A stretch of DNA of 48,120 bases from Elusimicrobia bacterium RIFOXYD2_FULL_34_15 (GTDB taxonomy: Bacteria > Elusimicrobiota > UBA8919): contig MGVS01000012.1 in assembly GCA_001800605.1 (NCBI GenBank), positions 1 through 48,120 of the forward strand. Direction: 5' to 3'. Positions within the stretch are counted from its first letter, which is position 1. Each line of letters begins with the position of its first letter. The position numbers and the translations under genes were made by a program. Positions 1-48,120 of this stretch are shown in pieces. The notes under the pieces were generated by a model. That model did no database searches. It was not told where the DNA came from and saw nothing but the letters and a program-made list of their open reading frames with translations.

Positions 1-1
1 T

Positions 2-70
2 AACAGACCAAGAAAATGTCTCGGGTTCTCTACCCCAAACGAGGTTTTCAATTCCTACTGTTGCACTTAA
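2..70 (+). mobile_element. C-terminal end of an IS30-family transposase (cut by window edge)
   Basis: The first bases read in frame to a TAA at 68-70 and give NRPRKCLGFSTPNEVF followed by a short tail. The NRPRK-x(5-6)-TPxEVF pattern is the classic C-terminus of IS30-family DDE transposases, which move the element by cut or copy and paste. Only 22 codons are visible; the catalytic DDE core lies outside the window. The bases just after the stop, to about position 85, probably hold the right terminal inverted repeat, but its partner is not visible, so the boundary is inferred. It marks the left edge as an accessory region. Confidence 0.75.
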
Positions 71-138
71 TGGTTGAATTCACCATGCGAAAAAAGATCT
101 AAAAAAGTATTATAATATTGATTATTAAAGAAAAGAAA

Positions 139-711
139 ATGAATAAGAAAAAATTTAGAGAAAAACTACAAGATATTGCAAATAAATATATATGTAGTGA
201 ACAAACGCAAGCAATATTTGAATTATATAAAACTTATTCTCATTTTATCAAAGTAGTTGAAGAGGCAATCCAAGGGAAACCTGAAACATTTAAGTATAAT
301 TGTTTTATGTATGCATTTAATATTAATCATAAAAATCCAAATAGTCAAATAATGTTAATATTAAAACGAGAATTTGATAAAAACAGTGAGACAGAAATAT
401 TTTTTACAATTAAATTTATTGATTTTTATCTTACTATAAAATGTTTACATGAAATATCATTTAACAAAATTGGAAATGATGACATAATAATTTATTTTGA
501 TGAAAACTCAATTCCACTACATGCCGGAAAAATTAAAAATGGTAGGGTAATTTCAAAATGGGGACTAAGTGGTAATTTGTACGAACATAGTATTTGGGAA
601 GTACCAATAAAATATGGGACCGATGTTAAATATTTTGAAGGTATTTCAGAAGAGGATTCTATAAAATATTTCATTGAATATGCAAAAACACAAGTAACGC
701 ATATTCCTTAA
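139..711 (+). CDS. Hypothetical protein, possible papain-like (NlpC/P60-like) fold
   Basis: A 190-residue soluble protein with no signal peptide or membrane segment. The ATG at 139 is chosen over an upstream in-frame TTG at 118; neither has a clear Shine-Dalgarno site, although a TATAAT lies at 111-116. Around residue 55 is NCFMYAF, and around 128 is a histidine in PLHAGKI, followed by GRVISKWGL and YEHSIWEVP. A Cys in an N-C-aromatic context, then a D-x-I-x-Y strand and a His-containing strand, resembles small cysteine-peptidase-like families in which a turn and an SKWG motif follow the His. This is fold-level inference. The gene sits alone between transposase and nuclease remnants, with very AT-rich codon use, suggesting acquisition by transfer. 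No function is claimed. Confidence 0.6.
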   Translation: MNKKKFREKLQDIANKYICSEQTQAIFELYKTYSHFIKVVEEAIQGKPETFKYNCFMYAFNINHKNPNSQIMLILKREFDKNSETEIFFTIKFIDFYLTIKCLHEISFNKIGNDDIIIYFDENSIPLHAGKIKNGRVISKWGLSGNLYEHSIWEVPIKYGTDVKYFEGISEEDSIKYFIEYAKTQVTHIP

Positions 712-802
712 AAATAATGGGAACAGTTAACGTGGGAGCAAGTTGATTTTTCCTTCCCAATTTGATAAAATATTTTTTAATAAGAAATTTGTAAACATAT
801 AA

Positions 803-931
803 TTTCAAGGATTGCAACTCCTTGAAATTGACACATTTCAAGGATTATCAATTCGTAATTTAAAATATATGCGACAGTTTGCTCATTATTATCCTAATTT
901 TAGAATTGTGCAAGAGGTTCTTGCACAATAG
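803..931 (+). pseudogene. Remnant of a YhcG/DUF1016 PDDEXK-type nuclease gene
   Basis: The frame open from 803 to the TAG at 929-931 contains GLSIRNLKYMRQFAHYYP followed by NFRIVQEVLAQ. This matches the conserved KGFSxRNLxYMRxF-x-xxYP-x-IVQ block of the DUF1016 N-terminal region found in YhcG-like proteins. The rest of the family (about 350 residues, with the PDDEXK domain) is missing at both ends and there is no start codon, so this is a fragment. The start of the fragment is duplicated: a FQGL-coding stretch occurs at 803-814 and again at 836-847, and the first forms a hairpin with 819-828 (ATTTCAAGGA/TCCTTGAAAT). It fits the accessory scar next to the IS30 end. Confidence 0.55.
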
Positions 932-982
932 AATTAGAATTAAAGTCAAGAAACGGCAAGAAATAGAATTTAGAAGGAAGTT

Positions 983-1513
983 ATGAACACGGCAGTATTA
1001 AGCAGGAAGATTATTTTAAATGAAAATATTGAGAAAGCAATTTGGGTTTCATTTTTTGTATTGGCAACAACATTCGGTGCACAGGTTAAAATACCGTTGC
1101 CTTTTACACCGGTACCATTAACGCTGCAAACATTTTTTGTTCTTTTAAGCGGTGCAATGCTTGGAAAGAAATTCGGAACTATATCACAGATGATATATCT
1201 TCTATTAGGCGGGGTCGGACTTCCGTTATTTACGCAAACGGGCGCATTGTTAGGCCCAACCGGCGGATACATAGCCGGTTTTGTTTATGCAAGCTGGTTT
1301 GTAGGTTTTGCAATTGAAAAGAAATGGAGTTTATTCCTTGCTTTATTAGTCGGTGATTTAATTCTGTTATCTTTTGGCGTAGTAAATCTTTCGTTTTTTG
1401 TTGGCGGCATAAAAAAAGCGGTAATGTTAGGTATGCTACCGTTCTTAGCAGGCGATATATTAAAAATCTTCGCCGTACTTGGTGTTATAAAAATATCCGG
1501 TGTAAAAAGGTAA
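983..1513 (+). CDS. bioY: Biotin transporter BioY (ECF S component)
   Basis: A 176-residue integral membrane protein with about six hydrophobic segments. It binds biotin in the membrane and works alone or with the shared energising module EcfT/EcfA of energy-coupling factor transporters. The family signatures are visible: GAQVKIPLPFTPVPLTLQTF near residues 32-51, the GAMLGKKFG turn, and GGVGLPLF...GPTGGYIAGF, the substrate-binding loop, near 75-100. Length is normal. The ATG at 983 follows AGAAGGAAG at a good distance. No biotin biosynthesis gene or EcfAT gene is nearby, so it probably salvages external biotin with energising subunits encoded elsewhere. Confidence 0.93.
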   Translation: MNTAVLSRKIILNENIEKAIWVSFFVLATTFGAQVKIPLPFTPVPLTLQTFFVLLSGAMLGKKFGTISQMIYLLLGGVGLPLFTQTGALLGPTGGYIAGFVYASWFVGFAIEKKWSLFLALLVGDLILLSFGVVNLSFFVGGIKKAVMLGMLPFLAGDILKIFAVLGVIKISGVKR

Positions 1514-1573
1514 AGAGGTATAAAGATAAGGGTTGCGTATTTTGACTTTCATTATTCCCTTTTTTCTGCCTTT

Positions 1574-1600
1574 CATTACCCATTACTCGTTACCCGTTAC
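1574..1600. repeat. Dispersed repeat family C (GTAACGGGTAATG type)
   Basis: A run of near-tandem 7-mers on the minus strand, GTAACGGGTAACGAGTAATG, in the short convergent gap between bioY and the next gene. The same wording recurs at 3233-3262, 9416-9455 and 42105-42130. Confidence 0.6.
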
Positions 1601-1603
1601 TTA

Positions 1604-2980
1604 TTAATATTTATACGTACTTCCGCCGATAAATTCCCGCAAAAGAGAATTTTTAGGGACCAGCGAATCATCCAAATCTTCAAATTCAGAAAGAAGTTTA
1701 TAAACCCGTTTAGCTCTTATATAAGCGTCTAATTTTTTGGGGTCGTTTTCGTAAATCTTTATTATTTCCGGAAATTGTTTTATCAAAATCTTTTTGTAAA
1801 TCGGCAATTCGTACGGAAGAGCTCCATTGAAGATATAATCAACCTTGTTTATAAACGGAACTATATATTTCATTTCACTTCTTCTTACATAATGCCAATG
1901 TCCGACGGTTTGTGCAGGTTTGTATGCTCTGTGCCACGAATCGCGTACCATTCTCCGGAGCATTCTAAAATCTGACCATCTTGCAAACTCACCTTCGTTA
2001 TCCCGGATCTGACAAATTGCTTCAATGTAAAATTTAAATTTCATGCTGTGCGGAATACTTTTTGTCAGTTCATCGTAAAGTCCGTGCAACGAATCTATAA
2101 GAAGAATTTGGTTTGGTTCGAGTTTAAATTCAGTTTTATTTAAAGACCTTTTTCCTGTTTTAAAATCATAATGAGGCATTTTTATGGTTTTACCATCAAG
2201 TAAATCAAATAAATGCCGGTTGACTAACGGTAAATCCAATGCTTCCGGAGTTTCAAAATCATAATCGCCATATTCGTCTTTAGGATGTTCTTCAAGGTTT
2301 CTAAAATAGTTGTCCAGATTTATTAAAGCGAAAGATATATTTTCCTTTTTTAAAACTTCACCGATTTTGATGGTTGTTGTGGTTTTACCGCTGGACGAGG
2401 GTCCTGCAACTATAATTATTCTTATTTTTTCCTTGTTGTTTAAAACTTTTTTTGCGACTTTTTCTATTTCTTTATGATAAACGGTTTCAGAATCGTCTAT
2501 CAATTTTTTGATTTTGTTATTTTTTAATTGTTTATTTAGCTTTTCAACCGATTCGCAGTTGTGGTCTATATTCCACGTAAATAGTTTCCAGATTGTTTTG
2601 TAAGGAATATTATCCTGAACAATTATTTTTTCTTCTTTTCCTTCACGGATACGTTTATGTTCGGCGCGGTAAAGTATGTATGCCTTTGCAGTTGAAAAAT
2701 GGCTGTTTTCAACAAGGGTTCTTTCGGTTAAATCCTGAATTTCTTCAACTGAAGGGATTGCATCCTGCGGATATATTTGATTAATCTTCGACACTACTTT
2801 ATTAGCAAGCGAATCTGCAAGTTCTTTGTTTGCACCACCGACTTCAACCGCAGCACGGAAAATAGAATCTGTAATTTTTTCCTTGTTGAAAGCGGCTATG
2901 CGGCCGTCACGTTTAATTATACGGTTTATTTTAAAACTGGTTATATCTTTTTCCGGAAAGAGTTCATCAATTTTTATCAT
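1604..2980 (-). CDS. ATP-cone domain plus uridine kinase-like P-loop protein
   Basis: A 458-residue cytoplasmic protein. Residues about 18-108 form an ATP-cone domain (IKRDGRIAAFNKEKITDSI... ending in the TAKAYILYRAEHKRIR helix), the nucleotide-sensing module of ribonucleotide reductases and NrdR. Residues about 185-400 are a phosphoribulokinase/uridine kinase-type P-loop domain: Walker A GPSSSGKT at 193-200, then the NLDNYFR segment with the acidic residues and the HYDFKTGKR segment seen in uridine kinases. Such fusions occur in several bacterial phyla and are usually annotated as nucleoside kinase; the substrate has not been shown here. Allosteric control by ATP/dATP through the cone is inferred. 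The ATG at 2980 lies 30 bp from the B-rich intergenic region; the gene is monocistronic and convergent with bioY. Confidence 0.82.
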   Translation of the reverse strand: MIKIDELFPEKDITSFKINRIIKRDGRIAAFNKEKITDSIFRAAVEVGGANKELADSLANKVVSKINQIYPQDAIPSVEEIQDLTERTLVENSHFSTAKAYILYRAEHKRIREGKEEKIIVQDNIPYKTIWKLFTWNIDHNCESVEKLNKQLKNNKIKKLIDDSETVYHKEIEKVAKKVLNNKEKIRIIIVAGPSSSGKTTTTIKIGEVLKKENISFALINLDNYFRNLEEHPKDEYGDYDFETPEALDLPLVNRHLFDLLDGKTIKMPHYDFKTGKRSLNKTEFKLEPNQILLIDSLHGLYDELTKSIPHSMKFKFYIEAICQIRDNEGEFARWSDFRMLRRMVRDSWHRAYKPAQTVGHWHYVRRSEMKYIVPFINKVDYIFNGALPYELPIYKKILIKQFPEIIKIYENDPKKLDAYIRAKRVYKLLSEFEDLDDSLVPKNSLLREFIGGSTYKY

Positions 2981-3054
2981 TACTTAGAATTATAGGAAAA
3001 AAAGGCAATACTGTCAATATTTCAAAAATCATTTGATACATACGTATCAAGAAA

Positions 3055-3177
3055 CCCCGTTAGAGATGAGTTAATATTCCAGATAAATGAAATTAGAATG
3101 AGGATGATGGAATACAAAAACAATTTTTATCAGTAATACACGGAAGCATTAAAAAATGCTTCCTATCTCGTACGGGG
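3055..3177. repeat. Palindromic MITE-like element, family A copy 1
   Basis: A 123-bp element bounded by inverted ends CCCCGTTAGAGAT and ATCTCGTACGGGG, with one internal hairpin (GGAAGCATT/AATGCTTCC, 3142-3163) beside the right end. It has no coding capacity. Copies 2 and 3 have the same length and ends. A separate small hairpin, TTGATAC/GTATCAA, lies just upstream at 3033-3050. Confidence 0.85.
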
Positions 3178-3190
3178 AAAAACCTTTTTC

Positions 3191-3219
3191 TTGACAATAT
3201 AAAGCAGAAGATATAAAAT
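3191..3219 (+). promoter_or_regulatory. Sigma-70-like promoter
   Basis: TTGACA (3191-3196), 17-bp spacer, TAAAAT (3214-3219) within TATAAAAT. It precedes the cupin gene by about 110 bp, leaving a leader filled with repeats. The same TTGACA/TTGACT-17-TAAAAT layout recurs at 3775, 7797 and 35887. Confidence 0.6.
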
Positions 3220-3232
3220 TAATAAAAGGCAA

Positions 3233-3330
3233 GTAATGAGTAATGAGTAACGAGCAGTGATTCATAGCAGGAATAAAATTTGTAGTTCTGAATTCTGTGT
3301 ACGGTATCCTGTGTGCTGTATCCTGGTAAA
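3233..3330. repeat. Composite repeat, families C and D
   Basis: Holds GTAATGAGTAATGAGTAACG, then TTCATAGCAG, then GTAGTTCT, then two copies of a TGTATCCTG-type unit. The same modules recur in the same order at 42104-42230. The repeat runs up to the cupin start codon. Confidence 0.6.
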
Positions 3331-3690
3331 ATGTTTATTAGAGACTTAAAAGATTGTGAAGAATTTATAGCCGGTGATAATACTATATTAAGGGAACTTT
3401 TGCATCCTGATAAGGCAGATTTGAAACTTAGGTATAGTTTAGCTCATGCGGTTTTAAAGCCGGGCAAAACTTCACAAGCACATAAACTTAAAACTTCCGA
3501 AGTGTATTATCTATTAGAAGGTAAAGGAGAAATGCATATTGATAATGAAACAGAGAAAGTTACAGCCGGACAAGCAATTTATATACCGCCAAATTCAAAG
3601 CAATATATTAAAAATACAGGGAATTCGGATTTAAAATTTATTTGTATAGTTGATCCGGCCTGGCGAAAAGAAGACGAAAAGATATTATAA
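3331..3690 (+). CDS. Cupin_2 domain protein
   Basis: A 119-residue single-domain cupin. The first cupin motif is in QAHKLKTSEVYYLLEGKGE (residues about 46-65) and the second in GQAIYIPPNSKQYIKNTG (about 81-98). Cupins of this size bind a metal or small ligand in a beta barrel and act as isomerase-like enzymes or sensors; the substrate cannot be told. Motif 1 keeps His and Glu, whereas the second-motif His is not obvious, so metal binding is uncertain. The ATG at 3331 is preferred over the GTG at 3313 because the 18 bases between are family D repeat. It is transcribed alone. Confidence 0.8.
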   Translation: MFIRDLKDCEEFIAGDNTILRELLHPDKADLKLRYSLAHAVLKPGKTSQAHKLKTSEVYYLLEGKGEMHIDNETEKVTAGQAIYIPPNSKQYIKNTGNSDLKFICIVDPAWRKEDEKIL

Positions 3691-3730
3691 ATTCAAAGTT
3701 TATAGGCTAAGGATTAAAATTAAATCTTTT

Positions 3731-3769
3731 ATTTTAACTTTTAACTTTTAACCTTTAACTTGATTTTTT
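3731..3769. repeat. Dispersed repeat family E (TTTTAACTTTTAACCTTTAA)
   Basis: AT-rich repeat ending in CTTTAACTTGATTTTTT. The same end occurs at 5271-5296, and its reverse complement lies inside queD (14144-14180), with a shorter match in hypF (34110-34137). Confidence 0.65.
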
Positions 3770-3774
3770 CGCTC

Positions 3775-3803
3775 TTGACAAAATTAAATATTAGATATAA
3801 AAT
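3775..3803 (+). promoter_or_regulatory. Sigma-70-like promoter of the 2-oxoacid oxidoreductase operon
   Basis: TTGACA (3775-3780), 17-bp spacer, TAAAAT (3798-3803). The predicted transcription start falls in the small hairpin of the adjacent family B repeat, which therefore forms most of the operon leader. Confidence 0.6.
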
Positions 3804-3916
3804 ATGATTGTTAAAAAATCTAACAATCATTGATTACACAGATTAAGAAAAGAGATTACACCGATTAAAACATGTCTTTAAATCCCCGTAATCATTTTTA
3901 AAAATCCCCGTAATCA
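3804..3916. repeat. Palindromic repeat family B copy 1
   Basis: A small hairpin, ATGATTGTT/AACAATCAT (3804-3830), is followed by two direct 13-mers (TGATTACACAGATT and GATTACACCGATT), a loop with ACATGTC, and two inverted 13-mers (AAATCCCCGTAATC twice). Two arms can pair into a long stem. It lies between the promoter and the ferredoxin-subunit gene. Confidence 0.8.
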
Positions 3917-3963
3917 ATAACAATAATTGTTTTTTCAATATTCTAAAAAACAAATAAAAAAGT

Positions 3964-4167
3964 ATGAAAAGAGTTAAAGTTAATTCTGAAAAATGTAAAG
4001 GTTGTTTCTTGTGCATTTCGGTTTGCCCGAACAATTGTATTCAAATTTCGGAAAAAATGAATAAAGCAGGATATAAATATATTGAATTGATAAACACGGA
4101 TAAATGTAAATTCTGCGGTTTTTGTTATTTGGTATGTCCGGATGTTGCTATCGAGGTATCTAAGTGA
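3964..4167 (+). CDS. 2-oxoacid:ferredoxin oxidoreductase, ferredoxin (delta) subunit
   Basis: A 67-residue protein with two [4Fe-4S] motifs: CKGCFLCISVCP near residues 14-25 and CKFCGFCYLVCP near 47-58. It passes electrons from the catalytic site of the complex to soluble ferredoxin. The size is normal for a KorD/VorD/PorD subunit. The gene is first in the operon and overlaps the alpha-subunit gene by four bases (GTGA). The ATG at 3964 has no strong Shine-Dalgarno site. The four-subunit form made of separate short chains is typical of anaerobes. Confidence 0.92.
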   Translation: MKRVKVNSEKCKGCFLCISVCPNNCIQISEKMNKAGYKYIELINTDKCKFCGFCYLVCPDVAIEVSK

Positions 4168-5219
4168 GTAACACTAAAATCTTGATGAAAGGGAATATCG
4201 CTGTCTGTGAAGCTGCAATCGCAGCCGGTTGTCATGCTTATTTTGGTTATCCGATAACTCCGCAGAATGAGATTCCGGCATATATGTCACGAAAGATGGT
4301 TGAATTAAATCGCATTTTTATTCAGGCAGAGTCTGAAATTGCAGCAATAAATATGGTTTTTGGTGCTGCTGTAACCGGAAAGAGGGCGATGACTTCATCA
4401 TCATCACCGGGTATTTCACTGAAGCAGGAAGGCATATCGTATTTATGCGGCTGTGAATTGCCGTGCCTTATTGTAAATGTACAGAGAGGCGGTCCCGGAT
4501 TAGGAAATATCTCGGGAAGCCAGGCGGATTATTTCCAGTCTACAAAAGGCGGTGGGCACGGAGATTACCGGCTTATAGTTTTGGCTCCCAATTCAGTTGA
4601 AGAGATGTTTAGTTTAACATTTTTAGCATTCGATTTAGCAGATAAATACAGAAATCCTGCTATGATTTTGAGTGACGGAATAGTTGGTCAGATGATGGAA
4701 CCGATAGAATTAATTAAAAATAGAAATTTAAAAGTTGTAGATTATAAGAAGGACTGGAAACTGGATGGATGTAAAGGCAGAGAACCAAGGACTATCCATT
4801 CTCTTTTAATGGAAGAAGGTGCATTAACAAAACATAACCGGCATTTGGAAGAAAAATATAATGAAATTAAAAAAAATGAGATTAGATATGAAGTCGATTC
4901 TGTGGATGATGCTGAAATAGTATTTGTTGCATTTGGGATTTCTGCAAGAATATGCAAATCTGCCATGAAAAAATTAAGACAACAAGGCAGGAAAGTTGGT
5001 TTAATCAGGCCCATTACTCTTTGGCCATTTCCCGAGAAAATTATTTCGGATATTTCAAAAAAAGTTAAGAAATTTGTTGTTGTTGAGATGAATCTGGGGC
5101 AGATGGTTGAAGACGTCAAGCTAGCAGTAAACGGAGCATGCGATGTAGAATTTATGGGTGCACCGGGCGGAGCCATATTTAACGAAGACGAACTAATATA
5201 TAAAATTTCGAATATGTAG
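4164..5219 (+). CDS. vorB: 2-oxoacid:ferredoxin oxidoreductase alpha subunit, VorB type
   Basis: A 351-residue subunit carrying the pyrimidine-binding half of the thiamine diphosphate site. Recognisable segments are GYPITPQNEIPAYMS near residue 28, TSSSSPGISLKQEGISYL near 77-94, VNVQRGGPGLGNI near 103-115, and a C-terminal transketolase-C-like domain (IRPITLWPFP). The SSSSPGISLKQEG wording is that of the VorB group (3-methyl-2-oxobutanoate, branched-chain 2-oxoacids) rather than the KorA group with SGPGFSLM. The reaction is oxidative decarboxylation of a 2-oxoacid to acyl-CoA with reduction of ferredoxin. Substrate preference is assigned by similarity only. It starts at a GTG overlapping the ferredoxin-subunit stop. 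Confidence 0.9.
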   Translation: MSNTKILMKGNIAVCEAAIAAGCHAYFGYPITPQNEIPAYMSRKMVELNRIFIQAESEIAAINMVFGAAVTGKRAMTSSSSPGISLKQEGISYLCGCELPCLIVNVQRGGPGLGNISGSQADYFQSTKGGGHGDYRLIVLAPNSVEEMFSLTFLAFDLADKYRNPAMILSDGIVGQMMEPIELIKNRNLKVVDYKKDWKLDGCKGREPRTIHSLLMEEGALTKHNRHLEEKYNEIKKNEIRYEVDSVDDAEIVFVAFGISARICKSAMKKLRQQGRKVGLIRPITLWPFPEKIISDISKKVKKFVVVEMNLGQMVEDVKLAVNGACDVEFMGAPGGAIFNEDELIYKISNM

Positions 5220-5270
5220 GTTACTTTGGAAAAGTCAGATTATAGGTCATAATTAATAATTTCAAATCCG

Positions 5271-5296
5271 TTATTTTAACCTTTAACTTGATTTTT
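5271..5296. repeat. Dispersed repeat family E
   Basis: TTATTTTAACCTTTAACTTG followed by a T-run, matching the right part of the copy at 3731-3769. It separates the alpha and beta genes of the oxidoreductase, where an uninterrupted operon would be expected. Confidence 0.6.
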
Positions 5297-5322
5297 ATTG
5301 AATTTTTATGGGTGATAATAAG

Positions 5323-6057
5323 ATGTTTATCAGACCAGAAGCTTTGAATGATGTAAATAATAGTTATTGTTCCGGTTGCGGGCATGGGATAATACATCGT
5401 ATAGTTGCTGAAGTAATAGATGAATTAAATATAAGGGAAAAGACAATTGGTGTTGCACCGGTTGGCTGTGCGGTATTTGCCTATAATTACTGGAATTTCG
5501 ATGTAACGGAAGCAGCGCATGGCAGGCCGCCGGCTGTAGCTACCGGAATCAAAAGATGTCTGCCTGACAGGGTAGTTTTTACGTATCAGGGAGACGGAGA
5601 TTTAGCTGCAATTGGTACTGCGGAAATAATTCATGCTGCTAATCGCGGTGAAAATATTACTACAATTTTTGTAAATAATGCTAATTATGGAATGACCGGC
5701 GGGCAAATGGCACCGACAACAATTTTAGGACAAAAAACAGCAACAACTCCTTTTGGAAGAGATGCTAAAAGAGAAGGACATCCGCTTAGAGTCTGCGAGC
5801 TTTTAGCTTCAATCAGCGGTGCTTGCTATTTGGAAAGAGTTTCGGTATCAAATGTGAAAAATATAACAAAAGTAAAAAAAGCAATTAAAAAAGGTTTTGA
5901 AAATCAGATAAATAATCTCGGTTTTTCATTGATTGAAGTTTTGTCTCAATGTCCGACAGATTGGCAGATGTCGCCGGCAGAATCTGTAAAATGGATAGAT
6001 GAAGTTTTAATGAAAACATTTCCATTGGGAGTATATAAAGAATGCACGAAGAAATAA
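5323..6057 (+). CDS. 2-oxoacid:ferredoxin oxidoreductase beta (thiamine diphosphate) subunit
   Basis: About 244 residues. The thiamine diphosphate/Mg site is [12 protein letters not shown]...[11 protein letters not shown] in the middle third. The N-terminal YCSGCGHG is the conserved CxGCGH motif of KorB/VorA-type beta subunits, and [13 protein letters not shown] contributes to the active site. The ATG at 5323 is preferred because GGGTGA lies just upstream; an ATG at 5308 would add five residues and has no ribosome binding site. It overlaps the gamma gene by 16 bases. The 103-bp gap from the alpha gene holds a family E repeat. Together with the alpha and gamma chains it makes acyl-CoA and reduced ferredoxin. 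Confidence 0.92.
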
Positions 6058-6557
6058 TTATTGCCGGCAGCGGCGGACAGGGTATTATGTTTTTGGGTAA
6101 TATTCTATGCCAGGCTGCCGTATTACAGGATAAATATACGACATTTTTCCCGTCATATGGAGCAGAGATACGGGGAGGCACCGCAAATTGTTCTATAATT
6201 ATTTCAAATGATGAAATCGGATCTCCCTTAATTTCAAAACCGTCCATTTTAATCATGTTGAATGAAATCTCGTATAGAAAATTTTTACCGAAACTTAAAA
6301 AAGACGGACAAATATTCTTAAATTCTTCCCTGGTGGAAAATTCACCGGCAGATGTTATTACGGTTCCTGCAACTGCAATGGCATCCCAAATAGGTGATAT
6401 TCGAACGGCGAATATGGTAATGCTTGGTAAATTTGTATCGGTAACAAAAATATTTTCAACTGATACGATAAAAAATGTTGTTGAAGATTTTTTTAAAAAT
6501 AAAAAAGAACTAGCTAAAATAAATTTAGAAGCGTTTGAACAAGGAATGAAAATATGA
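6042..6557 (+). CDS. 2-oxoacid:ferredoxin oxidoreductase gamma subunit
   Basis: A 171-residue protein of the POR/KorC gamma family. The N-terminal [19 protein letters not shown] segment is the glycine-rich signature, and [21 protein letters not shown] near residues 30-50 is the conserved YGAExRGG motif. It closes over CoA in the complex. It overlaps the beta gene by 16 bases and the GNAT gene by four (ATGA), so all are translationally coupled. Confidence 0.92.
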
Positions 6558-7006
6558 TAAGAAAAGCAAAAATAGCAGATGTAAAAACAATACAAAAATT
6601 CATTAACCAATATGCGAAAAGCGGAGAGATGCTGCCAAGATCGCTAAATCAAATTTATGAAGAATTACAGAATTATTTTGTAATTGAAAAAAACAAAAAT
6701 GTGCTAGGTTGTTGTGAACTTTTCATAACTTGGGAAGATTTAGCTGAAATAAAGGCGCTGGCAGTATCACCCAATGAAAGGAGAAAAGGCTACGGGACGA
6801 TACTTACTAAAAAGTGCATATCGGAAGCCAAAAAGTTAGGTATTAAAAAAGTCTTTGCGCTTACTTTTAAACCAAAATTTTTTCAAAAAATCGGTTTTAA
6901 AATTGTTCAAAAGGAAGTTTTACCGCACAAGATATGGTTTGAATGCGTGAGATGTCACCTTTTTCCGGATTGCAACGAAGTTCCCGTCATGAAAGATATT
7001 TCTTAA
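6554..7006 (+). CDS. GNAT N-acetyltransferase, ArgA-like short type
   Basis: A 150-residue single GNAT domain. The acetyl-CoA pyrophosphate loop is ERRKGYGTILTKK (R/QxxGxG/A) near residues 75-88, preceded by the AEIKALAVSP strand. It resembles stand-alone N-acetylglutamate synthase-like proteins (MIRKAKxxDxxxIxxFI start, KIWFECVRCHLFPDCNE end). If so it would acetylate glutamate for arginine synthesis, but no arg gene is present. The C-terminus has three Cys in a C-x2-C-x6-C pattern, which might bind a metal. It is coupled by ATGA to the gamma subunit gene, so it is made with the oxidoreductase; the reason is unclear. Confidence 0.8.
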   Translation: MIRKAKIADVKTIQKFINQYAKSGEMLPRSLNQIYEELQNYFVIEKNKNVLGCCELFITWEDLAEIKALAVSPNERRKGYGTILTKKCISEAKKLGIKKVFALTFKPKFFQKIGFKIVQKEVLPHKIWFECVRCHLFPDCNEVPVMKDIS

Positions 7007-7038
7007 TATAAGACCGTAAAAAAACTGCAAGCGATCTT

Positions 7039-7149
7039 GATTACACAGATTTTGGAAAGCGATTACGAGGATTTAAAAGACATGTCCTAATCTGTGTAAT
7101 CTTGTTGTTTAATCTGTGAAATCAGAGATTATTGGTTTTTAATAATCTC
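7039..7149. repeat. Palindromic repeat family B copy 2
   Basis: GATTACACAGATT and GATTACGAGGATT, loop with ACATGTC, then AATCTGTGTAATC and AATCTGTGAAATC, then the hairpin GAGATTATT/AATAATCTC (7125-7149). The hairpin contains the TAA stop of the NUDIX gene on the minus strand. The element lies between convergent genes and could act as a bidirectional terminator, although it has no clear T-run. Confidence 0.85.
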
Positions 7150-7668
7150 ATAATATAACAGTCCGATAATTGATTTCGAATCAATAATCTTACCAGTTTC
7201 TATCCAACTTAAAGCTTTTTTATAACTAATTATTTCTGGTGCGATGAATTCATCGGCATCCGGGTTTATTTTTGTTTTTTTAAGATTTTTTGCTATGAAA
7301 ATGTATAATTTTTCTGTGAAGAATGCCGTGGAAGGGTAGAAATCAATTAACTTTTTTAAATTATTAGAAACATATCCGGCTTCTTCCTCAAGTTCTCGTT
7401 TTATACAATCAATTGGTTTTTCATTTTCAGATATCTTACCGGCAGGTATTTCGTAGGTTATTTGTTTTATTGGATATCTATATTGTTTTACAAGGATTAT
7501 GGTTTTTTCATCAATAAACGGAATCACGGCTGCAGCGTTTGGCTGGCGGACATACTCTCTGGTTGCCGTTTTTTTATTAGGAAGAATAACGGTATCAACA
7601 TAGAGGTTTAATATTTTTCCGCTATAGATTTTTTTCTCTTTAAATAGTTTTTCAATCATATTTAACAT
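7129..7668 (-). CDS. NUDIX hydrolase, ADP-ribose pyrophosphatase type
   Basis: A 179-residue protein. The NUDIX box GKISENEKPIDCIKRELEEE followed by AGY fits Gx5Ex7REUxEExGU exactly, in the middle of the chain. The preceding RQPNAAAVIPFIDEKTIILV and VKQYRYPIKQITYEIPAGK strands are those of ADP-ribose pyrophosphatases, which split ADP-ribose into AMP and ribose 5-phosphate. The start may be at 7668 or at the ATG at 7659, which gives MIEKLF. Neither has a Shine-Dalgarno site, because family B copy 3 begins two bases upstream at 7670. The stop lies in the hairpin of family B copy 2, so repeats bracket the gene tightly. Confidence 0.9.
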   Translation of the reverse strand: MLNMIEKLFKEKKIYSGKILNLYVDTVILPNKKTATREYVRQPNAAAVIPFIDEKTIILVKQYRYPIKQITYEIPAGKISENEKPIDCIKRELEEEAGYVSNNLKKLIDFYPSTAFFTEKLYIFIAKNLKKTKINPDADEFIAPEIISYKKALSWIETGKIIDSKSIIGLLYYEIIKNQ

Positions 7669-7669
7669 C

Positions 7670-7781
7670 GATTACACAGATTTTGAAAGACGATTACACA
7701 GATACTGCAGTTAAGCCCTAATCTGTGTAATCTTTGTGTTAATCTGTGTAATCAGAGATTGTTAGGTTTTTTAACAATCTC
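7670..7781. repeat. Palindromic repeat family B copy 3
   Basis: Four 13-mers (GATTACACAGATT, GATTACACAGATA, AATCTGTGTAATC, AATCTGTGTAATC) around a GC-richer loop, then the hairpin GAGATTGTT/AACAATCTC (7755-7781). It is the best-preserved copy. It fills the divergent gap between the NUDIX gene and the next promoter. Confidence 0.88.
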
Positions 7782-7796
7782 ATTATATTAAAAAAA

Positions 7797-7825
7797 TTGA
7801 CTTTTTACCATATTTTTTATAAAAT
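7797..7825 (+). promoter_or_regulatory. Sigma-70-like promoter
   Basis: TTGACT (7797-7802), 17-bp spacer, TAAAAT (7820-7825). It is placed 22 bp before the small membrane protein gene and probably drives it and the pmbA-like gene. Confidence 0.65.
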
Positions 7826-7846
7826 TGTAAAAGCGGAGGCCTAATT

Positions 7847-8062
7847 ATGGAAATCCTAAAATTGATTTGTGGAATAGTTTTTATGTTCTTAGGTTTCATG
7901 TATTTATATAAGCCGAAATTCGTAATAAAGATAAATTTTTACGCGAAGGAATTTTTGTTTAACGATGCATACGTTCTTCTGAGAAGGAAAAAAATCGGTG
8001 CTCTTTTTATTTTGTTAGCCGTAATAGCTTTCTTTATGACATGGTCAAAATTCATGCAATGA
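7847..8062 (+). CDS. Small two-helix membrane protein
   Basis: 71 residues with two hydrophobic segments, about 6-24 and 51-66, joined by a basic loop (YKPKFVIK and LLRRKK). A strong GGAGG sits 8-10 bases before the ATG, and a promoter lies just upstream, so this is very likely a real gene despite its size. It overlaps the pmbA-like start by four bases (ATGA). I do not recognise a family. The basic loop between the helices should face the cytoplasm. Confidence 0.8.
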   Translation: MEILKLICGIVFMFLGFMYLYKPKFVIKINFYAKEFLFNDAYVLLRRKKIGALFILLAVIAFFMTWSKFMQ

Positions 8063-9396
8063 ACGATTTAGATTTCTTTAAAGATATTTTTTTTAAAATA
8101 AAAGAAAAGGTAGACACACATACCGATATAGAAATTTTTGGTAGCAGTACAAATGAAACTTCTGTTGCTTGGTCAGAAGGAAAATTGGAAGATTTTGTTA
8201 CGTCCGATTCGAAAGGCATAGGATTAAAAGTTATAAAAAACGGTAAAATCGGATTTTCTTATACCAATAATTTTGATAAATCTTCTATTGAAGATTTGAC
8301 TTTTTCTGCTCTAAAAAATGCAGAATTTTTAAAACAAGACAAATATTTGATATTAGCATTACCTTCCAAAACACAGCCCGAACTGGATGTCGCAGATAAT
8401 TCCTACGGTTTAGAACCAATAGAAAAAAGAATTTCAATGCTTAAAGAGATGGAAATCTTTGCACTTTCAAACAAAAAGATTAAAAGTGTTTTAAGGGCCG
8501 GATATTCCGAATCTTTAGGCGAAACCATAATTATAAATAGTAAAGGACTTGAAAGATTTGCAGTTGGAACTGTTTTTTCGTACGGACTTTCATGCGTTGC
8601 CTCAGATAATAACGAGATTCAGGTTGGCGGAGAAGGTACCGTTAAGAGAATTTCCGCGGAAGTCGATTTTAAGGAAACTACAAACATCGCAATCGAAAAT
8701 GCTGTAAAACTTTTAGGTGCAAAAAGAGTAAAAACCGGTAATTATCCAATAATACTAAATCAGGCGGTTAGCTGTGATTTTCTTAATTTATTTGAATCAT
8801 CTTTTTCTGCATTCTCGGTGCAGAAAAACGTTTCATTGTTGAAAGGAAAACTAAATCAAAAAATTTGTTCTGAAACGTTAAATATTATTGATGACGGAAC
8901 TTTGCCTAGCGGTGTTGCGACATCTTCGTTTGACGACGACGGAACACCGACCCAAAAAACAATAATTTTTGAAAACGGAATTTTAAAAAATTATCTTTAT
9001 GATTTATACACAGCAAATAAAGATAACACCAAATCGACCGGAAACGCTTCGAGAAGTTATTCCGGGCTTTCTGTGCCTGCCCCGACAAATATCTATATTC
9101 AAAGAGGCACTATGACTTTTGACCAATTAGTTAGAAATATGAACAACGGACTTTATATTACAGAGATAATGGGTATGCATAATGCCGATTCTATTTCAGG
9201 TGAATTTTCGGTTGGAGTTAACGGATTTCTAGTAGAAAATTGTGAAATAAAATATCCTGTACACGGTATAACCATTGCAGGCAACATATTAAAATTATTC
9301 AACGATATTATTAACATTGGAAATGATTTGAAATTTTACGGAAGTGTCGGAAGCCCTTCGATATTTGTTAGCTCATTATCTGTCGCAGGTGAATAA
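8059..9396 (+). CDS. TldD/PmbA family protein (PmbA/TldE-like)
   Basis: About 445 residues. TldD/TldE form a heterodimeric metalloprotease that processes unfolded or modified peptides. The N-terminal AWSEGKLEDFVTSDSKGIGL block and the C-terminal YTANKDNTKSTGNASR...YITEIMGMHNADSISGEFS block are those of the family. The HExxxH zinc motif of TldD is absent, placing it on the PmbA/TldE side. A TldD partner is not in the window. The ATG at 8059 overlaps the preceding stop (ATGA); an upstream ATG at 8041 would overlap by 22 bases. There is no strong Shine-Dalgarno site, which fits coupled translation. Confidence 0.88.
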   Translation: MNDLDFFKDIFFKIKEKVDTHTDIEIFGSSTNETSVAWSEGKLEDFVTSDSKGIGLKVIKNGKIGFSYTNNFDKSSIEDLTFSALKNAEFLKQDKYLILALPSKTQPELDVADNSYGLEPIEKRISMLKEMEIFALSNKKIKSVLRAGYSESLGETIIINSKGLERFAVGTVFSYGLSCVASDNNEIQVGGEGTVKRISAEVDFKETTNIAIENAVKLLGAKRVKTGNYPIILNQAVSCDFLNLFESSFSAFSVQKNVSLLKGKLNQKICSETLNIIDDGTLPSGVATSSFDDDGTPTQKTIIFENGILKNYLYDLYTANKDNTKSTGNASRSYSGLSVPAPTNIYIQRGTMTFDQLVRNMNNGLYITEIMGMHNADSISGEFSVGVNGFLVENCEIKYPVHGITIAGNILKLFNDIINIGNDLKFYGSVGSPSIFVSSLSVAGE

Positions 9397-9415
9397 ATTA
9401 AAAGCAGAAAGGATA

Positions 9416-9455
9416 GTAATGGGTAATGAGTAACGGGTAATGGGCAAGCGGTAAT
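9416..9455. repeat. Dispersed repeat family C
   Basis: GTAATGGGTAATGAGTAACG followed by GGTAATGGGCAAGCGGTAAT, directly before the aroE start. Confidence 0.6.
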
Positions 9456-9475
9456 TTATAATAAAGGGCGAATAA

Positions 9476-10306
9476 ATGATAAATTCAAAAACTAAAATTT
9501 TAGGCATATTCGGTTATCCGATCGGGCATTCACTTTCACCGCTAATGCATAATTCTGTCATAAAAAAAATGGGTTTAGATTATGCATATCTTCCTTTTGA
9601 AGTAAGGCCTGAAAATTTGGAATCAGCACTCAATTCAATACAGGCGCTGGGTATTGCAGGCGTAAACGTTACAATACCACATAAAGAAAAAGTTATAAAG
9701 CATCTTTGCGCTATTTCCGATGAAGCAATGAAAATAGGAGCGGTAAACACCATTGTTAATAAAGATGGATGTTTAACCGGATACAATACTGACTACTACG
9801 GATTTCTTCGTTCAATTAGTGAAAGGATTAATTTAAAAAGTAAAAACGTTTTAATGCTTGGTTGCGGTGGTGTTTCAAAAGCGATTGCTTTTGCTTTATT
9901 CAGATTAGGTGTTAAAAAACTTATTTTATCGGATATTGATTCAAAGAAAGCAAAAAATTTTTTGAAATCGGAATTGCCGGTTTCAAAAATTGAAATTATT
10001 CAAGCGAAAAAAATTTCCGAATTTATTAAAGGAGCAGATGTTTTTATAAATGCAACACCGGTTGGTATGAAAAAAAACGATCCTTCGCCTTTGGATAAAA
10101 AATTATTGAGAGAAAATATATTTGTCTATGATGTAGTTTATAACAGAAAAACTCGGCTTTTAACAGATGCTGAATCAGTCGGTGCGAAATATTCTGACGG
10201 TCTTGATATGCTGGTATATCAGGGAGCCAAATCATTTGAATTGTGGACCGGTATTAAACCGTTAATAGGCCTAATGAAAAAAGTTTTGAGGGAGGCATTG
10301 AAATGA
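9476..10306 (+). CDS. aroE: Shikimate dehydrogenase
   Basis: A 276-residue enzyme that reduces 3-dehydroshikimate to shikimate with NADPH. Family motifs: [14 protein letters not shown] near residues 13-26 (shikimate binding), NVTIPHKE with the catalytic Lys near 63-70, GYNTDYYGF with the catalytic Asp near 101-109, and LGCGGVSKA, the nucleotide-binding loop, near 127-135. Length is normal. It overlaps aroC by ATGA, so shikimate and chorismate steps are coupled. Confidence 0.96.
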
Positions 10307-11466
10307 TAAGGTATTTAACTGCCGGCGAATCTCACGGTAAATATTTGACAGCAATAATCGAAGGCATTCCCGCAGGGCTTGGATTGACAGAAGATTTTAT
10401 AAATAAAGAACTTGCCCGCAGGCAAAAAGGTTTTGGAAGAGGCAAGAGGATGCAAGGGCTTGAGAAAGATATGGTTTTACTTGCATCAGGTGTTAGATAC
10501 GGAAAAACTACAGGTTCGCCGATTACATTGATAATTCCTAACAAAGATTGGGAAAATAACAAAAAGTTAATGTCTATTTTTGAAAATGATTACGATGAAA
10601 AATTCAGATTATCACGTCCCCGTCCGGGTCATGCGGACTTAGCGGGTTATATTAAGTTTAATAGCAGTGATATTCGTGATATCTTAGAACGTGCTTCCGC
10701 AAGAGAAACTGCGGCACGGGTTGCAGTTGGTGCGGTATGCAAAAGATATTTAGAAGAATTTAAAATAAATTTTGCATCGTTTGTAGATGAAATCGGAGGC
10801 ATCAAAGCGAAGGAACTCAAACTCGAAATTAAAAATATTATAAAAATAAGTGAATCATCCGAAGTTAGATGTTTAGATCAGCAGGCAGAAAAAGAAATGA
10901 TGGAAAAAATATTACAAGCAGAAAAAAGCGGCGATACATTAGGCGGAATTTTTACAATTCTGATTGATAAAGTGCCGGTAGGCCTGGGAAGTTATACACA
11001 ATGGGATTTGAAACTTAATGCAAGGCTTGCCTATGCCGTTATGTCGATTCAAGCAATAAAAGGTGTTGAAATAGGCGGCGGATTTGATGTTTCAAAAAAA
11101 TTCGGTTCACAAGTGCACGATGAGATATTTTATGCTAAAAGTACCGGATATTTTAGAAAAACAAATAATGCGGGCGGCATAGAAGGCGGTATTTCTAACG
11201 GAGAACAAATAATAATTCACGCAGCAATGAAACCGATACCAACATTAAAAAAACCGTTAAAATCCGTAGATATAAAAACCAAAAAACAAGTAGAGGCACA
11301 GGCGGTTCGTTCCGATGTATGTGCTGTTCCGTCTGCAGCGGTTGTAGGTGAAGCAGTTGCTGCTATTGAGATTTCGAAAGCTTTTAGTGAAAAATTCGGA
11401 GGCGATTCGATTCCGGAAGTAAAAAACAATTATTCAAAATATCTGCATACGAGTGAAAACAGATAA
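10303..11466 (+). CDS. aroC: Chorismate synthase
   Basis: A 387-residue enzyme that converts 5-enolpyruvylshikimate 3-phosphate to chorismate with reduced FMN. Signatures: [10 protein letters not shown] near the N-terminus, [12 protein letters not shown], and [16 protein letters not shown]. The ATG at 10303 has GGGAGG 8-10 bases upstream inside aroE. It is followed with no gap by the amidase gene. Confidence 0.96.
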
Positions 11467-13071
11467 ATGAAGTTAAAATGCAGTAAAAAATATTTAATCG
11501 TTTCATTAATATTGTTTTTTGGTTTTTCCTTCAATGTTACTTTTGCATCAGTCCAAACAAAAACAGTTCGCATTATAAAAGATGAAAGGCCGTTCTCTAC
11601 GTGTTCATTATATTTGATTGATGGGATGGGTTATTTTTCAAGTGATGATATATCGCGCATTTATAATGCAAAAATAAACTGGTATCCTGCTTCAAAAAAA
11701 GTTATTCTTTCGCTTAACGGAAAAGAAATAATATTTAAAATTAATTCAAAAAATGTGCTCATTGACAACGTTGCCCGTCCATTAAAAAAACCAACGAGAT
11801 TTGAGAAAGGCAAAATGCTGATTCCGCTAGAATTCCTGCTTACAAAGTCTTTTTCAAATATTTCCAATTGTTACAATGAATGGGACTATCGCCAGCTTGT
11901 TTTAAAATTGGGATCACCTGTCGATATCTTGCCACTTAGATATTATTCTTACAAAGACAAAACGCGATTGGTTATACAGACACTTGAAAAAAAGGAAATA
12001 CACATAGATTCTCCTTCTGAAAAAAAAATTGTAATAAAGGTATATAAAAGTAGAATCAATCCGGAAAAAGCTTCAGTTTTGATTAATGACGGTTTAATAG
12101 AGGGAATATCTTCAGTAAATCTTGAAAGGGACGTTTCTTTTGTCGTAAACCTTGGAACGTATGCAGGGAAGTATGAAACCACAGCATTATCCTCACCTTT
12201 TCGTCTGGTTTTGGATATTGAAAGAAATATAAACATTAGTTCTTCTGCTGTTGATTTATCGCTTGAAATGGCTCCTGCAGCTACAAGTTTTATAGAAACA
12301 AATATCTCGACCACTACGGAAGTTAGAAATGAAGAAGAGCAGGTTCCTGCGGTTGTTCCCGAAGATACGGCAAGCAGCAAGTTTTTGTTTGGAATCAGAA
12401 GAATTGTTGTAGACGCCGGGCACGGCGGAGCCGATTCGGGTGCAATCGGATTCAGGGGAACAAAAGAAAAACTTGTAAACCTTGCTGTTGCAAAAAAATT
12501 AGCCGAAACTTTAAAGGAAAATGGCTATGAAGTTTTTATGACCAGGAATGAAGATGTTTTTATTCCGCTTGAAGACAGAACTCATTTTGCAAATAAAGCC
12601 AAAGCAGATTTGTTTATAAGTATTCATTGTAACGCTTCTCTGCAGAATAAAACCCGCGGTTTTGAGATATATTTTCTTTCAGAAAATGCAACAGACAGGG
12701 CAGCGGAAGCGGTCGCAAATATGGAAAATTCGGTTATTGCTCTGGAAAAACACAACAACGGTGTTAAAAAAGACATAGAAAAATTGCTGCTTGCAATGGC
12801 GGTTAACCAATTTATAAACGAATCATCGTCTTTGTGCGGTATCGTAAATCAAGAGGTATGCAACGAATTAAGTAATTTGGATAACCGCGGTGTTAAACAG
12901 GCAAATTTTTATGTACTTAGAGGAGCAACAATGCCGGCGGTTCTGGTTGAGTTAGCTTTTTTATCCAATTCTAAAGATGAAAAACTTTTAAATCAGAAAA
13001 AATTTCAGAAAAAAATGGTAAAGGCGATTTTTGACGGCATTAAACAATATGAAAAACGGAATACGAAATAA
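11467..13071 (+). CDS. N-acetylmuramoyl-L-alanine amidase with AMIN domain
   Basis: A 534-residue periplasmic enzyme that cuts the amide between muramic acid and the stem peptide during cell division. Residues 1-28 are a signal peptide. About 30-140 looks like a copper amine oxidase N-like domain (ISRIYNAKINWYP, VARPLKKPTRFEKGKMLIPL), and 150-260 is an AMIN-like targeting region. Residues about 315-530 are Amidase_3 with the zinc ligands: His in DAGHGGADSG, Glu in TKEKLVNLAV, His in SIHCNA, and the catalytic Glu in LVELAFLSN. The start codon follows the aroC stop directly. The 3' end overlaps murI by 23 bases, placing two peptidoglycan genes together. Confidence 0.93.
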   Translation: MKLKCSKKYLIVSLILFFGFSFNVTFASVQTKTVRIIKDERPFSTCSLYLIDGMGYFSSDDISRIYNAKINWYPASKKVILSLNGKEIIFKINSKNVLIDNVARPLKKPTRFEKGKMLIPLEFLLTKSFSNISNCYNEWDYRQLVLKLGSPVDILPLRYYSYKDKTRLVIQTLEKKEIHIDSPSEKKIVIKVYKSRINPEKASVLINDGLIEGISSVNLERDVSFVVNLGTYAGKYETTALSSPFRLVLDIERNINISSSAVDLSLEMAPAATSFIETNISTTTEVRNEEEQVPAVVPEDTASSKFLFGIRRIVVDAGHGGADSGAIGFRGTKEKLVNLAVAKKLAETLKENGYEVFMTRNEDVFIPLEDRTHFANKAKADLFISIHCNASLQNKTRGFEIYFLSENATDRAAEAVANMENSVIALEKHNNGVKKDIEKLLLAMAVNQFINESSSLCGIVNQEVCNELSNLDNRGVKQANFYVLRGATMPAVLVELAFLSNSKDEKLLNQKKFQKKMVKAIFDGIKQYEKRNTK

Positions 13072-13873
13072 TCCAATCGGTGTTTTTGATTCGGGTGTCG
13101 GCGGGCTTACCGTAGTAAAAGAACTTGTAAGAGTTCTTCCCCACGAGAATATTATTTATTTTGGTGATACCGCAAGAGTGCCGTACGGTACAAAATCAAA
13201 AGAAGCTGTAATAAAATTTTCAAATGAGATTGTTGATTTTTTAATGAGTAAAAATGTGAAACTGATACTTGTTGCATGCAACACCGCATCTGCCGTGGCA
13301 TTAGACAATATTACTGAAAAAGCAAAAATTAAAGTTGTTGGAGTAATAGAATCGGGTGTAAATGCTGCAATATCGGTAAGTAAAAAGAAAAAAGTGGGAG
13401 TTATCGGTACCGAAGCGACAATAAAAAGCAAGGCATACGAAAATTGTATTAAAAAGACAGATAGGAATTTTAAAGTTGTCAATCGTGCATGTCCGCTTTT
13501 TGTTCCGCTTGTTGAAGAGGGATGGATTAATAACAGGGCTAGCGGAATTATTGCAAATGAATATCTTAAATTTGTTAAAAAATCGGGTGTTGACACTGTT
13601 ATTCTCGGATGTACTCATTACCCGCTATTGAAAAAAACAATTTCCAAGGTTTTGGGCAGACAAATCCAGCTTGTAGATTCGGCTTCGGAAGTTGCAAAAA
13701 AAATAAAATATATACTTGCAAATGAAAATTTGATTAATATTAGCAATAAAAAAGGTAATAAAAGATTTTTCGTTTCAGACGCCCCGCAGAAATTTAAAAA
13801 ACTTGGTGAGATGTTTCTTAATGAGAAAATTAGGTCAGTAATTAAAGTAAATATAGAGGAAAAATATGTTTGA
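13049..13873 (+). CDS. murI: Glutamate racemase
   Basis: About 274 residues; makes D-glutamate for peptidoglycan. The DSGVGGLTV motif with the catalytic-site Asp is at the N-terminus, and the two catalytic Cys lie in VACNTAS and GCTHYPLL. The ATG at 13049 is preferred to the TTG at 13031, as family members start a few residues before IGVFDSGVGG. It overlaps the amidase gene (23 bases) and queD (8 bases). Confidence 0.95.
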   Translation: MKNGIRNNPIGVFDSGVGGLTVVKELVRVLPHENIIYFGDTARVPYGTKSKEAVIKFSNEIVDFLMSKNVKLILVACNTASAVALDNITEKAKIKVVGVIESGVNAAISVSKKKKVGVIGTEATIKSKAYENCIKKTDRNFKVVNRACPLFVPLVEEGWINNRASGIIANEYLKFVKKSGVDTVILGCTHYPLLKKTISKVLGRQIQLVDSASEVAKKIKYILANENLINISNKKGNKRFFVSDAPQKFKKLGEMFLNEKIRSVIKVNIEEKYV

Positions 13874-14237
13874 AATTTCTATTGAAGATAATTTTTCGGC
13901 GGCTCACAATTTAAGAAATTATAAAGGAAAATGCGAGCATTTGCACGGCCATAATTATAAGGTCAGAGTTTTTGTTTGCGGCAAAGTTCTTGATAAAACA
14001 GGAATGCTGTTGGATTTTACAATTTTAAAAGAAATATTAAAGGAAATTACTAATGAATTTGACCATAAATATTTAAATGAAGAAAAACCATTTGATAAAA
14101 TTAATCCGACTGCTGAAAATATTGCGAAATATATATATAGGAGAATCAAGTTAAAAGTTAAAAGTAAAAAGTTAAAAGTAATAGAGGTTGATGTTTGGGA
14201 GACGGAGAAAAATTTCGCAAAATATTATGAAGAATAA
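13866..14237 (+). CDS. queD: 6-carboxy-5,6,7,8-tetrahydropterin synthase
   Basis: A 123-residue QueD, second step of queuosine precursor synthesis (7,8-dihydroneopterin triphosphate to 6-carboxytetrahydropterin). Zinc ligands are the His in SAAHNL and the two His of HLHGHNY; the catalytic Cys is in GKCEHLHGH, and FDHKYLN carries a further active-site His. The stretch LKVKSKKLKV near residues 98-107 is encoded by a family E repeat, while the usual ending (VWETEKNFAKYYE) follows it in frame. It overlaps murI and queC. Confidence 0.94.
   Translation: MFEISIEDNFSAAHNLRNYKGKCEHLHGHNYKVRVFVCGKVLDKTGMLLDFTILKEILKEITNEFDHKYLNEEKPFDKINPTAENIAKYIYRRIKLKVKSKKLKVIEVDVWETEKNFAKYYEE
14144..14180 (-). repeat. 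Family E repeat inside queD
   Basis: The reverse complement reads TTTTAACTTTTAACTTGATT, like the intergenic copies at 3731 and 5271. It is in frame and codes IKLKVKSKKLKV. Confidence 0.65.
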
Positions 14238-14877
14238 GGCGATAGTTCTTTTATCCGGAGGGCTCGATTCTACAACAACGCTTTATCTTGTAAAAAATAA
14301 ATATAAGTGTTTTTGTTTAATATTTGATTACGGGCAACGTCACAGAAAAGAGATTGAAAATGCTAAAAATGTTGCAAAAACGGCAGGATGTAAATATAAC
14401 GTTGTAAAAATATTTCTGCCCTGGAAAGGCAGTTCTTTGATTGACAAAAACAAGAAAATACCTTACAATAAATCCGGATCAATAGGCGGTAAAATACCGT
14501 CAACATATGTTCCGGGCCGTAATACAATATTTTTAAGTTATGCGTTATCTTTTGCAGAAGCAATAGGCGCAAGAAAAATATTTATAGGTGCTAACTCTCT
14601 GGATTTTTCTGGGTATCCCGATTGCAGGCCGAAATATTTTAGAAATTTCAATAGAGTTTTTAAGATTGGAACAAGAAACAAAAATATAAAAATAGAAACG
14701 CCGATAATTTATAAGACAAAAAAAGATATTGTTAAGTTAGGAACAAAACACAAAGTACCTTTTGAACTTACATGGAGTTGTTATTCCGGCGGTAAACATC
14801 CTTGCGGGAAATGTGATTCCTGCATATTAAGAGCAAAAGGATTCAAAGAAGCCGGGGAGGAAGATCCCGTATCATGA
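14227..14877 (+). CDS. queC: 7-cyano-7-deazaguanine synthase
   Basis: A 216-residue ATP-dependent enzyme that turns 7-carboxy-7-deazaguanine into preQ0 with ammonia. The PP-loop SGGLDST is at residues 10-16, and the C-terminal zinc site has four Cys in CYSGGKHPCGKCDSC. The ATG at 14227 gives MKNKAIVLLSGG; the TTG at 14188 would add 13 residues that also read as queD. It overlaps queD by 11 bases and queE by ATGA. Confidence 0.96.
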   Translation: MKNKAIVLLSGGLDSTTTLYLVKNKYKCFCLIFDYGQRHRKEIENAKNVAKTAGCKYNVVKIFLPWKGSSLIDKNKKIPYNKSGSIGGKIPSTYVPGRNTIFLSYALSFAEAIGARKIFIGANSLDFSGYPDCRPKYFRNFNRVFKIGTRNKNIKIETPIIYKTKKDIVKLGTKHKVPFELTWSCYSGGKHPCGKCDSCILRAKGFKEAGEEDPVS

Positions 14878-15566
14878 CTGGAAGAATTTTAGAAATATTT
14901 TCATCAATTCAAGGCGAAGGAATCTATGCCGGAACACCTATGGTTTTCGTCAGGTTTACCGGTTGTAATCTGAACTGTGACTATTGTGATACTCCGGAAA
15001 GTCAAAAGTTAGAAAAAGGAAATATTTTAACAACCGAAGAAATAATAAGCAAAATAGAGCAGGAATTATCTCTTTCCAAAAAAACTTCGATTATATCTTT
15101 TACAGGAGGAGAACCGGTACTTCACGCGGAAATCATTTCCGATATAATTCATAATTTTAAATCAAAAGGGATAAAAAGTTATATAGATACAAATGGAACG
15201 CTTTGTGAAAACTTTTCTAAAATTGTCGATATAATAGATTATGTTGCTATGGATATAAAGCTTCCGTCATCTTGTGAAGCGGAATTTTGGCGGGAACATC
15301 TGGAATTTTTAAAAATGTCAAAAAACAAAACTTTTATTAAGATAGTTTTAACCGCAAAAACAGCTTACAATGAGTTTAGAAAAGCGATCGAAATTATTGA
15401 ACAGGTTGATTCATCTATTCCTTTAGTTCTTCAGCCGGTAACGGTAATAAGGAATATAGAACCAATGCCATTTGATGTTGTACGAGCATTCAGAAAACTT
15501 GCAGAAGAAAAATTGGCAAATGTTTCAATAATTCCTCAAACACACAAAAAAAAGGGAATAAGATAA
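14874..15566 (+). CDS. queE: 7-carboxy-7-deazaguanine synthase (radical SAM)
   Basis: A 230-residue radical SAM enzyme that contracts the pterin ring to 7-carboxy-7-deazaguanine. The cluster Cys are C31, C35 and C38 in GCNLNCDYCDTPES (CxxxCxxC), and the glycine-rich SAM segment is FTGGEPVLH. The start SSIQGEGIYAGTPMVF is diagnostic for QueE. Coupled to queC by ATGA. A weak AT-rich hairpin (AGATAATA/TATTATCT, 15561-15577) overlaps its stop. Confidence 0.95.
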   Translation: MTGRILEIFSSIQGEGIYAGTPMVFVRFTGCNLNCDYCDTPESQKLEKGNILTTEEIISKIEQELSLSKKTSIISFTGGEPVLHAEIISDIIHNFKSKGIKSYIDTNGTLCENFSKIVDIIDYVAMDIKLPSSCEAEFWREHLEFLKMSKNKTFIKIVLTAKTAYNEFRKAIEIIEQVDSSIPLVLQPVTVIRNIEPMPFDVVRAFRKLAEEKLANVSIIPQTHKKKGIR

Positions 15567-15589
15567 TAGTATTATCTGTTTACTCACAA

Positions 15590-15840
15590 AATAGGTTATT
15601 GTTTTATTTACATCGCGGGGTATGACCCCCGCACCCCTGTTAAACTTTTCTTTGGGTGCACAAAGAAAAGTTAGAAAAGAAATGCACCCCGATGGCTATT
15701 TCACTCGTAATTTTTCGGCGGCTGCGGAACTTGCCCTTCGGCTTCGCCAGGATGGGCTTCGAACAGTCCTCGCCGACTACCCCTAAAAATTACTCGCTCA
15801 TTGACAGCCATAAGGGGACTCAAAAAGGCAAGGCAGAATT
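15590..15840. repeat. GC-richer repeat island between queE and queF
   Basis: A 250-bp stretch with two strong hairpins: GCGGGG/CCCCGC (15615-15632) and the 12-bp AACTTTTCTTTG/CAAAGAAAAGTT with loop GGTGCA (15643-15672). Near its right end CTCATTGACAGCCATAAGG (15794-15812) matches, on the other strand, CCTTATGGCTGCCAATGAG at 44163-44181. I see no credible gene; a 63-codon frame at 15656 looks spurious. The last bases (TGGAGA, 15851-15856) are the queF ribosome binding site. Confidence 0.6.
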
Positions 15841-15863
15841 AAAATAAAAGTGGAGAATTGTTT

Positions 15864-16223
15864 ATGGATAAAGTAAAACCCGAAATTTTAGTTGCGATGG
15901 ATTATGAATATGCAGATAAAAAAATAGATATTATAGTTGAGACCGACGAATTCACATGCCTTTGTCCATGGTCAGGCCTGCCTGATTTTGCCCATCTGAA
16001 AATCTGCTACGTGCCGGCAAAACTTTGTGTCGAGTTAAAATCATTAAAACTATATATACAAAGTTATAGAAATGTCGGACTTGTTCATGAAAGCGTAGTA
16101 AATAAAGTACTCGCCGATTTACTAAAATTAGTCAAACCAAAATCAATGTCTGTTGAAGCAGTTTTCAACCTTCGCGGCGGCTTAAAAACCACAGTAAAAG
16201 CAGAATATAAAAAACCCCGTTAG
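15864..16223 (+). CDS. queF: NADPH-dependent 7-cyano-7-deazaguanine reductase (preQ1 synthase)
   Basis: A 119-residue short-form QueF that reduces the nitrile preQ0 to preQ1. The thioimide-forming Cys is C34 in TCLCPWSGLPDFA, with the proton-relay Asp at D41. The family motif ELKSLKLYIQSYRN lies at 57-70. The ATG at 15864, seven bases after TGGAGA, is preferred over the TTG at 15858. The last two codons and TAG (CCC CGT TAG) are the left end of a family A element, so the native C-terminus may have been replaced. It completes QueD-QueC-QueE-QueF. Confidence 0.95.
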   Translation: MDKVKPEILVAMDYEYADKKIDIIVETDEFTCLCPWSGLPDFAHLKICYVPAKLCVELKSLKLYIQSYRNVGLVHESVVNKVLADLLKLVKPKSMSVEAVFNLRGGLKTTVKAEYKKPR

Positions 16224-16335
16224 AGATAGGAAGCGTTTTGTAATGCTTCCGTGAGGTAAAGATAAAATCTTTAAGCATATTACTATTCTTATTTTTAATA
16301 ATTAATATTTGGTATATCAAACATCTCTAATGGGG
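16215..16335. repeat. Palindromic MITE-like element, family A copy 2
   Basis: 121 bp, ends CCCCGTTAGAGAT and ATCTCTAATGGGG, with the hairpin GGAAGCGTT...AATGCTTCC (16229-16250) beside the left end, so it is inserted opposite to copies 1 and 3. The left end holds the queF stop codon. Confidence 0.88.
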
Positions 16336-16344
16336 TAAAATTGT

Positions 16345-18309
16345 ATGTCAAAGAAAAAAATATTTTCTACTATTTTTCTTTTTGTATTAATATATTTATC
16401 TTTATTTCTAAAATATGTTTATTCTTTCGAATATGATAATACTTTAATTTTGGAAAATGATTTGGATATTGAACAGGCATATCAAAATGAAGAAATTAAT
16501 TATAATATGTATACTCAGCTTCTTGCAATTTATGATAATAAAATAGATATAAATTCAGCGGATATTTATAAATTACAATTACTTCCGGATTTTAGTTCGG
16601 CAGATGCTTCAAAAATAATTGAATATCGTAAAAAAAACGGATTTTTCAAAAATATAAGCGGATTGGTTGAATCAGGAATTATAGATGAAAGTACGTATAA
16701 TAAAATAAAAATTTTTATTATTGCTGAAATGCCCGGAGAAAAAACAAGGGGTAATGTAATATTAAAAACAAAATCTAATCCGTATATTGAAACAAAAACA
16801 ATAGATTATCCGAAAAATTATGATTTGCTAAATTTGAATGTTTCAAAAATAAAAAAATATTTCAAATTTGGGGCTATAGTTGAAGGTGATGCCAGATATA
16901 GAAATTATTTTCAGTTTGGAGATGATTTAACCGGCGGAAATTTGGAGCATGGATACCGACTAAATAAGGCGTATCTTGGTTATGAGGACGGACCGCTTGT
17001 AAAACAGATGTATATTGGAAATTTTTGTGCAAATTTCGGGCAAGGGCTTACTTTCGGAAATTTTTTAAACTCATCTTCAAACGGACTTTTGCCGGATCAA
17101 ATAAATTCGCAAGAAATCCAGGCGGTTTTTTACAGCAGTTCGAGCATTGGCACGGAGATAAATGATAAATACACATACGGCTATACAAGAAGACATCTCC
17201 GGGGTATGGGCAGTCGGATTATAATAAACGATTTTGATTTAACAGGGTTTTATTCTCAGGCAGACTATCCTGCAATAAGGCATTTTATTACAAATTTCGG
17301 CAAATCTTATTATATGAAACTTGAAGATATATATTCGGAAAAGTTATTAGGTTCTAATTTGACATATAAAATCAGCGAACAAACTCCGGACATAGGCGAA
17401 ACTTTTATCGGGACCACTTTATACACTTCTGAAAGAGAACCTAAAAAAAGCACAAGTATAAATGTTCCGAATTGGCCTCCGGATGAATCTTTTTTTGTTT
17501 ACGGAGCAAATTTTGTAACCGGCTATAAAAATTTTCATTTTTTTGGTGAAATAACAAAAGTAAACAATATGGGTAATGCCTGGTATCTAAAAATGGACAA
17601 GGATATCGGAATACTGAATGTTATATATTCACATTTATACTCTGGAGCAGATTTTTTTAATCCGTGGTCCAGCCTATATGAGGAATTAGGCGGGGAAACA
17701 GATTATATCGAATTTGCTCTAAAATTATCACAAACAATGAAAACAAAATTTTATTTTAAACAATCGGAATACATATATAAAGATGAAAATGATATAGATG
17801 TATATTATGATAATACTTACGGAACTCCGGCTGTAGATAAAAAAGTATATATAAACTACAATTGGCAGTTACCGGATAACATTAATTTCCAGATAGACAG
17901 GAAATGGGATAATAATGATATTTACTCAAAAGGCGGTATGACGGTTGCAACATCGCTGCAATTTAGATTTAATCCGACAAAATTCAGCGGAATTACCATA
18001 AGATATAAATATACGGAAGGAAATCATGATTTACCTTTTCAATACATACCAAAAGATGAGATTTTGGGCAGAATCAGTTACGATATTATCAAGAATTTTG
18101 AAATAGCAAGTGAAATAAAATTTGTTGATTTAGATTTAAATGAGTTTAATAGAGAATATCGCCAATATTGGATACAGGTTTCAGGTAATATTTTTAAACA
18201 TGCTTATCTACGCTCTCGTTTTACTAATAAATGGGAAATAGAAGAACTATTGCAAGATGGCGGTTCTTACACCAATAGATGGGAGCTGAGATTTGATTAT
18301 AAATGGTGA
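16345..18309 (+). CDS. Outer-membrane beta-barrel protein with N-terminal helix-hairpin-helix region
   Basis: 654 residues. Residues about 1-28 are a signal peptide (KKKIFSTIFLFVLIYLSLFL). About 70-125 forms a ComEA-like helix-hairpin-helix segment (INSADIYKLQLLPDFSSADA, KIIEYRKKNGFFKN). The rest, from about 145, is rich in alternating aromatic/polar strands and ends in WELRFDYKW; a C-terminal aromatic residue is the usual outer-membrane barrel sorting signal. I read this as a periplasmic DNA- or protein-binding head attached to a barrel. The start follows a family A element by 9 bases and no strong Shine-Dalgarno site is seen. Proximity to pilus-type ATPases makes a role in surface assembly or DNA uptake possible, but this is only inference. 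Confidence 0.75.
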   Translation: MSKKKIFSTIFLFVLIYLSLFLKYVYSFEYDNTLILENDLDIEQAYQNEEINYNMYTQLLAIYDNKIDINSADIYKLQLLPDFSSADASKIIEYRKKNGFFKNISGLVESGIIDESTYNKIKIFIIAEMPGEKTRGNVILKTKSNPYIETKTIDYPKNYDLLNLNVSKIKKYFKFGAIVEGDARYRNYFQFGDDLTGGNLEHGYRLNKAYLGYEDGPLVKQMYIGNFCANFGQGLTFGNFLNSSSNGLLPDQINSQEIQAVFYSSSSIGTEINDKYTYGYTRRHLRGMGSRIIINDFDLTGFYSQADYPAIRHFITNFGKSYYMKLEDIYSEKLLGSNLTYKISEQTPDIGETFIGTTLYTSEREPKKSTSINVPNWPPDESFFVYGANFVTGYKNFHFFGEITKVNNMGNAWYLKMDKDIGILNVIYSHLYSGADFFNPWSSLYEELGGETDYIEFALKLSQTMKTKFYFKQSEYIYKDENDIDVYYDNTYGTPAVDKKVYINYNWQLPDNINFQIDRKWDNNDIYSKGGMTVATSLQFRFNPTKFSGITIRYKYTEGNHDLPFQYIPKDEILGRISYDIIKNFEIASEIKFVDLDLNEFNREYRQYWIQVSGNIFKHAYLRSRFTNKWEIEELLQDGGSYTNRWELRFDYKW

Positions 18310-18408
18310 ATAAGATAGTGCAATAGTTGGATAGCGGGATGGCAATATTAAAATTTACCCTATTCTAATCCTTATACGCTATACGCTAATCTCTGACATA
18401 AAAAAACC

Positions 18409-18437
18409 TTGATTTTTAGATAAAAATATGTTTTAAT
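18409..18437 (+). promoter_or_regulatory. Putative promoter of the PilZ-TPR-kinase block
   Basis: TTGATT (18409-18414), 17-bp spacer, TTTAAT (18432-18437). It is the only promoter-like pair in the 200-bp gap before the PilZ gene. Weaker match than the others. Confidence 0.4.
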
Positions 18438-18509
18438 TATAAGAGTTTAAAAACAATAGATAAAAAGCAATAAATGCTTCAGTTTTTAGTTTTTAAGGAT
18501 TTGTATAAA

Positions 18510-19211
18510 ATGGATAGTAATACAGGAAGGAATTTTAGGAAAACAGTAAGAGAAGATACCGATTTCGATGTAGAAATTTTTGCACAGGATCAGTTTACAG
18601 CATTAGGAACAGGGAAAATCGTTGATATATCTGTTGAGGGTATGTCAATGATATCTGTTACTACTTTATCGGTTGGTACGAATATTTTCCTTCAATTTGT
18701 ACTTAATAAGGATTTTCTCACTATAAAAGCAACGGTTGCCAGAGCTGACCAGGGTAGAATTGATAATAACTATGGTCTGAAATTTATAGAAGTACAGCCA
18801 TTTTTAAAAATCAAACTTGAGCAGTATATTCTTCAGCAATATTTAAAACAATTTATAACTCAAGGACAAAAAGCATCCGAAAAAAGAGACCTGGGAAGAA
18901 AAACTGTAGATATCATAGCAAAATTATACAAAATGCCGGATAGAGAACTGGAAGGAGAAGGTGAGGGAATCGATATCAGTCCCCATGGCATAGCCCTAAA
19001 AACCGATGTTTTCATTTTTGTAAACACAAAAGTAAAAGTTATTTATAAATTTGGAAAAGATTCTGTTATTCTTCCCGGAGAAATTATCGGGATGAACTCT
19101 GAAAAATGGAAACGTATCTACAGAATTAGATTTGATGAAATAAATCCAAAATATTCCAAATTCATCCAGGAAAATATAACCAGGTTAAGTGAAATAGAAG
19201 TAGAATATTGA
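18510..19211 (+). CDS. Protein with two PilZ domains (predicted c-di-GMP receptor)
   Basis: About 233 residues. First PilZ domain: RKTVR at 10-14 (RxxxR) and DISVEG at 39-44 (DxSxxG). Second: RDLGR at 126-130 and DISPHG at 155-160. Both keep the residues that hold c-di-GMP. No membrane segment or enzyme domain. The ATG at 18510 lies nine bases after AAGGAT and starts the protein just before the first motif; an upstream ATG at 18474 has no ribosome binding site. It is followed after 14 bp by the TPR gene. A tandem PilZ adaptor next to PilB-type ATPases suggests c-di-GMP control of pili or secretion. Confidence 0.85.
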   Translation: MDSNTGRNFRKTVREDTDFDVEIFAQDQFTALGTGKIVDISVEGMSMISVTTLSVGTNIFLQFVLNKDFLTIKATVARADQGRIDNNYGLKFIEVQPFLKIKLEQYILQQYLKQFITQGQKASEKRDLGRKTVDIIAKLYKMPDRELEGEGEGIDISPHGIALKTDVFIFVNTKVKVIYKFGKDSVILPGEIIGMNSEKWKRIYRIRFDEINPKYSKFIQENITRLSEIEVEY

Positions 19212-19225
19212 AAAAATAACATGAT

Positions 19226-20866
19226 ATGAATATTAAAAAAGTTGAAGCATTAAAACGGGAAGGCCGTTATCAGGAAGCATTGAAATTTTATTTAGAGCAT
19301 GCGAAATCTAATCCAAAAGATATTTTGGGATGGAAAGGCGTTGGTTTTTGTTTGCAAAAACTGGAAAAATACAGCGAAGCAATAAAATATTATGATACCG
19401 CATCCCATATCAGTCCTTCCGATATAGAGATATGGTTTAATAAAGGATTGTGTTTGGGGATGACCGGAGCATTTAAAGATTCGATAGAATGTTATAATAA
19501 CCTGCTCAAATATGATCAATATAACAATAATGCCTGGATAAATAAAGGCGTATGCCTGGCAATGTTGCAGCAGCACGAAGATGCTCTTGAATGTTACGAC
19601 AAGGTGATACAAAGAGATCAAAAAAATTATTTGATATGGTATAACAAGGGATGTTCACTTTACCGGCTACAACAGTATCCGGAAGCATTAGAATGCTATA
19701 ATAAAGCGATAGTAATAGAGCAAAAAGACTCAAAGGTTTGGTATAACAGAGGATTAGCATTAAATGTATTGGGAAAACATAAAGACGCAATAGAATCTTT
19801 TGATAAGGTTATTGAGATGTCACCCAGAGATTATATGGCGTTATTCAACAAGGGTAAAATCTTAGTAACTTTGAAAAGTTATCAAGAGGCGATAACATGT
19901 TTTAATCAATCAATGAGTATTAAGGCTGATAATCCTAATATATTATTTCAAAAAGGAAAAATTCTTGCAACTTTACACCGCCATGAAGAAGCGGCATTTT
20001 GTTTTGAACAGGCTCTGCGGATTTCCCCGGATAATTATAAAATGTGGTATGAAAGAGGCGCAGCATTAATAATTCTAAAGAAGTACAATGAAGCGATAAA
20101 AAGTTTTGATAACGCAATAAAATATTCTTTTAATCAGGATACTAAAAGCTGGCTTGAAAAGATTCGTTGTTTTATAAATCTTGGATCTTTGGAGCAGGCA
20201 CTTAAAACGTGCGAAGAAGCCATGGAAGCAAACATAAACGAACCGAAATTATATTATGAAAAAGCTATCGTATTGGAAAAACTTAAAAATTACAGTCAGG
20301 CAGTAGAAAATTATGATATATATCTTAAGAGTTTTCCGAAAGACGAAGACACAATACTTATAAAAGCATATTGCCTGCAATTGTCTGGTAAATATAAAGA
20401 AGCGATAGATAATTATAATATTGTATTAGGAACTGACGTTGTTTTACCGGATATAATGACTCCTGAAAAAGTTGCGATGTACACAAAATGGCTGCCTTTA
20501 AAAGCTTCGTGCCTTATTAACAATAAGTCTTATGACGATGCGCTGAAAACAATTGATGTTGTAATAAGTTTAATGCTGAAGACAGATGTGGTTAGTGATG
20601 CACGGATATGGATAACAAAAGGAAACGCGCTATTTTGGCAGGGCAGATACGAAGATGCATTGAAGTCTTACAATCTGGCATTATCGCTTAATAAAAATAA
20701 TATAGAAGCTTTATATCAGAAAGGCTGCAGTCTTTTAACCTTGGATAAAGTGAAAGAAGCATTAGAATGTTTTAATGCCATATTGGCGATTGACGTCGAA
20801 AATATAGAGGCAATTAAAAAACGAGAGTATTGCCTGCAATTGGTTGGCGAAGATAATACCAGATAA
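19226..20866 (+). CDS. Tetratricopeptide repeat protein
   Basis: 546 residues built almost wholly of 34-residue TPR units, about 14-15 in number, with the W-x-NKG-x-L / A-x-x-x-Y/F pattern (for example IWYNKGCSLYRLQQYPEALE). There is a break with a longer insertion near residues 400-440. No signal peptide is seen, so a cytoplasmic scaffold is likely. The short intergenic distance to the PilZ gene, and the kinase-like gene 60 bp downstream, suggest one functional unit. Partner proteins cannot be named from sequence. Confidence 0.88.
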   Translation: MNIKKVEALKREGRYQEALKFYLEHAKSNPKDILGWKGVGFCLQKLEKYSEAIKYYDTASHISPSDIEIWFNKGLCLGMTGAFKDSIECYNNLLKYDQYNNNAWINKGVCLAMLQQHEDALECYDKVIQRDQKNYLIWYNKGCSLYRLQQYPEALECYNKAIVIEQKDSKVWYNRGLALNVLGKHKDAIESFDKVIEMSPRDYMALFNKGKILVTLKSYQEAITCFNQSMSIKADNPNILFQKGKILATLHRHEEAAFCFEQALRISPDNYKMWYERGAALIILKKYNEAIKSFDNAIKYSFNQDTKSWLEKIRCFINLGSLEQALKTCEEAMEANINEPKLYYEKAIVLEKLKNYSQAVENYDIYLKSFPKDEDTILIKAYCLQLSGKYKEAIDNYNIVLGTDVVLPDIMTPEKVAMYTKWLPLKASCLINNKSYDDALKTIDVVISLMLKTDVVSDARIWITKGNALFWQGRYEDALKSYNLALSLNKNNIEALYQKGCSLLTLDKVKEALECFNAILAIDVENIEAIKKREYCLQLVGEDNTR

Positions 20867-20886
20867 ATAAATAAAAGTACAAGATG

Positions 20887-20911
20887 TGATTGTTTAATTT
20901 TTTAACAATCA
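20887..20911. repeat. Solo hairpin of family B
   Basis: TGATTGTT/AACAATCA, the small hairpin of family B without its 13-mer arms. It lies 15 bases before the kinase-like gene and creates an in-frame TTG that can be mistaken for the start. Confidence 0.6.
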
Positions 20912-20925
20912 TACAATATAAATTT

Positions 20926-23900
20926 ATGGTCCAAGAATTAATTCGCAACAGATATCTTCTATTGAAAGAAATAAATTTAAATGAAATTGCTACTATATTT
21001 CAGGCATGGGATTATAATCTTGAAAAAATAGTTGCGGTTAAAAAAATCCACCCTTATTTAACTTCAAGTGACGAAGTTGCCAATTCCCTTTATCATCAGA
21101 TAATAAAATCTTCAAAATTACGGCATAAAAATATACTTCCAATTCACGATTTCTTCAAAAGCGTTGATAATGTGTGTTACATAGTAATGGAATATGCTAA
21201 GGGCAAGGATTTAGATACTTTATTAAAAAAATGCAAAGAAACGGGAGCGCTGTTTCCTTTTGAACTGACATTGAAAATAATGACTGAAATAAACCAGGCG
21301 CTTTGCTATGCGCATGAAATAAAAGACAAAAATATCAATGCGGCCAACGGTATTTTTCATCTAAACCTGTCTCCAAGCAACATAATGATATATAAAGATG
21401 CTTCCGTAAAATTATCGGATTTCGGTGTCAGCAGGATACTTTTAAATTCGCATAGAAGTCCTATAAAAGGCAAGCATAAAGAAAGATGTTATTATATGTC
21501 TCCGGAAGAAGTTGAAAATAAATATATTGACGGACGTTCAGATTTGTTTTCTTTCGGCATTATATTCTATGAACTTCTCACCGGCATCCATCCTTTCGCA
21601 GTAAAAGATGAACAGCAAACAAAAGAAAATATATTGAAAGTTGAACCCGATATATCCGGTATACCTTCTAACCTACAGCCGTTTATTAAGAAACTCTTGG
21701 AGAAAGATCCGGAAAAAAGATATCAATCGGCCAAAGAGTTTTCGCTGGCGTTTTCGATCTTTATTTCAAGTATTAAATTCGGTAAAAGACAGGATGATCT
21801 TTTAAGGTTTGTTATAAAGCTTTTTCCGGATTTTCAATCTTCAGATGAAACCGACAAAATAACTTCGAAAGATATGAAATCCAAGGTCAATATCACCGAA
21901 GATTTCGAGATGGGAAAACCGCCGTCATTTGAAACTAATTTTGAAGGTGTTGTCAGTAAAACAGCAACAGTGGAAGCAGAACGGTACAAATTAAAAGAAG
22001 AAACAGTTAAAAAACCGGTTACTGCTCCGGTAAGCGCAAAAGAACCTTACAAACCTAAAATAGCAGAAGCAGCTGCCAAAAAAATTGTTGTTAAAGAGCA
22101 AAAACCTAAAATTAAAATTAAATTACCTTCGTTACCAAAATTACCTTCATTACCGAAATTGCCTTCGTTGCCAAAATTACCCAAAATAAAAATAAAACCG
22201 GCTATCTTGGTGAAGTCATTAATAATTATAGGTTTGTTGATATTCGAAATGTTTTTTGATATACCGCAAGGATTTTCACCGTTAGGAAAATTAGTTAAAC
22301 GTTCATTTTTACCCATTGATGTTTATATTGATACCACTCCAACAGGCGCAAGAATCAAACTTATCAATTCAAAAAATAAGGATTTAATTGCGGACAAGAA
22401 AGTATATAACATAACACCTGTTAGGTTATCCAATGTTGTTTCCGGTGAATATACGCTGGTTTTGTCAAAAGAAGGATTCAATGATGCGGAGCGAAAAATT
22501 GTAATAAACAGGAAAAAAATTAATCGTAGAAGTAATAGAGTAGAAATAGTAATGCCATTTGAGGTTAAATTCGAAATTGTTTCCATCCCAGACGGCGCCG
22601 ATATATATATTAATTCAGAAAAAAAGAGTTCAATTACACCGGCTGTTGCTTCATTGGAAGCAAAAACCTATAGTATTAAATTGTTAAAAGAGGGTTTTGA
22701 TCCGATAGAATGCAGTGTCGATTTATTAAATGGTAAAAATAGTATAGATGAAAATTTTTGGAAACTGGAATCATCAATCCAAGGCGAGAAAAAAGATTTC
22801 AAGTTATCGGGTACAATGCAGAAAGAGGTCATTATCGAATCAAATCCGCCTGAAGCAAAGATATTTATTGCTGATTCTAATCAATTGATTGGCAACACTC
22901 CCATAAAAATAAAACTAAAAGCAGGCGAACAGCATTTCAGAATAACTAAAGACGGCTACAAAGCAGTTGATAAATACATCGAAATAAAAAGTAAAGAAGA
23001 TAAAAGATTCGTTATAAACATGAAAAGGATAGGAGCAAAGCTAGACGTTAACTCCAGCCCGGATGGTGCGGATATTGTTATTAATGGTGAAAAAACCGGA
23101 TTGCTGACACCGGCTTCAATAACTCTGGAACCAAAAGTTTACTCGATCAGATTATCTAAAGAAGGATTATCATCAATAAAATGTAATATTGACCTGGTGG
23201 AAGGTAAGCACACGCTGGATAGCGATATATGGAATTTGGAAGTATCAACCCAAAAAGAAGAGAAAAATTATAAATTATTCGGTACTTTAGAAAAAGAAAT
23301 AAGCATAGAAACAAATCCAAGTGATGCAAGGGTATATTTTGCTGAAAGTGATCAATATATAGGAAATTCACCGCTTAAGGTAAAAATGAAAGTGGGAATA
23401 CAACGTCTGCGAATATCAAAAGTAAAATACGAATCCATAAATGCGAAAATAGAAGTTTCTGAGAATATGGACGGTAGAGCGGTATTCAATTTGAAACCCA
23501 CTGCATCAAAACCTGTTATTGTAAAAATTAAGGTGGAGGTTGATTCGAATCCGAAAGGTGCTGATATATATATTAACAATGAGAAAACAGGCCTGATAAC
23601 TCCGACTTCGATATTATTAGAGCCAAGACAATTTGCAGTAAAACTGAATAAAGAAGGTTTTATCGCAATCGGTAGTACTAACATTGACAAAACTTCAGCG
23701 GCAAAAGGAAGATGTATTGTAGATTTGGTTGAAAGCAAGCATAATTTGGACAGAAATTTATGGAGTATGGAAGTCTCATCGCAGAAAACAGAAAAGAATT
23801 ACAGATTATTTGGAACGCTTGAAAAAGATATTTCTATAGAAACAAATCCTGATAATGCTAAAATATATTTTGCTGACAGTGATCAGTATATTGGTAATTC

Positions 23901-24036
23901 TCCTATAAAAATAAGATTAAAAGCCGGTACTTACCGTTTACAAATAATAAAAGCAAAATATAAACCGATATTAACAAATATTAATATAGAAAGCAAGCAA
24001 GATGATAAATTCACTTTCGATTTAAAGCCTTTTTGA
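20926..24036 (+). CDS. Membrane protein with Ser/Thr kinase-like domain and seven PEGA repeats
   Basis: About 1036 residues. Residues 1-285 are a protein kinase fold: lysine K39 in VAVKKIHP, DFG at 165-167, and the YYMSPEEV segment (usually APE). The catalytic loop reads HLNLSPSN at 145-152 where active kinases have HRDxKPxN, so the catalytic Asp is Asn147. Residues about 395-420 hold LPSLPK tandem repeats, then one membrane helix at 426-446. After it, seven PEGA-type units start at motifs such as IPDGADIYIN, SPDGADIVIN and NPKGADIYIN. The PEGA part should be periplasmic. I infer a pseudokinase or weak kinase that senses the cell surface. The ATG at 20926 is chosen as the preceding TTG lies in a repeat hairpin. 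Confidence 0.88.
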   Translation: MVQELIRNRYLLLKEINLNEIATIFQAWDYNLEKIVAVKKIHPYLTSSDEVANSLYHQIIKSSKLRHKNILPIHDFFKSVDNVCYIVMEYAKGKDLDTLLKKCKETGALFPFELTLKIMTEINQALCYAHEIKDKNINAANGIFHLNLSPSNIMIYKDASVKLSDFGVSRILLNSHRSPIKGKHKERCYYMSPEEVENKYIDGRSDLFSFGIIFYELLTGIHPFAVKDEQQTKENILKVEPDISGIPSNLQPFIKKLLEKDPEKRYQSAKEFSLAFSIFISSIKFGKRQDDLLRFVIKLFPDFQSSDETDKITSKDMKSKVNITEDFEMGKPPSFETNFEGVVSKTATVEAERYKLKEETVKKPVTAPVSAKEPYKPKIAEAAAKKIVVKEQKPKIKIKLPSLPKLPSLPKLPSLPKLPKIKIKPAILVKSLIIIGLLIFEMFFDIPQGFSPLGKLVKRSFLPIDVYIDTTPTGARIKLINSKNKDLIADKKVYNITPVRLSNVVSGEYTLVLSKEGFNDAERKIVINRKKINRRSNRVEIVMPFEVKFEIVSIPDGADIYINSEKKSSITPAVASLEAKTYSIKLLKEGFDPIECSVDLLNGKNSIDENFWKLESSIQGEKKDFKLSGTMQKEVIIESNPPEAKIFIADSNQLIGNTPIKIKLKAGEQHFRITKDGYKAVDKYIEIKSKEDKRFVINMKRIGAKLDVNSSPDGADIVINGEKTGLLTPASITLEPKVYSIRLSKEGLSSIKCNIDLVEGKHTLDSDIWNLEVSTQKEEKNYKLFGTLEKEISIETNPSDARVYFAESDQYIGNSPLKVKMKVGIQRLRISKVKYESINAKIEVSENMDGRAVFNLKPTASKPVIVKIKVEVDSNPKGADIYINNEKTGLITPTSILLEPRQFAVKLNKEGFIAIGSTNIDKTSAAKGRCIVDLVESKHNLDRNLWSMEVSSQKTEKNYRLFGTLEKDISIETNPDNAKIYFADSDQYIGNSPIKIRLKAGTYRLQIIKAKYKPILTNINIESKQDDKFTFDLKPF

Positions 24037-24051
24037 TCTAAAGGGGGATGA

Positions 24052-25767
24052 ATGGCAAGATTAGGTCAAATTTTAATTACAAGAAATAAGATCAGCCAGG
24101 AGCAGCTGCAGGAAGCGCTATTAGTACAAAGAGAGAAAAAACATAAATTGGGAAAAGTACTAATTGACTTGGGTTATATTACCGAAGAAGATTTTATGCG
24201 TGCTCTTGCCGAATCAAAAAATTTAGAGTTTATTCGTATAACAGATGCTCTTGTAATACCGAAAGAAGTTGAAAATATTGTACCTTATGATTATGCATTT
24301 AAAAATAAAATAATTCCTATTGCAGTTTCAAGAGACGGAAATACTTTATATATAGCAACAAGCGCCTTGAACGAAGTTATATTCGACGATCTAAAACATA
24401 TATCCGGAAATAAAAACATCGTTCCAAAATTAACAATGGAAACCGACATAAATACATATTTTGAAGCACATTCTAAAAAAAGTTTTGAAGAAATGATAAC
24501 AGGCATTTATTCTGAATCTACTTTAAGCGACGATGCCGATAAATTAGAGGTTGTCAGAGAAGAAGAGATAGGAAAATCAGAAGATCAGGCGCCTGCAGTA
24601 AAAGTTGTAAATGAAATTATGATGCGTGCTGTTGACGCAAGGGCAAGCGATATCCATTTAGAGCCATATGAGCGCGGCATGTATTTACGTTACAGAATAG
24701 ACGGCGTTTTATATGATCAGCCGGCATTACCGAAGAAACTTCAAAACTCGGTTATTTCAAGAATAAAAATTATGGCAAAACTTGATATAGCGGAGCGAAG
24801 ACTTCCCCAGGACGGCAGAATAAAAATCAGATTCAGTGAAAAGGAAATAGACCTAAGAATTTCTATTTTGCCGACTATACACGGCGAGAAAGCGGTTATC
24901 CGTATTCTTGATCCTGGTTCACTTTGTGTTGACTTAAGTAAACTCGGTATCGAACCTGAAGCTCTTGAAATATACAAAGCCAGAATAAAAACACCATATG
25001 GTATACTATTGGTTACCGGTCCTACGGGAAGCGGTAAAACAACCACTTTGTATTCCACAATAACAACAATAAATAGCCGTAACGTAAATATCGTAACAAT
25101 TGAAGACCCGGTTGAATATGTTATTCAGGGTATAAATCAGGCGCAATGCCAAAGCGACATTGGTTTCACTTTTGCAAATGCGTTAAGATCTTTTTTAAGG
25201 CAGGATCCGGATATTATAATGGTCGGTGAAATTCGCGATACTGAAACAGCAGAGATCGCAATAAACGCTGCTCTTACGGGACATTTGGTTTTATCCACAC
25301 TGCATACAAACGATTCTGCAGGAGCAATTACGCGATTGACCAATATGGGTATAGAACCGTTTCTTATTTCATCAACACTTATTATGTCTGTAGCACAAAG
25401 ACTGGTTAGAAAATTATGCCCGGATTGTCGTCAACCGATAGAATGGTCTGCGCAGAAACTTAACGAAATGGGTATAGATACATCAATCCAATATCCTCCG
25501 GATACGGAAAAAGTTACTCTTTATTTTGCTAAAGGATGTAATAAATGCATGAATACCGGTTATGTCGGGCGAATTGGATGTTACGAAATAATGGACATGA
25601 CAGATGGTGTTAGAGAACTTATTATACAACGTGCTTCTGCGCAAGAAATAAAAGAACATGCAATAAAAATAGATAAAATGGCAACCATAAGAAGAGATGC
25701 TTTAAGAAAATTATTTGCCGGTGTAACGACGCTTAAGGAAGTATTAAGAGTTTCAAGCAAAGACTAA
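24052..25767 (+). CDS. pilB: Type IV pilus/type II secretion assembly ATPase with MshEN domain (PilB/GspE)
   Basis: A 571-residue hexameric ATPase that powers pilus or pseudopilus assembly. Residues 3-45 match the MshEN c-di-GMP-binding motif: RLGQILITRNKISQEQLQEA and, 30 residues on, LGKVLIDLGYIT. Walker A GPTGSGKT is at 323-330; the Asp box IEDPVEY, Walker B IMVGEIRD and His box LHTNDSAG follow. A zinc tetra-Cys site is formed by CPDC and CNKC. A strong GGGGGAT precedes the ATG, 15 bases after the PEGA gene. Direct c-di-GMP control of this ATPase is inferred from the motif. Confidence 0.92.
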   Translation: MARLGQILITRNKISQEQLQEALLVQREKKHKLGKVLIDLGYITEEDFMRALAESKNLEFIRITDALVIPKEVENIVPYDYAFKNKIIPIAVSRDGNTLYIATSALNEVIFDDLKHISGNKNIVPKLTMETDINTYFEAHSKKSFEEMITGIYSESTLSDDADKLEVVREEEIGKSEDQAPAVKVVNEIMMRAVDARASDIHLEPYERGMYLRYRIDGVLYDQPALPKKLQNSVISRIKIMAKLDIAERRLPQDGRIKIRFSEKEIDLRISILPTIHGEKAVIRILDPGSLCVDLSKLGIEPEALEIYKARIKTPYGILLVTGPTGSGKTTTLYSTITTINSRNVNIVTIEDPVEYVIQGINQAQCQSDIGFTFANALRSFLRQDPDIIMVGEIRDTETAEIAINAALTGHLVLSTLHTNDSAGAITRLTNMGIEPFLISSTLIMSVAQRLVRKLCPDCRQPIEWSAQKLNEMGIDTSIQYPPDTEKVTLYFAKGCNKCMNTGYVGRIGCYEIMDMTDGVRELIIQRASAQEIKEHAIKIDKMATIRRDALRKLFAGVTTLKEVLRVSSKD

Positions 25768-25771
25768 ATTG

Positions 25772-25894
25772 CCCCGTTAGAGATGCGTTTGTATAGTAAA
25801 AAAAGTCATAAAAATTAGAAAGTTAATTGTATTTTGAATATTTATAAATAAATGACGGAAGCATTTTTTCAAACGCTTCCTATCTCTAACGGGG
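25772..25894. repeat. Palindromic MITE-like element, family A copy 3
   Basis: 123 bp, ends CCCCGTTAGAGAT and ATCTCTAACGGGG, perfect inverted ends of 13 bp. Internal hairpin GGAAGCATT...AACGCTTCC at 25857-25880 beside the right end. It separates the two ATPase genes, starting five bases after the first stop. Confidence 0.9.
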
Positions 25895-25910
25895 TATAAA
25901 GAGGTGCAAA

Positions 25911-27731
25911 ATGGTTCAAGCGGTTGGCAGGAAAAAATCCTGTAAAGAAATACTTCTCGATAAGAAAATATTAACTGATGAACAAATTTTAAAAGTTGAA
26001 GAAGAAGTCAAAAAATCAGGTACGCTCTTCCAGCAGTGTGTTATTGATTTAAAGCTTGTCGAAAAAGGGCAGCTGCTCAAACTTTTGTCAAATGAATGGG
26101 TTGTTAAGGCAATAGACCTATCCGTAATGGATGTAGATCCGGAAGTCGCCAAAATCATTCCCAAACAATCTGTTAAAAGGTATAACGCTGTTCCTTTTGC
26201 AAAAGAAGAAAACATTTTATTTGTTGCCATGGCGGACCCTCGCGATTTATTTGCAGTTGAAGATATCAATTTAAGAACGGGTTTTCAGGTCCAGCCTTAT
26301 TTGGCATTTCCTGAAGATATTAAAATAGTCGTAGATAAAGTTTATGGTGCGGAAGATACACAACAGTCAGAAGAGGAAGAAGACAAGCCGGCAGCACCTA
26401 CAACAACAGCTTCTGCGGCAGAATTAGCAGATGATGCTAAAGAACTTACCGCCGAATTAATAGCAGGCCTGGATTCCGGCGATGAAATTCAGGTAGATAA
26501 AAATAGAGAAGAGTCGTCCGACATTATGCAGGTTGATACTTCTGCTCCCGAGGTTGAAAAACTTGTTAATGCAATCATTTTGGAAGCAATGCGTCTTAAA
26601 GCGTCAGATATTCATATTGAACCATTTGAAAAAAAATTCGCTGTCCGTTACCGGGTAGACGGGGATTTAAGGCGTGCAACTTTTAAGATACCAATGAGTT
26701 TCAAACAAGCACTAATTGCAAAAATAAAAATTATGTCCGGCACAATGAATCTTACTGAACGCAGAATTCCTCAGGACGGCAGAATTCAGGTGAAAGCAAG
26801 GGGAAAGCCGATAGAATTCCGCGTAAACATCATTCCGACGATATACGGTGAAAGTGCTGTAATGAGAATTTTAGACAGATCCGGTTCGTCTGCCAAGCTG
26901 GAACAATTAGGATTTTTACCAGATACTATTGATAAGTTTATGGCATGTCTTGCAAAGCCGTTTGGACTGATTCTTGTTTGCGGTCCAACCGGTAGCGGTA
27001 AATCCTACACGCTTTCCGCTGCACTTGCTGCAGTTCGTGACCCGGCCGAAAAAATATTAACCGCTGAAAATCCGGTTGAATATAATTTGGATGGCGTGAT
27101 TCAGGTACAGGTAAATCCGGACTTAAAAATGGGCGATAAAGTTTTTGATTTTGGTATGGCATTGCGTTCTTTTTTAAGGCAGGATCCCGATGTAATTATG
27201 GTCGGTGAAATCCGTGATAGAGAGACAGGGCAGATTGCCATGGAAGCAGCTATGACGGGGCATCTGGTTTTGTCTACAATTCATACTAACGATGCACCTT
27301 CTGCCGTATCAAGGCTTTCAGAGATGGGTATTCATACATTTCTTGTTGCGAACACAACCGAGTGCATACTCGCTCAGCGCCTTATCGGCACATTATGCAA
27401 GAGTTGCAAAGAACCGGACCCGAACCCGCCGGAAGACTTAATCAAAATGTTAGAACTTAAAAAAATAGATTACTCAAAAGCAACATTCATGAAAATGCAC
27501 CAGGGCGGTTGTCCAAAATGCGGCGGCAGGGGTATGAAGGGTAGAACTGCGATACATGAGCTTTTAGTAATGAATGAAGAGTTACGCAGACTTTGTATAA
27601 AAGAATCTTCAGTAGGTCCGATACGAGATTTGGCTGTAAAAAATGGGATGCGTCTTCTTGTTGAAGACGGCCTGATAAAAATAACAATGGGAATGACGAC
27701 TTTTGAAGAATTAATGGCAGCAGCGAATTAA
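25911..27731 (+). CDS. Second PilB/GspE-family ATPase
   Basis: 606 residues. The N-terminal domain (SCKEILLDKKILTDEQILKV...) resembles MshEN in layout but has lost the RLG and Gln residues, so c-di-GMP binding is doubtful. An acidic linker of about 60 residues follows. Walker A GPTGSGKS is at 358-365; the Asp box reads TAENPVEY, with Asn in place of the usual Asp; Walker B IMVGEIRD and IHTNDAPS are intact. Zinc Cys pairs are CKSC and CPKC. It is only moderately similar to the first ATPase, so it is not a recent duplicate. GAGGTG precedes the ATG. Confidence 0.9.
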   Translation: MVQAVGRKKSCKEILLDKKILTDEQILKVEEEVKKSGTLFQQCVIDLKLVEKGQLLKLLSNEWVVKAIDLSVMDVDPEVAKIIPKQSVKRYNAVPFAKEENILFVAMADPRDLFAVEDINLRTGFQVQPYLAFPEDIKIVVDKVYGAEDTQQSEEEEDKPAAPTTTASAAELADDAKELTAELIAGLDSGDEIQVDKNREESSDIMQVDTSAPEVEKLVNAIILEAMRLKASDIHIEPFEKKFAVRYRVDGDLRRATFKIPMSFKQALIAKIKIMSGTMNLTERRIPQDGRIQVKARGKPIEFRVNIIPTIYGESAVMRILDRSGSSAKLEQLGFLPDTIDKFMACLAKPFGLILVCGPTGSGKSYTLSAALAAVRDPAEKILTAENPVEYNLDGVIQVQVNPDLKMGDKVFDFGMALRSFLRQDPDVIMVGEIRDRETGQIAMEAAMTGHLVLSTIHTNDAPSAVSRLSEMGIHTFLVANTTECILAQRLIGTLCKSCKEPDPNPPEDLIKMLELKKIDYSKATFMKMHQGGCPKCGGRGMKGRTAIHELLVMNEELRRLCIKESSVGPIRDLAVKNGMRLLVEDGLIKITMGMTTFEELMAAAN

Positions 27732-27734
27732 GGC

Positions 27735-27918
27735 AGTACACAGAATACAGTACACAGAATATCCGCCACTTCCGCCACTGAAACTTTGGGGGACAAGAAA
27801 TCGTAGGCGGGCAGGCAGTACTCAGTATATAGATTTCTAAATAATTAAAAACTGTATCCTGTGTACTGTGTACCGATTTTTAGCTGTATCCAGTATCCTG
27901 TATCCTGAGTACTAATAA
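27735..27918. repeat. Family D repeat cluster
   Basis: Inverted copies of the CTGTATCCTGTGTACTGT unit: one set on the minus strand at 27735-27762 and several on the plus strand at 27850-27912, around a GC-rich core (CCGCCACTTCCGCCACTG). No gene is seen. GGGAGTG at 27919-27925 is the ribosome binding site of the next gene. Confidence 0.65.
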
Positions 27919-27932
27919 TGGGAGTGTAAAAA

Positions 27933-28964
27933 ATGCCGGGAAAAAACTTTGATTTTACAGAATTTTTTGAAATTGCAAGAACCATAACATCAACATTAGA
28001 TGTTGATTCTGCTCTCAAAAAAATCGGTTCAGCTGCAGAAAAATTAACTAATACCATGGCATCTTCAATAATGCTTTTAGATGAAGACGGTAAGAATTTA
28101 TATTTTAAAGTTGCAAGCGGAGACAAAGGAACGGTTCTTACCAAATTAAAAGTTCCGGTTGGTGAAGGCATTGCCGGCTGGGTTGCCAAAAACAAGGAAC
28201 CGCTTGTAATACAGGATGTAAGCACCGATCCGCGTTTCACCGGAAAAATAGATTCAGAATCAGGGTTCAGGACCCGATCCATATTATGTGTTCCTCTAAT
28301 AGTCAATAACGAACTTATCGGTGTTGCAGAGGTATTAAATAAAATTGACGGTTCGCAATTTACTGAAGAGGATAAAATAATTTTAATGAATCTCTCAAAT
28401 TTTGCTGCGGTTGCAATAATGAATGCAAAAAATATTTCAGATCAGCAGAATTTCTTTGCAAATATTTTCGAAATACTTACAAATTCTTTTGAATCAAAAG
28501 ACAGGTCATTGTCCGGTCATTCATTTAGGGTGGCACAACTTGCAACAGCTATCGCAAGGGAGCTCAATATAACCGGTTCACAATATAAAGATATATACTA
28601 TGCCGCTATTCTGCATGATGTTGGTTTTTTAAATTCTACCGAGTATACAACATTTGATCATTCAAGAGATAAAGTACATCCAACAACAGGTTATGAAATG
28701 ATAAAAAATATAAATCTTCTCAGAAATTGTGCACTTCTAATAAAATATCATCATCTTATGTATGATGGTTCGGGCTACCCGCAGGAAGGCTTAAAAAAAG
28801 ACTCAATTCCGATAGGTGCAAGAATAATATCTTTCGTCGAGTCGATTGAGGATATGCGGATTTACAATACATCAGACGAGAAAATAAAACAAGCTATAGA
28901 ATCCCAAAGAGATATAAAATATGATCCCGCAGTAGTAAATGCATATCTGAAAATCAGTGAATGA
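27933..28964 (+). CDS. GAF domain plus HD-GYP domain protein
   Basis: 343 residues. Residues about 20-165 form a GAF sensor domain (VPVGEGIAGWVAKNKEPLVI is its hallmark). Residues about 185-330 are an HD-GYP domain: HSFRVAQLA, HD at 228-229 in ILHDVG, HPTTGYEMI, and YDGSGYP with GYP at 281-283. HD-GYP proteins hydrolyse c-di-GMP to GMP. The HD and GYP motifs are intact, so activity is likely. The chain ends somewhat early after the domain. It overlaps the receiver gene by ATGA, suggesting a two-protein phosphodiesterase and response-regulator pair. Confidence 0.9.
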   Translation: MPGKNFDFTEFFEIARTITSTLDVDSALKKIGSAAEKLTNTMASSIMLLDEDGKNLYFKVASGDKGTVLTKLKVPVGEGIAGWVAKNKEPLVIQDVSTDPRFTGKIDSESGFRTRSILCVPLIVNNELIGVAEVLNKIDGSQFTEEDKIILMNLSNFAAVAIMNAKNISDQQNFFANIFEILTNSFESKDRSLSGHSFRVAQLATAIARELNITGSQYKDIYYAAILHDVGFLNSTEYTTFDHSRDKVHPTTGYEMIKNINLLRNCALLIKYHHLMYDGSGYPQEGLKKDSIPIGARIISFVESIEDMRIYNTSDEKIKQAIESQRDIKYDPAVVNAYLKISE

Positions 28965-29350
28965 TTAATAAAAAAATTCTTATTGTAGATGACGACAAAA
29001 ACATAGTCGAATTACTTAAAACTTTAGTTACTCCCATCGGTTGCGAAATTTTTACTGCCTGCGACGGTGCGGAGGCATTTTCAGTATACCGCAGGGAAAA
29101 ACCACAACTTGTAATACTTGACATAATGATGCCAAAATTTTCAGGTTATCAGGTGTTACACCGCATGAAAAAAGATGAATCATTTAAACCTTTCCCAAAA
29201 GTTTTAATGCTATCCGCAAAATCTAATCCGGAAGATATCCGGCAAGCCGAAATGTTCAAGTGCGATGCATATTTAACAAAACCATTCGAACCGGAAGACC
29301 TCGTAAAAAAAGTCAAAGAATTGCTTGATCTAAAAAACTATAATTTATAA
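28961..29350 (+). CDS. Single-domain response regulator (receiver)
   Basis: 129 residues, receiver domain only. Acidic pair in VDDDKN at the start, phosphoacceptor D54 in ILDIMMPK, and the Lys in LTKPFEP near 107-113. No output domain. It is translationally coupled to the HD-GYP gene, so the two probably act together. The sensor kinase is not in the window. Confidence 0.92.
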   Translation: MINKKILIVDDDKNIVELLKTLVTPIGCEIFTACDGAEAFSVYRREKPQLVILDIMMPKFSGYQVLHRMKKDESFKPFPKVLMLSAKSNPEDIRQAEMFKCDAYLTKPFEPEDLVKKVKELLDLKNYNL

Positions 29351-29352
29351 AA

Positions 29353-30270
29353 ATGGAAAACATCATTGCCGAAATAAACAAATTAAAAATAAGCAAAAAG
29401 GCAGTTATTCTCTCTCATAACTATCAACTGCCTGAAATTCAGGATATCGCTGATTTTGTCGGTGATTCTTTGGAATTATCAAGGAACGCCGCAGATACTG
29501 ATGCAAATATTATTGTTTTCTGCGGAGTTAATTTCATGGCAGAAACCGCAAAAATTCTTTCTCCGAAAAAAACCGTTCTTCTACCCGACTTAAGAAGCGG
29601 CTGTCCGCTTGCAGACATGGTTACCCCGGATGATATAAAAAAATTGCGGGAAGAGAACCCCGGAGCAGAAGTTGTATGTTATATAAATACTTCAGCTGAA
29701 GTAAAAGCAGAATGCGATATATGCTGTACTTCTTCCAATGCGGTTGACATTGTTAATTCAGTTAATTCAGATATGGTAATCTTTTTACCGGATAGAAATC
29801 TCGGCAATTATGTCTCAAAACACACAAAAAAGAAAATGATAATCTGGAATGGTTATTGTCCGACTCATGAAAATCTTAAAATAGAAGATGTTTTAGAAAT
29901 GAAAAAATTATATCCTAATGCAAAATTTGTCGCACATCCGGAATGCACGGAAGATGTATTGAAACTTGCTGACAAAATAACCTCAACCAGCGGAATAATA
30001 AAATATGTAAAAACAGATCCTTCTAAAGATTTTATAATAGGAACCGAAACAGCTATTTTACACCGTCTAAAAAAAGAAAGCCCGGAAAAAAACTTTATTC
30101 CCGCTTCCCGGAAAATGTACTGTCCAAACATGAAATATAATAACCTTGAATCTTTATACGAATCACTCCTTAATGAGGAGCCCGAAATGGAAGTTCCAGA
30201 AAAAATCCGCCAAAAAGCATACCTTACTATAAAGAAAATGTTAGATGTTTCAAAAATAATTGTTTCCTAA
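29353..30270 (+). CDS. nadA: Quinolinate synthase A
   Basis: A 305-residue [4Fe-4S] enzyme that condenses iminoaspartate with dihydroxyacetone phosphate to quinolinate, first committed intermediate of NAD synthesis. Three cluster Cys are visible in SGCPLADM, GYCPTHE and MYCPNMKYNNL. The first motif is LSHNYQLPEIQDIADFVGDS and AHPECTEDVL is also typical. Its partner nadB lies 0.9 kb downstream. The gene begins two bases after the receiver stop. Confidence 0.95.
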   Translation: MENIIAEINKLKISKKAVILSHNYQLPEIQDIADFVGDSLELSRNAADTDANIIVFCGVNFMAETAKILSPKKTVLLPDLRSGCPLADMVTPDDIKKLREENPGAEVVCYINTSAEVKAECDICCTSSNAVDIVNSVNSDMVIFLPDRNLGNYVSKHTKKKMIIWNGYCPTHENLKIEDVLEMKKLYPNAKFVAHPECTEDVLKLADKITSTSGIIKYVKTDPSKDFIIGTETAILHRLKKESPEKNFIPASRKMYCPNMKYNNLESLYESLLNEEPEMEVPEKIRQKAYLTIKKMLDVSKIIVS

Positions 30271-30303
30271 AAACTGTATCCTGTGTACTGTATTCTGAGT
30301 ACT
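30271..30303. repeat. Family D repeat
   Basis: AACTGTATCCTGTGTACTGT, then ATTCTGAGTACTA, immediately after the nadA stop. It makes a false in-frame GTG start for the following gene. Confidence 0.6.
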
Positions 30304-30345
30304 ATTTACCGCATTTTGGATATTATAATAAACTCTATAAACACA

Positions 30346-30963
30346 ATGAACTCTAAGAACCCTACAAACCCTTACACCGGTATCGACAAATCCTGGCAAA
30401 TTCTCAAAGAATCTAATCCGCAAAACATTGCAGAAAATACACTAACAGAATTTATACTCCAAAAAAACATATTTATAGTAAAATATCTTAATGAAAATTA
30501 TGCGATAGATTTAAATACAAAAACAATTTACAATTTAAAAAATAACATAAAAGTTACTTCATTTGATTTTAATCTTTCAATACTAATATATATGACAACT
30601 ATGGATGCTGAAATGCCGGCAGATAAATTTATTTCAGCTTCTGAAAATCCTTCGGTAACCCAGTTTTTTTCTAAAAATCATGTGATACCGGCAGATAAAC
30701 TTACAAAATCATTTGATAATAATTTTGAAGAATTTAAAAAAAAGTGTATTTCTTTTGGTGCCAAAGAATACCCTTTTGGTGATTTAGGTCTGCAATTTAA
30801 AGTGTTGCCTAAAGGAAATATTGCTATTATCTATTGGAAAGGTGATGACGAATTCCCTTCAAATACAACTTTCCTTTTTGAAGAAATGCTCATAAATAAA
30901 ATGCCGCCTGATTCTCTCTGGTCCTTTTCAAAAACAATAATCAAAACATTAGTCGAAGAATAA
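30346..30963 (+). CDS. DUF3786-like protein
   Basis: 205 residues, soluble. The C-terminal half (YPFGDLGLQFKVLPKGNIAI, IYWKGDDEFPSNTTFLFEE, DSLWSFSKTIIKTL) resembles DUF3786, a family of unknown role found mostly in anaerobes and often beside corrinoid or Fe-S enzymes. The start is taken at the ATG at 30346, since the upstream frame from 30283 is repeat sequence. It sits between nadA and nadB. Confidence 0.65.
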   Translation: MNSKNPTNPYTGIDKSWQILKESNPQNIAENTLTEFILQKNIFIVKYLNENYAIDLNTKTIYNLKNNIKVTSFDFNLSILIYMTTMDAEMPADKFISASENPSVTQFFSKNHVIPADKLTKSFDNNFEEFKKKCISFGAKEYPFGDLGLQFKVLPKGNIAIIYWKGDDEFPSNTTFLFEEMLINKMPPDSLWSFSKTIIKTLVEE

Positions 30964-30982
30964 AAAAGCAGGTCTAGTAACC

Positions 30983-31011
30983 TTGTTTTTGCCATCGCAA
31001 TGTTATATAAT
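30983..31011 (+). promoter_or_regulatory. Putative promoter overlapped by a family B hairpin
   Basis: TTGTTT (30983-30988), 17-bp spacer, TATAAT (31006-31011). The 12-bp hairpin GAGATTGTCGAA/TTCGACAATCTC begins at the next base, so the predicted start point is inside a palindrome. It would serve nadB. Confidence 0.5.
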
Positions 31012-31162
31012 GAGATTGTCGAATTTTTCGACAATCTCTGATTACACAGATGGGAAAAAATGATTACACAGATTAAATCCTAATGGTTTATCAGTGTAAT
31101 CGGGTCTCAAAATCCCTGCCCGCAGTGCTTTCAGCATAACTGAAGCAGGCGGGAGTGTAATC
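31012..31162. repeat. Palindromic repeat family B copy 4 with nested GC palindrome
   Basis: Hairpin 31012-31038, then TGATTACACAGAT, GATTACACAGATT, then ATCAGTGTAATC. The last 13-mer is split by a GC-rich insertion (CCTGCCCGC...GCAGGCGGG, about 31116-31153) and resumes as GTGTAATC at 31155-31162. Confidence 0.75.
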
Positions 31163-31171
31163 GTTTTTATC

Positions 31172-32701
31172 ATGCAATATAAATCTGATTTCTTAATTAT
31201 TGGTTCCGGCATTTCCGGGCTTTCTCTTGCTTTACGGCTTGAGAAATCCGGTTCTGTTTCTATTATAACAAAACGAAATACCATAAACTCGAATACCTTT
31301 GAGGCACAGGGCGGTATCGCCTGTGTTTGCAGGAAAAAAGATACTTTTAAAAAACACATAAAAGATACACTTATAGCCGGTGACGGACTTTGTAAAAAAG
31401 AGGTAGTAGAATTAGTTGTTAAACAGGCACCGGAACGGATTGAAGAATTAAAAAATTGGGGTGTAAAATTTGATAAAGATGTCGGACTTGAGGGCGGACA
31501 TTCAGAAAGAAGGATTTTACATTCTGGTGACAATACGGGTAAAGATATAGAAACTGTTTTAGACAAAAAAGTTAAAAATAGAAAAAATATAAAAATTTTT
31601 GAGAACTTTGTTGCGATAAATTTAATTAAAAAAGACGGTAGATGCTGCGGTGCGTACGTATTAAACAAAGATAAAGGTTTAGTTGATACTTTTTTAGCAA
31701 AAACAATAATTTTGGCTACGGGTGGTGCGGGCAAGGTTTACTTATATACGTCCAATCCGGATGTAGCAGTAGGTGATGGTATTGCAATGGCCCATAGAAT
31801 TGGCTGTAAAGTGGCGAATCTTGAATTTATGCAGTTTCATCCGACATGCCTTTATCATCCCGAAGCAAAATCATTTTTAATATCAGAAGCACTCCGCGGA
31901 GAAGGTGCTATTTTAATTGATTCTAAAGGCAAAAGATTCATTAAAAAATATCATCCTCAAAAAGAATTGGCTCCGCGTGATATTGTGGCACGTGCTATAG
32001 ATGCAGAATTAAAAAAATCGGGCGACGATTGTGTTTATCTGGATATTTCATTTAAACCCAAATCGTTTATCAAAAAAAGATTTCCGACAATATACGAAAA
32101 ATGTTTATCTTACGGTATCGATATAACTAAAAAGCCGATACCTGTAGTCCCGGCTGCCCATTATTTATGCGGCGGTGTTTTAACAGACATATTCGGAAGA
32201 ACAAATATTTCAGGACTTTATGCAATCGGAGAGGTAGCGTGTACAGGTCTGCATGGTGCTAATCGGCTTGCATCAAATTCGCTTTTAGAGGGGCTGGTTT
32301 TTTCGTATCAGGCAGCTAAAAAAATAATTTCTGATAAATTTTCAAATAAATTTCCAAAAGTTGAATCTTGGAAAAAGGGACGTGCTACAAATCCGGACGA
32401 AGCAATAGTTATCTCGCACAATTGGGATGAAATAAGGCGTCTAATGTGGAATTATGTCGGAATTGTCCGTTCAAATAAACGTTTAGAGCGGGCACTTACA
32501 AGAATAGATATATTAAAGAAGGAAATCAATCAATATTACTGGGGTTTTATTATATCGCAGGATTTAATTGAATTAAGAAATATTGCTACAGTATCCAGGC
32601 TAATGATAAAATCGGCAGTTGCACGCAAGGAATCCCGCGGCCTTCATTATAATATTGACTATCCGACAAAACTTTCAGTAGTAAAAGATACAATATTATA
32701 G
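31172..32701 (+). CDS. nadB: L-aspartate oxidase
   Basis: A 509-residue flavoprotein that oxidises L-aspartate to iminoaspartate for NadA. The FAD motif GSGISGLSLALR is at the N-terminus; NTFEAQGGIACV, LEFMQFHPTCLY, SEALRGEGAIL, HYLCGGVLTDIFG and GLHGANRLASNSLLEGLVF are conserved in NadB. In anaerobes fumarate can be the electron acceptor. A family B element lies nine bases before the start and no clear ribosome binding site remains. Followed after 10 bp by hypA. Confidence 0.95.
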   Translation: MQYKSDFLIIGSGISGLSLALRLEKSGSVSIITKRNTINSNTFEAQGGIACVCRKKDTFKKHIKDTLIAGDGLCKKEVVELVVKQAPERIEELKNWGVKFDKDVGLEGGHSERRILHSGDNTGKDIETVLDKKVKNRKNIKIFENFVAINLIKKDGRCCGAYVLNKDKGLVDTFLAKTIILATGGAGKVYLYTSNPDVAVGDGIAMAHRIGCKVANLEFMQFHPTCLYHPEAKSFLISEALRGEGAILIDSKGKRFIKKYHPQKELAPRDIVARAIDAELKKSGDDCVYLDISFKPKSFIKKRFPTIYEKCLSYGIDITKKPIPVVPAAHYLCGGVLTDIFGRTNISGLYAIGEVACTGLHGANRLASNSLLEGLVFSYQAAKKIISDKFSNKFPKVESWKKGRATNPDEAIVISHNWDEIRRLMWNYVGIVRSNKRLERALTRIDILKKEINQYYWGFIISQDLIELRNIATVSRLMIKSAVARKESRGLHYNIDYPTKLSVVKDTIL

Positions 32702-32711
32702 GAAATTTGTT

Positions 32712-33056
32712 ATGCATGAATTAGGAATAGCTAAAAGTTTGTTTGAAATTGCTTTACAGACGGCAAAAAAAAATAAACTTACCAAAATTACAAGAATTTC
32801 TATAAAACTCGGAGAAGCATCCGGTATAGAAGAAGGTTTTTTAAAACATTCTTTTGTCGACCATTTATTTCCAAATACAATTGCTTCCGGCTGCAAATTG
32901 GAGATTGTAGTTGAAAAAGTAGCAGCAATATGTAAAAAGTGCTCCGCGAACTTCTCCCCGAAAGAGATGGTTTTTTGTTGCCCTTCTTGTAACGAACAAA
33001 GCATAGAGATAATTTCCGGTAAAGATGTTTATGTGAATTTTATCGAAGGCGAATAG
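32712..33056 (+). CDS. hypA: [NiFe]-hydrogenase nickel insertion protein HypA
   Basis: 114 residues. It starts MHELGIAKSLFEIA; the N-terminal Met-His-Glu binds nickel. The zinc finger is CKKC near residue 76 and CCPSC near 94. HypA hands nickel to the hydrogenase large subunit with HypB. Length is normal. hypF follows after a 480-bp repeat-filled gap; hypB, C, D and E and the hydrogenase are not in the window. Confidence 0.93.
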   Translation: MHELGIAKSLFEIALQTAKKNKLTKITRISIKLGEASGIEEGFLKHSFVDHLFPNTIASGCKLEIVVEKVAAICKKCSANFSPKEMVFCCPSCNEQSIEIISGKDVYVNFIEGE

Positions 33057-33539
33057 CGCTCGCAATCAATTTTCTTAGACCTGCCTACCGGCAGGCAGGC
33101 ACGCATCAGTTCTAATCGTCGCTCCTGAATGTATAGGTCGCTCCTCAAGGGTCTTACGAAAATTATTGCTTCGCTTGCACTAAAAGGCAAAATTGCAGTC
33201 ATCCTGAGCGTAGCGAAGGATCTCATAATAGGTCGCCCGCCTGACCATTCATAACTTCTTATAGATAGTCGGGCAGGCAAATTGAGGCTCTACAAAAGTT
33301 TCTTGCTCGTTCACTATTAAAGTCAAAATCAGCAAATTTCTACTTCGCGCAACAATTAAAAAAAATATGACGAAAATTATTGCTCGCTTGATGTAAGACG
33401 TCATTCTGAACGAAGTGAAGAATCTTTTTTTTACACCGAGATGCTTCGGCCGCCGTGGCGAGCTCAGCATGACATCATCATAATCACAGTTTTTTAATCT
33501 GTGTAATCGTCTTTTGAAATCTGTGTAATCGTTGTTAAA
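33057..33539. repeat. Non-coding repeat cluster between hypA and hypF
   Basis: A 480-bp gap without a gene. It holds: CCTGCCTACCGGCAGGCAGG (33080-33099); ACGAAAATTATTGCT..CGCTTG twice (33158-33179 and 33370-33390); GTCATCCTGAGCGTAGCGAA (from 33198); GTCATTCTGAACGAAGTGAA (from 33400); GATGCTTCGG...CAGCATGACATCAT (33440-33480); and two family B 13-mers, AATCTGTGTAATC, at 33496-33508 and 33518-33530. The last ends nine bases before the hypF start codon. Confidence 0.7.
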
Positions 33540-35831
33540 ATGAAAAGATATAAAATTATTATTTCCGGCAGGGTTCAAGGAGTTGGTTTCAGGCCAACAA
33601 TATACCGCTATGCTTTACAAGAAAAGTTAAAAGGTTTTGTATTAAATACAACCAACGGAGTAGTAGTTGAAATTGAAGGTAAAGAACAAAATATAAAGAA
33701 TTTTCTAAAAAAAATAAAAACACAATCGCCAAAGCAATCAAAAATTGCTAAAATTTCAATTCAGAAAATTGAGCAGAAGTACGATAGAAAGTTTTTAATT
33801 AAAAAAAGTGTATTAAGCAAAAAAAGCTCTCTGGAAATTTCACCGGATATTTCAATATGCGATGATTGTAAGAGAGAACTTTTTAGTAAAAATGACCGCC
33901 GTTATTTGTATCCTTTTATCAATTGCACAAATTGCGGGCCAAGATTTACAATTATAAAAGATGTTCCTTACGATAGAAAAAATACAACTATGCATGAATT
34001 TAAAATGTGTGAAATGTGTAAGAAAGAGTATGCAGATCCGGCAAATAGAAGGTTTCATGCCCAGCCGGATGCCTGCTGGGATTGCGGACCGGACGTAGAA
34101 CTAGTGGCAAGTAAAAAGTTAAAAGTAAAAAGTTTAAATAAAGGCAAAAAAGCGATTCAAAAAACCATAGAGTTGCTCAAAAAGGGGAAGATTGTAGCAA
34201 TAAAGGGAATCGGCGGGTTTCACATTGCTTGTGATGCAACAAATGACGAAGTTATAAAAAAACTTCGCCGGCGGAAAAATCGTCCGGATAAGCCTTTCGC
34301 AGTAATGATGAAAGATATTAACACTGTAAAAAAGTTTTGTTATGTTTCAAAAGAAGAAGAAAAAATTTTAAATTCTTCCGAGAAACCGATTGTACTCCTA
34401 AAGAAAAAGTATAGTACGCAGGACACAGTGGCTCCTAATAACAATTCGCTAGGTGTAATGATTCCGTATACCCCATTGCACTGTCTTTTATTCCAGTCAA
34501 TAGACTTGTTGGTTATGACTTCCGGCAATAAACAGGACGAGCCTATTTGTAAAACCAATGATGAAGCAATAAAAGAACTTTCAGGTATATGCGATTACTT
34601 TTTAATTCATAATAGAGATATTTATAATAGATGTGATGATTCAATTGTAAAAGTTCAGAATAAAAATGATTTGGTAATCATTCGAAGAAGTCGCGGGTAT
34701 GTACCAAATCCGATCGGACTGACACGGAGTGTCAATGCAAAACAATCAAAAACATCAATCTTGGCAGCTGGTGCAGAACTTAAAAATACATTTTGTTTAA
34801 CTCGTGGTAATGAAGCGTATGTTTCGCAATTTATCGGAGATTTAAAAGACTCAAAAACATACGAATTTTATAAAGAATCAATTGAAAATATGGAAAGTAT
34901 TTTAAAAGTGAAGCCAAAAGCAATTGCATATGATTTACATCCGGATTATCTTTCCACTAAATGCGCCAATGAACTACGAACTACTCACTCTAAACTATTT
35001 ACTATTCCAACCCAGCATCACCATGCACATATAGCATCCGTTTGTGCTGAAAATAATATAGATGATAAAGTCATAGGTGTGTCATTCGATGGTACGGGCT
35101 ATGGAATGGATGGTAATATCTGGGGCGGAGAATTTCTAATTGTTAATGGCGGAACTTTTGAGCGGAAATATCATCTAAGATATATTAAATTACCGGGCGG
35201 AGATTCTGCAGTACACGAAATATGGCGGATAGGATTCAGTTATTTATACTCGATTTTCGGAGATAAAGCAGTAAAATTTTACCCGGATAAGAATGTTTCT
35301 GTAATTAAAAATATAATAAATAAAAATATAAACTGCCCTCTGACATCTTCTGTTGGTCGGCTTTTTGATGCGGTTGCTTCAATAATAAATTTAAGGCAGG
35401 AAATAACCTTCGATGCACAGGCAGCTATAGAGTTGGAATTTTTAGCAAGCAGTAAGTCTAAAAACAAAAATTGTTATGAATATGAAATTTCCGGAGAGGA
35501 AATAAACTTGAAAAAGATGATAATTGGAATAGTAGATGATTTTAATAAACATAAATCAAATAGCGAAATTTCACTAAAATTCCACAATACACTTGCTGAA
35601 ATTATTTTAAATATATGCCAAAAATTAAGAAAAGAAACAAAAATAAATAAGGTTGCATTAAGCGGTGGTGTTTTTCAAAACGAAATTTTGTTAGAAAAAT
35701 CGGTTAAATTACTTGAAAATGATAATTTTTATGTTTTTTTCAATAAACAGGTGCCTACAAATGATGGTGGAATATCTTTAGGTCAAGCCTGGATTGCAAA
35801 TAAAATAATGAATTCAATTAAAATAGCTTAA
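33540..35831 (+). CDS. hypF: Carbamoyltransferase HypF
   Basis: 763 residues; makes the cyanide ligand precursor for [NiFe]-hydrogenase from carbamoyl phosphate. Domains in order: acylphosphatase (1-90, RVQGVGFRPTIYRYA), two zinc fingers (about 105-180, pairs CDDC, CTNC, CEMC, CWDC), YrdC-like (about 205-385), and Kae1/TobZ-like carbamoyltransferase (about 395-760, FDGTGYGMDGNIWGGEF and QHHHAHIASVC). Between finger and YrdC domain, SKKLKVKSLNK (near residues 190-200) is encoded by a family E-like repeat. The ATG at 33540 follows family B 13-mers; no ribosome binding site is evident. Confidence 0.95.
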   Translation: MKRYKIIISGRVQGVGFRPTIYRYALQEKLKGFVLNTTNGVVVEIEGKEQNIKNFLKKIKTQSPKQSKIAKISIQKIEQKYDRKFLIKKSVLSKKSSLEISPDISICDDCKRELFSKNDRRYLYPFINCTNCGPRFTIIKDVPYDRKNTTMHEFKMCEMCKKEYADPANRRFHAQPDACWDCGPDVELVASKKLKVKSLNKGKKAIQKTIELLKKGKIVAIKGIGGFHIACDATNDEVIKKLRRRKNRPDKPFAVMMKDINTVKKFCYVSKEEEKILNSSEKPIVLLKKKYSTQDTVAPNNNSLGVMIPYTPLHCLLFQSIDLLVMTSGNKQDEPICKTNDEAIKELSGICDYFLIHNRDIYNRCDDSIVKVQNKNDLVIIRRSRGYVPNPIGLTRSVNAKQSKTSILAAGAELKNTFCLTRGNEAYVSQFIGDLKDSKTYEFYKESIENMESILKVKPKAIAYDLHPDYLSTKCANELRTTHSKLFTIPTQHHHAHIASVCAENNIDDKVIGVSFDGTGYGMDGNIWGGEFLIVNGGTFERKYHLRYIKLPGGDSAVHEIWRIGFSYLYSIFGDKAVKFYPDKNVSVIKNIINKNINCPLTSSVGRLFDAVASIINLRQEITFDAQAAIELEFLASSKSKNKNCYEYEISGEEINLKKMIIGIVDDFNKHKSNSEISLKFHNTLAEIILNICQKLRKETKINKVALSGGVFQNEILLEKSVKLLENDNFYVFFNKQVPTNDGGISLGQAWIANKIMNSIKIA

Positions 35832-35886
35832 AAATAATCAAGTTTTTAGTAAATAAACTAAAAATTTCTAAGAATTAAACTTTTTA

Positions 35887-35915
35887 TTGACAAAAACTGT
35901 AAAATTTAATAAAAT
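35887..35915 (+). promoter_or_regulatory. Promoter of the tRNA-Lys gene
   Basis: TTGACA (35887-35892), 17-bp spacer, TAAAAT (35910-35915), 33 bp before the tRNA. The position before a tRNA gene supports TTGACA-17-TAAAAT as this genome's housekeeping promoter form. Confidence 0.7.
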
Positions 35916-35948
35916 CTACCAATTATTAGCATTAAGGGTTATTTAATA

Positions 35949-36021
35949 GGGCTGTTAGCTCAATTGGTAGAGCAGGCGACTCTTAATCGTCAGGTTACAG
36001 GTTCAAGTCCTGTACAGCCCA
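35949..36021 (+). tRNA. tRNA-Lys (anticodon CTT)
   Basis: 73 nt. Acceptor stem GGGCTGT/ACAGCCC with discriminator A, D arm TAGCTCAATTGGTAGAGCA, anticodon stem GGCGA/TCGTC with loop CTCTTAA, and T arm ACAGGTTCAAGTCCTGT. CCA is not encoded. Confidence 0.97.
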
Positions 36022-36213
36022 AATGATTCGCTCGGGAGATTGCTTCGTCAGCACGCATCGGCCCTGCGGCCGTGCTCCAAACTCGTTCTGCTGAATGTTT
36101 TAAGCGGAACTCCGTTATGGCTTCCTCAGCGACTCCCTCGCTCATTGATTTAAAAAGGTAAAATTTAACATAAATTTTTAATTTTGCATTTTTAATTTTT
36201 AATTGCTGTTATT
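36022..36213. repeat. GC-richer spacer between two tRNA genes
   Basis: No gene. Contains GC-rich repeat debris (GCACGCATCGGCCCTGCGGC, about 36050-36069, and GACTCCCTCGCTCATTGATT, 36130-36149) followed by an AT-rich tail (36150-36213). Confidence 0.5.
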
Positions 36214-36295
36214 GCCAGGGTGGCGAAATTGGCAAACGCATACGGCTTAGGACCGTACGGGGAAACCCTTGGAGGTTCAAGTCCTCTCTCTGGCA
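36214..36295 (+). tRNA. tRNA-Leu (anticodon TAG)
   Basis: 82 nt. Acceptor GCCAGGG/CTCTGGC with discriminator A, anticodon stem TACGG/CCGTA with loop CTTAGGA, long class II variable arm, and T arm GAGGTTCAAGTCCTC. CCA is not encoded. Confidence 0.96.
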
Positions 36296-36652
36296 GTACA
36301 TTAGCAGGTTTACCCACCGTAGTTTTAACGAAGGTGGGCGCGCACGAATAAATGGAGTTGGGTTCCCTGCCCCGTTTTTCGGGGAACTCCCTCCCGCGGC
36401 ATTTTGAGACTGTTTAAAACCTTACGATTTGTCATTACGAGGAAGGTCGCTACAGTAACCGACGAAGTAATCTCGAAGATTGTAAACAAAGTGAAGCAAT
36501 TTCATGGGATTGCTTCAACAGTTGTATTTCCCGCTTTGCGGGATTGCTTTCTCGTTCGGTCCAGTAGGTCCGAATTCCGAGAGCTAACGCAATGACAAAA
36601 AATGGATTTTTTCAGCGAGCTAATTATATAAAATAGATTTATTGGAGAGAAA
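36296..36652. repeat. Non-coding repeat region before tig
   Basis: Hairpin CCCACC/GGTGGG (36313-36337), hairpin CCCCG/CGGGG (36371-36385), then a GC-richer block from TGTCATTACGAGG (36431) to ACGCAATGACA (36588-36598) whose ends are inverted copies, the GTCATTGCGAG-type repeat seen in many bacterial phyla. A TTGGAGAG ribosome binding site precedes tig. A 63-codon frame inside is not convincing. Confidence 0.55.
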
Positions 36653-37894
36653 ATGGATAGTTTTAAAATGGATGTTTTAGAAAAAAAAGGATGTACAACC
36701 GAGATGAAGGTTGAAATTCCTTCGGAAAAAGTAAAAGAGGAAATGGAAACAGTTTTTGTAGATATACAAAAAAATGCATCTATTGATGGTTTTAGAAAAG
36801 GGCATGCACCGATGGATTTTGTCAAAAGAGAGTATGTAAAAACCGCATTAGACAGAGCGCTGCGTAATTTGATGTCAAATGCCGTAGAAAAAATTATAAA
36901 AGAGAAGAATTTCAAGCCGGTAATCAGTCCGGTTATTGAACCGTTAGATTTTGAAGATGGAAAGCCTTTATCTTTCAAAATGAAGGTTGAGCAGGCGCCA
37001 GAATTCGAACCGAAAGATTATAAGAAAGTGAAAATTACAAAAAAAGTAAAAAAGATTACGGATAAAGAAATAGACGATGTTATAAAAAACCTTCAGGACA
37101 GGCAAGCTACTCTTGAAGATGCCGGAGATGTTGTTGTTGAGCCGCATCATTTCCTTGTAGCGGATTATGACGGAACAATTGACGGAAAAAAGATGGATAA
37201 ACCCGCAACAGACCAGATTATAGATTTGTCGCATAAATCGCTCCCAGAAGGATTTGCGGCAGGTCTTATCGGATTAAAAGTCGGAGACAGCAAAACTATC
37301 GATACAAAGATTGCGGATAAAAATGCCCAATTCAATATTAAAGTAAAGTCCGTAAAAAAGAAAGTAGTTAAAAAAATTGATAATGAATTTGCAAAAGACA
37401 TGGGGCACGAAAGCATTGAACAGCTCAGAGAAAAAGTAAAAGAAGAACTTGTAAGAGCCGAAGAAGAGAAAACCAGGCAGGAAATGGAGAATCAGATTGT
37501 CGAGGCACTTTTAAAATCAAATAATTTTGATGTTCCGGACACACTTGTTGAAGATGAAATAAACCACTCAATTGAAAGAACAAAGCAGTACCTGGTTTCA
37601 AATCACAGTTTTGACGAGGAAGAATTTAAAAAATCTATACCTGCAATGCGTGACAAATATAAAGTCGAATCAGAAAAAACCGTACGAATTTCATATTTAT
37701 TATCAAAAATTGCAAAAAATGAAAATATAGAAGTAACACAGGATGAAATAAACAAAAAAATTGAAGAAATGGCCAATGGCGATAAGAAAGTGGCAGAAAA
37801 TTATAATAAGTATCACGATTATGTCGGACTTCAGTTAAAAGAGAAAAAACTTTTTGATTTTCTATTTGAAAATGCCAAAATTAAGGAGGCTTAA
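36653..37894 (+). CDS. tig: Trigger factor
   Basis: A 413-residue ribosome-bound chaperone with peptidyl-prolyl isomerase activity. Ribosome-docking loop GFRKGHAPMDFVKREY near residues 46-62; the FKBP-like domain (VADYDGTIDGKKMD...) about 150-235; helical C-terminal arms after 240. Length normal to slightly short. TTGGAGAG lies before the ATG. The AGGAGG at its 3' end is the clpP ribosome binding site. Confidence 0.95.
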   Translation: MDSFKMDVLEKKGCTTEMKVEIPSEKVKEEMETVFVDIQKNASIDGFRKGHAPMDFVKREYVKTALDRALRNLMSNAVEKIIKEKNFKPVISPVIEPLDFEDGKPLSFKMKVEQAPEFEPKDYKKVKITKKVKKITDKEIDDVIKNLQDRQATLEDAGDVVVEPHHFLVADYDGTIDGKKMDKPATDQIIDLSHKSLPEGFAAGLIGLKVGDSKTIDTKIADKNAQFNIKVKSVKKKVVKKIDNEFAKDMGHESIEQLREKVKEELVRAEEEKTRQEMENQIVEALLKSNNFDVPDTLVEDEINHSIERTKQYLVSNHSFDEEEFKKSIPAMRDKYKVESEKTVRISYLLSKIAKNENIEVTQDEINKKIEEMANGDKKVAENYNKYHDYVGLQLKEKKLFDFLFENAKIKEA

Positions 37895-37898
37895 ATAG

Positions 37899-38486
37899 AT
37901 GAAAGCTAACCTAATACCTATGGTCGTTGAGCAATCGCCCCGCGGCGAACGCGCATACGATATATATTCACGTCTTTTAAAAGACAGAATTATTTTTATC
38001 GGCGCTCCGATAGAAGATGATTTAGCAAACATAATAATCGCACAGCTTTTATTTCTTGAATCTGAAAATTCTGAAAAGGAAATATCGCTTTATGTAAATA
38101 GTCCGGGTGGGTTAGTAACAGCGGGTATGGCGATATACGATACGATGCAATTCATAAAACCCGAAGTTTCTACAATTTGCATCGGGCAGGCTGCATCAAT
38201 GGGAGCAGTACTTTTAGCTGCCGGAAGCAAGGGAAAAAGATTTGCACTTCCTAATTCGCGCATATTAATTCATCAGCCGTTGGGCGGCGTTCAGGGACAG
38301 GCTACCGACATAGGAATTCAGGCAAAAGAAATATTAAGGGTAAAAGCCCGTTTGAATGATATACTTGCAAAACATTCGGGACAGCCTCTTGAAAAAATAG
38401 AAAAAGATACAGACAGAGACTTTTTTATGTCAGCCGAAGAAGCAAAGAATTACGGAATCGTGGATGCGGTAATTACAGAAAGATAA
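37899..38486 (+). CDS. clpP: ATP-dependent Clp protease proteolytic subunit
   Basis: 195 residues with the catalytic triad S100 (QAASMGAV), H125 (LIHQPLGG) and D174 (DTDRDFF), the same spacing as E. coli Clp[18 protein letters not shown] is the usual start region. It needs ClpX or ClpA as unfoldase; neither gene is in the window. It sits four bases after tig and 21 before lon. Confidence 0.97.
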
Positions 38487-38507
38487 TAGTTTCAACGGAG
38501 GTTTAAA

Positions 38508-40862
38508 TTGGGAGAATTTTCTATGAATACTAATAACAACAGAACTTTGCAAATTCCTAAAATATTACCGCTTTTACCGGTAAGGGACATTGTAATATTT
38601 CCGTATATGGTACTGCCGTTAGTTGTCGGCAGGGAAAGGTCCCAAAAAGCCCTGGATGAGGCGATGGCAGGCAATCGCCTTATATTTCTTGCTGCACAGA
38701 AAAAAATTCAAACAGAAGATCCTAGTAAAGAAGACATATACGAAATAGGAACAATCGCTGAAGTTTTACAGCTGCTTAAAATGCCTGACGGAAGTGCCAA
38801 AATTTTAATTGAAGGTCTTGTCAGAGGAAAATTCAACAACTTCAGAATAACACCAAAGGGTTACATAGAAGTAGATGTTGAAAAACTGGACATGACAATC
38901 GAAAAGACGCCCAATATTGAAGCGTTAATGAGGCAGACAATATCACTTTTCGAACGGTATGTAGGATTGAACCCGAGATTTTCATACGAGACTGTTACAG
39001 CACTAAATTCAATCGAAGAACCTGGCCGTCTTGCCGACATGATAGCCGCGCACATCATAGTAAAAAATCCTCAGAAACAGGAGGTCCTTGAAATAGCCAA
39101 TCCGGAACAACGGCTTTCAAAAATAATAGAAATACTAAACAGCGAACTTGAGATTTTAAACATCGAGAAAAAAATACAATCCAGAGTCCGTAATCAAATA
39201 GAAAAATCGCAAAAAGAATATTATCTAACCGAACAAATGAAAGCAATCCAGAAAGAATTACGTCAAAAAGACGATTACGCAAAAGAACTGGACGAGCTTA
39301 AACAGAAAATAAAAGAAGCAAAAATGAGTAAAGAGGCGGAAGCTGTTGCTTTAAAAGAGATGTCACGGCTTGAAAAAATGATGGCTTTTTCACCCGAAGC
39401 TACTGTAATAAGAACATATATCGATTGGCTTATTGCACTGCCTTGGGCAGTAAAAACTGATGATAATCTTGAACTTCAGCACGCCGAAAAAATTCTGGAA
39501 GAGGACCATTACGGCCTTGAAAAAATAAAAGAAAGAATAATAGAATATCTTGCTGTTTGTAAAATGACAAAAAAAATGAAAGGTCCTATCTTGTGTTTTG
39601 TCGGACCTCCCGGCACCGGAAAAACCAGCATAGCAAAATCAATTGCAAGATCACTTGGCAGAAAATTTGTGCGTATATCTCTGGGTGGTGTACGCGATGA
39701 AGCGGAAATAAGAGGTCACAGAAGAACATATATCGGCGCTTTGCCAGGCAGAATTTTGCAATCACTCAGAAAAGCAAAATCTAAAAACCCGGTGTTTTTA
39801 ATGGACGAAATCGATAAAATGGGTATGGATTTCAGGGGCGATCCCGCAGCGGCGCTTCTTGAAGTCTTGGACCCGGAACAAAACTCAACATTTTCGGACC
39901 ATTACATGGAAGTTGATTTTGACCTATCCGATGTTATGTTCATAACAACCGCAAACACTCTTTATTCCATTCCGCCGGCACTTATTGACAGGATGGAAAT
40001 ATTAAGATTTGCCGGCTATACAAAAGAAGAAAAAGTTCACATCGCAAGAAAATTTCTTATTCCTAAGGAATTAAAGGAACATGGAATAACTGAAAAACAA
40101 GTTAACATAACTGACGATGCAGTAAATTATATAATAAAAGAATACACTCTTGAAGCCGGTGTTAGAAATCTTGAGCGGGAAATTGCAAATGTAATTCGAA
40201 AAGTTGTTAAAGAAATAGTCCGTGAAAAAATAAAATGTGTTATAGAAGTAACAGAAAAAAATACCCAAAAATATCTTGGCATACCTAAATACCACACTGA
40301 TATAAAATCTGAAAATCAGATAGGAATTGCAACAGGTCTTGCATGGACAGAATTTGGCGGAGACACAATATCTATCGAGGTTTCAATCATGTCAGGCAAG
40401 GGCCAACTTACCTTAACCGGAAAACTGGGTGATGTAATGAAAGAGTCTGCCCAGGCAGCCCTTTCCTATATAAGATCCAACGCAAAGAAATTCAAAATAA
40501 AAGAAGAGGTATTTAAAACCAAAGATATTCATATTCATATTCCGGAGGGTGCAATCCCAAAGGACGGTCCTTCGGCAGGAATAACCATGGCAACGGCGGT
40601 CCTTTCAGCGTTAACCAATAAACCGGTAAAAAAAGATATAGCAATGACAGGTGAAATAACCCTTCGCGGCCGGGTTTTATCCATCGGTGGTCTGAAAGAA
40701 AAAGTTCTTGCGGCATATAGAACAGGAATAAAAATGGTATTGTTCCCATATGAGAATATGAAAGACATGGAAGAAATTCCGAAAGAAATTCAGGGAAAAA
40801 TAAAATTTGTTCCTGTAAAAATAATGGACGAAGTAATCGAAAAAACACTCGGATTAAAGTAA
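38508..40862 (+). CDS. lon: ATP-dependent protease Lon
   Basis: 784 residues. N-terminal substrate-binding domain ([19 protein letters not shown]) to about 215, coiled coil 215-300, AAA+ domain with Walker A GPPGTGKT near 367-374, and C-terminal serine protease with S689 (PKDGPSAG) and K732 (GGLKEK), 43 residues apart as in the family. The TTG at 38508 has GGAGG six bases upstream; an ATG at 38523 with GGGAG is equally possible and would remove five residues. Confidence 0.96.
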
Positions 40863-40880
40863 GGATTATAACAGATTACC

Positions 40881-40927
40881 GTCATTACGAGAGCCAATTT
40901 ATTGGCTCGTGGCAATCTAAGAATGAC
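40881..40927. repeat. GTCATTRCGAG-type repeat with GAGCCAAT hairpin
   Basis: GTCATTACGA, then perfect hairpin GAGCCAAT-TT-ATTGGCTC (40891-40908), CGTGGCAATCT and AATGAC. The same unit is at 44025-44060. Confidence 0.7.
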
Positions 40928-40930
40928 TTC

Positions 40931-41009
40931 ATCTGTGCCTGCCCGCTGTGGCGGGTAATCGTTTTTTATAATCATCGTAATCAGAGATTGTTGATTTATC
41001 AACAATCTC
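40931..41009. repeat. Degenerate family B copy with nested GC palindrome
   Basis: ATCTGTG is interrupted by CCTGCCCGCTGTGGCGGG (40938-40955) and resumes as TAATCG; a second 13-mer remnant ends in CGTAATC, then the 12-bp hairpin GAGATTGTTGAT/ATCAACAATCTC (40984-41009). Four bases later comes the AGGAG ribosome binding site of the aminotransferase gene. Confidence 0.7.
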
Positions 41010-41025
41010 AAAAGGAGCTGGTAAA

Positions 41026-42099
41026 ATGATTCAAAAACAGTATTTGATGATTCCGGGACCGACAATGGTTCCTGAAAGAGTTTTGCGGGTAATGGTTCGG
41101 GAAATGATAAATCACAGAGGACCGGAATTTATAAAAATTCTGAAAAATGTGACCGAAGGCGTAAAGAAATGTTTTAAAACAAACAACGATTTGTTCATAA
41201 TACCTTCTTCCGGCACAGGCGGGATGGAAGCGGCAATAGTAAACGTTCTTTCTGAAGGCGACGATGTTCTCGTATTAAATATCGGAGCTTTTGGTGCAAG
41301 ATTTGTAAAAATATTGAAAGCATTCCGCGCCAATGTTGACGAAATAAAATTCGAACGCGGAAAAGCGGCAGATGTTGCCACCGTTGAAAAAAAATTAAAA
41401 GAAAAAAAATACAAAGCGGTATTCTTACAGCATAATGAGACCTCGACAGGAGTATTAAATGACGTAAAGTCATTAGCAGCAGTAATAAAAAAATATGATG
41501 CGTTGGTAGTGGTTGACTCCGTCTCCGGTTTAATAACCGCAGATTTAAGGACTGATGAGTGGGGACTGGATGTTGTTGTCGCCGCCTCGCAAAAGGCGTT
41601 TATGCTTCCGCCCGGACTTTCATTTGTATCGTTCTCCAAAAAAGCGTGGGAATACTATGCAAAAGCAAAAATGCCGAGATTCTACTGGGACTTTAAATCA
41701 ATGAAAGATTTTGCCGACAAGGGACAGAACCCGTTTACACCGCCGGTATCGCTTTATTACGGCATGGAAGAAGCAATAAAAATTTTGGAAGAACAGGGGC
41801 TCGAAAATGTTTTTGAAAGCCATAAAAAATTAAGAGACATGGCAAGAACCGGATTAAAATCCATGGGATTAAAACTCCTTGCATCCGACGATGTTGCTTC
41901 ATGTGCAGTAACCGCGGTATTTCCGCCCGAAGGCGTCGGTGCCGACGAATTAAGAAAAAAAATAAATGAAAAATACGGTGTTGTATTAGCCGGCGGTCAG
42001 GAAGATTTAAAAGGCAAAATATTCCGTATCGGCCATCTTGGTTTCTGTGCAGAAACCGATGTAATGATCGCCCTGGATGCGATAAAAAAAGAAATTTAA
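41026..42099 (+). CDS. Class V aminotransferase (alanine-glyoxylate/serine-pyruvate type)
   Basis: A 357-residue PLP enzyme. The MIPGPTMVPERVLRVM start, SSGTGGMEAAIVN phosphate-binding loop near 63-75, DSVSGLITADL near 160, and the PLP Lys at K190 in ASQKAFMLPPG place it in the AGXT/SGAT group. Possible reactions are serine or alanine with glyoxylate or pyruvate; the true pair cannot be read from sequence. It could also serve in serine synthesis, but no serA is adjacent. AGGAG precedes the ATG. Confidence 0.9.
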   Translation: MIQKQYLMIPGPTMVPERVLRVMVREMINHRGPEFIKILKNVTEGVKKCFKTNNDLFIIPSSGTGGMEAAIVNVLSEGDDVLVLNIGAFGARFVKILKAFRANVDEIKFERGKAADVATVEKKLKEKKYKAVFLQHNETSTGVLNDVKSLAAVIKKYDALVVVDSVSGLITADLRTDEWGLDVVVAASQKAFMLPPGLSFVSFSKKAWEYYAKAKMPRFYWDFKSMKDFADKGQNPFTPPVSLYYGMEEAIKILEEQGLENVFESHKKLRDMARTGLKSMGLKLLASDDVASCAVTAVFPPEGVGADELRKKINEKYGVVLAGGQEDLKGKIFRIGHLGFCAETDVMIALDAIKKEI

Positions 42100-42103
42100 A
42101 GAC

Positions 42104-42230
42104 AGTAACGAGTAACGGGTAATGGGTAACGATAGAAAGTTCATAGCAGTGGCGGGGTTTTCCCACTAATGTAGTTGCTAAGCTTGCTTGGCTTATTCGT
42201 AGTTCTATGAGCTGTATCCTGTGTACTGAA
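42104..42230. repeat. Composite repeat, families C and D
   Basis: GTAACGAGTAACGGGTAATG, TTCATAGCAG, hairpin-forming GC patch, GTAGTTCT, then CTGTATCCTGTGTACTG. Same module order as 3233-3330. It creates a false ATG at 42207 for the ABC gene. Confidence 0.6.
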
Positions 42231-42236
42231 TTTAAT

Positions 42237-42980
42237 ATGAATGCATTTGAAATAAAAAATCTTACAAAAATCTACATAAAAAAACGGCTTATCAAAAACA
42301 AAAAATTTCTTGCGGTTGACAACTTAAGTTTTGAGGTAAAGCAAGGCGAGATATTCGGTTTTCTTGGTCCTAACGGCAGCGGAAAAACCACAACCATAAA
42401 ACTTTTGTTAGGGTTATTGTTCCCGACCCAAGGCAGTTGTTCTATATTCGGTGAAAAGGTACCGTCTCTAACAGCTTCTTCAAAAGTAGGATACCTGCCG
42501 GAAATTCCATATCTTTATAAATATTTAACAGCAAGGGAAATATTGCGCCTCTACGGTTCAATTTCTCATGTCAATAAAAATATTTTAGAAAATAGAATTG
42601 AAGAAGTATTAGAAATTGTCAAACTAAAAGCAGAAAAAGACACCCGTCTTGGCGAATTTTCAAAAGGCATGCTCCAAAGAGTCGGAGTTGCACAGGCGTT
42701 ACTTCATAAACCGAAGCTTCTCATATTAGATGAGCCATTTACAGGCCTCGATCCGATAGGCCTTAAAGACATGCGGGAAGTAATGTTAAAACTGGAATCG
42801 GAAGGCGACACCATATTCTTCTCATCGCATATAATCTCGGATGCCGAAAAAATATGCGATCGGACCGCTATAATATATAAAGGTAAACTCTTAAAAATCG
42901 TCAACATAAAAGAAATAAATCCGGGTACGCTTGAAGATATTTTCGTTTCCGAAATAACAAAAGCGGAGGCTAGTTCATGA
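42237..42980 (+). CDS. ABC transporter ATP-binding protein
   Basis: 247 residues. Walker A GPNGSGKT, Q-loop region YLPEIPYLYKYL, signature FSKGMLQRVGVAQAL (LSGGQ variant), Walker B LLILDEPFTGLDP, His-loop SSHIIS. It is of the ABC-2 exporter type (NosF/CcmA-like). The ATG at 42237 is used because the ten residues encoded upstream are repeat sequence. Coupled to the permease gene by ATGA. Confidence 0.93.
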   Translation: MNAFEIKNLTKIYIKKRLIKNKKFLAVDNLSFEVKQGEIFGFLGPNGSGKTTTIKLLLGLLFPTQGSCSIFGEKVPSLTASSKVGYLPEIPYLYKYLTAREILRLYGSISHVNKNILENRIEEVLEIVKLKAEKDTRLGEFSKGMLQRVGVAQALLHKPKLLILDEPFTGLDPIGLKDMREVMLKLESEGDTIFFSSHIISDAEKICDRTAIIYKGKLLKIVNIKEINPGTLEDIFVSEITKAEASS

Positions 42981-43732
42981 ACAACATAATTCCGATAATA
43001 AAATATACAGTCAAAGAAAATATCAGGCACAAAATATTTTATGTTCTTGTGCTTTTTGCAGTTGCTATTATTGGTGCGGACATACTTTTCGGAGTACTTG
43101 CCGGTGACGAACAGGTCCGGCTTCTGCTGGATGTCGGTTTAGGGGCAATTGAAGTCTTTGGACTTTTGGTTTCCATATTTGTTGCGGTAACATTAATACT
43201 CGAAGAAGTTGAATCAAAAACCATATACCTTCTCTTATCCAGGCCGCTGCGGCGTATAGATTATATATTGGGCAGATATTTTGGAATGATATTAACCGTA
43301 ATCATCGGACTTGTAATAATGGTTGTATTACATCTAACTTTTTTAATTATAATCGGCTGGGATGTTCAATTAGTATATTTTATAGCGGTATTTGGAATAA
43401 TATTGAAAATAATATTAATTTCAACTGTTGCCCTTTTCTTCTCGCTTTTTTCTACATCTGCAGTTGCATCAATTGTATTTACTATATTTTTCTGGATATT
43501 GGGACACTTTGGCACTGAACTTAAATTTCTATCTTCAAAAATTACCAATATATTTTTAAAAATACTTCTAAAAATATTTTTCTATATCACACCAAACTTT
43601 CAATTTATGAATTTCAGGGACCGTTTAGACATGGGCAGTTTTTCTTTAACAATGCCGGTAATTTATACCGTTGTCTATTCCGGTGTATGCATTATATTGT
43701 GTTCAATTCTTTTCTCAAGAAAAGAATTTTAA
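42977..43732 (+). CDS. ABC-2 type transporter permease
   Basis: 251 residues with about six membrane helices (for example ILTVIIGLVIMVVLHLTFLI). The EEVESKTIYLLLSRPLRRIDYILGR segment is the coupling-helix region of NosY/ABC-2 permeases. It forms the exporter with the preceding ATPase; the cargo is unknown. Confidence 0.9.
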   Translation: MNNIIPIIKYTVKENIRHKIFYVLVLFAVAIIGADILFGVLAGDEQVRLLLDVGLGAIEVFGLLVSIFVAVTLILEEVESKTIYLLLSRPLRRIDYILGRYFGMILTVIIGLVIMVVLHLTFLIIIGWDVQLVYFIAVFGIILKIILISTVALFFSLFSTSAVASIVFTIFFWILGHFGTELKFLSSKITNIFLKILLKIFFYITPNFQFMNFRDRLDMGSFSLTMPVIYTVVYSGVCIILCSILFSRKEF

Positions 43733-43764
43733 TTCACAGTATTAAAAAAAAGGAGGTGAAAAAA

Positions 43765-43947
43765 ATGGCTGATACATTAGTAGTTGTCTCTAAGATTAAA
43801 AAAATGGGCAAAGAAGCTGGCTTAAGAACCGGCAAAGACTACATTGAAGCATTATCTGTTAAGGTTGACGGCATAATAAAAGCATCAATCGAAAAAGTAA
43901 AAGCAGAAGGCAAAAAGAAAACAGTTGGCGCAGAAGATTTAGCATAA
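43765..43947 (+). CDS. Predicted bacterial histone-fold protein
   Basis: 60 residues, highly basic. MADTLVVVSKIKKMGKEAGL is followed by a long central helix (DYIEALSVKVDGIIKASIEK) and ends KAEGKKKTVGAEDL. Helix-turn-long helix-turn with a basic K-K-K-T-V turn and a final A-x-D-L matches the minimal histone fold of Bdellovibrio Bd0055-like bacterial histones, which bind DNA as dimers. The ATG at 43765 has AGGAGGTG seven bases upstream, the strongest ribosome binding site in the window, implying high expression. A longer frame from 43687 overlaps the permease and is rejected. A family A hairpin 17 bases after the stop could act as a terminator. Confidence 0.8.
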   Translation: MADTLVVVSKIKKMGKEAGLRTGKDYIEALSVKVDGIIKASIEKVKAEGKKKTVGAEDLA

Positions 43948-43963
43948 TAAAATAAATGATATA

Positions 43964-44014
43964 CCCGTTAGAGAATTCTACTGACAAAATCAGTGGCATA
44001 ATTCTCTAACGGGG
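43964..44014. repeat. Short family A derivative (copy 4)
   Basis: 51 bp: CCCGTTAGAGAATT and AATTCTCTAACGGG are perfect inverted arms, with an inner ACTGA/TCAGT stem. It keeps the ends of the 123-bp elements but lost the middle. It lies just behind the histone gene and may terminate its transcript. Confidence 0.8.
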
Positions 44015-44021
44015 TAGTTAA

Positions 44022-44384
44022 GACGTCATTGCGAGAGCCAATTTATTGGCTCGTGGCAATCAATCCAGTCTGTGAAGTCATTCCCGAGCCTGCCTGCTGG
44101 TAGGCAGGCGAAGTTATCGGGAATCCAGAAGTTTTTAAGTTTTGAATTGTCTTTCGGGTCCCCTTATGGCTGCCAATGAGACTGAAGTTGTAGCTGCAGA
44201 GCATAGCTCTGCTTATCTTGACCTGATGTCATTCTGAACGGAGTGAAGAATCTGGTATTTTATTTCCCTCATTCTCGAAGGTTCTAATCTGGAATCCAAA
44301 AGCAGTTGATTCTTTGAATGTTTTCAATAATTTTCAATCTGTGTAATCGGTGTTTAAAATCTGTGTAATCAGGTAATAAAATTT
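44022..44384. repeat. Repeat-filled gap after the histone gene
   Basis: No gene in this stretch. It contains the GTCATTGCGA unit with hairpin GAGCCAAT/ATTGGCTC (44025-44060); ATTCCCGA/TCGGGAAT (44080-44124) enclosing CCTGCCTGCTGGTAGGCAGG; CCCCTTATGGCTGCCAATGA (44161-44180); GTCATTCTGAACGGAGTGAA (from 44229); and two family B 13-mers, AATCTGTGTAATC, at 44336-44348 and 44358-44370, 14 bases before the next gene. Confidence 0.65.
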
Positions 44385-45437
44385 ATGATCTGTACTCTAT
44401 TATACCCATTTGATATGGGTTTGGACTTGGATTTAAAAAAAGAAGGCACAAACTCTTTTTTCAAGGTATTACACCACGAAAAAGCAGCTTCCTTAACTTT
44501 TTTTGACAAGCATTATCACAATATTGATATTGAAACACGGATATACAAATTCGGTTGCGGGCTTATCTCAATATCTTTTCCGATCGATAAGAACCTTCAG
44601 GCATGCACCCAAATATCTTCTTTATCTTCACAAATAAAAATCGACGGAGCCGAATTAGTTACTTACTGTAAAAGTTTAGCAAGCAAAACCATAAATGAAG
44701 TACAGCAAATCTCAACACATAAATATGAGAAAAAACTTGAAGAAGTAGAAATATTCCCCGTTTTTATAATGGAAAAATTAGCTACTTCAGCGGATGCGTA
44801 CATAACAAAAAATCTTAAAACGCTTTATGGCATAGTATCTTCGGAAACCAACTATGAAAAACTTTCAGAATTTGTTCTTCAGCAGGAACCGCTAGCCAAC
44901 TATGGTTATTACGAAGACGAAATAATCTTAATAAAAAAGTTTGGTGCATTTATTTCTTCCGAAGAATCTGATACAATAGTTGATGTAATAAGATTATCCC
45001 TGGTGCAGTGGTGGGTATTGAAATCCTACGACTTTATATTGGAAATGGAACTCGATGAAGCACAACAGCATATTGCAGACATCCCGTCGGGTTTTAAAAT
45101 ACTTAGAACTTTTACGCAATATAACAAATTCAGCAAGGACTCTTTAGATTTTAACAGAGATAAACTGGAAATAATATCCAGCATTCACACAAGCATAACT
45201 GAAATTGAAAATGACTGGCACTTAAAAACGCTTTACACAAATATAAACAAAATCTTCGATACTGACGAGCTTTACAAATGGGTAGAAACCAAAATAACAA
45301 GAATCGAAGATTCATATGAGAACGCAAGAGACTTCTTATCCACAAACTTTTTTATACTATTAGATATAATATTTTTCTTATCTCTTGTGTGGTCTATATT
45401 TGATACATGGTTGTTGTGGAAAATATCCGCAAAATAA
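44385..45437 (+). CDS. Unrecognised protein with C-terminal membrane anchor
   Basis: 350 residues. The first 310 look soluble and largely helical after residue 120; a hydrophobic pair of segments at about 324-346 (FFILLDIIFFLSLVWSIFDT) ends the chain. The general layout (soluble body, helical region before a C-terminal anchor) recalls RMND1/DUF155 proteins, but I see no decisive motif. No ribosome binding site is evident before the ATG at 44385, which lies behind family B 13-mers. Another ATG at residue 11 is possible. Confidence 0.7.
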   Translation: MICTLLYPFDMGLDLDLKKEGTNSFFKVLHHEKAASLTFFDKHYHNIDIETRIYKFGCGLISISFPIDKNLQACTQISSLSSQIKIDGAELVTYCKSLASKTINEVQQISTHKYEKKLEEVEIFPVFIMEKLATSADAYITKNLKTLYGIVSSETNYEKLSEFVLQQEPLANYGYYEDEIILIKKFGAFISSEESDTIVDVIRLSLVQWWVLKSYDFILEMELDEAQQHIADIPSGFKILRTFTQYNKFSKDSLDFNRDKLEIISSIHTSITEIENDWHLKTLYTNINKIFDTDELYKWVETKITRIEDSYENARDFLSTNFFILLDIIFFLSLVWSIFDTWLLWKISAK

Positions 45438-45445
45438 TTAAAAAC

Positions 45446-45576
45446 GATTACACAGATTAAAAGGCAGATTACACACCTGCCTGCCGGCAGGCAGGGATTC
45501 TATTAAAAAGATTTGGTTCTAATCAGTGTAATCGGTGTTAAAAATCAGTTTAATCAGATATAATTCTAATTATATC
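45446..45576. repeat. Palindromic repeat family B copy with nested GC palindrome
   Basis: GATTACACAGATT, then GATTACAC split by CCTGCCTGCCGGCAGGCAGG (45476-45495), then AATCAGTGTAATC and AATCAGTTTAATC, then hairpin GATATAATT/AATTATATC (45557-45576). The AGGAGG ribosome binding site of exbB starts at the very next base (45577). Confidence 0.82.
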
Positions 45577-45589
45577 AGGAGGCGTAACA

Positions 45590-46210
45590 ATGTTCGAATC
45601 ATTAAATATCCTGCAGTTAATAACCAAAGGCGGTTATACAATAGTTGTATTATTAATATGTTCTATAATATCCGTTGCGATCAGCATTGAAAAAATGATG
45701 ATGTTTTCTAAAATAAAACCGTATTCTAAAAAAGAAATAGACAACATAAAATCCGCTGTAAACGCAGGCGATATAAAAAGGGCAAAAGAAATATCTGAAA
45801 GCAGCAACACTTTAATATGCGAAGTAATAAACGAAGCGTTAAAAAATACACACGGTATTGCAGTAAAAGAAGCTATATCAAGAAAAATTTCACAACAAAT
45901 ATTAAAATTTGAGAAACATCTTTCAGCAGTCGGGACAATCGGTGCCATAACCCCGTTTATCGGACTGCTTGGAACCGTCATAGGAATAATGAAAGCATTC
46001 CACGATTTAGGAAAATACGGAGTAGGCAACCCGTCAATAGTCTCTGCCGGAATCGCCGAAGCGCTGGTTGCAACCGCAGCCGGATTGCTTGTTGCAATTC
46101 CTTCGGTAATGTTATACAATTATTTTTCTAAGAGAATAAACAATTTAGAAAGCGAAATAGAAAATCTTACACTCGAAATTCTCAGTCCGGTGATATATGG
46201 CGATAAGTAA
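45590..46210 (+). CDS. exbB: MotA/TolQ/ExbB proton channel protein
   Basis: 206 residues with three membrane helices (about 15-35, 110-135, 155-180). The second and third carry the conserved GTIGAITPFIGLLGTVIGIM and GIAEALVATAAGLLVAIPSV segments. With ExbD it uses proton motive force to drive TonB or Tol-type work at the outer membrane. AGGAGG is seven bases before the ATG. It overlaps exbD by 14 bases. No tonB or tolA is in the window. Confidence 0.92.
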   Translation: MFESLNILQLITKGGYTIVVLLICSIISVAISIEKMMMFSKIKPYSKKEIDNIKSAVNAGDIKRAKEISESSNTLICEVINEALKNTHGIAVKEAISRKISQQILKFEKHLSAVGTIGAITPFIGLLGTVIGIMKAFHDLGKYGVGNPSIVSAGIAEALVATAAGLLVAIPSVMLYNYFSKRINNLESEIENLTLEILSPVIYGDK

Positions 46211-46628
46211 TCATAACTCCAAAAAAATAATGTCGGAAATCAACATCACACCGTTTACAGATGTTGTACTCGTGTTATTAATAATATTCATGGTAACAAC
46301 ACCCCTTATAATGCAGGCGGGAATACCTATAAAACTGCCAAAAACGCAGACGGTACAAGATGTTTCTGATTCCGGATTAACAATAACAATCACAAGCGAT
46401 AACAAAATATATTTTGGTGACGTTGAAATGAACAGAAACCATCTAGAAAATGCACTAAAAAACAGGGTATTAAACGATCCCAACATTCTGGTAATAATAA
46501 AAGCGGATAAAACCGCATATCATGGTCAGGTTGTAGAAATACTTGATCTTACAAAATCAATTGGTGTAAAACGGCTTGCAATAGCAACAGAAGCAAAAGG
46601 TCCGCAAGAACTAAAAGAAAAAAATTGA
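46197..46628 (+). CDS. exbD: Biopolymer transport protein ExbD/TolR
   Basis: 143 residues. One membrane helix with the essential Asp: INITPFTDVVLVLLIIFMV near residues 15-33; then a periplasmic domain (VIIKADKTAYHGQVVEILDL). Partner of the preceding ExbB. The assignment ExbD versus TolR cannot be settled. Its stop overlaps a hairpin, GAAGC...GCTTC (46627-46649), that may end transcription. Confidence 0.92.
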   Translation: MAISNHNSKKIMSEINITPFTDVVLVLLIIFMVTTPLIMQAGIPIKLPKTQTVQDVSDSGLTITITSDNKIYFGDVEMNRNHLENALKNRVLNDPNILVIIKADKTAYHGQVVEILDLTKSIGVKRLAIATEAKGPQELKEKN

Positions 46629-46785
46629 AGCTACATAAGTTTATGCTTCATTAGTCTCTATAAAGCTTCGGAGCGGAAATCCGCCGTAGCGAAAATAGGG
46701 CAATAAATCCACGTATTTAAATACGGTGGTGTTTCGCGAAGGCGGAATAAATCAATCGACTCCAAAATGATTTAGGGAGTAGAAA
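46627..46785 (+). promoter_or_regulatory. Nested palindromic leader before a receiver gene
   Basis: After the first hairpin, four nested pairings are visible: GGAG 46670-46673 with CTCC 46760-46763; TCCGCC 46680-46685 with GGCGGA 46741-46746; GCGAAA 46689-46694 with TTTCGC 46732-46737; and the inner hairpin CCACGTATTT/AAATACGGTGG (46709-46729). It could be an RNA leader or a REP-type repeat. Confidence 0.45.
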
Positions 46786-47148
46786 ATGAAAATACTTGTT
46801 GTTGATGATGACGCAGAAACAAGAGAAATTTTAAAAGTTTTTTTGGAATCTGAAGGGTATCATGTATTTCTGCTTGATAAAGGCGAAGCAGTAGTAAAAA
46901 AAATAGCAAGCGAAACATATTCGCTTCTTCTACTAGACATTAAATTACCGGATGCAGACGGAGTAGAAATACTCAAAAAAGTCCATAAAATTGATGCTGA
47001 ACTTCCTGTAATGATGATAACCGGTTATAAAGATGCCGAAAAAGTAATAGAAGCGTTCAGGGAAGGTGCAGTTGACTGCATATTAAAACCATTCAACTTT
47101 GAATATCTAAGAACTAAAATAGTAAGTGAAGCAAGAAAATACGTATAA
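46786..47148 (+). CDS. Single-domain response regulator (receiver)
   Basis: 120 residues. VVDDDAET at the start, phosphoacceptor D51 in LLLDIKLPDADG, and K in LKPFNF near residue 102. No output domain. Differs from the receiver at 28961. The GGGAG site lies before the ATG. It stands between exbD and the MTA phosphorylase gene, without a kinase nearby. Confidence 0.92.
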   Translation: MKILVVDDDAETREILKVFLESEGYHVFLLDKGEAVVKKIASETYSLLLLDIKLPDADGVEILKKVHKIDAELPVMMITGYKDAEKVIEAFREGAVDCILKPFNFEYLRTKIVSEARKYV

Positions 47149-47173
47149 ACAACAAAAAGGGGGACAAACATAA

Positions 47174-48034
47174 ATGATAGATGCAAAAATCGGAATAATC
47201 GGCGGCAGTGGAGTATACGAAATAGAAGGCGCAAAATTTATAAAAGAAATCAAAATAAGAACTCCGTTTGGTGAGCCCTCAGACGCCGTAAAAATAATTG
47301 AAATAGACGGAACACGGGTAGCATTCCTGCCAAGACACGGTATCGGGCACAGATATTCTCCTGCGGAAGTTAACTATCGTGCCAACATATATGTACTTAA
47401 GAAAATCGGCATAGAAAAAATATTAGCAGTATCTGCCTGCGGTTCTCTTAAAGAAGAAATCAAACCGAGAGATTTTGTCATACCCGACCAGATATACGAT
47501 AGAACAAAATCAAGGCCTTCCACATTCTTTGACAGAGGTGTAGTTGTTCACATTGGTTTTGCCCACCCATACTGCCAGGAACTAAGCAAAGTATTATACG
47601 AAACTACAAAATCCTTAAACTTTCCGGTTCACAACGGCGGTACATATGTCTGTATTGATGGTCCACAATTTTCTTCCAAAGCAGAATCAAAAGTCTACCG
47701 TTCACTTGGTTTTTCCATAATAGGAATGACCGGCATTCCCGAAGCGAAACTTGCCCGTGAAGCTGAAATGTGTTACGCTTCAATAGGTCTTGCAACCGAC
47801 TATGATGTCTGGAAAGAAGGCGAAGAAGTCACGGTAGACAAAGTAATCGAAAACATGCACATATTAACTACCAACGTCAAAAAAGTAATAAAAAGTGTAA
47901 TAACAAAAATAGACCATTGCACTAAATGTACTTGCAAAGATGCGCTTAAATATGCAATAATGACCAGTCCAAAAGCAATTAGCATGACAACCAAAAAAAG
48001 ATTGGAATTACTAATCGGCAAATACGTAAAATAA
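47174..48034 (+). CDS. mtnP: S-methyl-5'-thioadenosine phosphorylase
   Basis: A 286-residue trimeric purine nucleoside phosphorylase-family enzyme that splits methylthioadenosine into adenine and methylthioribose 1-phosphate. GIIGGSGVY at the N-terminus and FLPRHGIGHRYSPAEVNYRAN bind phosphate and substrate. IGMTGIPEAKLAREAEMCYA and LATDYDVW near 190-215 are the MTAP signature. AGGGGGAC lies before the ATG. The C-terminus has a CTKCTC cluster. Confidence 0.94.
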   Translation: MIDAKIGIIGGSGVYEIEGAKFIKEIKIRTPFGEPSDAVKIIEIDGTRVAFLPRHGIGHRYSPAEVNYRANIYVLKKIGIEKILAVSACGSLKEEIKPRDFVIPDQIYDRTKSRPSTFFDRGVVVHIGFAHPYCQELSKVLYETTKSLNFPVHNGGTYVCIDGPQFSSKAESKVYRSLGFSIIGMTGIPEAKLAREAEMCYASIGLATDYDVWKEGEEVTVDKVIENMHILTTNVKKVIKSVITKIDHCTKCTCKDALKYAIMTSPKAISMTTKKRLELLIGKYVK

Positions 48035-48050
48035 TTTGTCATCTATGGAA

Positions 48051-48109
48051 AAGCATGTCAAGAAGAAAATAGTATCCTCTGTCAAAAATCAGCATCTTTT
48101 GACATGCTT
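48051..48109. repeat. Inverted repeat at the window end
   Basis: AAGCATGTCAA (48051-48061) and TTGACATGCTT (48099-48109), 37 bp apart, after the mtnP stop. It may be a terminator stem or another repeat family; the region continues past the window. Confidence 0.5.
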
Positions 48110-48120
48110 CCTTCCTATTA

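Follow-up and report, generated by a model that had tools for sequence, protein, structure and literature searches.

Two Pilus-Control Modules in One Elusimicrobiota Gene Block, an Order Best Explained by Loss of a Tad Core

Introduction

Why would a bacterium keep two PilB-type ATPases, a tandem PilZ protein and a kinase-like PEGA protein side by side at a locus that encodes neither a pilin nor a platform protein? Such a locus is found in Elusimicrobia bacterium RIFOXYD2_FULL_34_15 (denoted G000), whose assembly comprises 2.47 Mb in 119 contigs and is 97% complete. The window, the whole stretch of DNA that was analysed, is the entire contig C12 (MGVS01000012.1; 48,120 nucleotides). The initial annotation described positions 18474-29350 as a single c-di-GMP-linked block of eight genes that looked like a control module, not an operon for a pilus. 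The relatives used for comparison are draft MAGs and include Elusimicrobia bacterium UBA9627 (G001; DMMW01000081.1), which is a second species of the same genus, one sister genus (G002), and a sister family (G008).

Gene Content of the Block

The region holds seven consecutive genes of the + strand rather than eight (Table 1). Profile matches bear out each of the families first assigned: tandem PilZ, TPR, a kinase-like protein with PEGA repeats, two PilB ATPases (PilB1 and PilB2), GAF-HD-GYP, and a receiver (REC). Comparison with orthologues corrected the starts of the PilZ and kinase genes to 18510 and 20926. The coupling of the receiver to the HD-GYP gene by an ATGA overlap was likewise found, and nadA starts 3 bp past the REC stop, so the gene run continues beyond the receiver. 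Pilin, PilC, secretin, and GGDEF genes are absent from the seven-gene block, in agreement with the first description. The genes fall into module A (PilZ-PilZ, TPR, PEGA pseudokinase, and PilB1) and module B (PilB2, GAF-HD-GYP, and often nadA).

A palindromic element with a DNA fold z of -5.9 lies between the modules. It may end transcription there, and the A and B halves may therefore not be co-expressed. The corresponding junction in G001 carries these core arms in an imperfect palindrome, which led to rejection of the proposal that the element was inserted late in G000. Sequences related to the element are also present elsewhere in the window.

Table 1. Features of the block and its 3' neighbour (positions in the window).
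Feature	Position	Strand	Basis or remark
Tandem PilZ protein, 233 aa, start at M13 in listed ORF 18474-19211	18510..19211	+	PF07238, two stretches
Cytosolic TPR protein, 546 aa, about 15 repeats	19226..20866	+	Pfam TPR families, repeat register
Putative pseudokinase, hydrophobic segment (22195-22263), seven PEGA	20926..24036	+	PF00069, 7x PF08308
PilB1, extension-type ATPase; MshEN-like N-terminus (24058-24216), Walker A (25018-25041), tetracysteine	24052..25767	+	
Palindromic intergenic element, module A/module B junction	25772..25894	.	13-nt perfect arms CCCCGTTAGAGAT
PilB2, second extension-type ATPase; Walker A (26982-27005), tetracysteine	25911..27731	+	
GAF and degenerate HD-GYP; HDVGF (28611-28628), GYP loop (28749-28781), VESIEDM (28830-28856)	27933..28964	+	
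Stand-alone receiver, canonical DD / D54 / K	28961..29350	+	
nadA	29353..30270	+	Position 3' of PilB2-HDGYP conserved in family members and G008

Gene Order in Relatives

The block order is not a product of chance because G001, an independent assembly, has the genes from PilZ-PilZ to HD-GYP in the same order, up to its contig end, at 65-91% protein identity and with dS above 1. The order therefore recurs in a second species and is not peculiar to the window. Its reach is narrow. A contig search with the tandem PilZ as anchor returned UBA9627 as the sole genome, and the order itself is genus-level.

The two modules are distributed differently. The full-length PilZ-PilZ protein is present in three of 341 genomes of the phylum, as is module A, which is found only in this genus and in the sister genus G002. 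Module B is widespread in Elusimicrobiota. The PilB2-HDGYP-nadA unit is constant in the family (G002, G003, G004, G005, and G007) and in the sister family, where PilB2 is cut by the contig end of G008 and continues on C101, with PilB2 and the following genes spread over two contigs. PilB2 also adjoins an HD-GYP homologue in G011, G034, G036, and G038, and in G011 it stands beside PilT genes. G005 and G008 share the longer order CpaB-TadZ/A-TadB-TadC-sensor-TPR-LTD-DUF192-secretin-PilB2-HDGYP-nadA, in which module B closes a Tad operon on its 3' side. In G002, contig C1 reads PilZ2-TPR-PEGA-(ABC transporter, one more ORF)-PilB1-CpaB-TadZ/A-TadB-TadC-sensor, and contig C2 reads DUF192-secretin-PilB2-HDGYP-REC-nadA. 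The block is made of two modules that differ in age and in distribution, each in or beside a Tad operon in relatives, and homologues elsewhere sit with pilus genes rather than being scattered apart from them.

The window's genus appears to lack the Tad machinery itself, a statement that, like all Tad absences given here, rests on draft MAGs that are 89-98% complete. TadA (TadZ/A) has no match above the PilB/PilT background in G000 and G001, and matches of 69-100% in G002, G005, G006, and G008. For the Tad secretin, G000 and G001 give only a 28-29% match within a frame of 564-584 aa, as expected of PilQ; orthologues of 65-100% are present in G002, G004, G005, and G008. The TadB and TadC platform pair was not found in G000, where the lone T2SSF gene is the PilC of a type IVa pilus (T4aP) locus on contig C46 (PilB-PilT-TPR-PilC-pilin-prepilin peptidase). 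In this genome, the reading of the block as a control module and not as a pilus operon is sound. G003, G004, and G007 likewise lack Tad and retain PilB2-HDGYP, and the pair is therefore independent of Tad.

The order in the window is best explained as the outcome of Tad core loss. An ancestral A-Tad-B locus would have lost its middle in this genus, bringing the restricted module A against module B, the old Elusimicrobiota pair. That the block represents two pilus-control modules joined in this way, with PilB1 and PilB2 as alternative motors of a single T4aP, is slightly more probable than not. The alternative motors are suggested by the single T2SSF platform protein (PilC) of G000 alongside several ATPase genes (PF00437: four PilB-type and five PilT-type). 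Contrary to the deletion, few draft MAGs underlie the history, and none of the genomes shows A-Tad-B as one contiguous locus. Moreover, the linkage of PilB1 to Tad in G002 means that this ATPase may have evolved to serve Tad, contrary to the shared use of one T4aP. The possible end of transcription at the palindromic element also weighs against the favoured reading.

The main rival to the deletion history is a travelling module A that inserted on two occasions, 5' of Tad in G002 and 5' of PilB2 in the genus of the window, with Tad lost independently and no A-Tad-B ancestor. The missing contiguous locus and the palindromic element at the junction speak for such a cassette, as does the placement of module A with Tad and of module B on different contigs in G002. 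However, G005 and G008 have a single operon there, and the cassette would have had to insert twice, 5' of two of its parts. Furthermore, REC next to HDGYP is common only to G000 and G002 (the G001 contig ends before REC) and was seen in no other family member, which points to one shared locus. Separate landings are possible, on the improbable side.

The Two ATPases

PilB1 and PilB2 both have the features of a T4aP extension ATPase, namely a T2SSE core with Walker A/B, His box, and tetracysteine. Their scores against TIGR02538 are 608 and 558 bits, both under the equivalog cut-off of 675.65. In the tree, a long branch leads to PilB1, which falls on the T4aP PilB side, and it is found at >60% identity only in G000, G001, and G002; PilB2 belongs to a supported clade across Elusimicrobiota families.

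The MshEN motif is defined as two 24-residue motifs with a 5-residue spacer (PMC5013675). PilB1 resembles the c-di-GMP-gated ATPases MshE/PilF in having both candidate motifs in register with this spacer. It differs from them in motif 1, with N for the turn Gly and K at one hydrophobic position, and in motif 2, with K for R and S for Q, which fits a relaxed pattern. The MshEN motif ascribed to the first ATPase is an imperfect, putative one. In the motif comparison, PilB2 has the MshEN fold without a c-di-GMP motif, its relatives have no such motif either, and the PilB2 N-domain departs from the usual form.

This divergent N-domain, together with four PilB-type genes for one platform protein, could indicate that PilB1 and/or PilB2 do not polymerise pilin and work instead as regulators or decoys, or drive a secretion step that has escaped recognition. 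Walker A, LRQDPD, HTND, and the tetracysteine are nevertheless intact in both proteins, and the neighbouring PilT genes of G011 also speak against a role away from pili, making it unlikely.

The Signalling Proteins

Both PilZ domains of G000 have the RxxxR and DxSxxG motifs of PilZ c-di-GMP receptors, as the initial annotation proposed (PilZ-1: RKTVR 18537-18551, DISVEG 18624-18641; PilZ-2: RDLGR 18885-18899, DISPHG 18972-18989). In the alignment, the PilZ-1 motifs are kept in 3/3 orthologues, and the DxSxxG of PilZ-2 is lost in G001. The predicted structure consists of two barrels, with medium confidence (mean pLDDT 69), and Foldseek matches the model to MrkH, VCA0042, and YcgR; a PDB sequence search returned no homologue.

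The seven PEGA copies of the kinase-like protein are confirmed as stretches of PF08308 (E 3e-71). Its kinase domain has HLNLSPSN (21358-21381) where HRDxKPxN is expected, and the catalytic Asp and glycine loop are missing. All three orthologues have HLN or HFN for HRD and no Gly-rich loop, and that of G002 additionally has DFR for DFG. These residues support a pseudokinase rather than an active Ser/Thr kinase. A frameshift considered in the G001 kinase was rejected, as the break is a run of N. A literature search on PEGA-domain kinases together with pili found nothing relevant.

The HD-GYP protein aligns end to end with PmGH (4mcw; PMC4159591), an active GAF-HD-GYP phosphodiesterase, and keeps six of eight metal ligands (H189, H221, D222, H250, H276, and H277 in PmGH numbering) and the GYP loop. 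With these likenesses, the block could be a c-di-GMP turnover operon in which an active HD-GYP, switched by REC/GAF, sets local c-di-GMP for PilZ and PilB1. The differences from PmGH argue otherwise. They include K225F, E185S, D305E, and D308E, with no counterparts of R314/K317; HDVGF replaces HDxGK, and VESIEDM replaces SDxxDAL. The K225 position is non-K in 12/12 aligned PilB2-linked homologues. In PmGH, the K225 alanine mutant is inactive, with K225A and D308A cutting activity like metal-ligand loss (PMC4159591). The protein lacks the combination of metal ligands, K225, and D308 that marks an HD-GYP phosphodiesterase, and judged by these residues it is probably inactive as one. The c-di-GMP breakdown first ascribed to it is doubtful because K225 is lost and E replaces D305 and D308, and a turnover operon is improbable. 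With seven GGDEF matches in the genome, c-di-GMP can be produced outside the block.

Constraint on the Block

Substitution rates between G000 and G001 were estimated by the Nei-Gojobori method, excluding the C-terminal half of the kinase (not aligned in frame) and TPR and REC (dS saturated). The dN of PilB1, PilB2, and HD-GYP is 0.058, 0.055, and 0.079, respectively, and that of the flanking AroC, AmiC, MurI, QueE, and QueF is 0.12-0.20. PilB1 and PilB2 have the lowest dN among the genes compared. The dN/dS is 0.036-0.043 for PilB1, PilB2, and HD-GYP and 0.036-0.16 over the module genes with a value; dS above 1 makes these ratios rough, while the dN ranking stands. A decaying, functionless leftover of a Tad locus, for which the undetected Tad core and the lost DxSxxG of PilZ-2 in G001 could speak, was rejected on the low dN of PilB1 and PilB2 and is very improbable, given also the low dN/dS at such dS and ORFs that are all intact save for the run of N in G001.

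Relation to Known Pilus Systems

The block is a variation on known pilus control and not a new system; it is real, under constraint, and explainable. The PilB-PilZ-FimX complex of Xanthomonas citri (PMC8389850) likewise has a PilB-type motor encoded with PilZ and a further protein of c-di-GMP type whose output domain is degenerate; that one ATPase here (PilB2) is without an MshEN motif of its own adds to the likeness. In contrast to that complex, whose PilZ binds no c-di-GMP (PMC8389850), the PilZ protein here is tandem with its c-di-GMP motifs kept, GAF-HD-GYP takes the place of GGDEF-EAL, and the TPR protein and PEGA pseudokinase are extra. MglA-SgmX-PilB of Myxococcus xanthus (PMC11580455) also has a TPR protein beside the PilB pathway, with 14 repeats in SgmX, similar to the about 15 here; the comparison covers generic TPR features, and no PEGA protein is described in the Myxococcus system. 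The Tad (Flp) pilus operon is matched through the relatives, whose modules lie in or beside CpaB-TadZ/A-TadB-TadC-secretin operons, and differs in its TadA, TadB/TadC, and Tad secretin, none of which was found in G000. Of the single c-di-GMP-linked block first proposed, the PilZ motifs stand; its unity gives way to two separate modules, one with an imperfect MshEN in PilB1 and the other with a protein unlikely to hydrolyse c-di-GMP.

Under the favoured reading, in which Tad core loss joined the modules, PilB1 and PilB2 would serve as alternative extension motors on one T4aP. By analogy with PilB-PilZ-FimX (PMC8389850, PMC11656802) and SgmX-dependent PilB recruitment (PMC11580455), the tandem PilZ protein, through c-di-GMP, and the TPR protein may recruit PilB1 or license it. 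An envelope signal would travel from the PEGA stalk through the pseudokinase to TPR/PilZ. GAF-HD-GYP and REC may serve PilB2 as a ligand-sensing, FimX-like effector that is probably non-hydrolytic. A complete motor-exchange switch, with several ATPases on one T4aP, PilB1 licensed by a PEGA pseudokinase-TPR/tandem-PilZ relay, PilB2 by GAF/pseudo-HD-GYP, and the control genes kept after Tad loss, is a tentative and rather doubtful proposal.

Pilus control genes that outlive their own pilus locus can here be followed across one family, and the question why several extension motors are kept alongside a single platform protein becomes testable. A recurrent Elusimicrobiota pair is defined as well, formed by PilB2 and a GAF-HD-GYP lacking K225, in which the sensing of c-di-GMP or another nucleotide may have moved from the motor to its partner, as in PilB-FimX. 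The wider interest lies in this PilB2/pseudo-HD-GYP pair and in control modules retained after Tad loss.

Intergenic Repeats and a Fast-Evolving Gene in the Window

Four families of intergenic repeats are present in the window, one of them palindromic. The core of the CCCCGTTAGAGAT palindrome is also found in the sister genome UBA9627, at the counterparts of the window site near 16215 and of the junction between the ATPase genes PilB1 and PilB2. Upstream of the signalling block lies a ComEA-type gene that is the fastest evolving among the genes compared, with only 47% identity to its UBA9627 counterpart; the long C-terminal part of its product is without a Pfam match.

Features of the window
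Feature	Positions
Palindromic intergenic repeats, arms CCCCGTTAGAGAT	3055-3177, 16215-16230, 25772-25894
Dispersed intergenic repeat CTGTATCCTGTGTACTG	27734-27913, 30268-30312, 42206-42236
Dispersed intergenic repeat AATCTGTGTAATC	7037-7123
Dispersed intergenic repeat CGTCATTGCGAGAGCC	40880 and 44024
654-aa protein, signal-like start and ComEA-type helix-hairpin-helix domain	16345-18309

Signalling Fusions and the PilB2-HD-GYP Pair

On another contig of the same genome (G000:C30, locus L106), a single 717-aa protein (9213-11363) joins a PilB-type ATPase containing MshEN to a C-terminal receiver, and its gene is clustered with REC and REC-HD-GYP genes. The same locus encodes a 554-aa fusion of a PilZ domain with a class I/II aminotransferase (14227-15888), an unusual pairing within one protein.

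In genomes of other families, malic enzyme or fumarase genes lie 3' of PilB2 or of the PilB2-HD-GYP pair (L101 in G036, L102 in G034, L103 in G028). In genome G011, a CHASE2 adenylate/guanylate cyclase gene (L104, 8606-10366) is directly 5' of PilB2-HD-GYP and two PilT genes. This placement, together with the NK..F...D pattern kept in the GAF domain of the PilB2-linked HD-GYP family, hints at a cyclic mononucleotide as the input.
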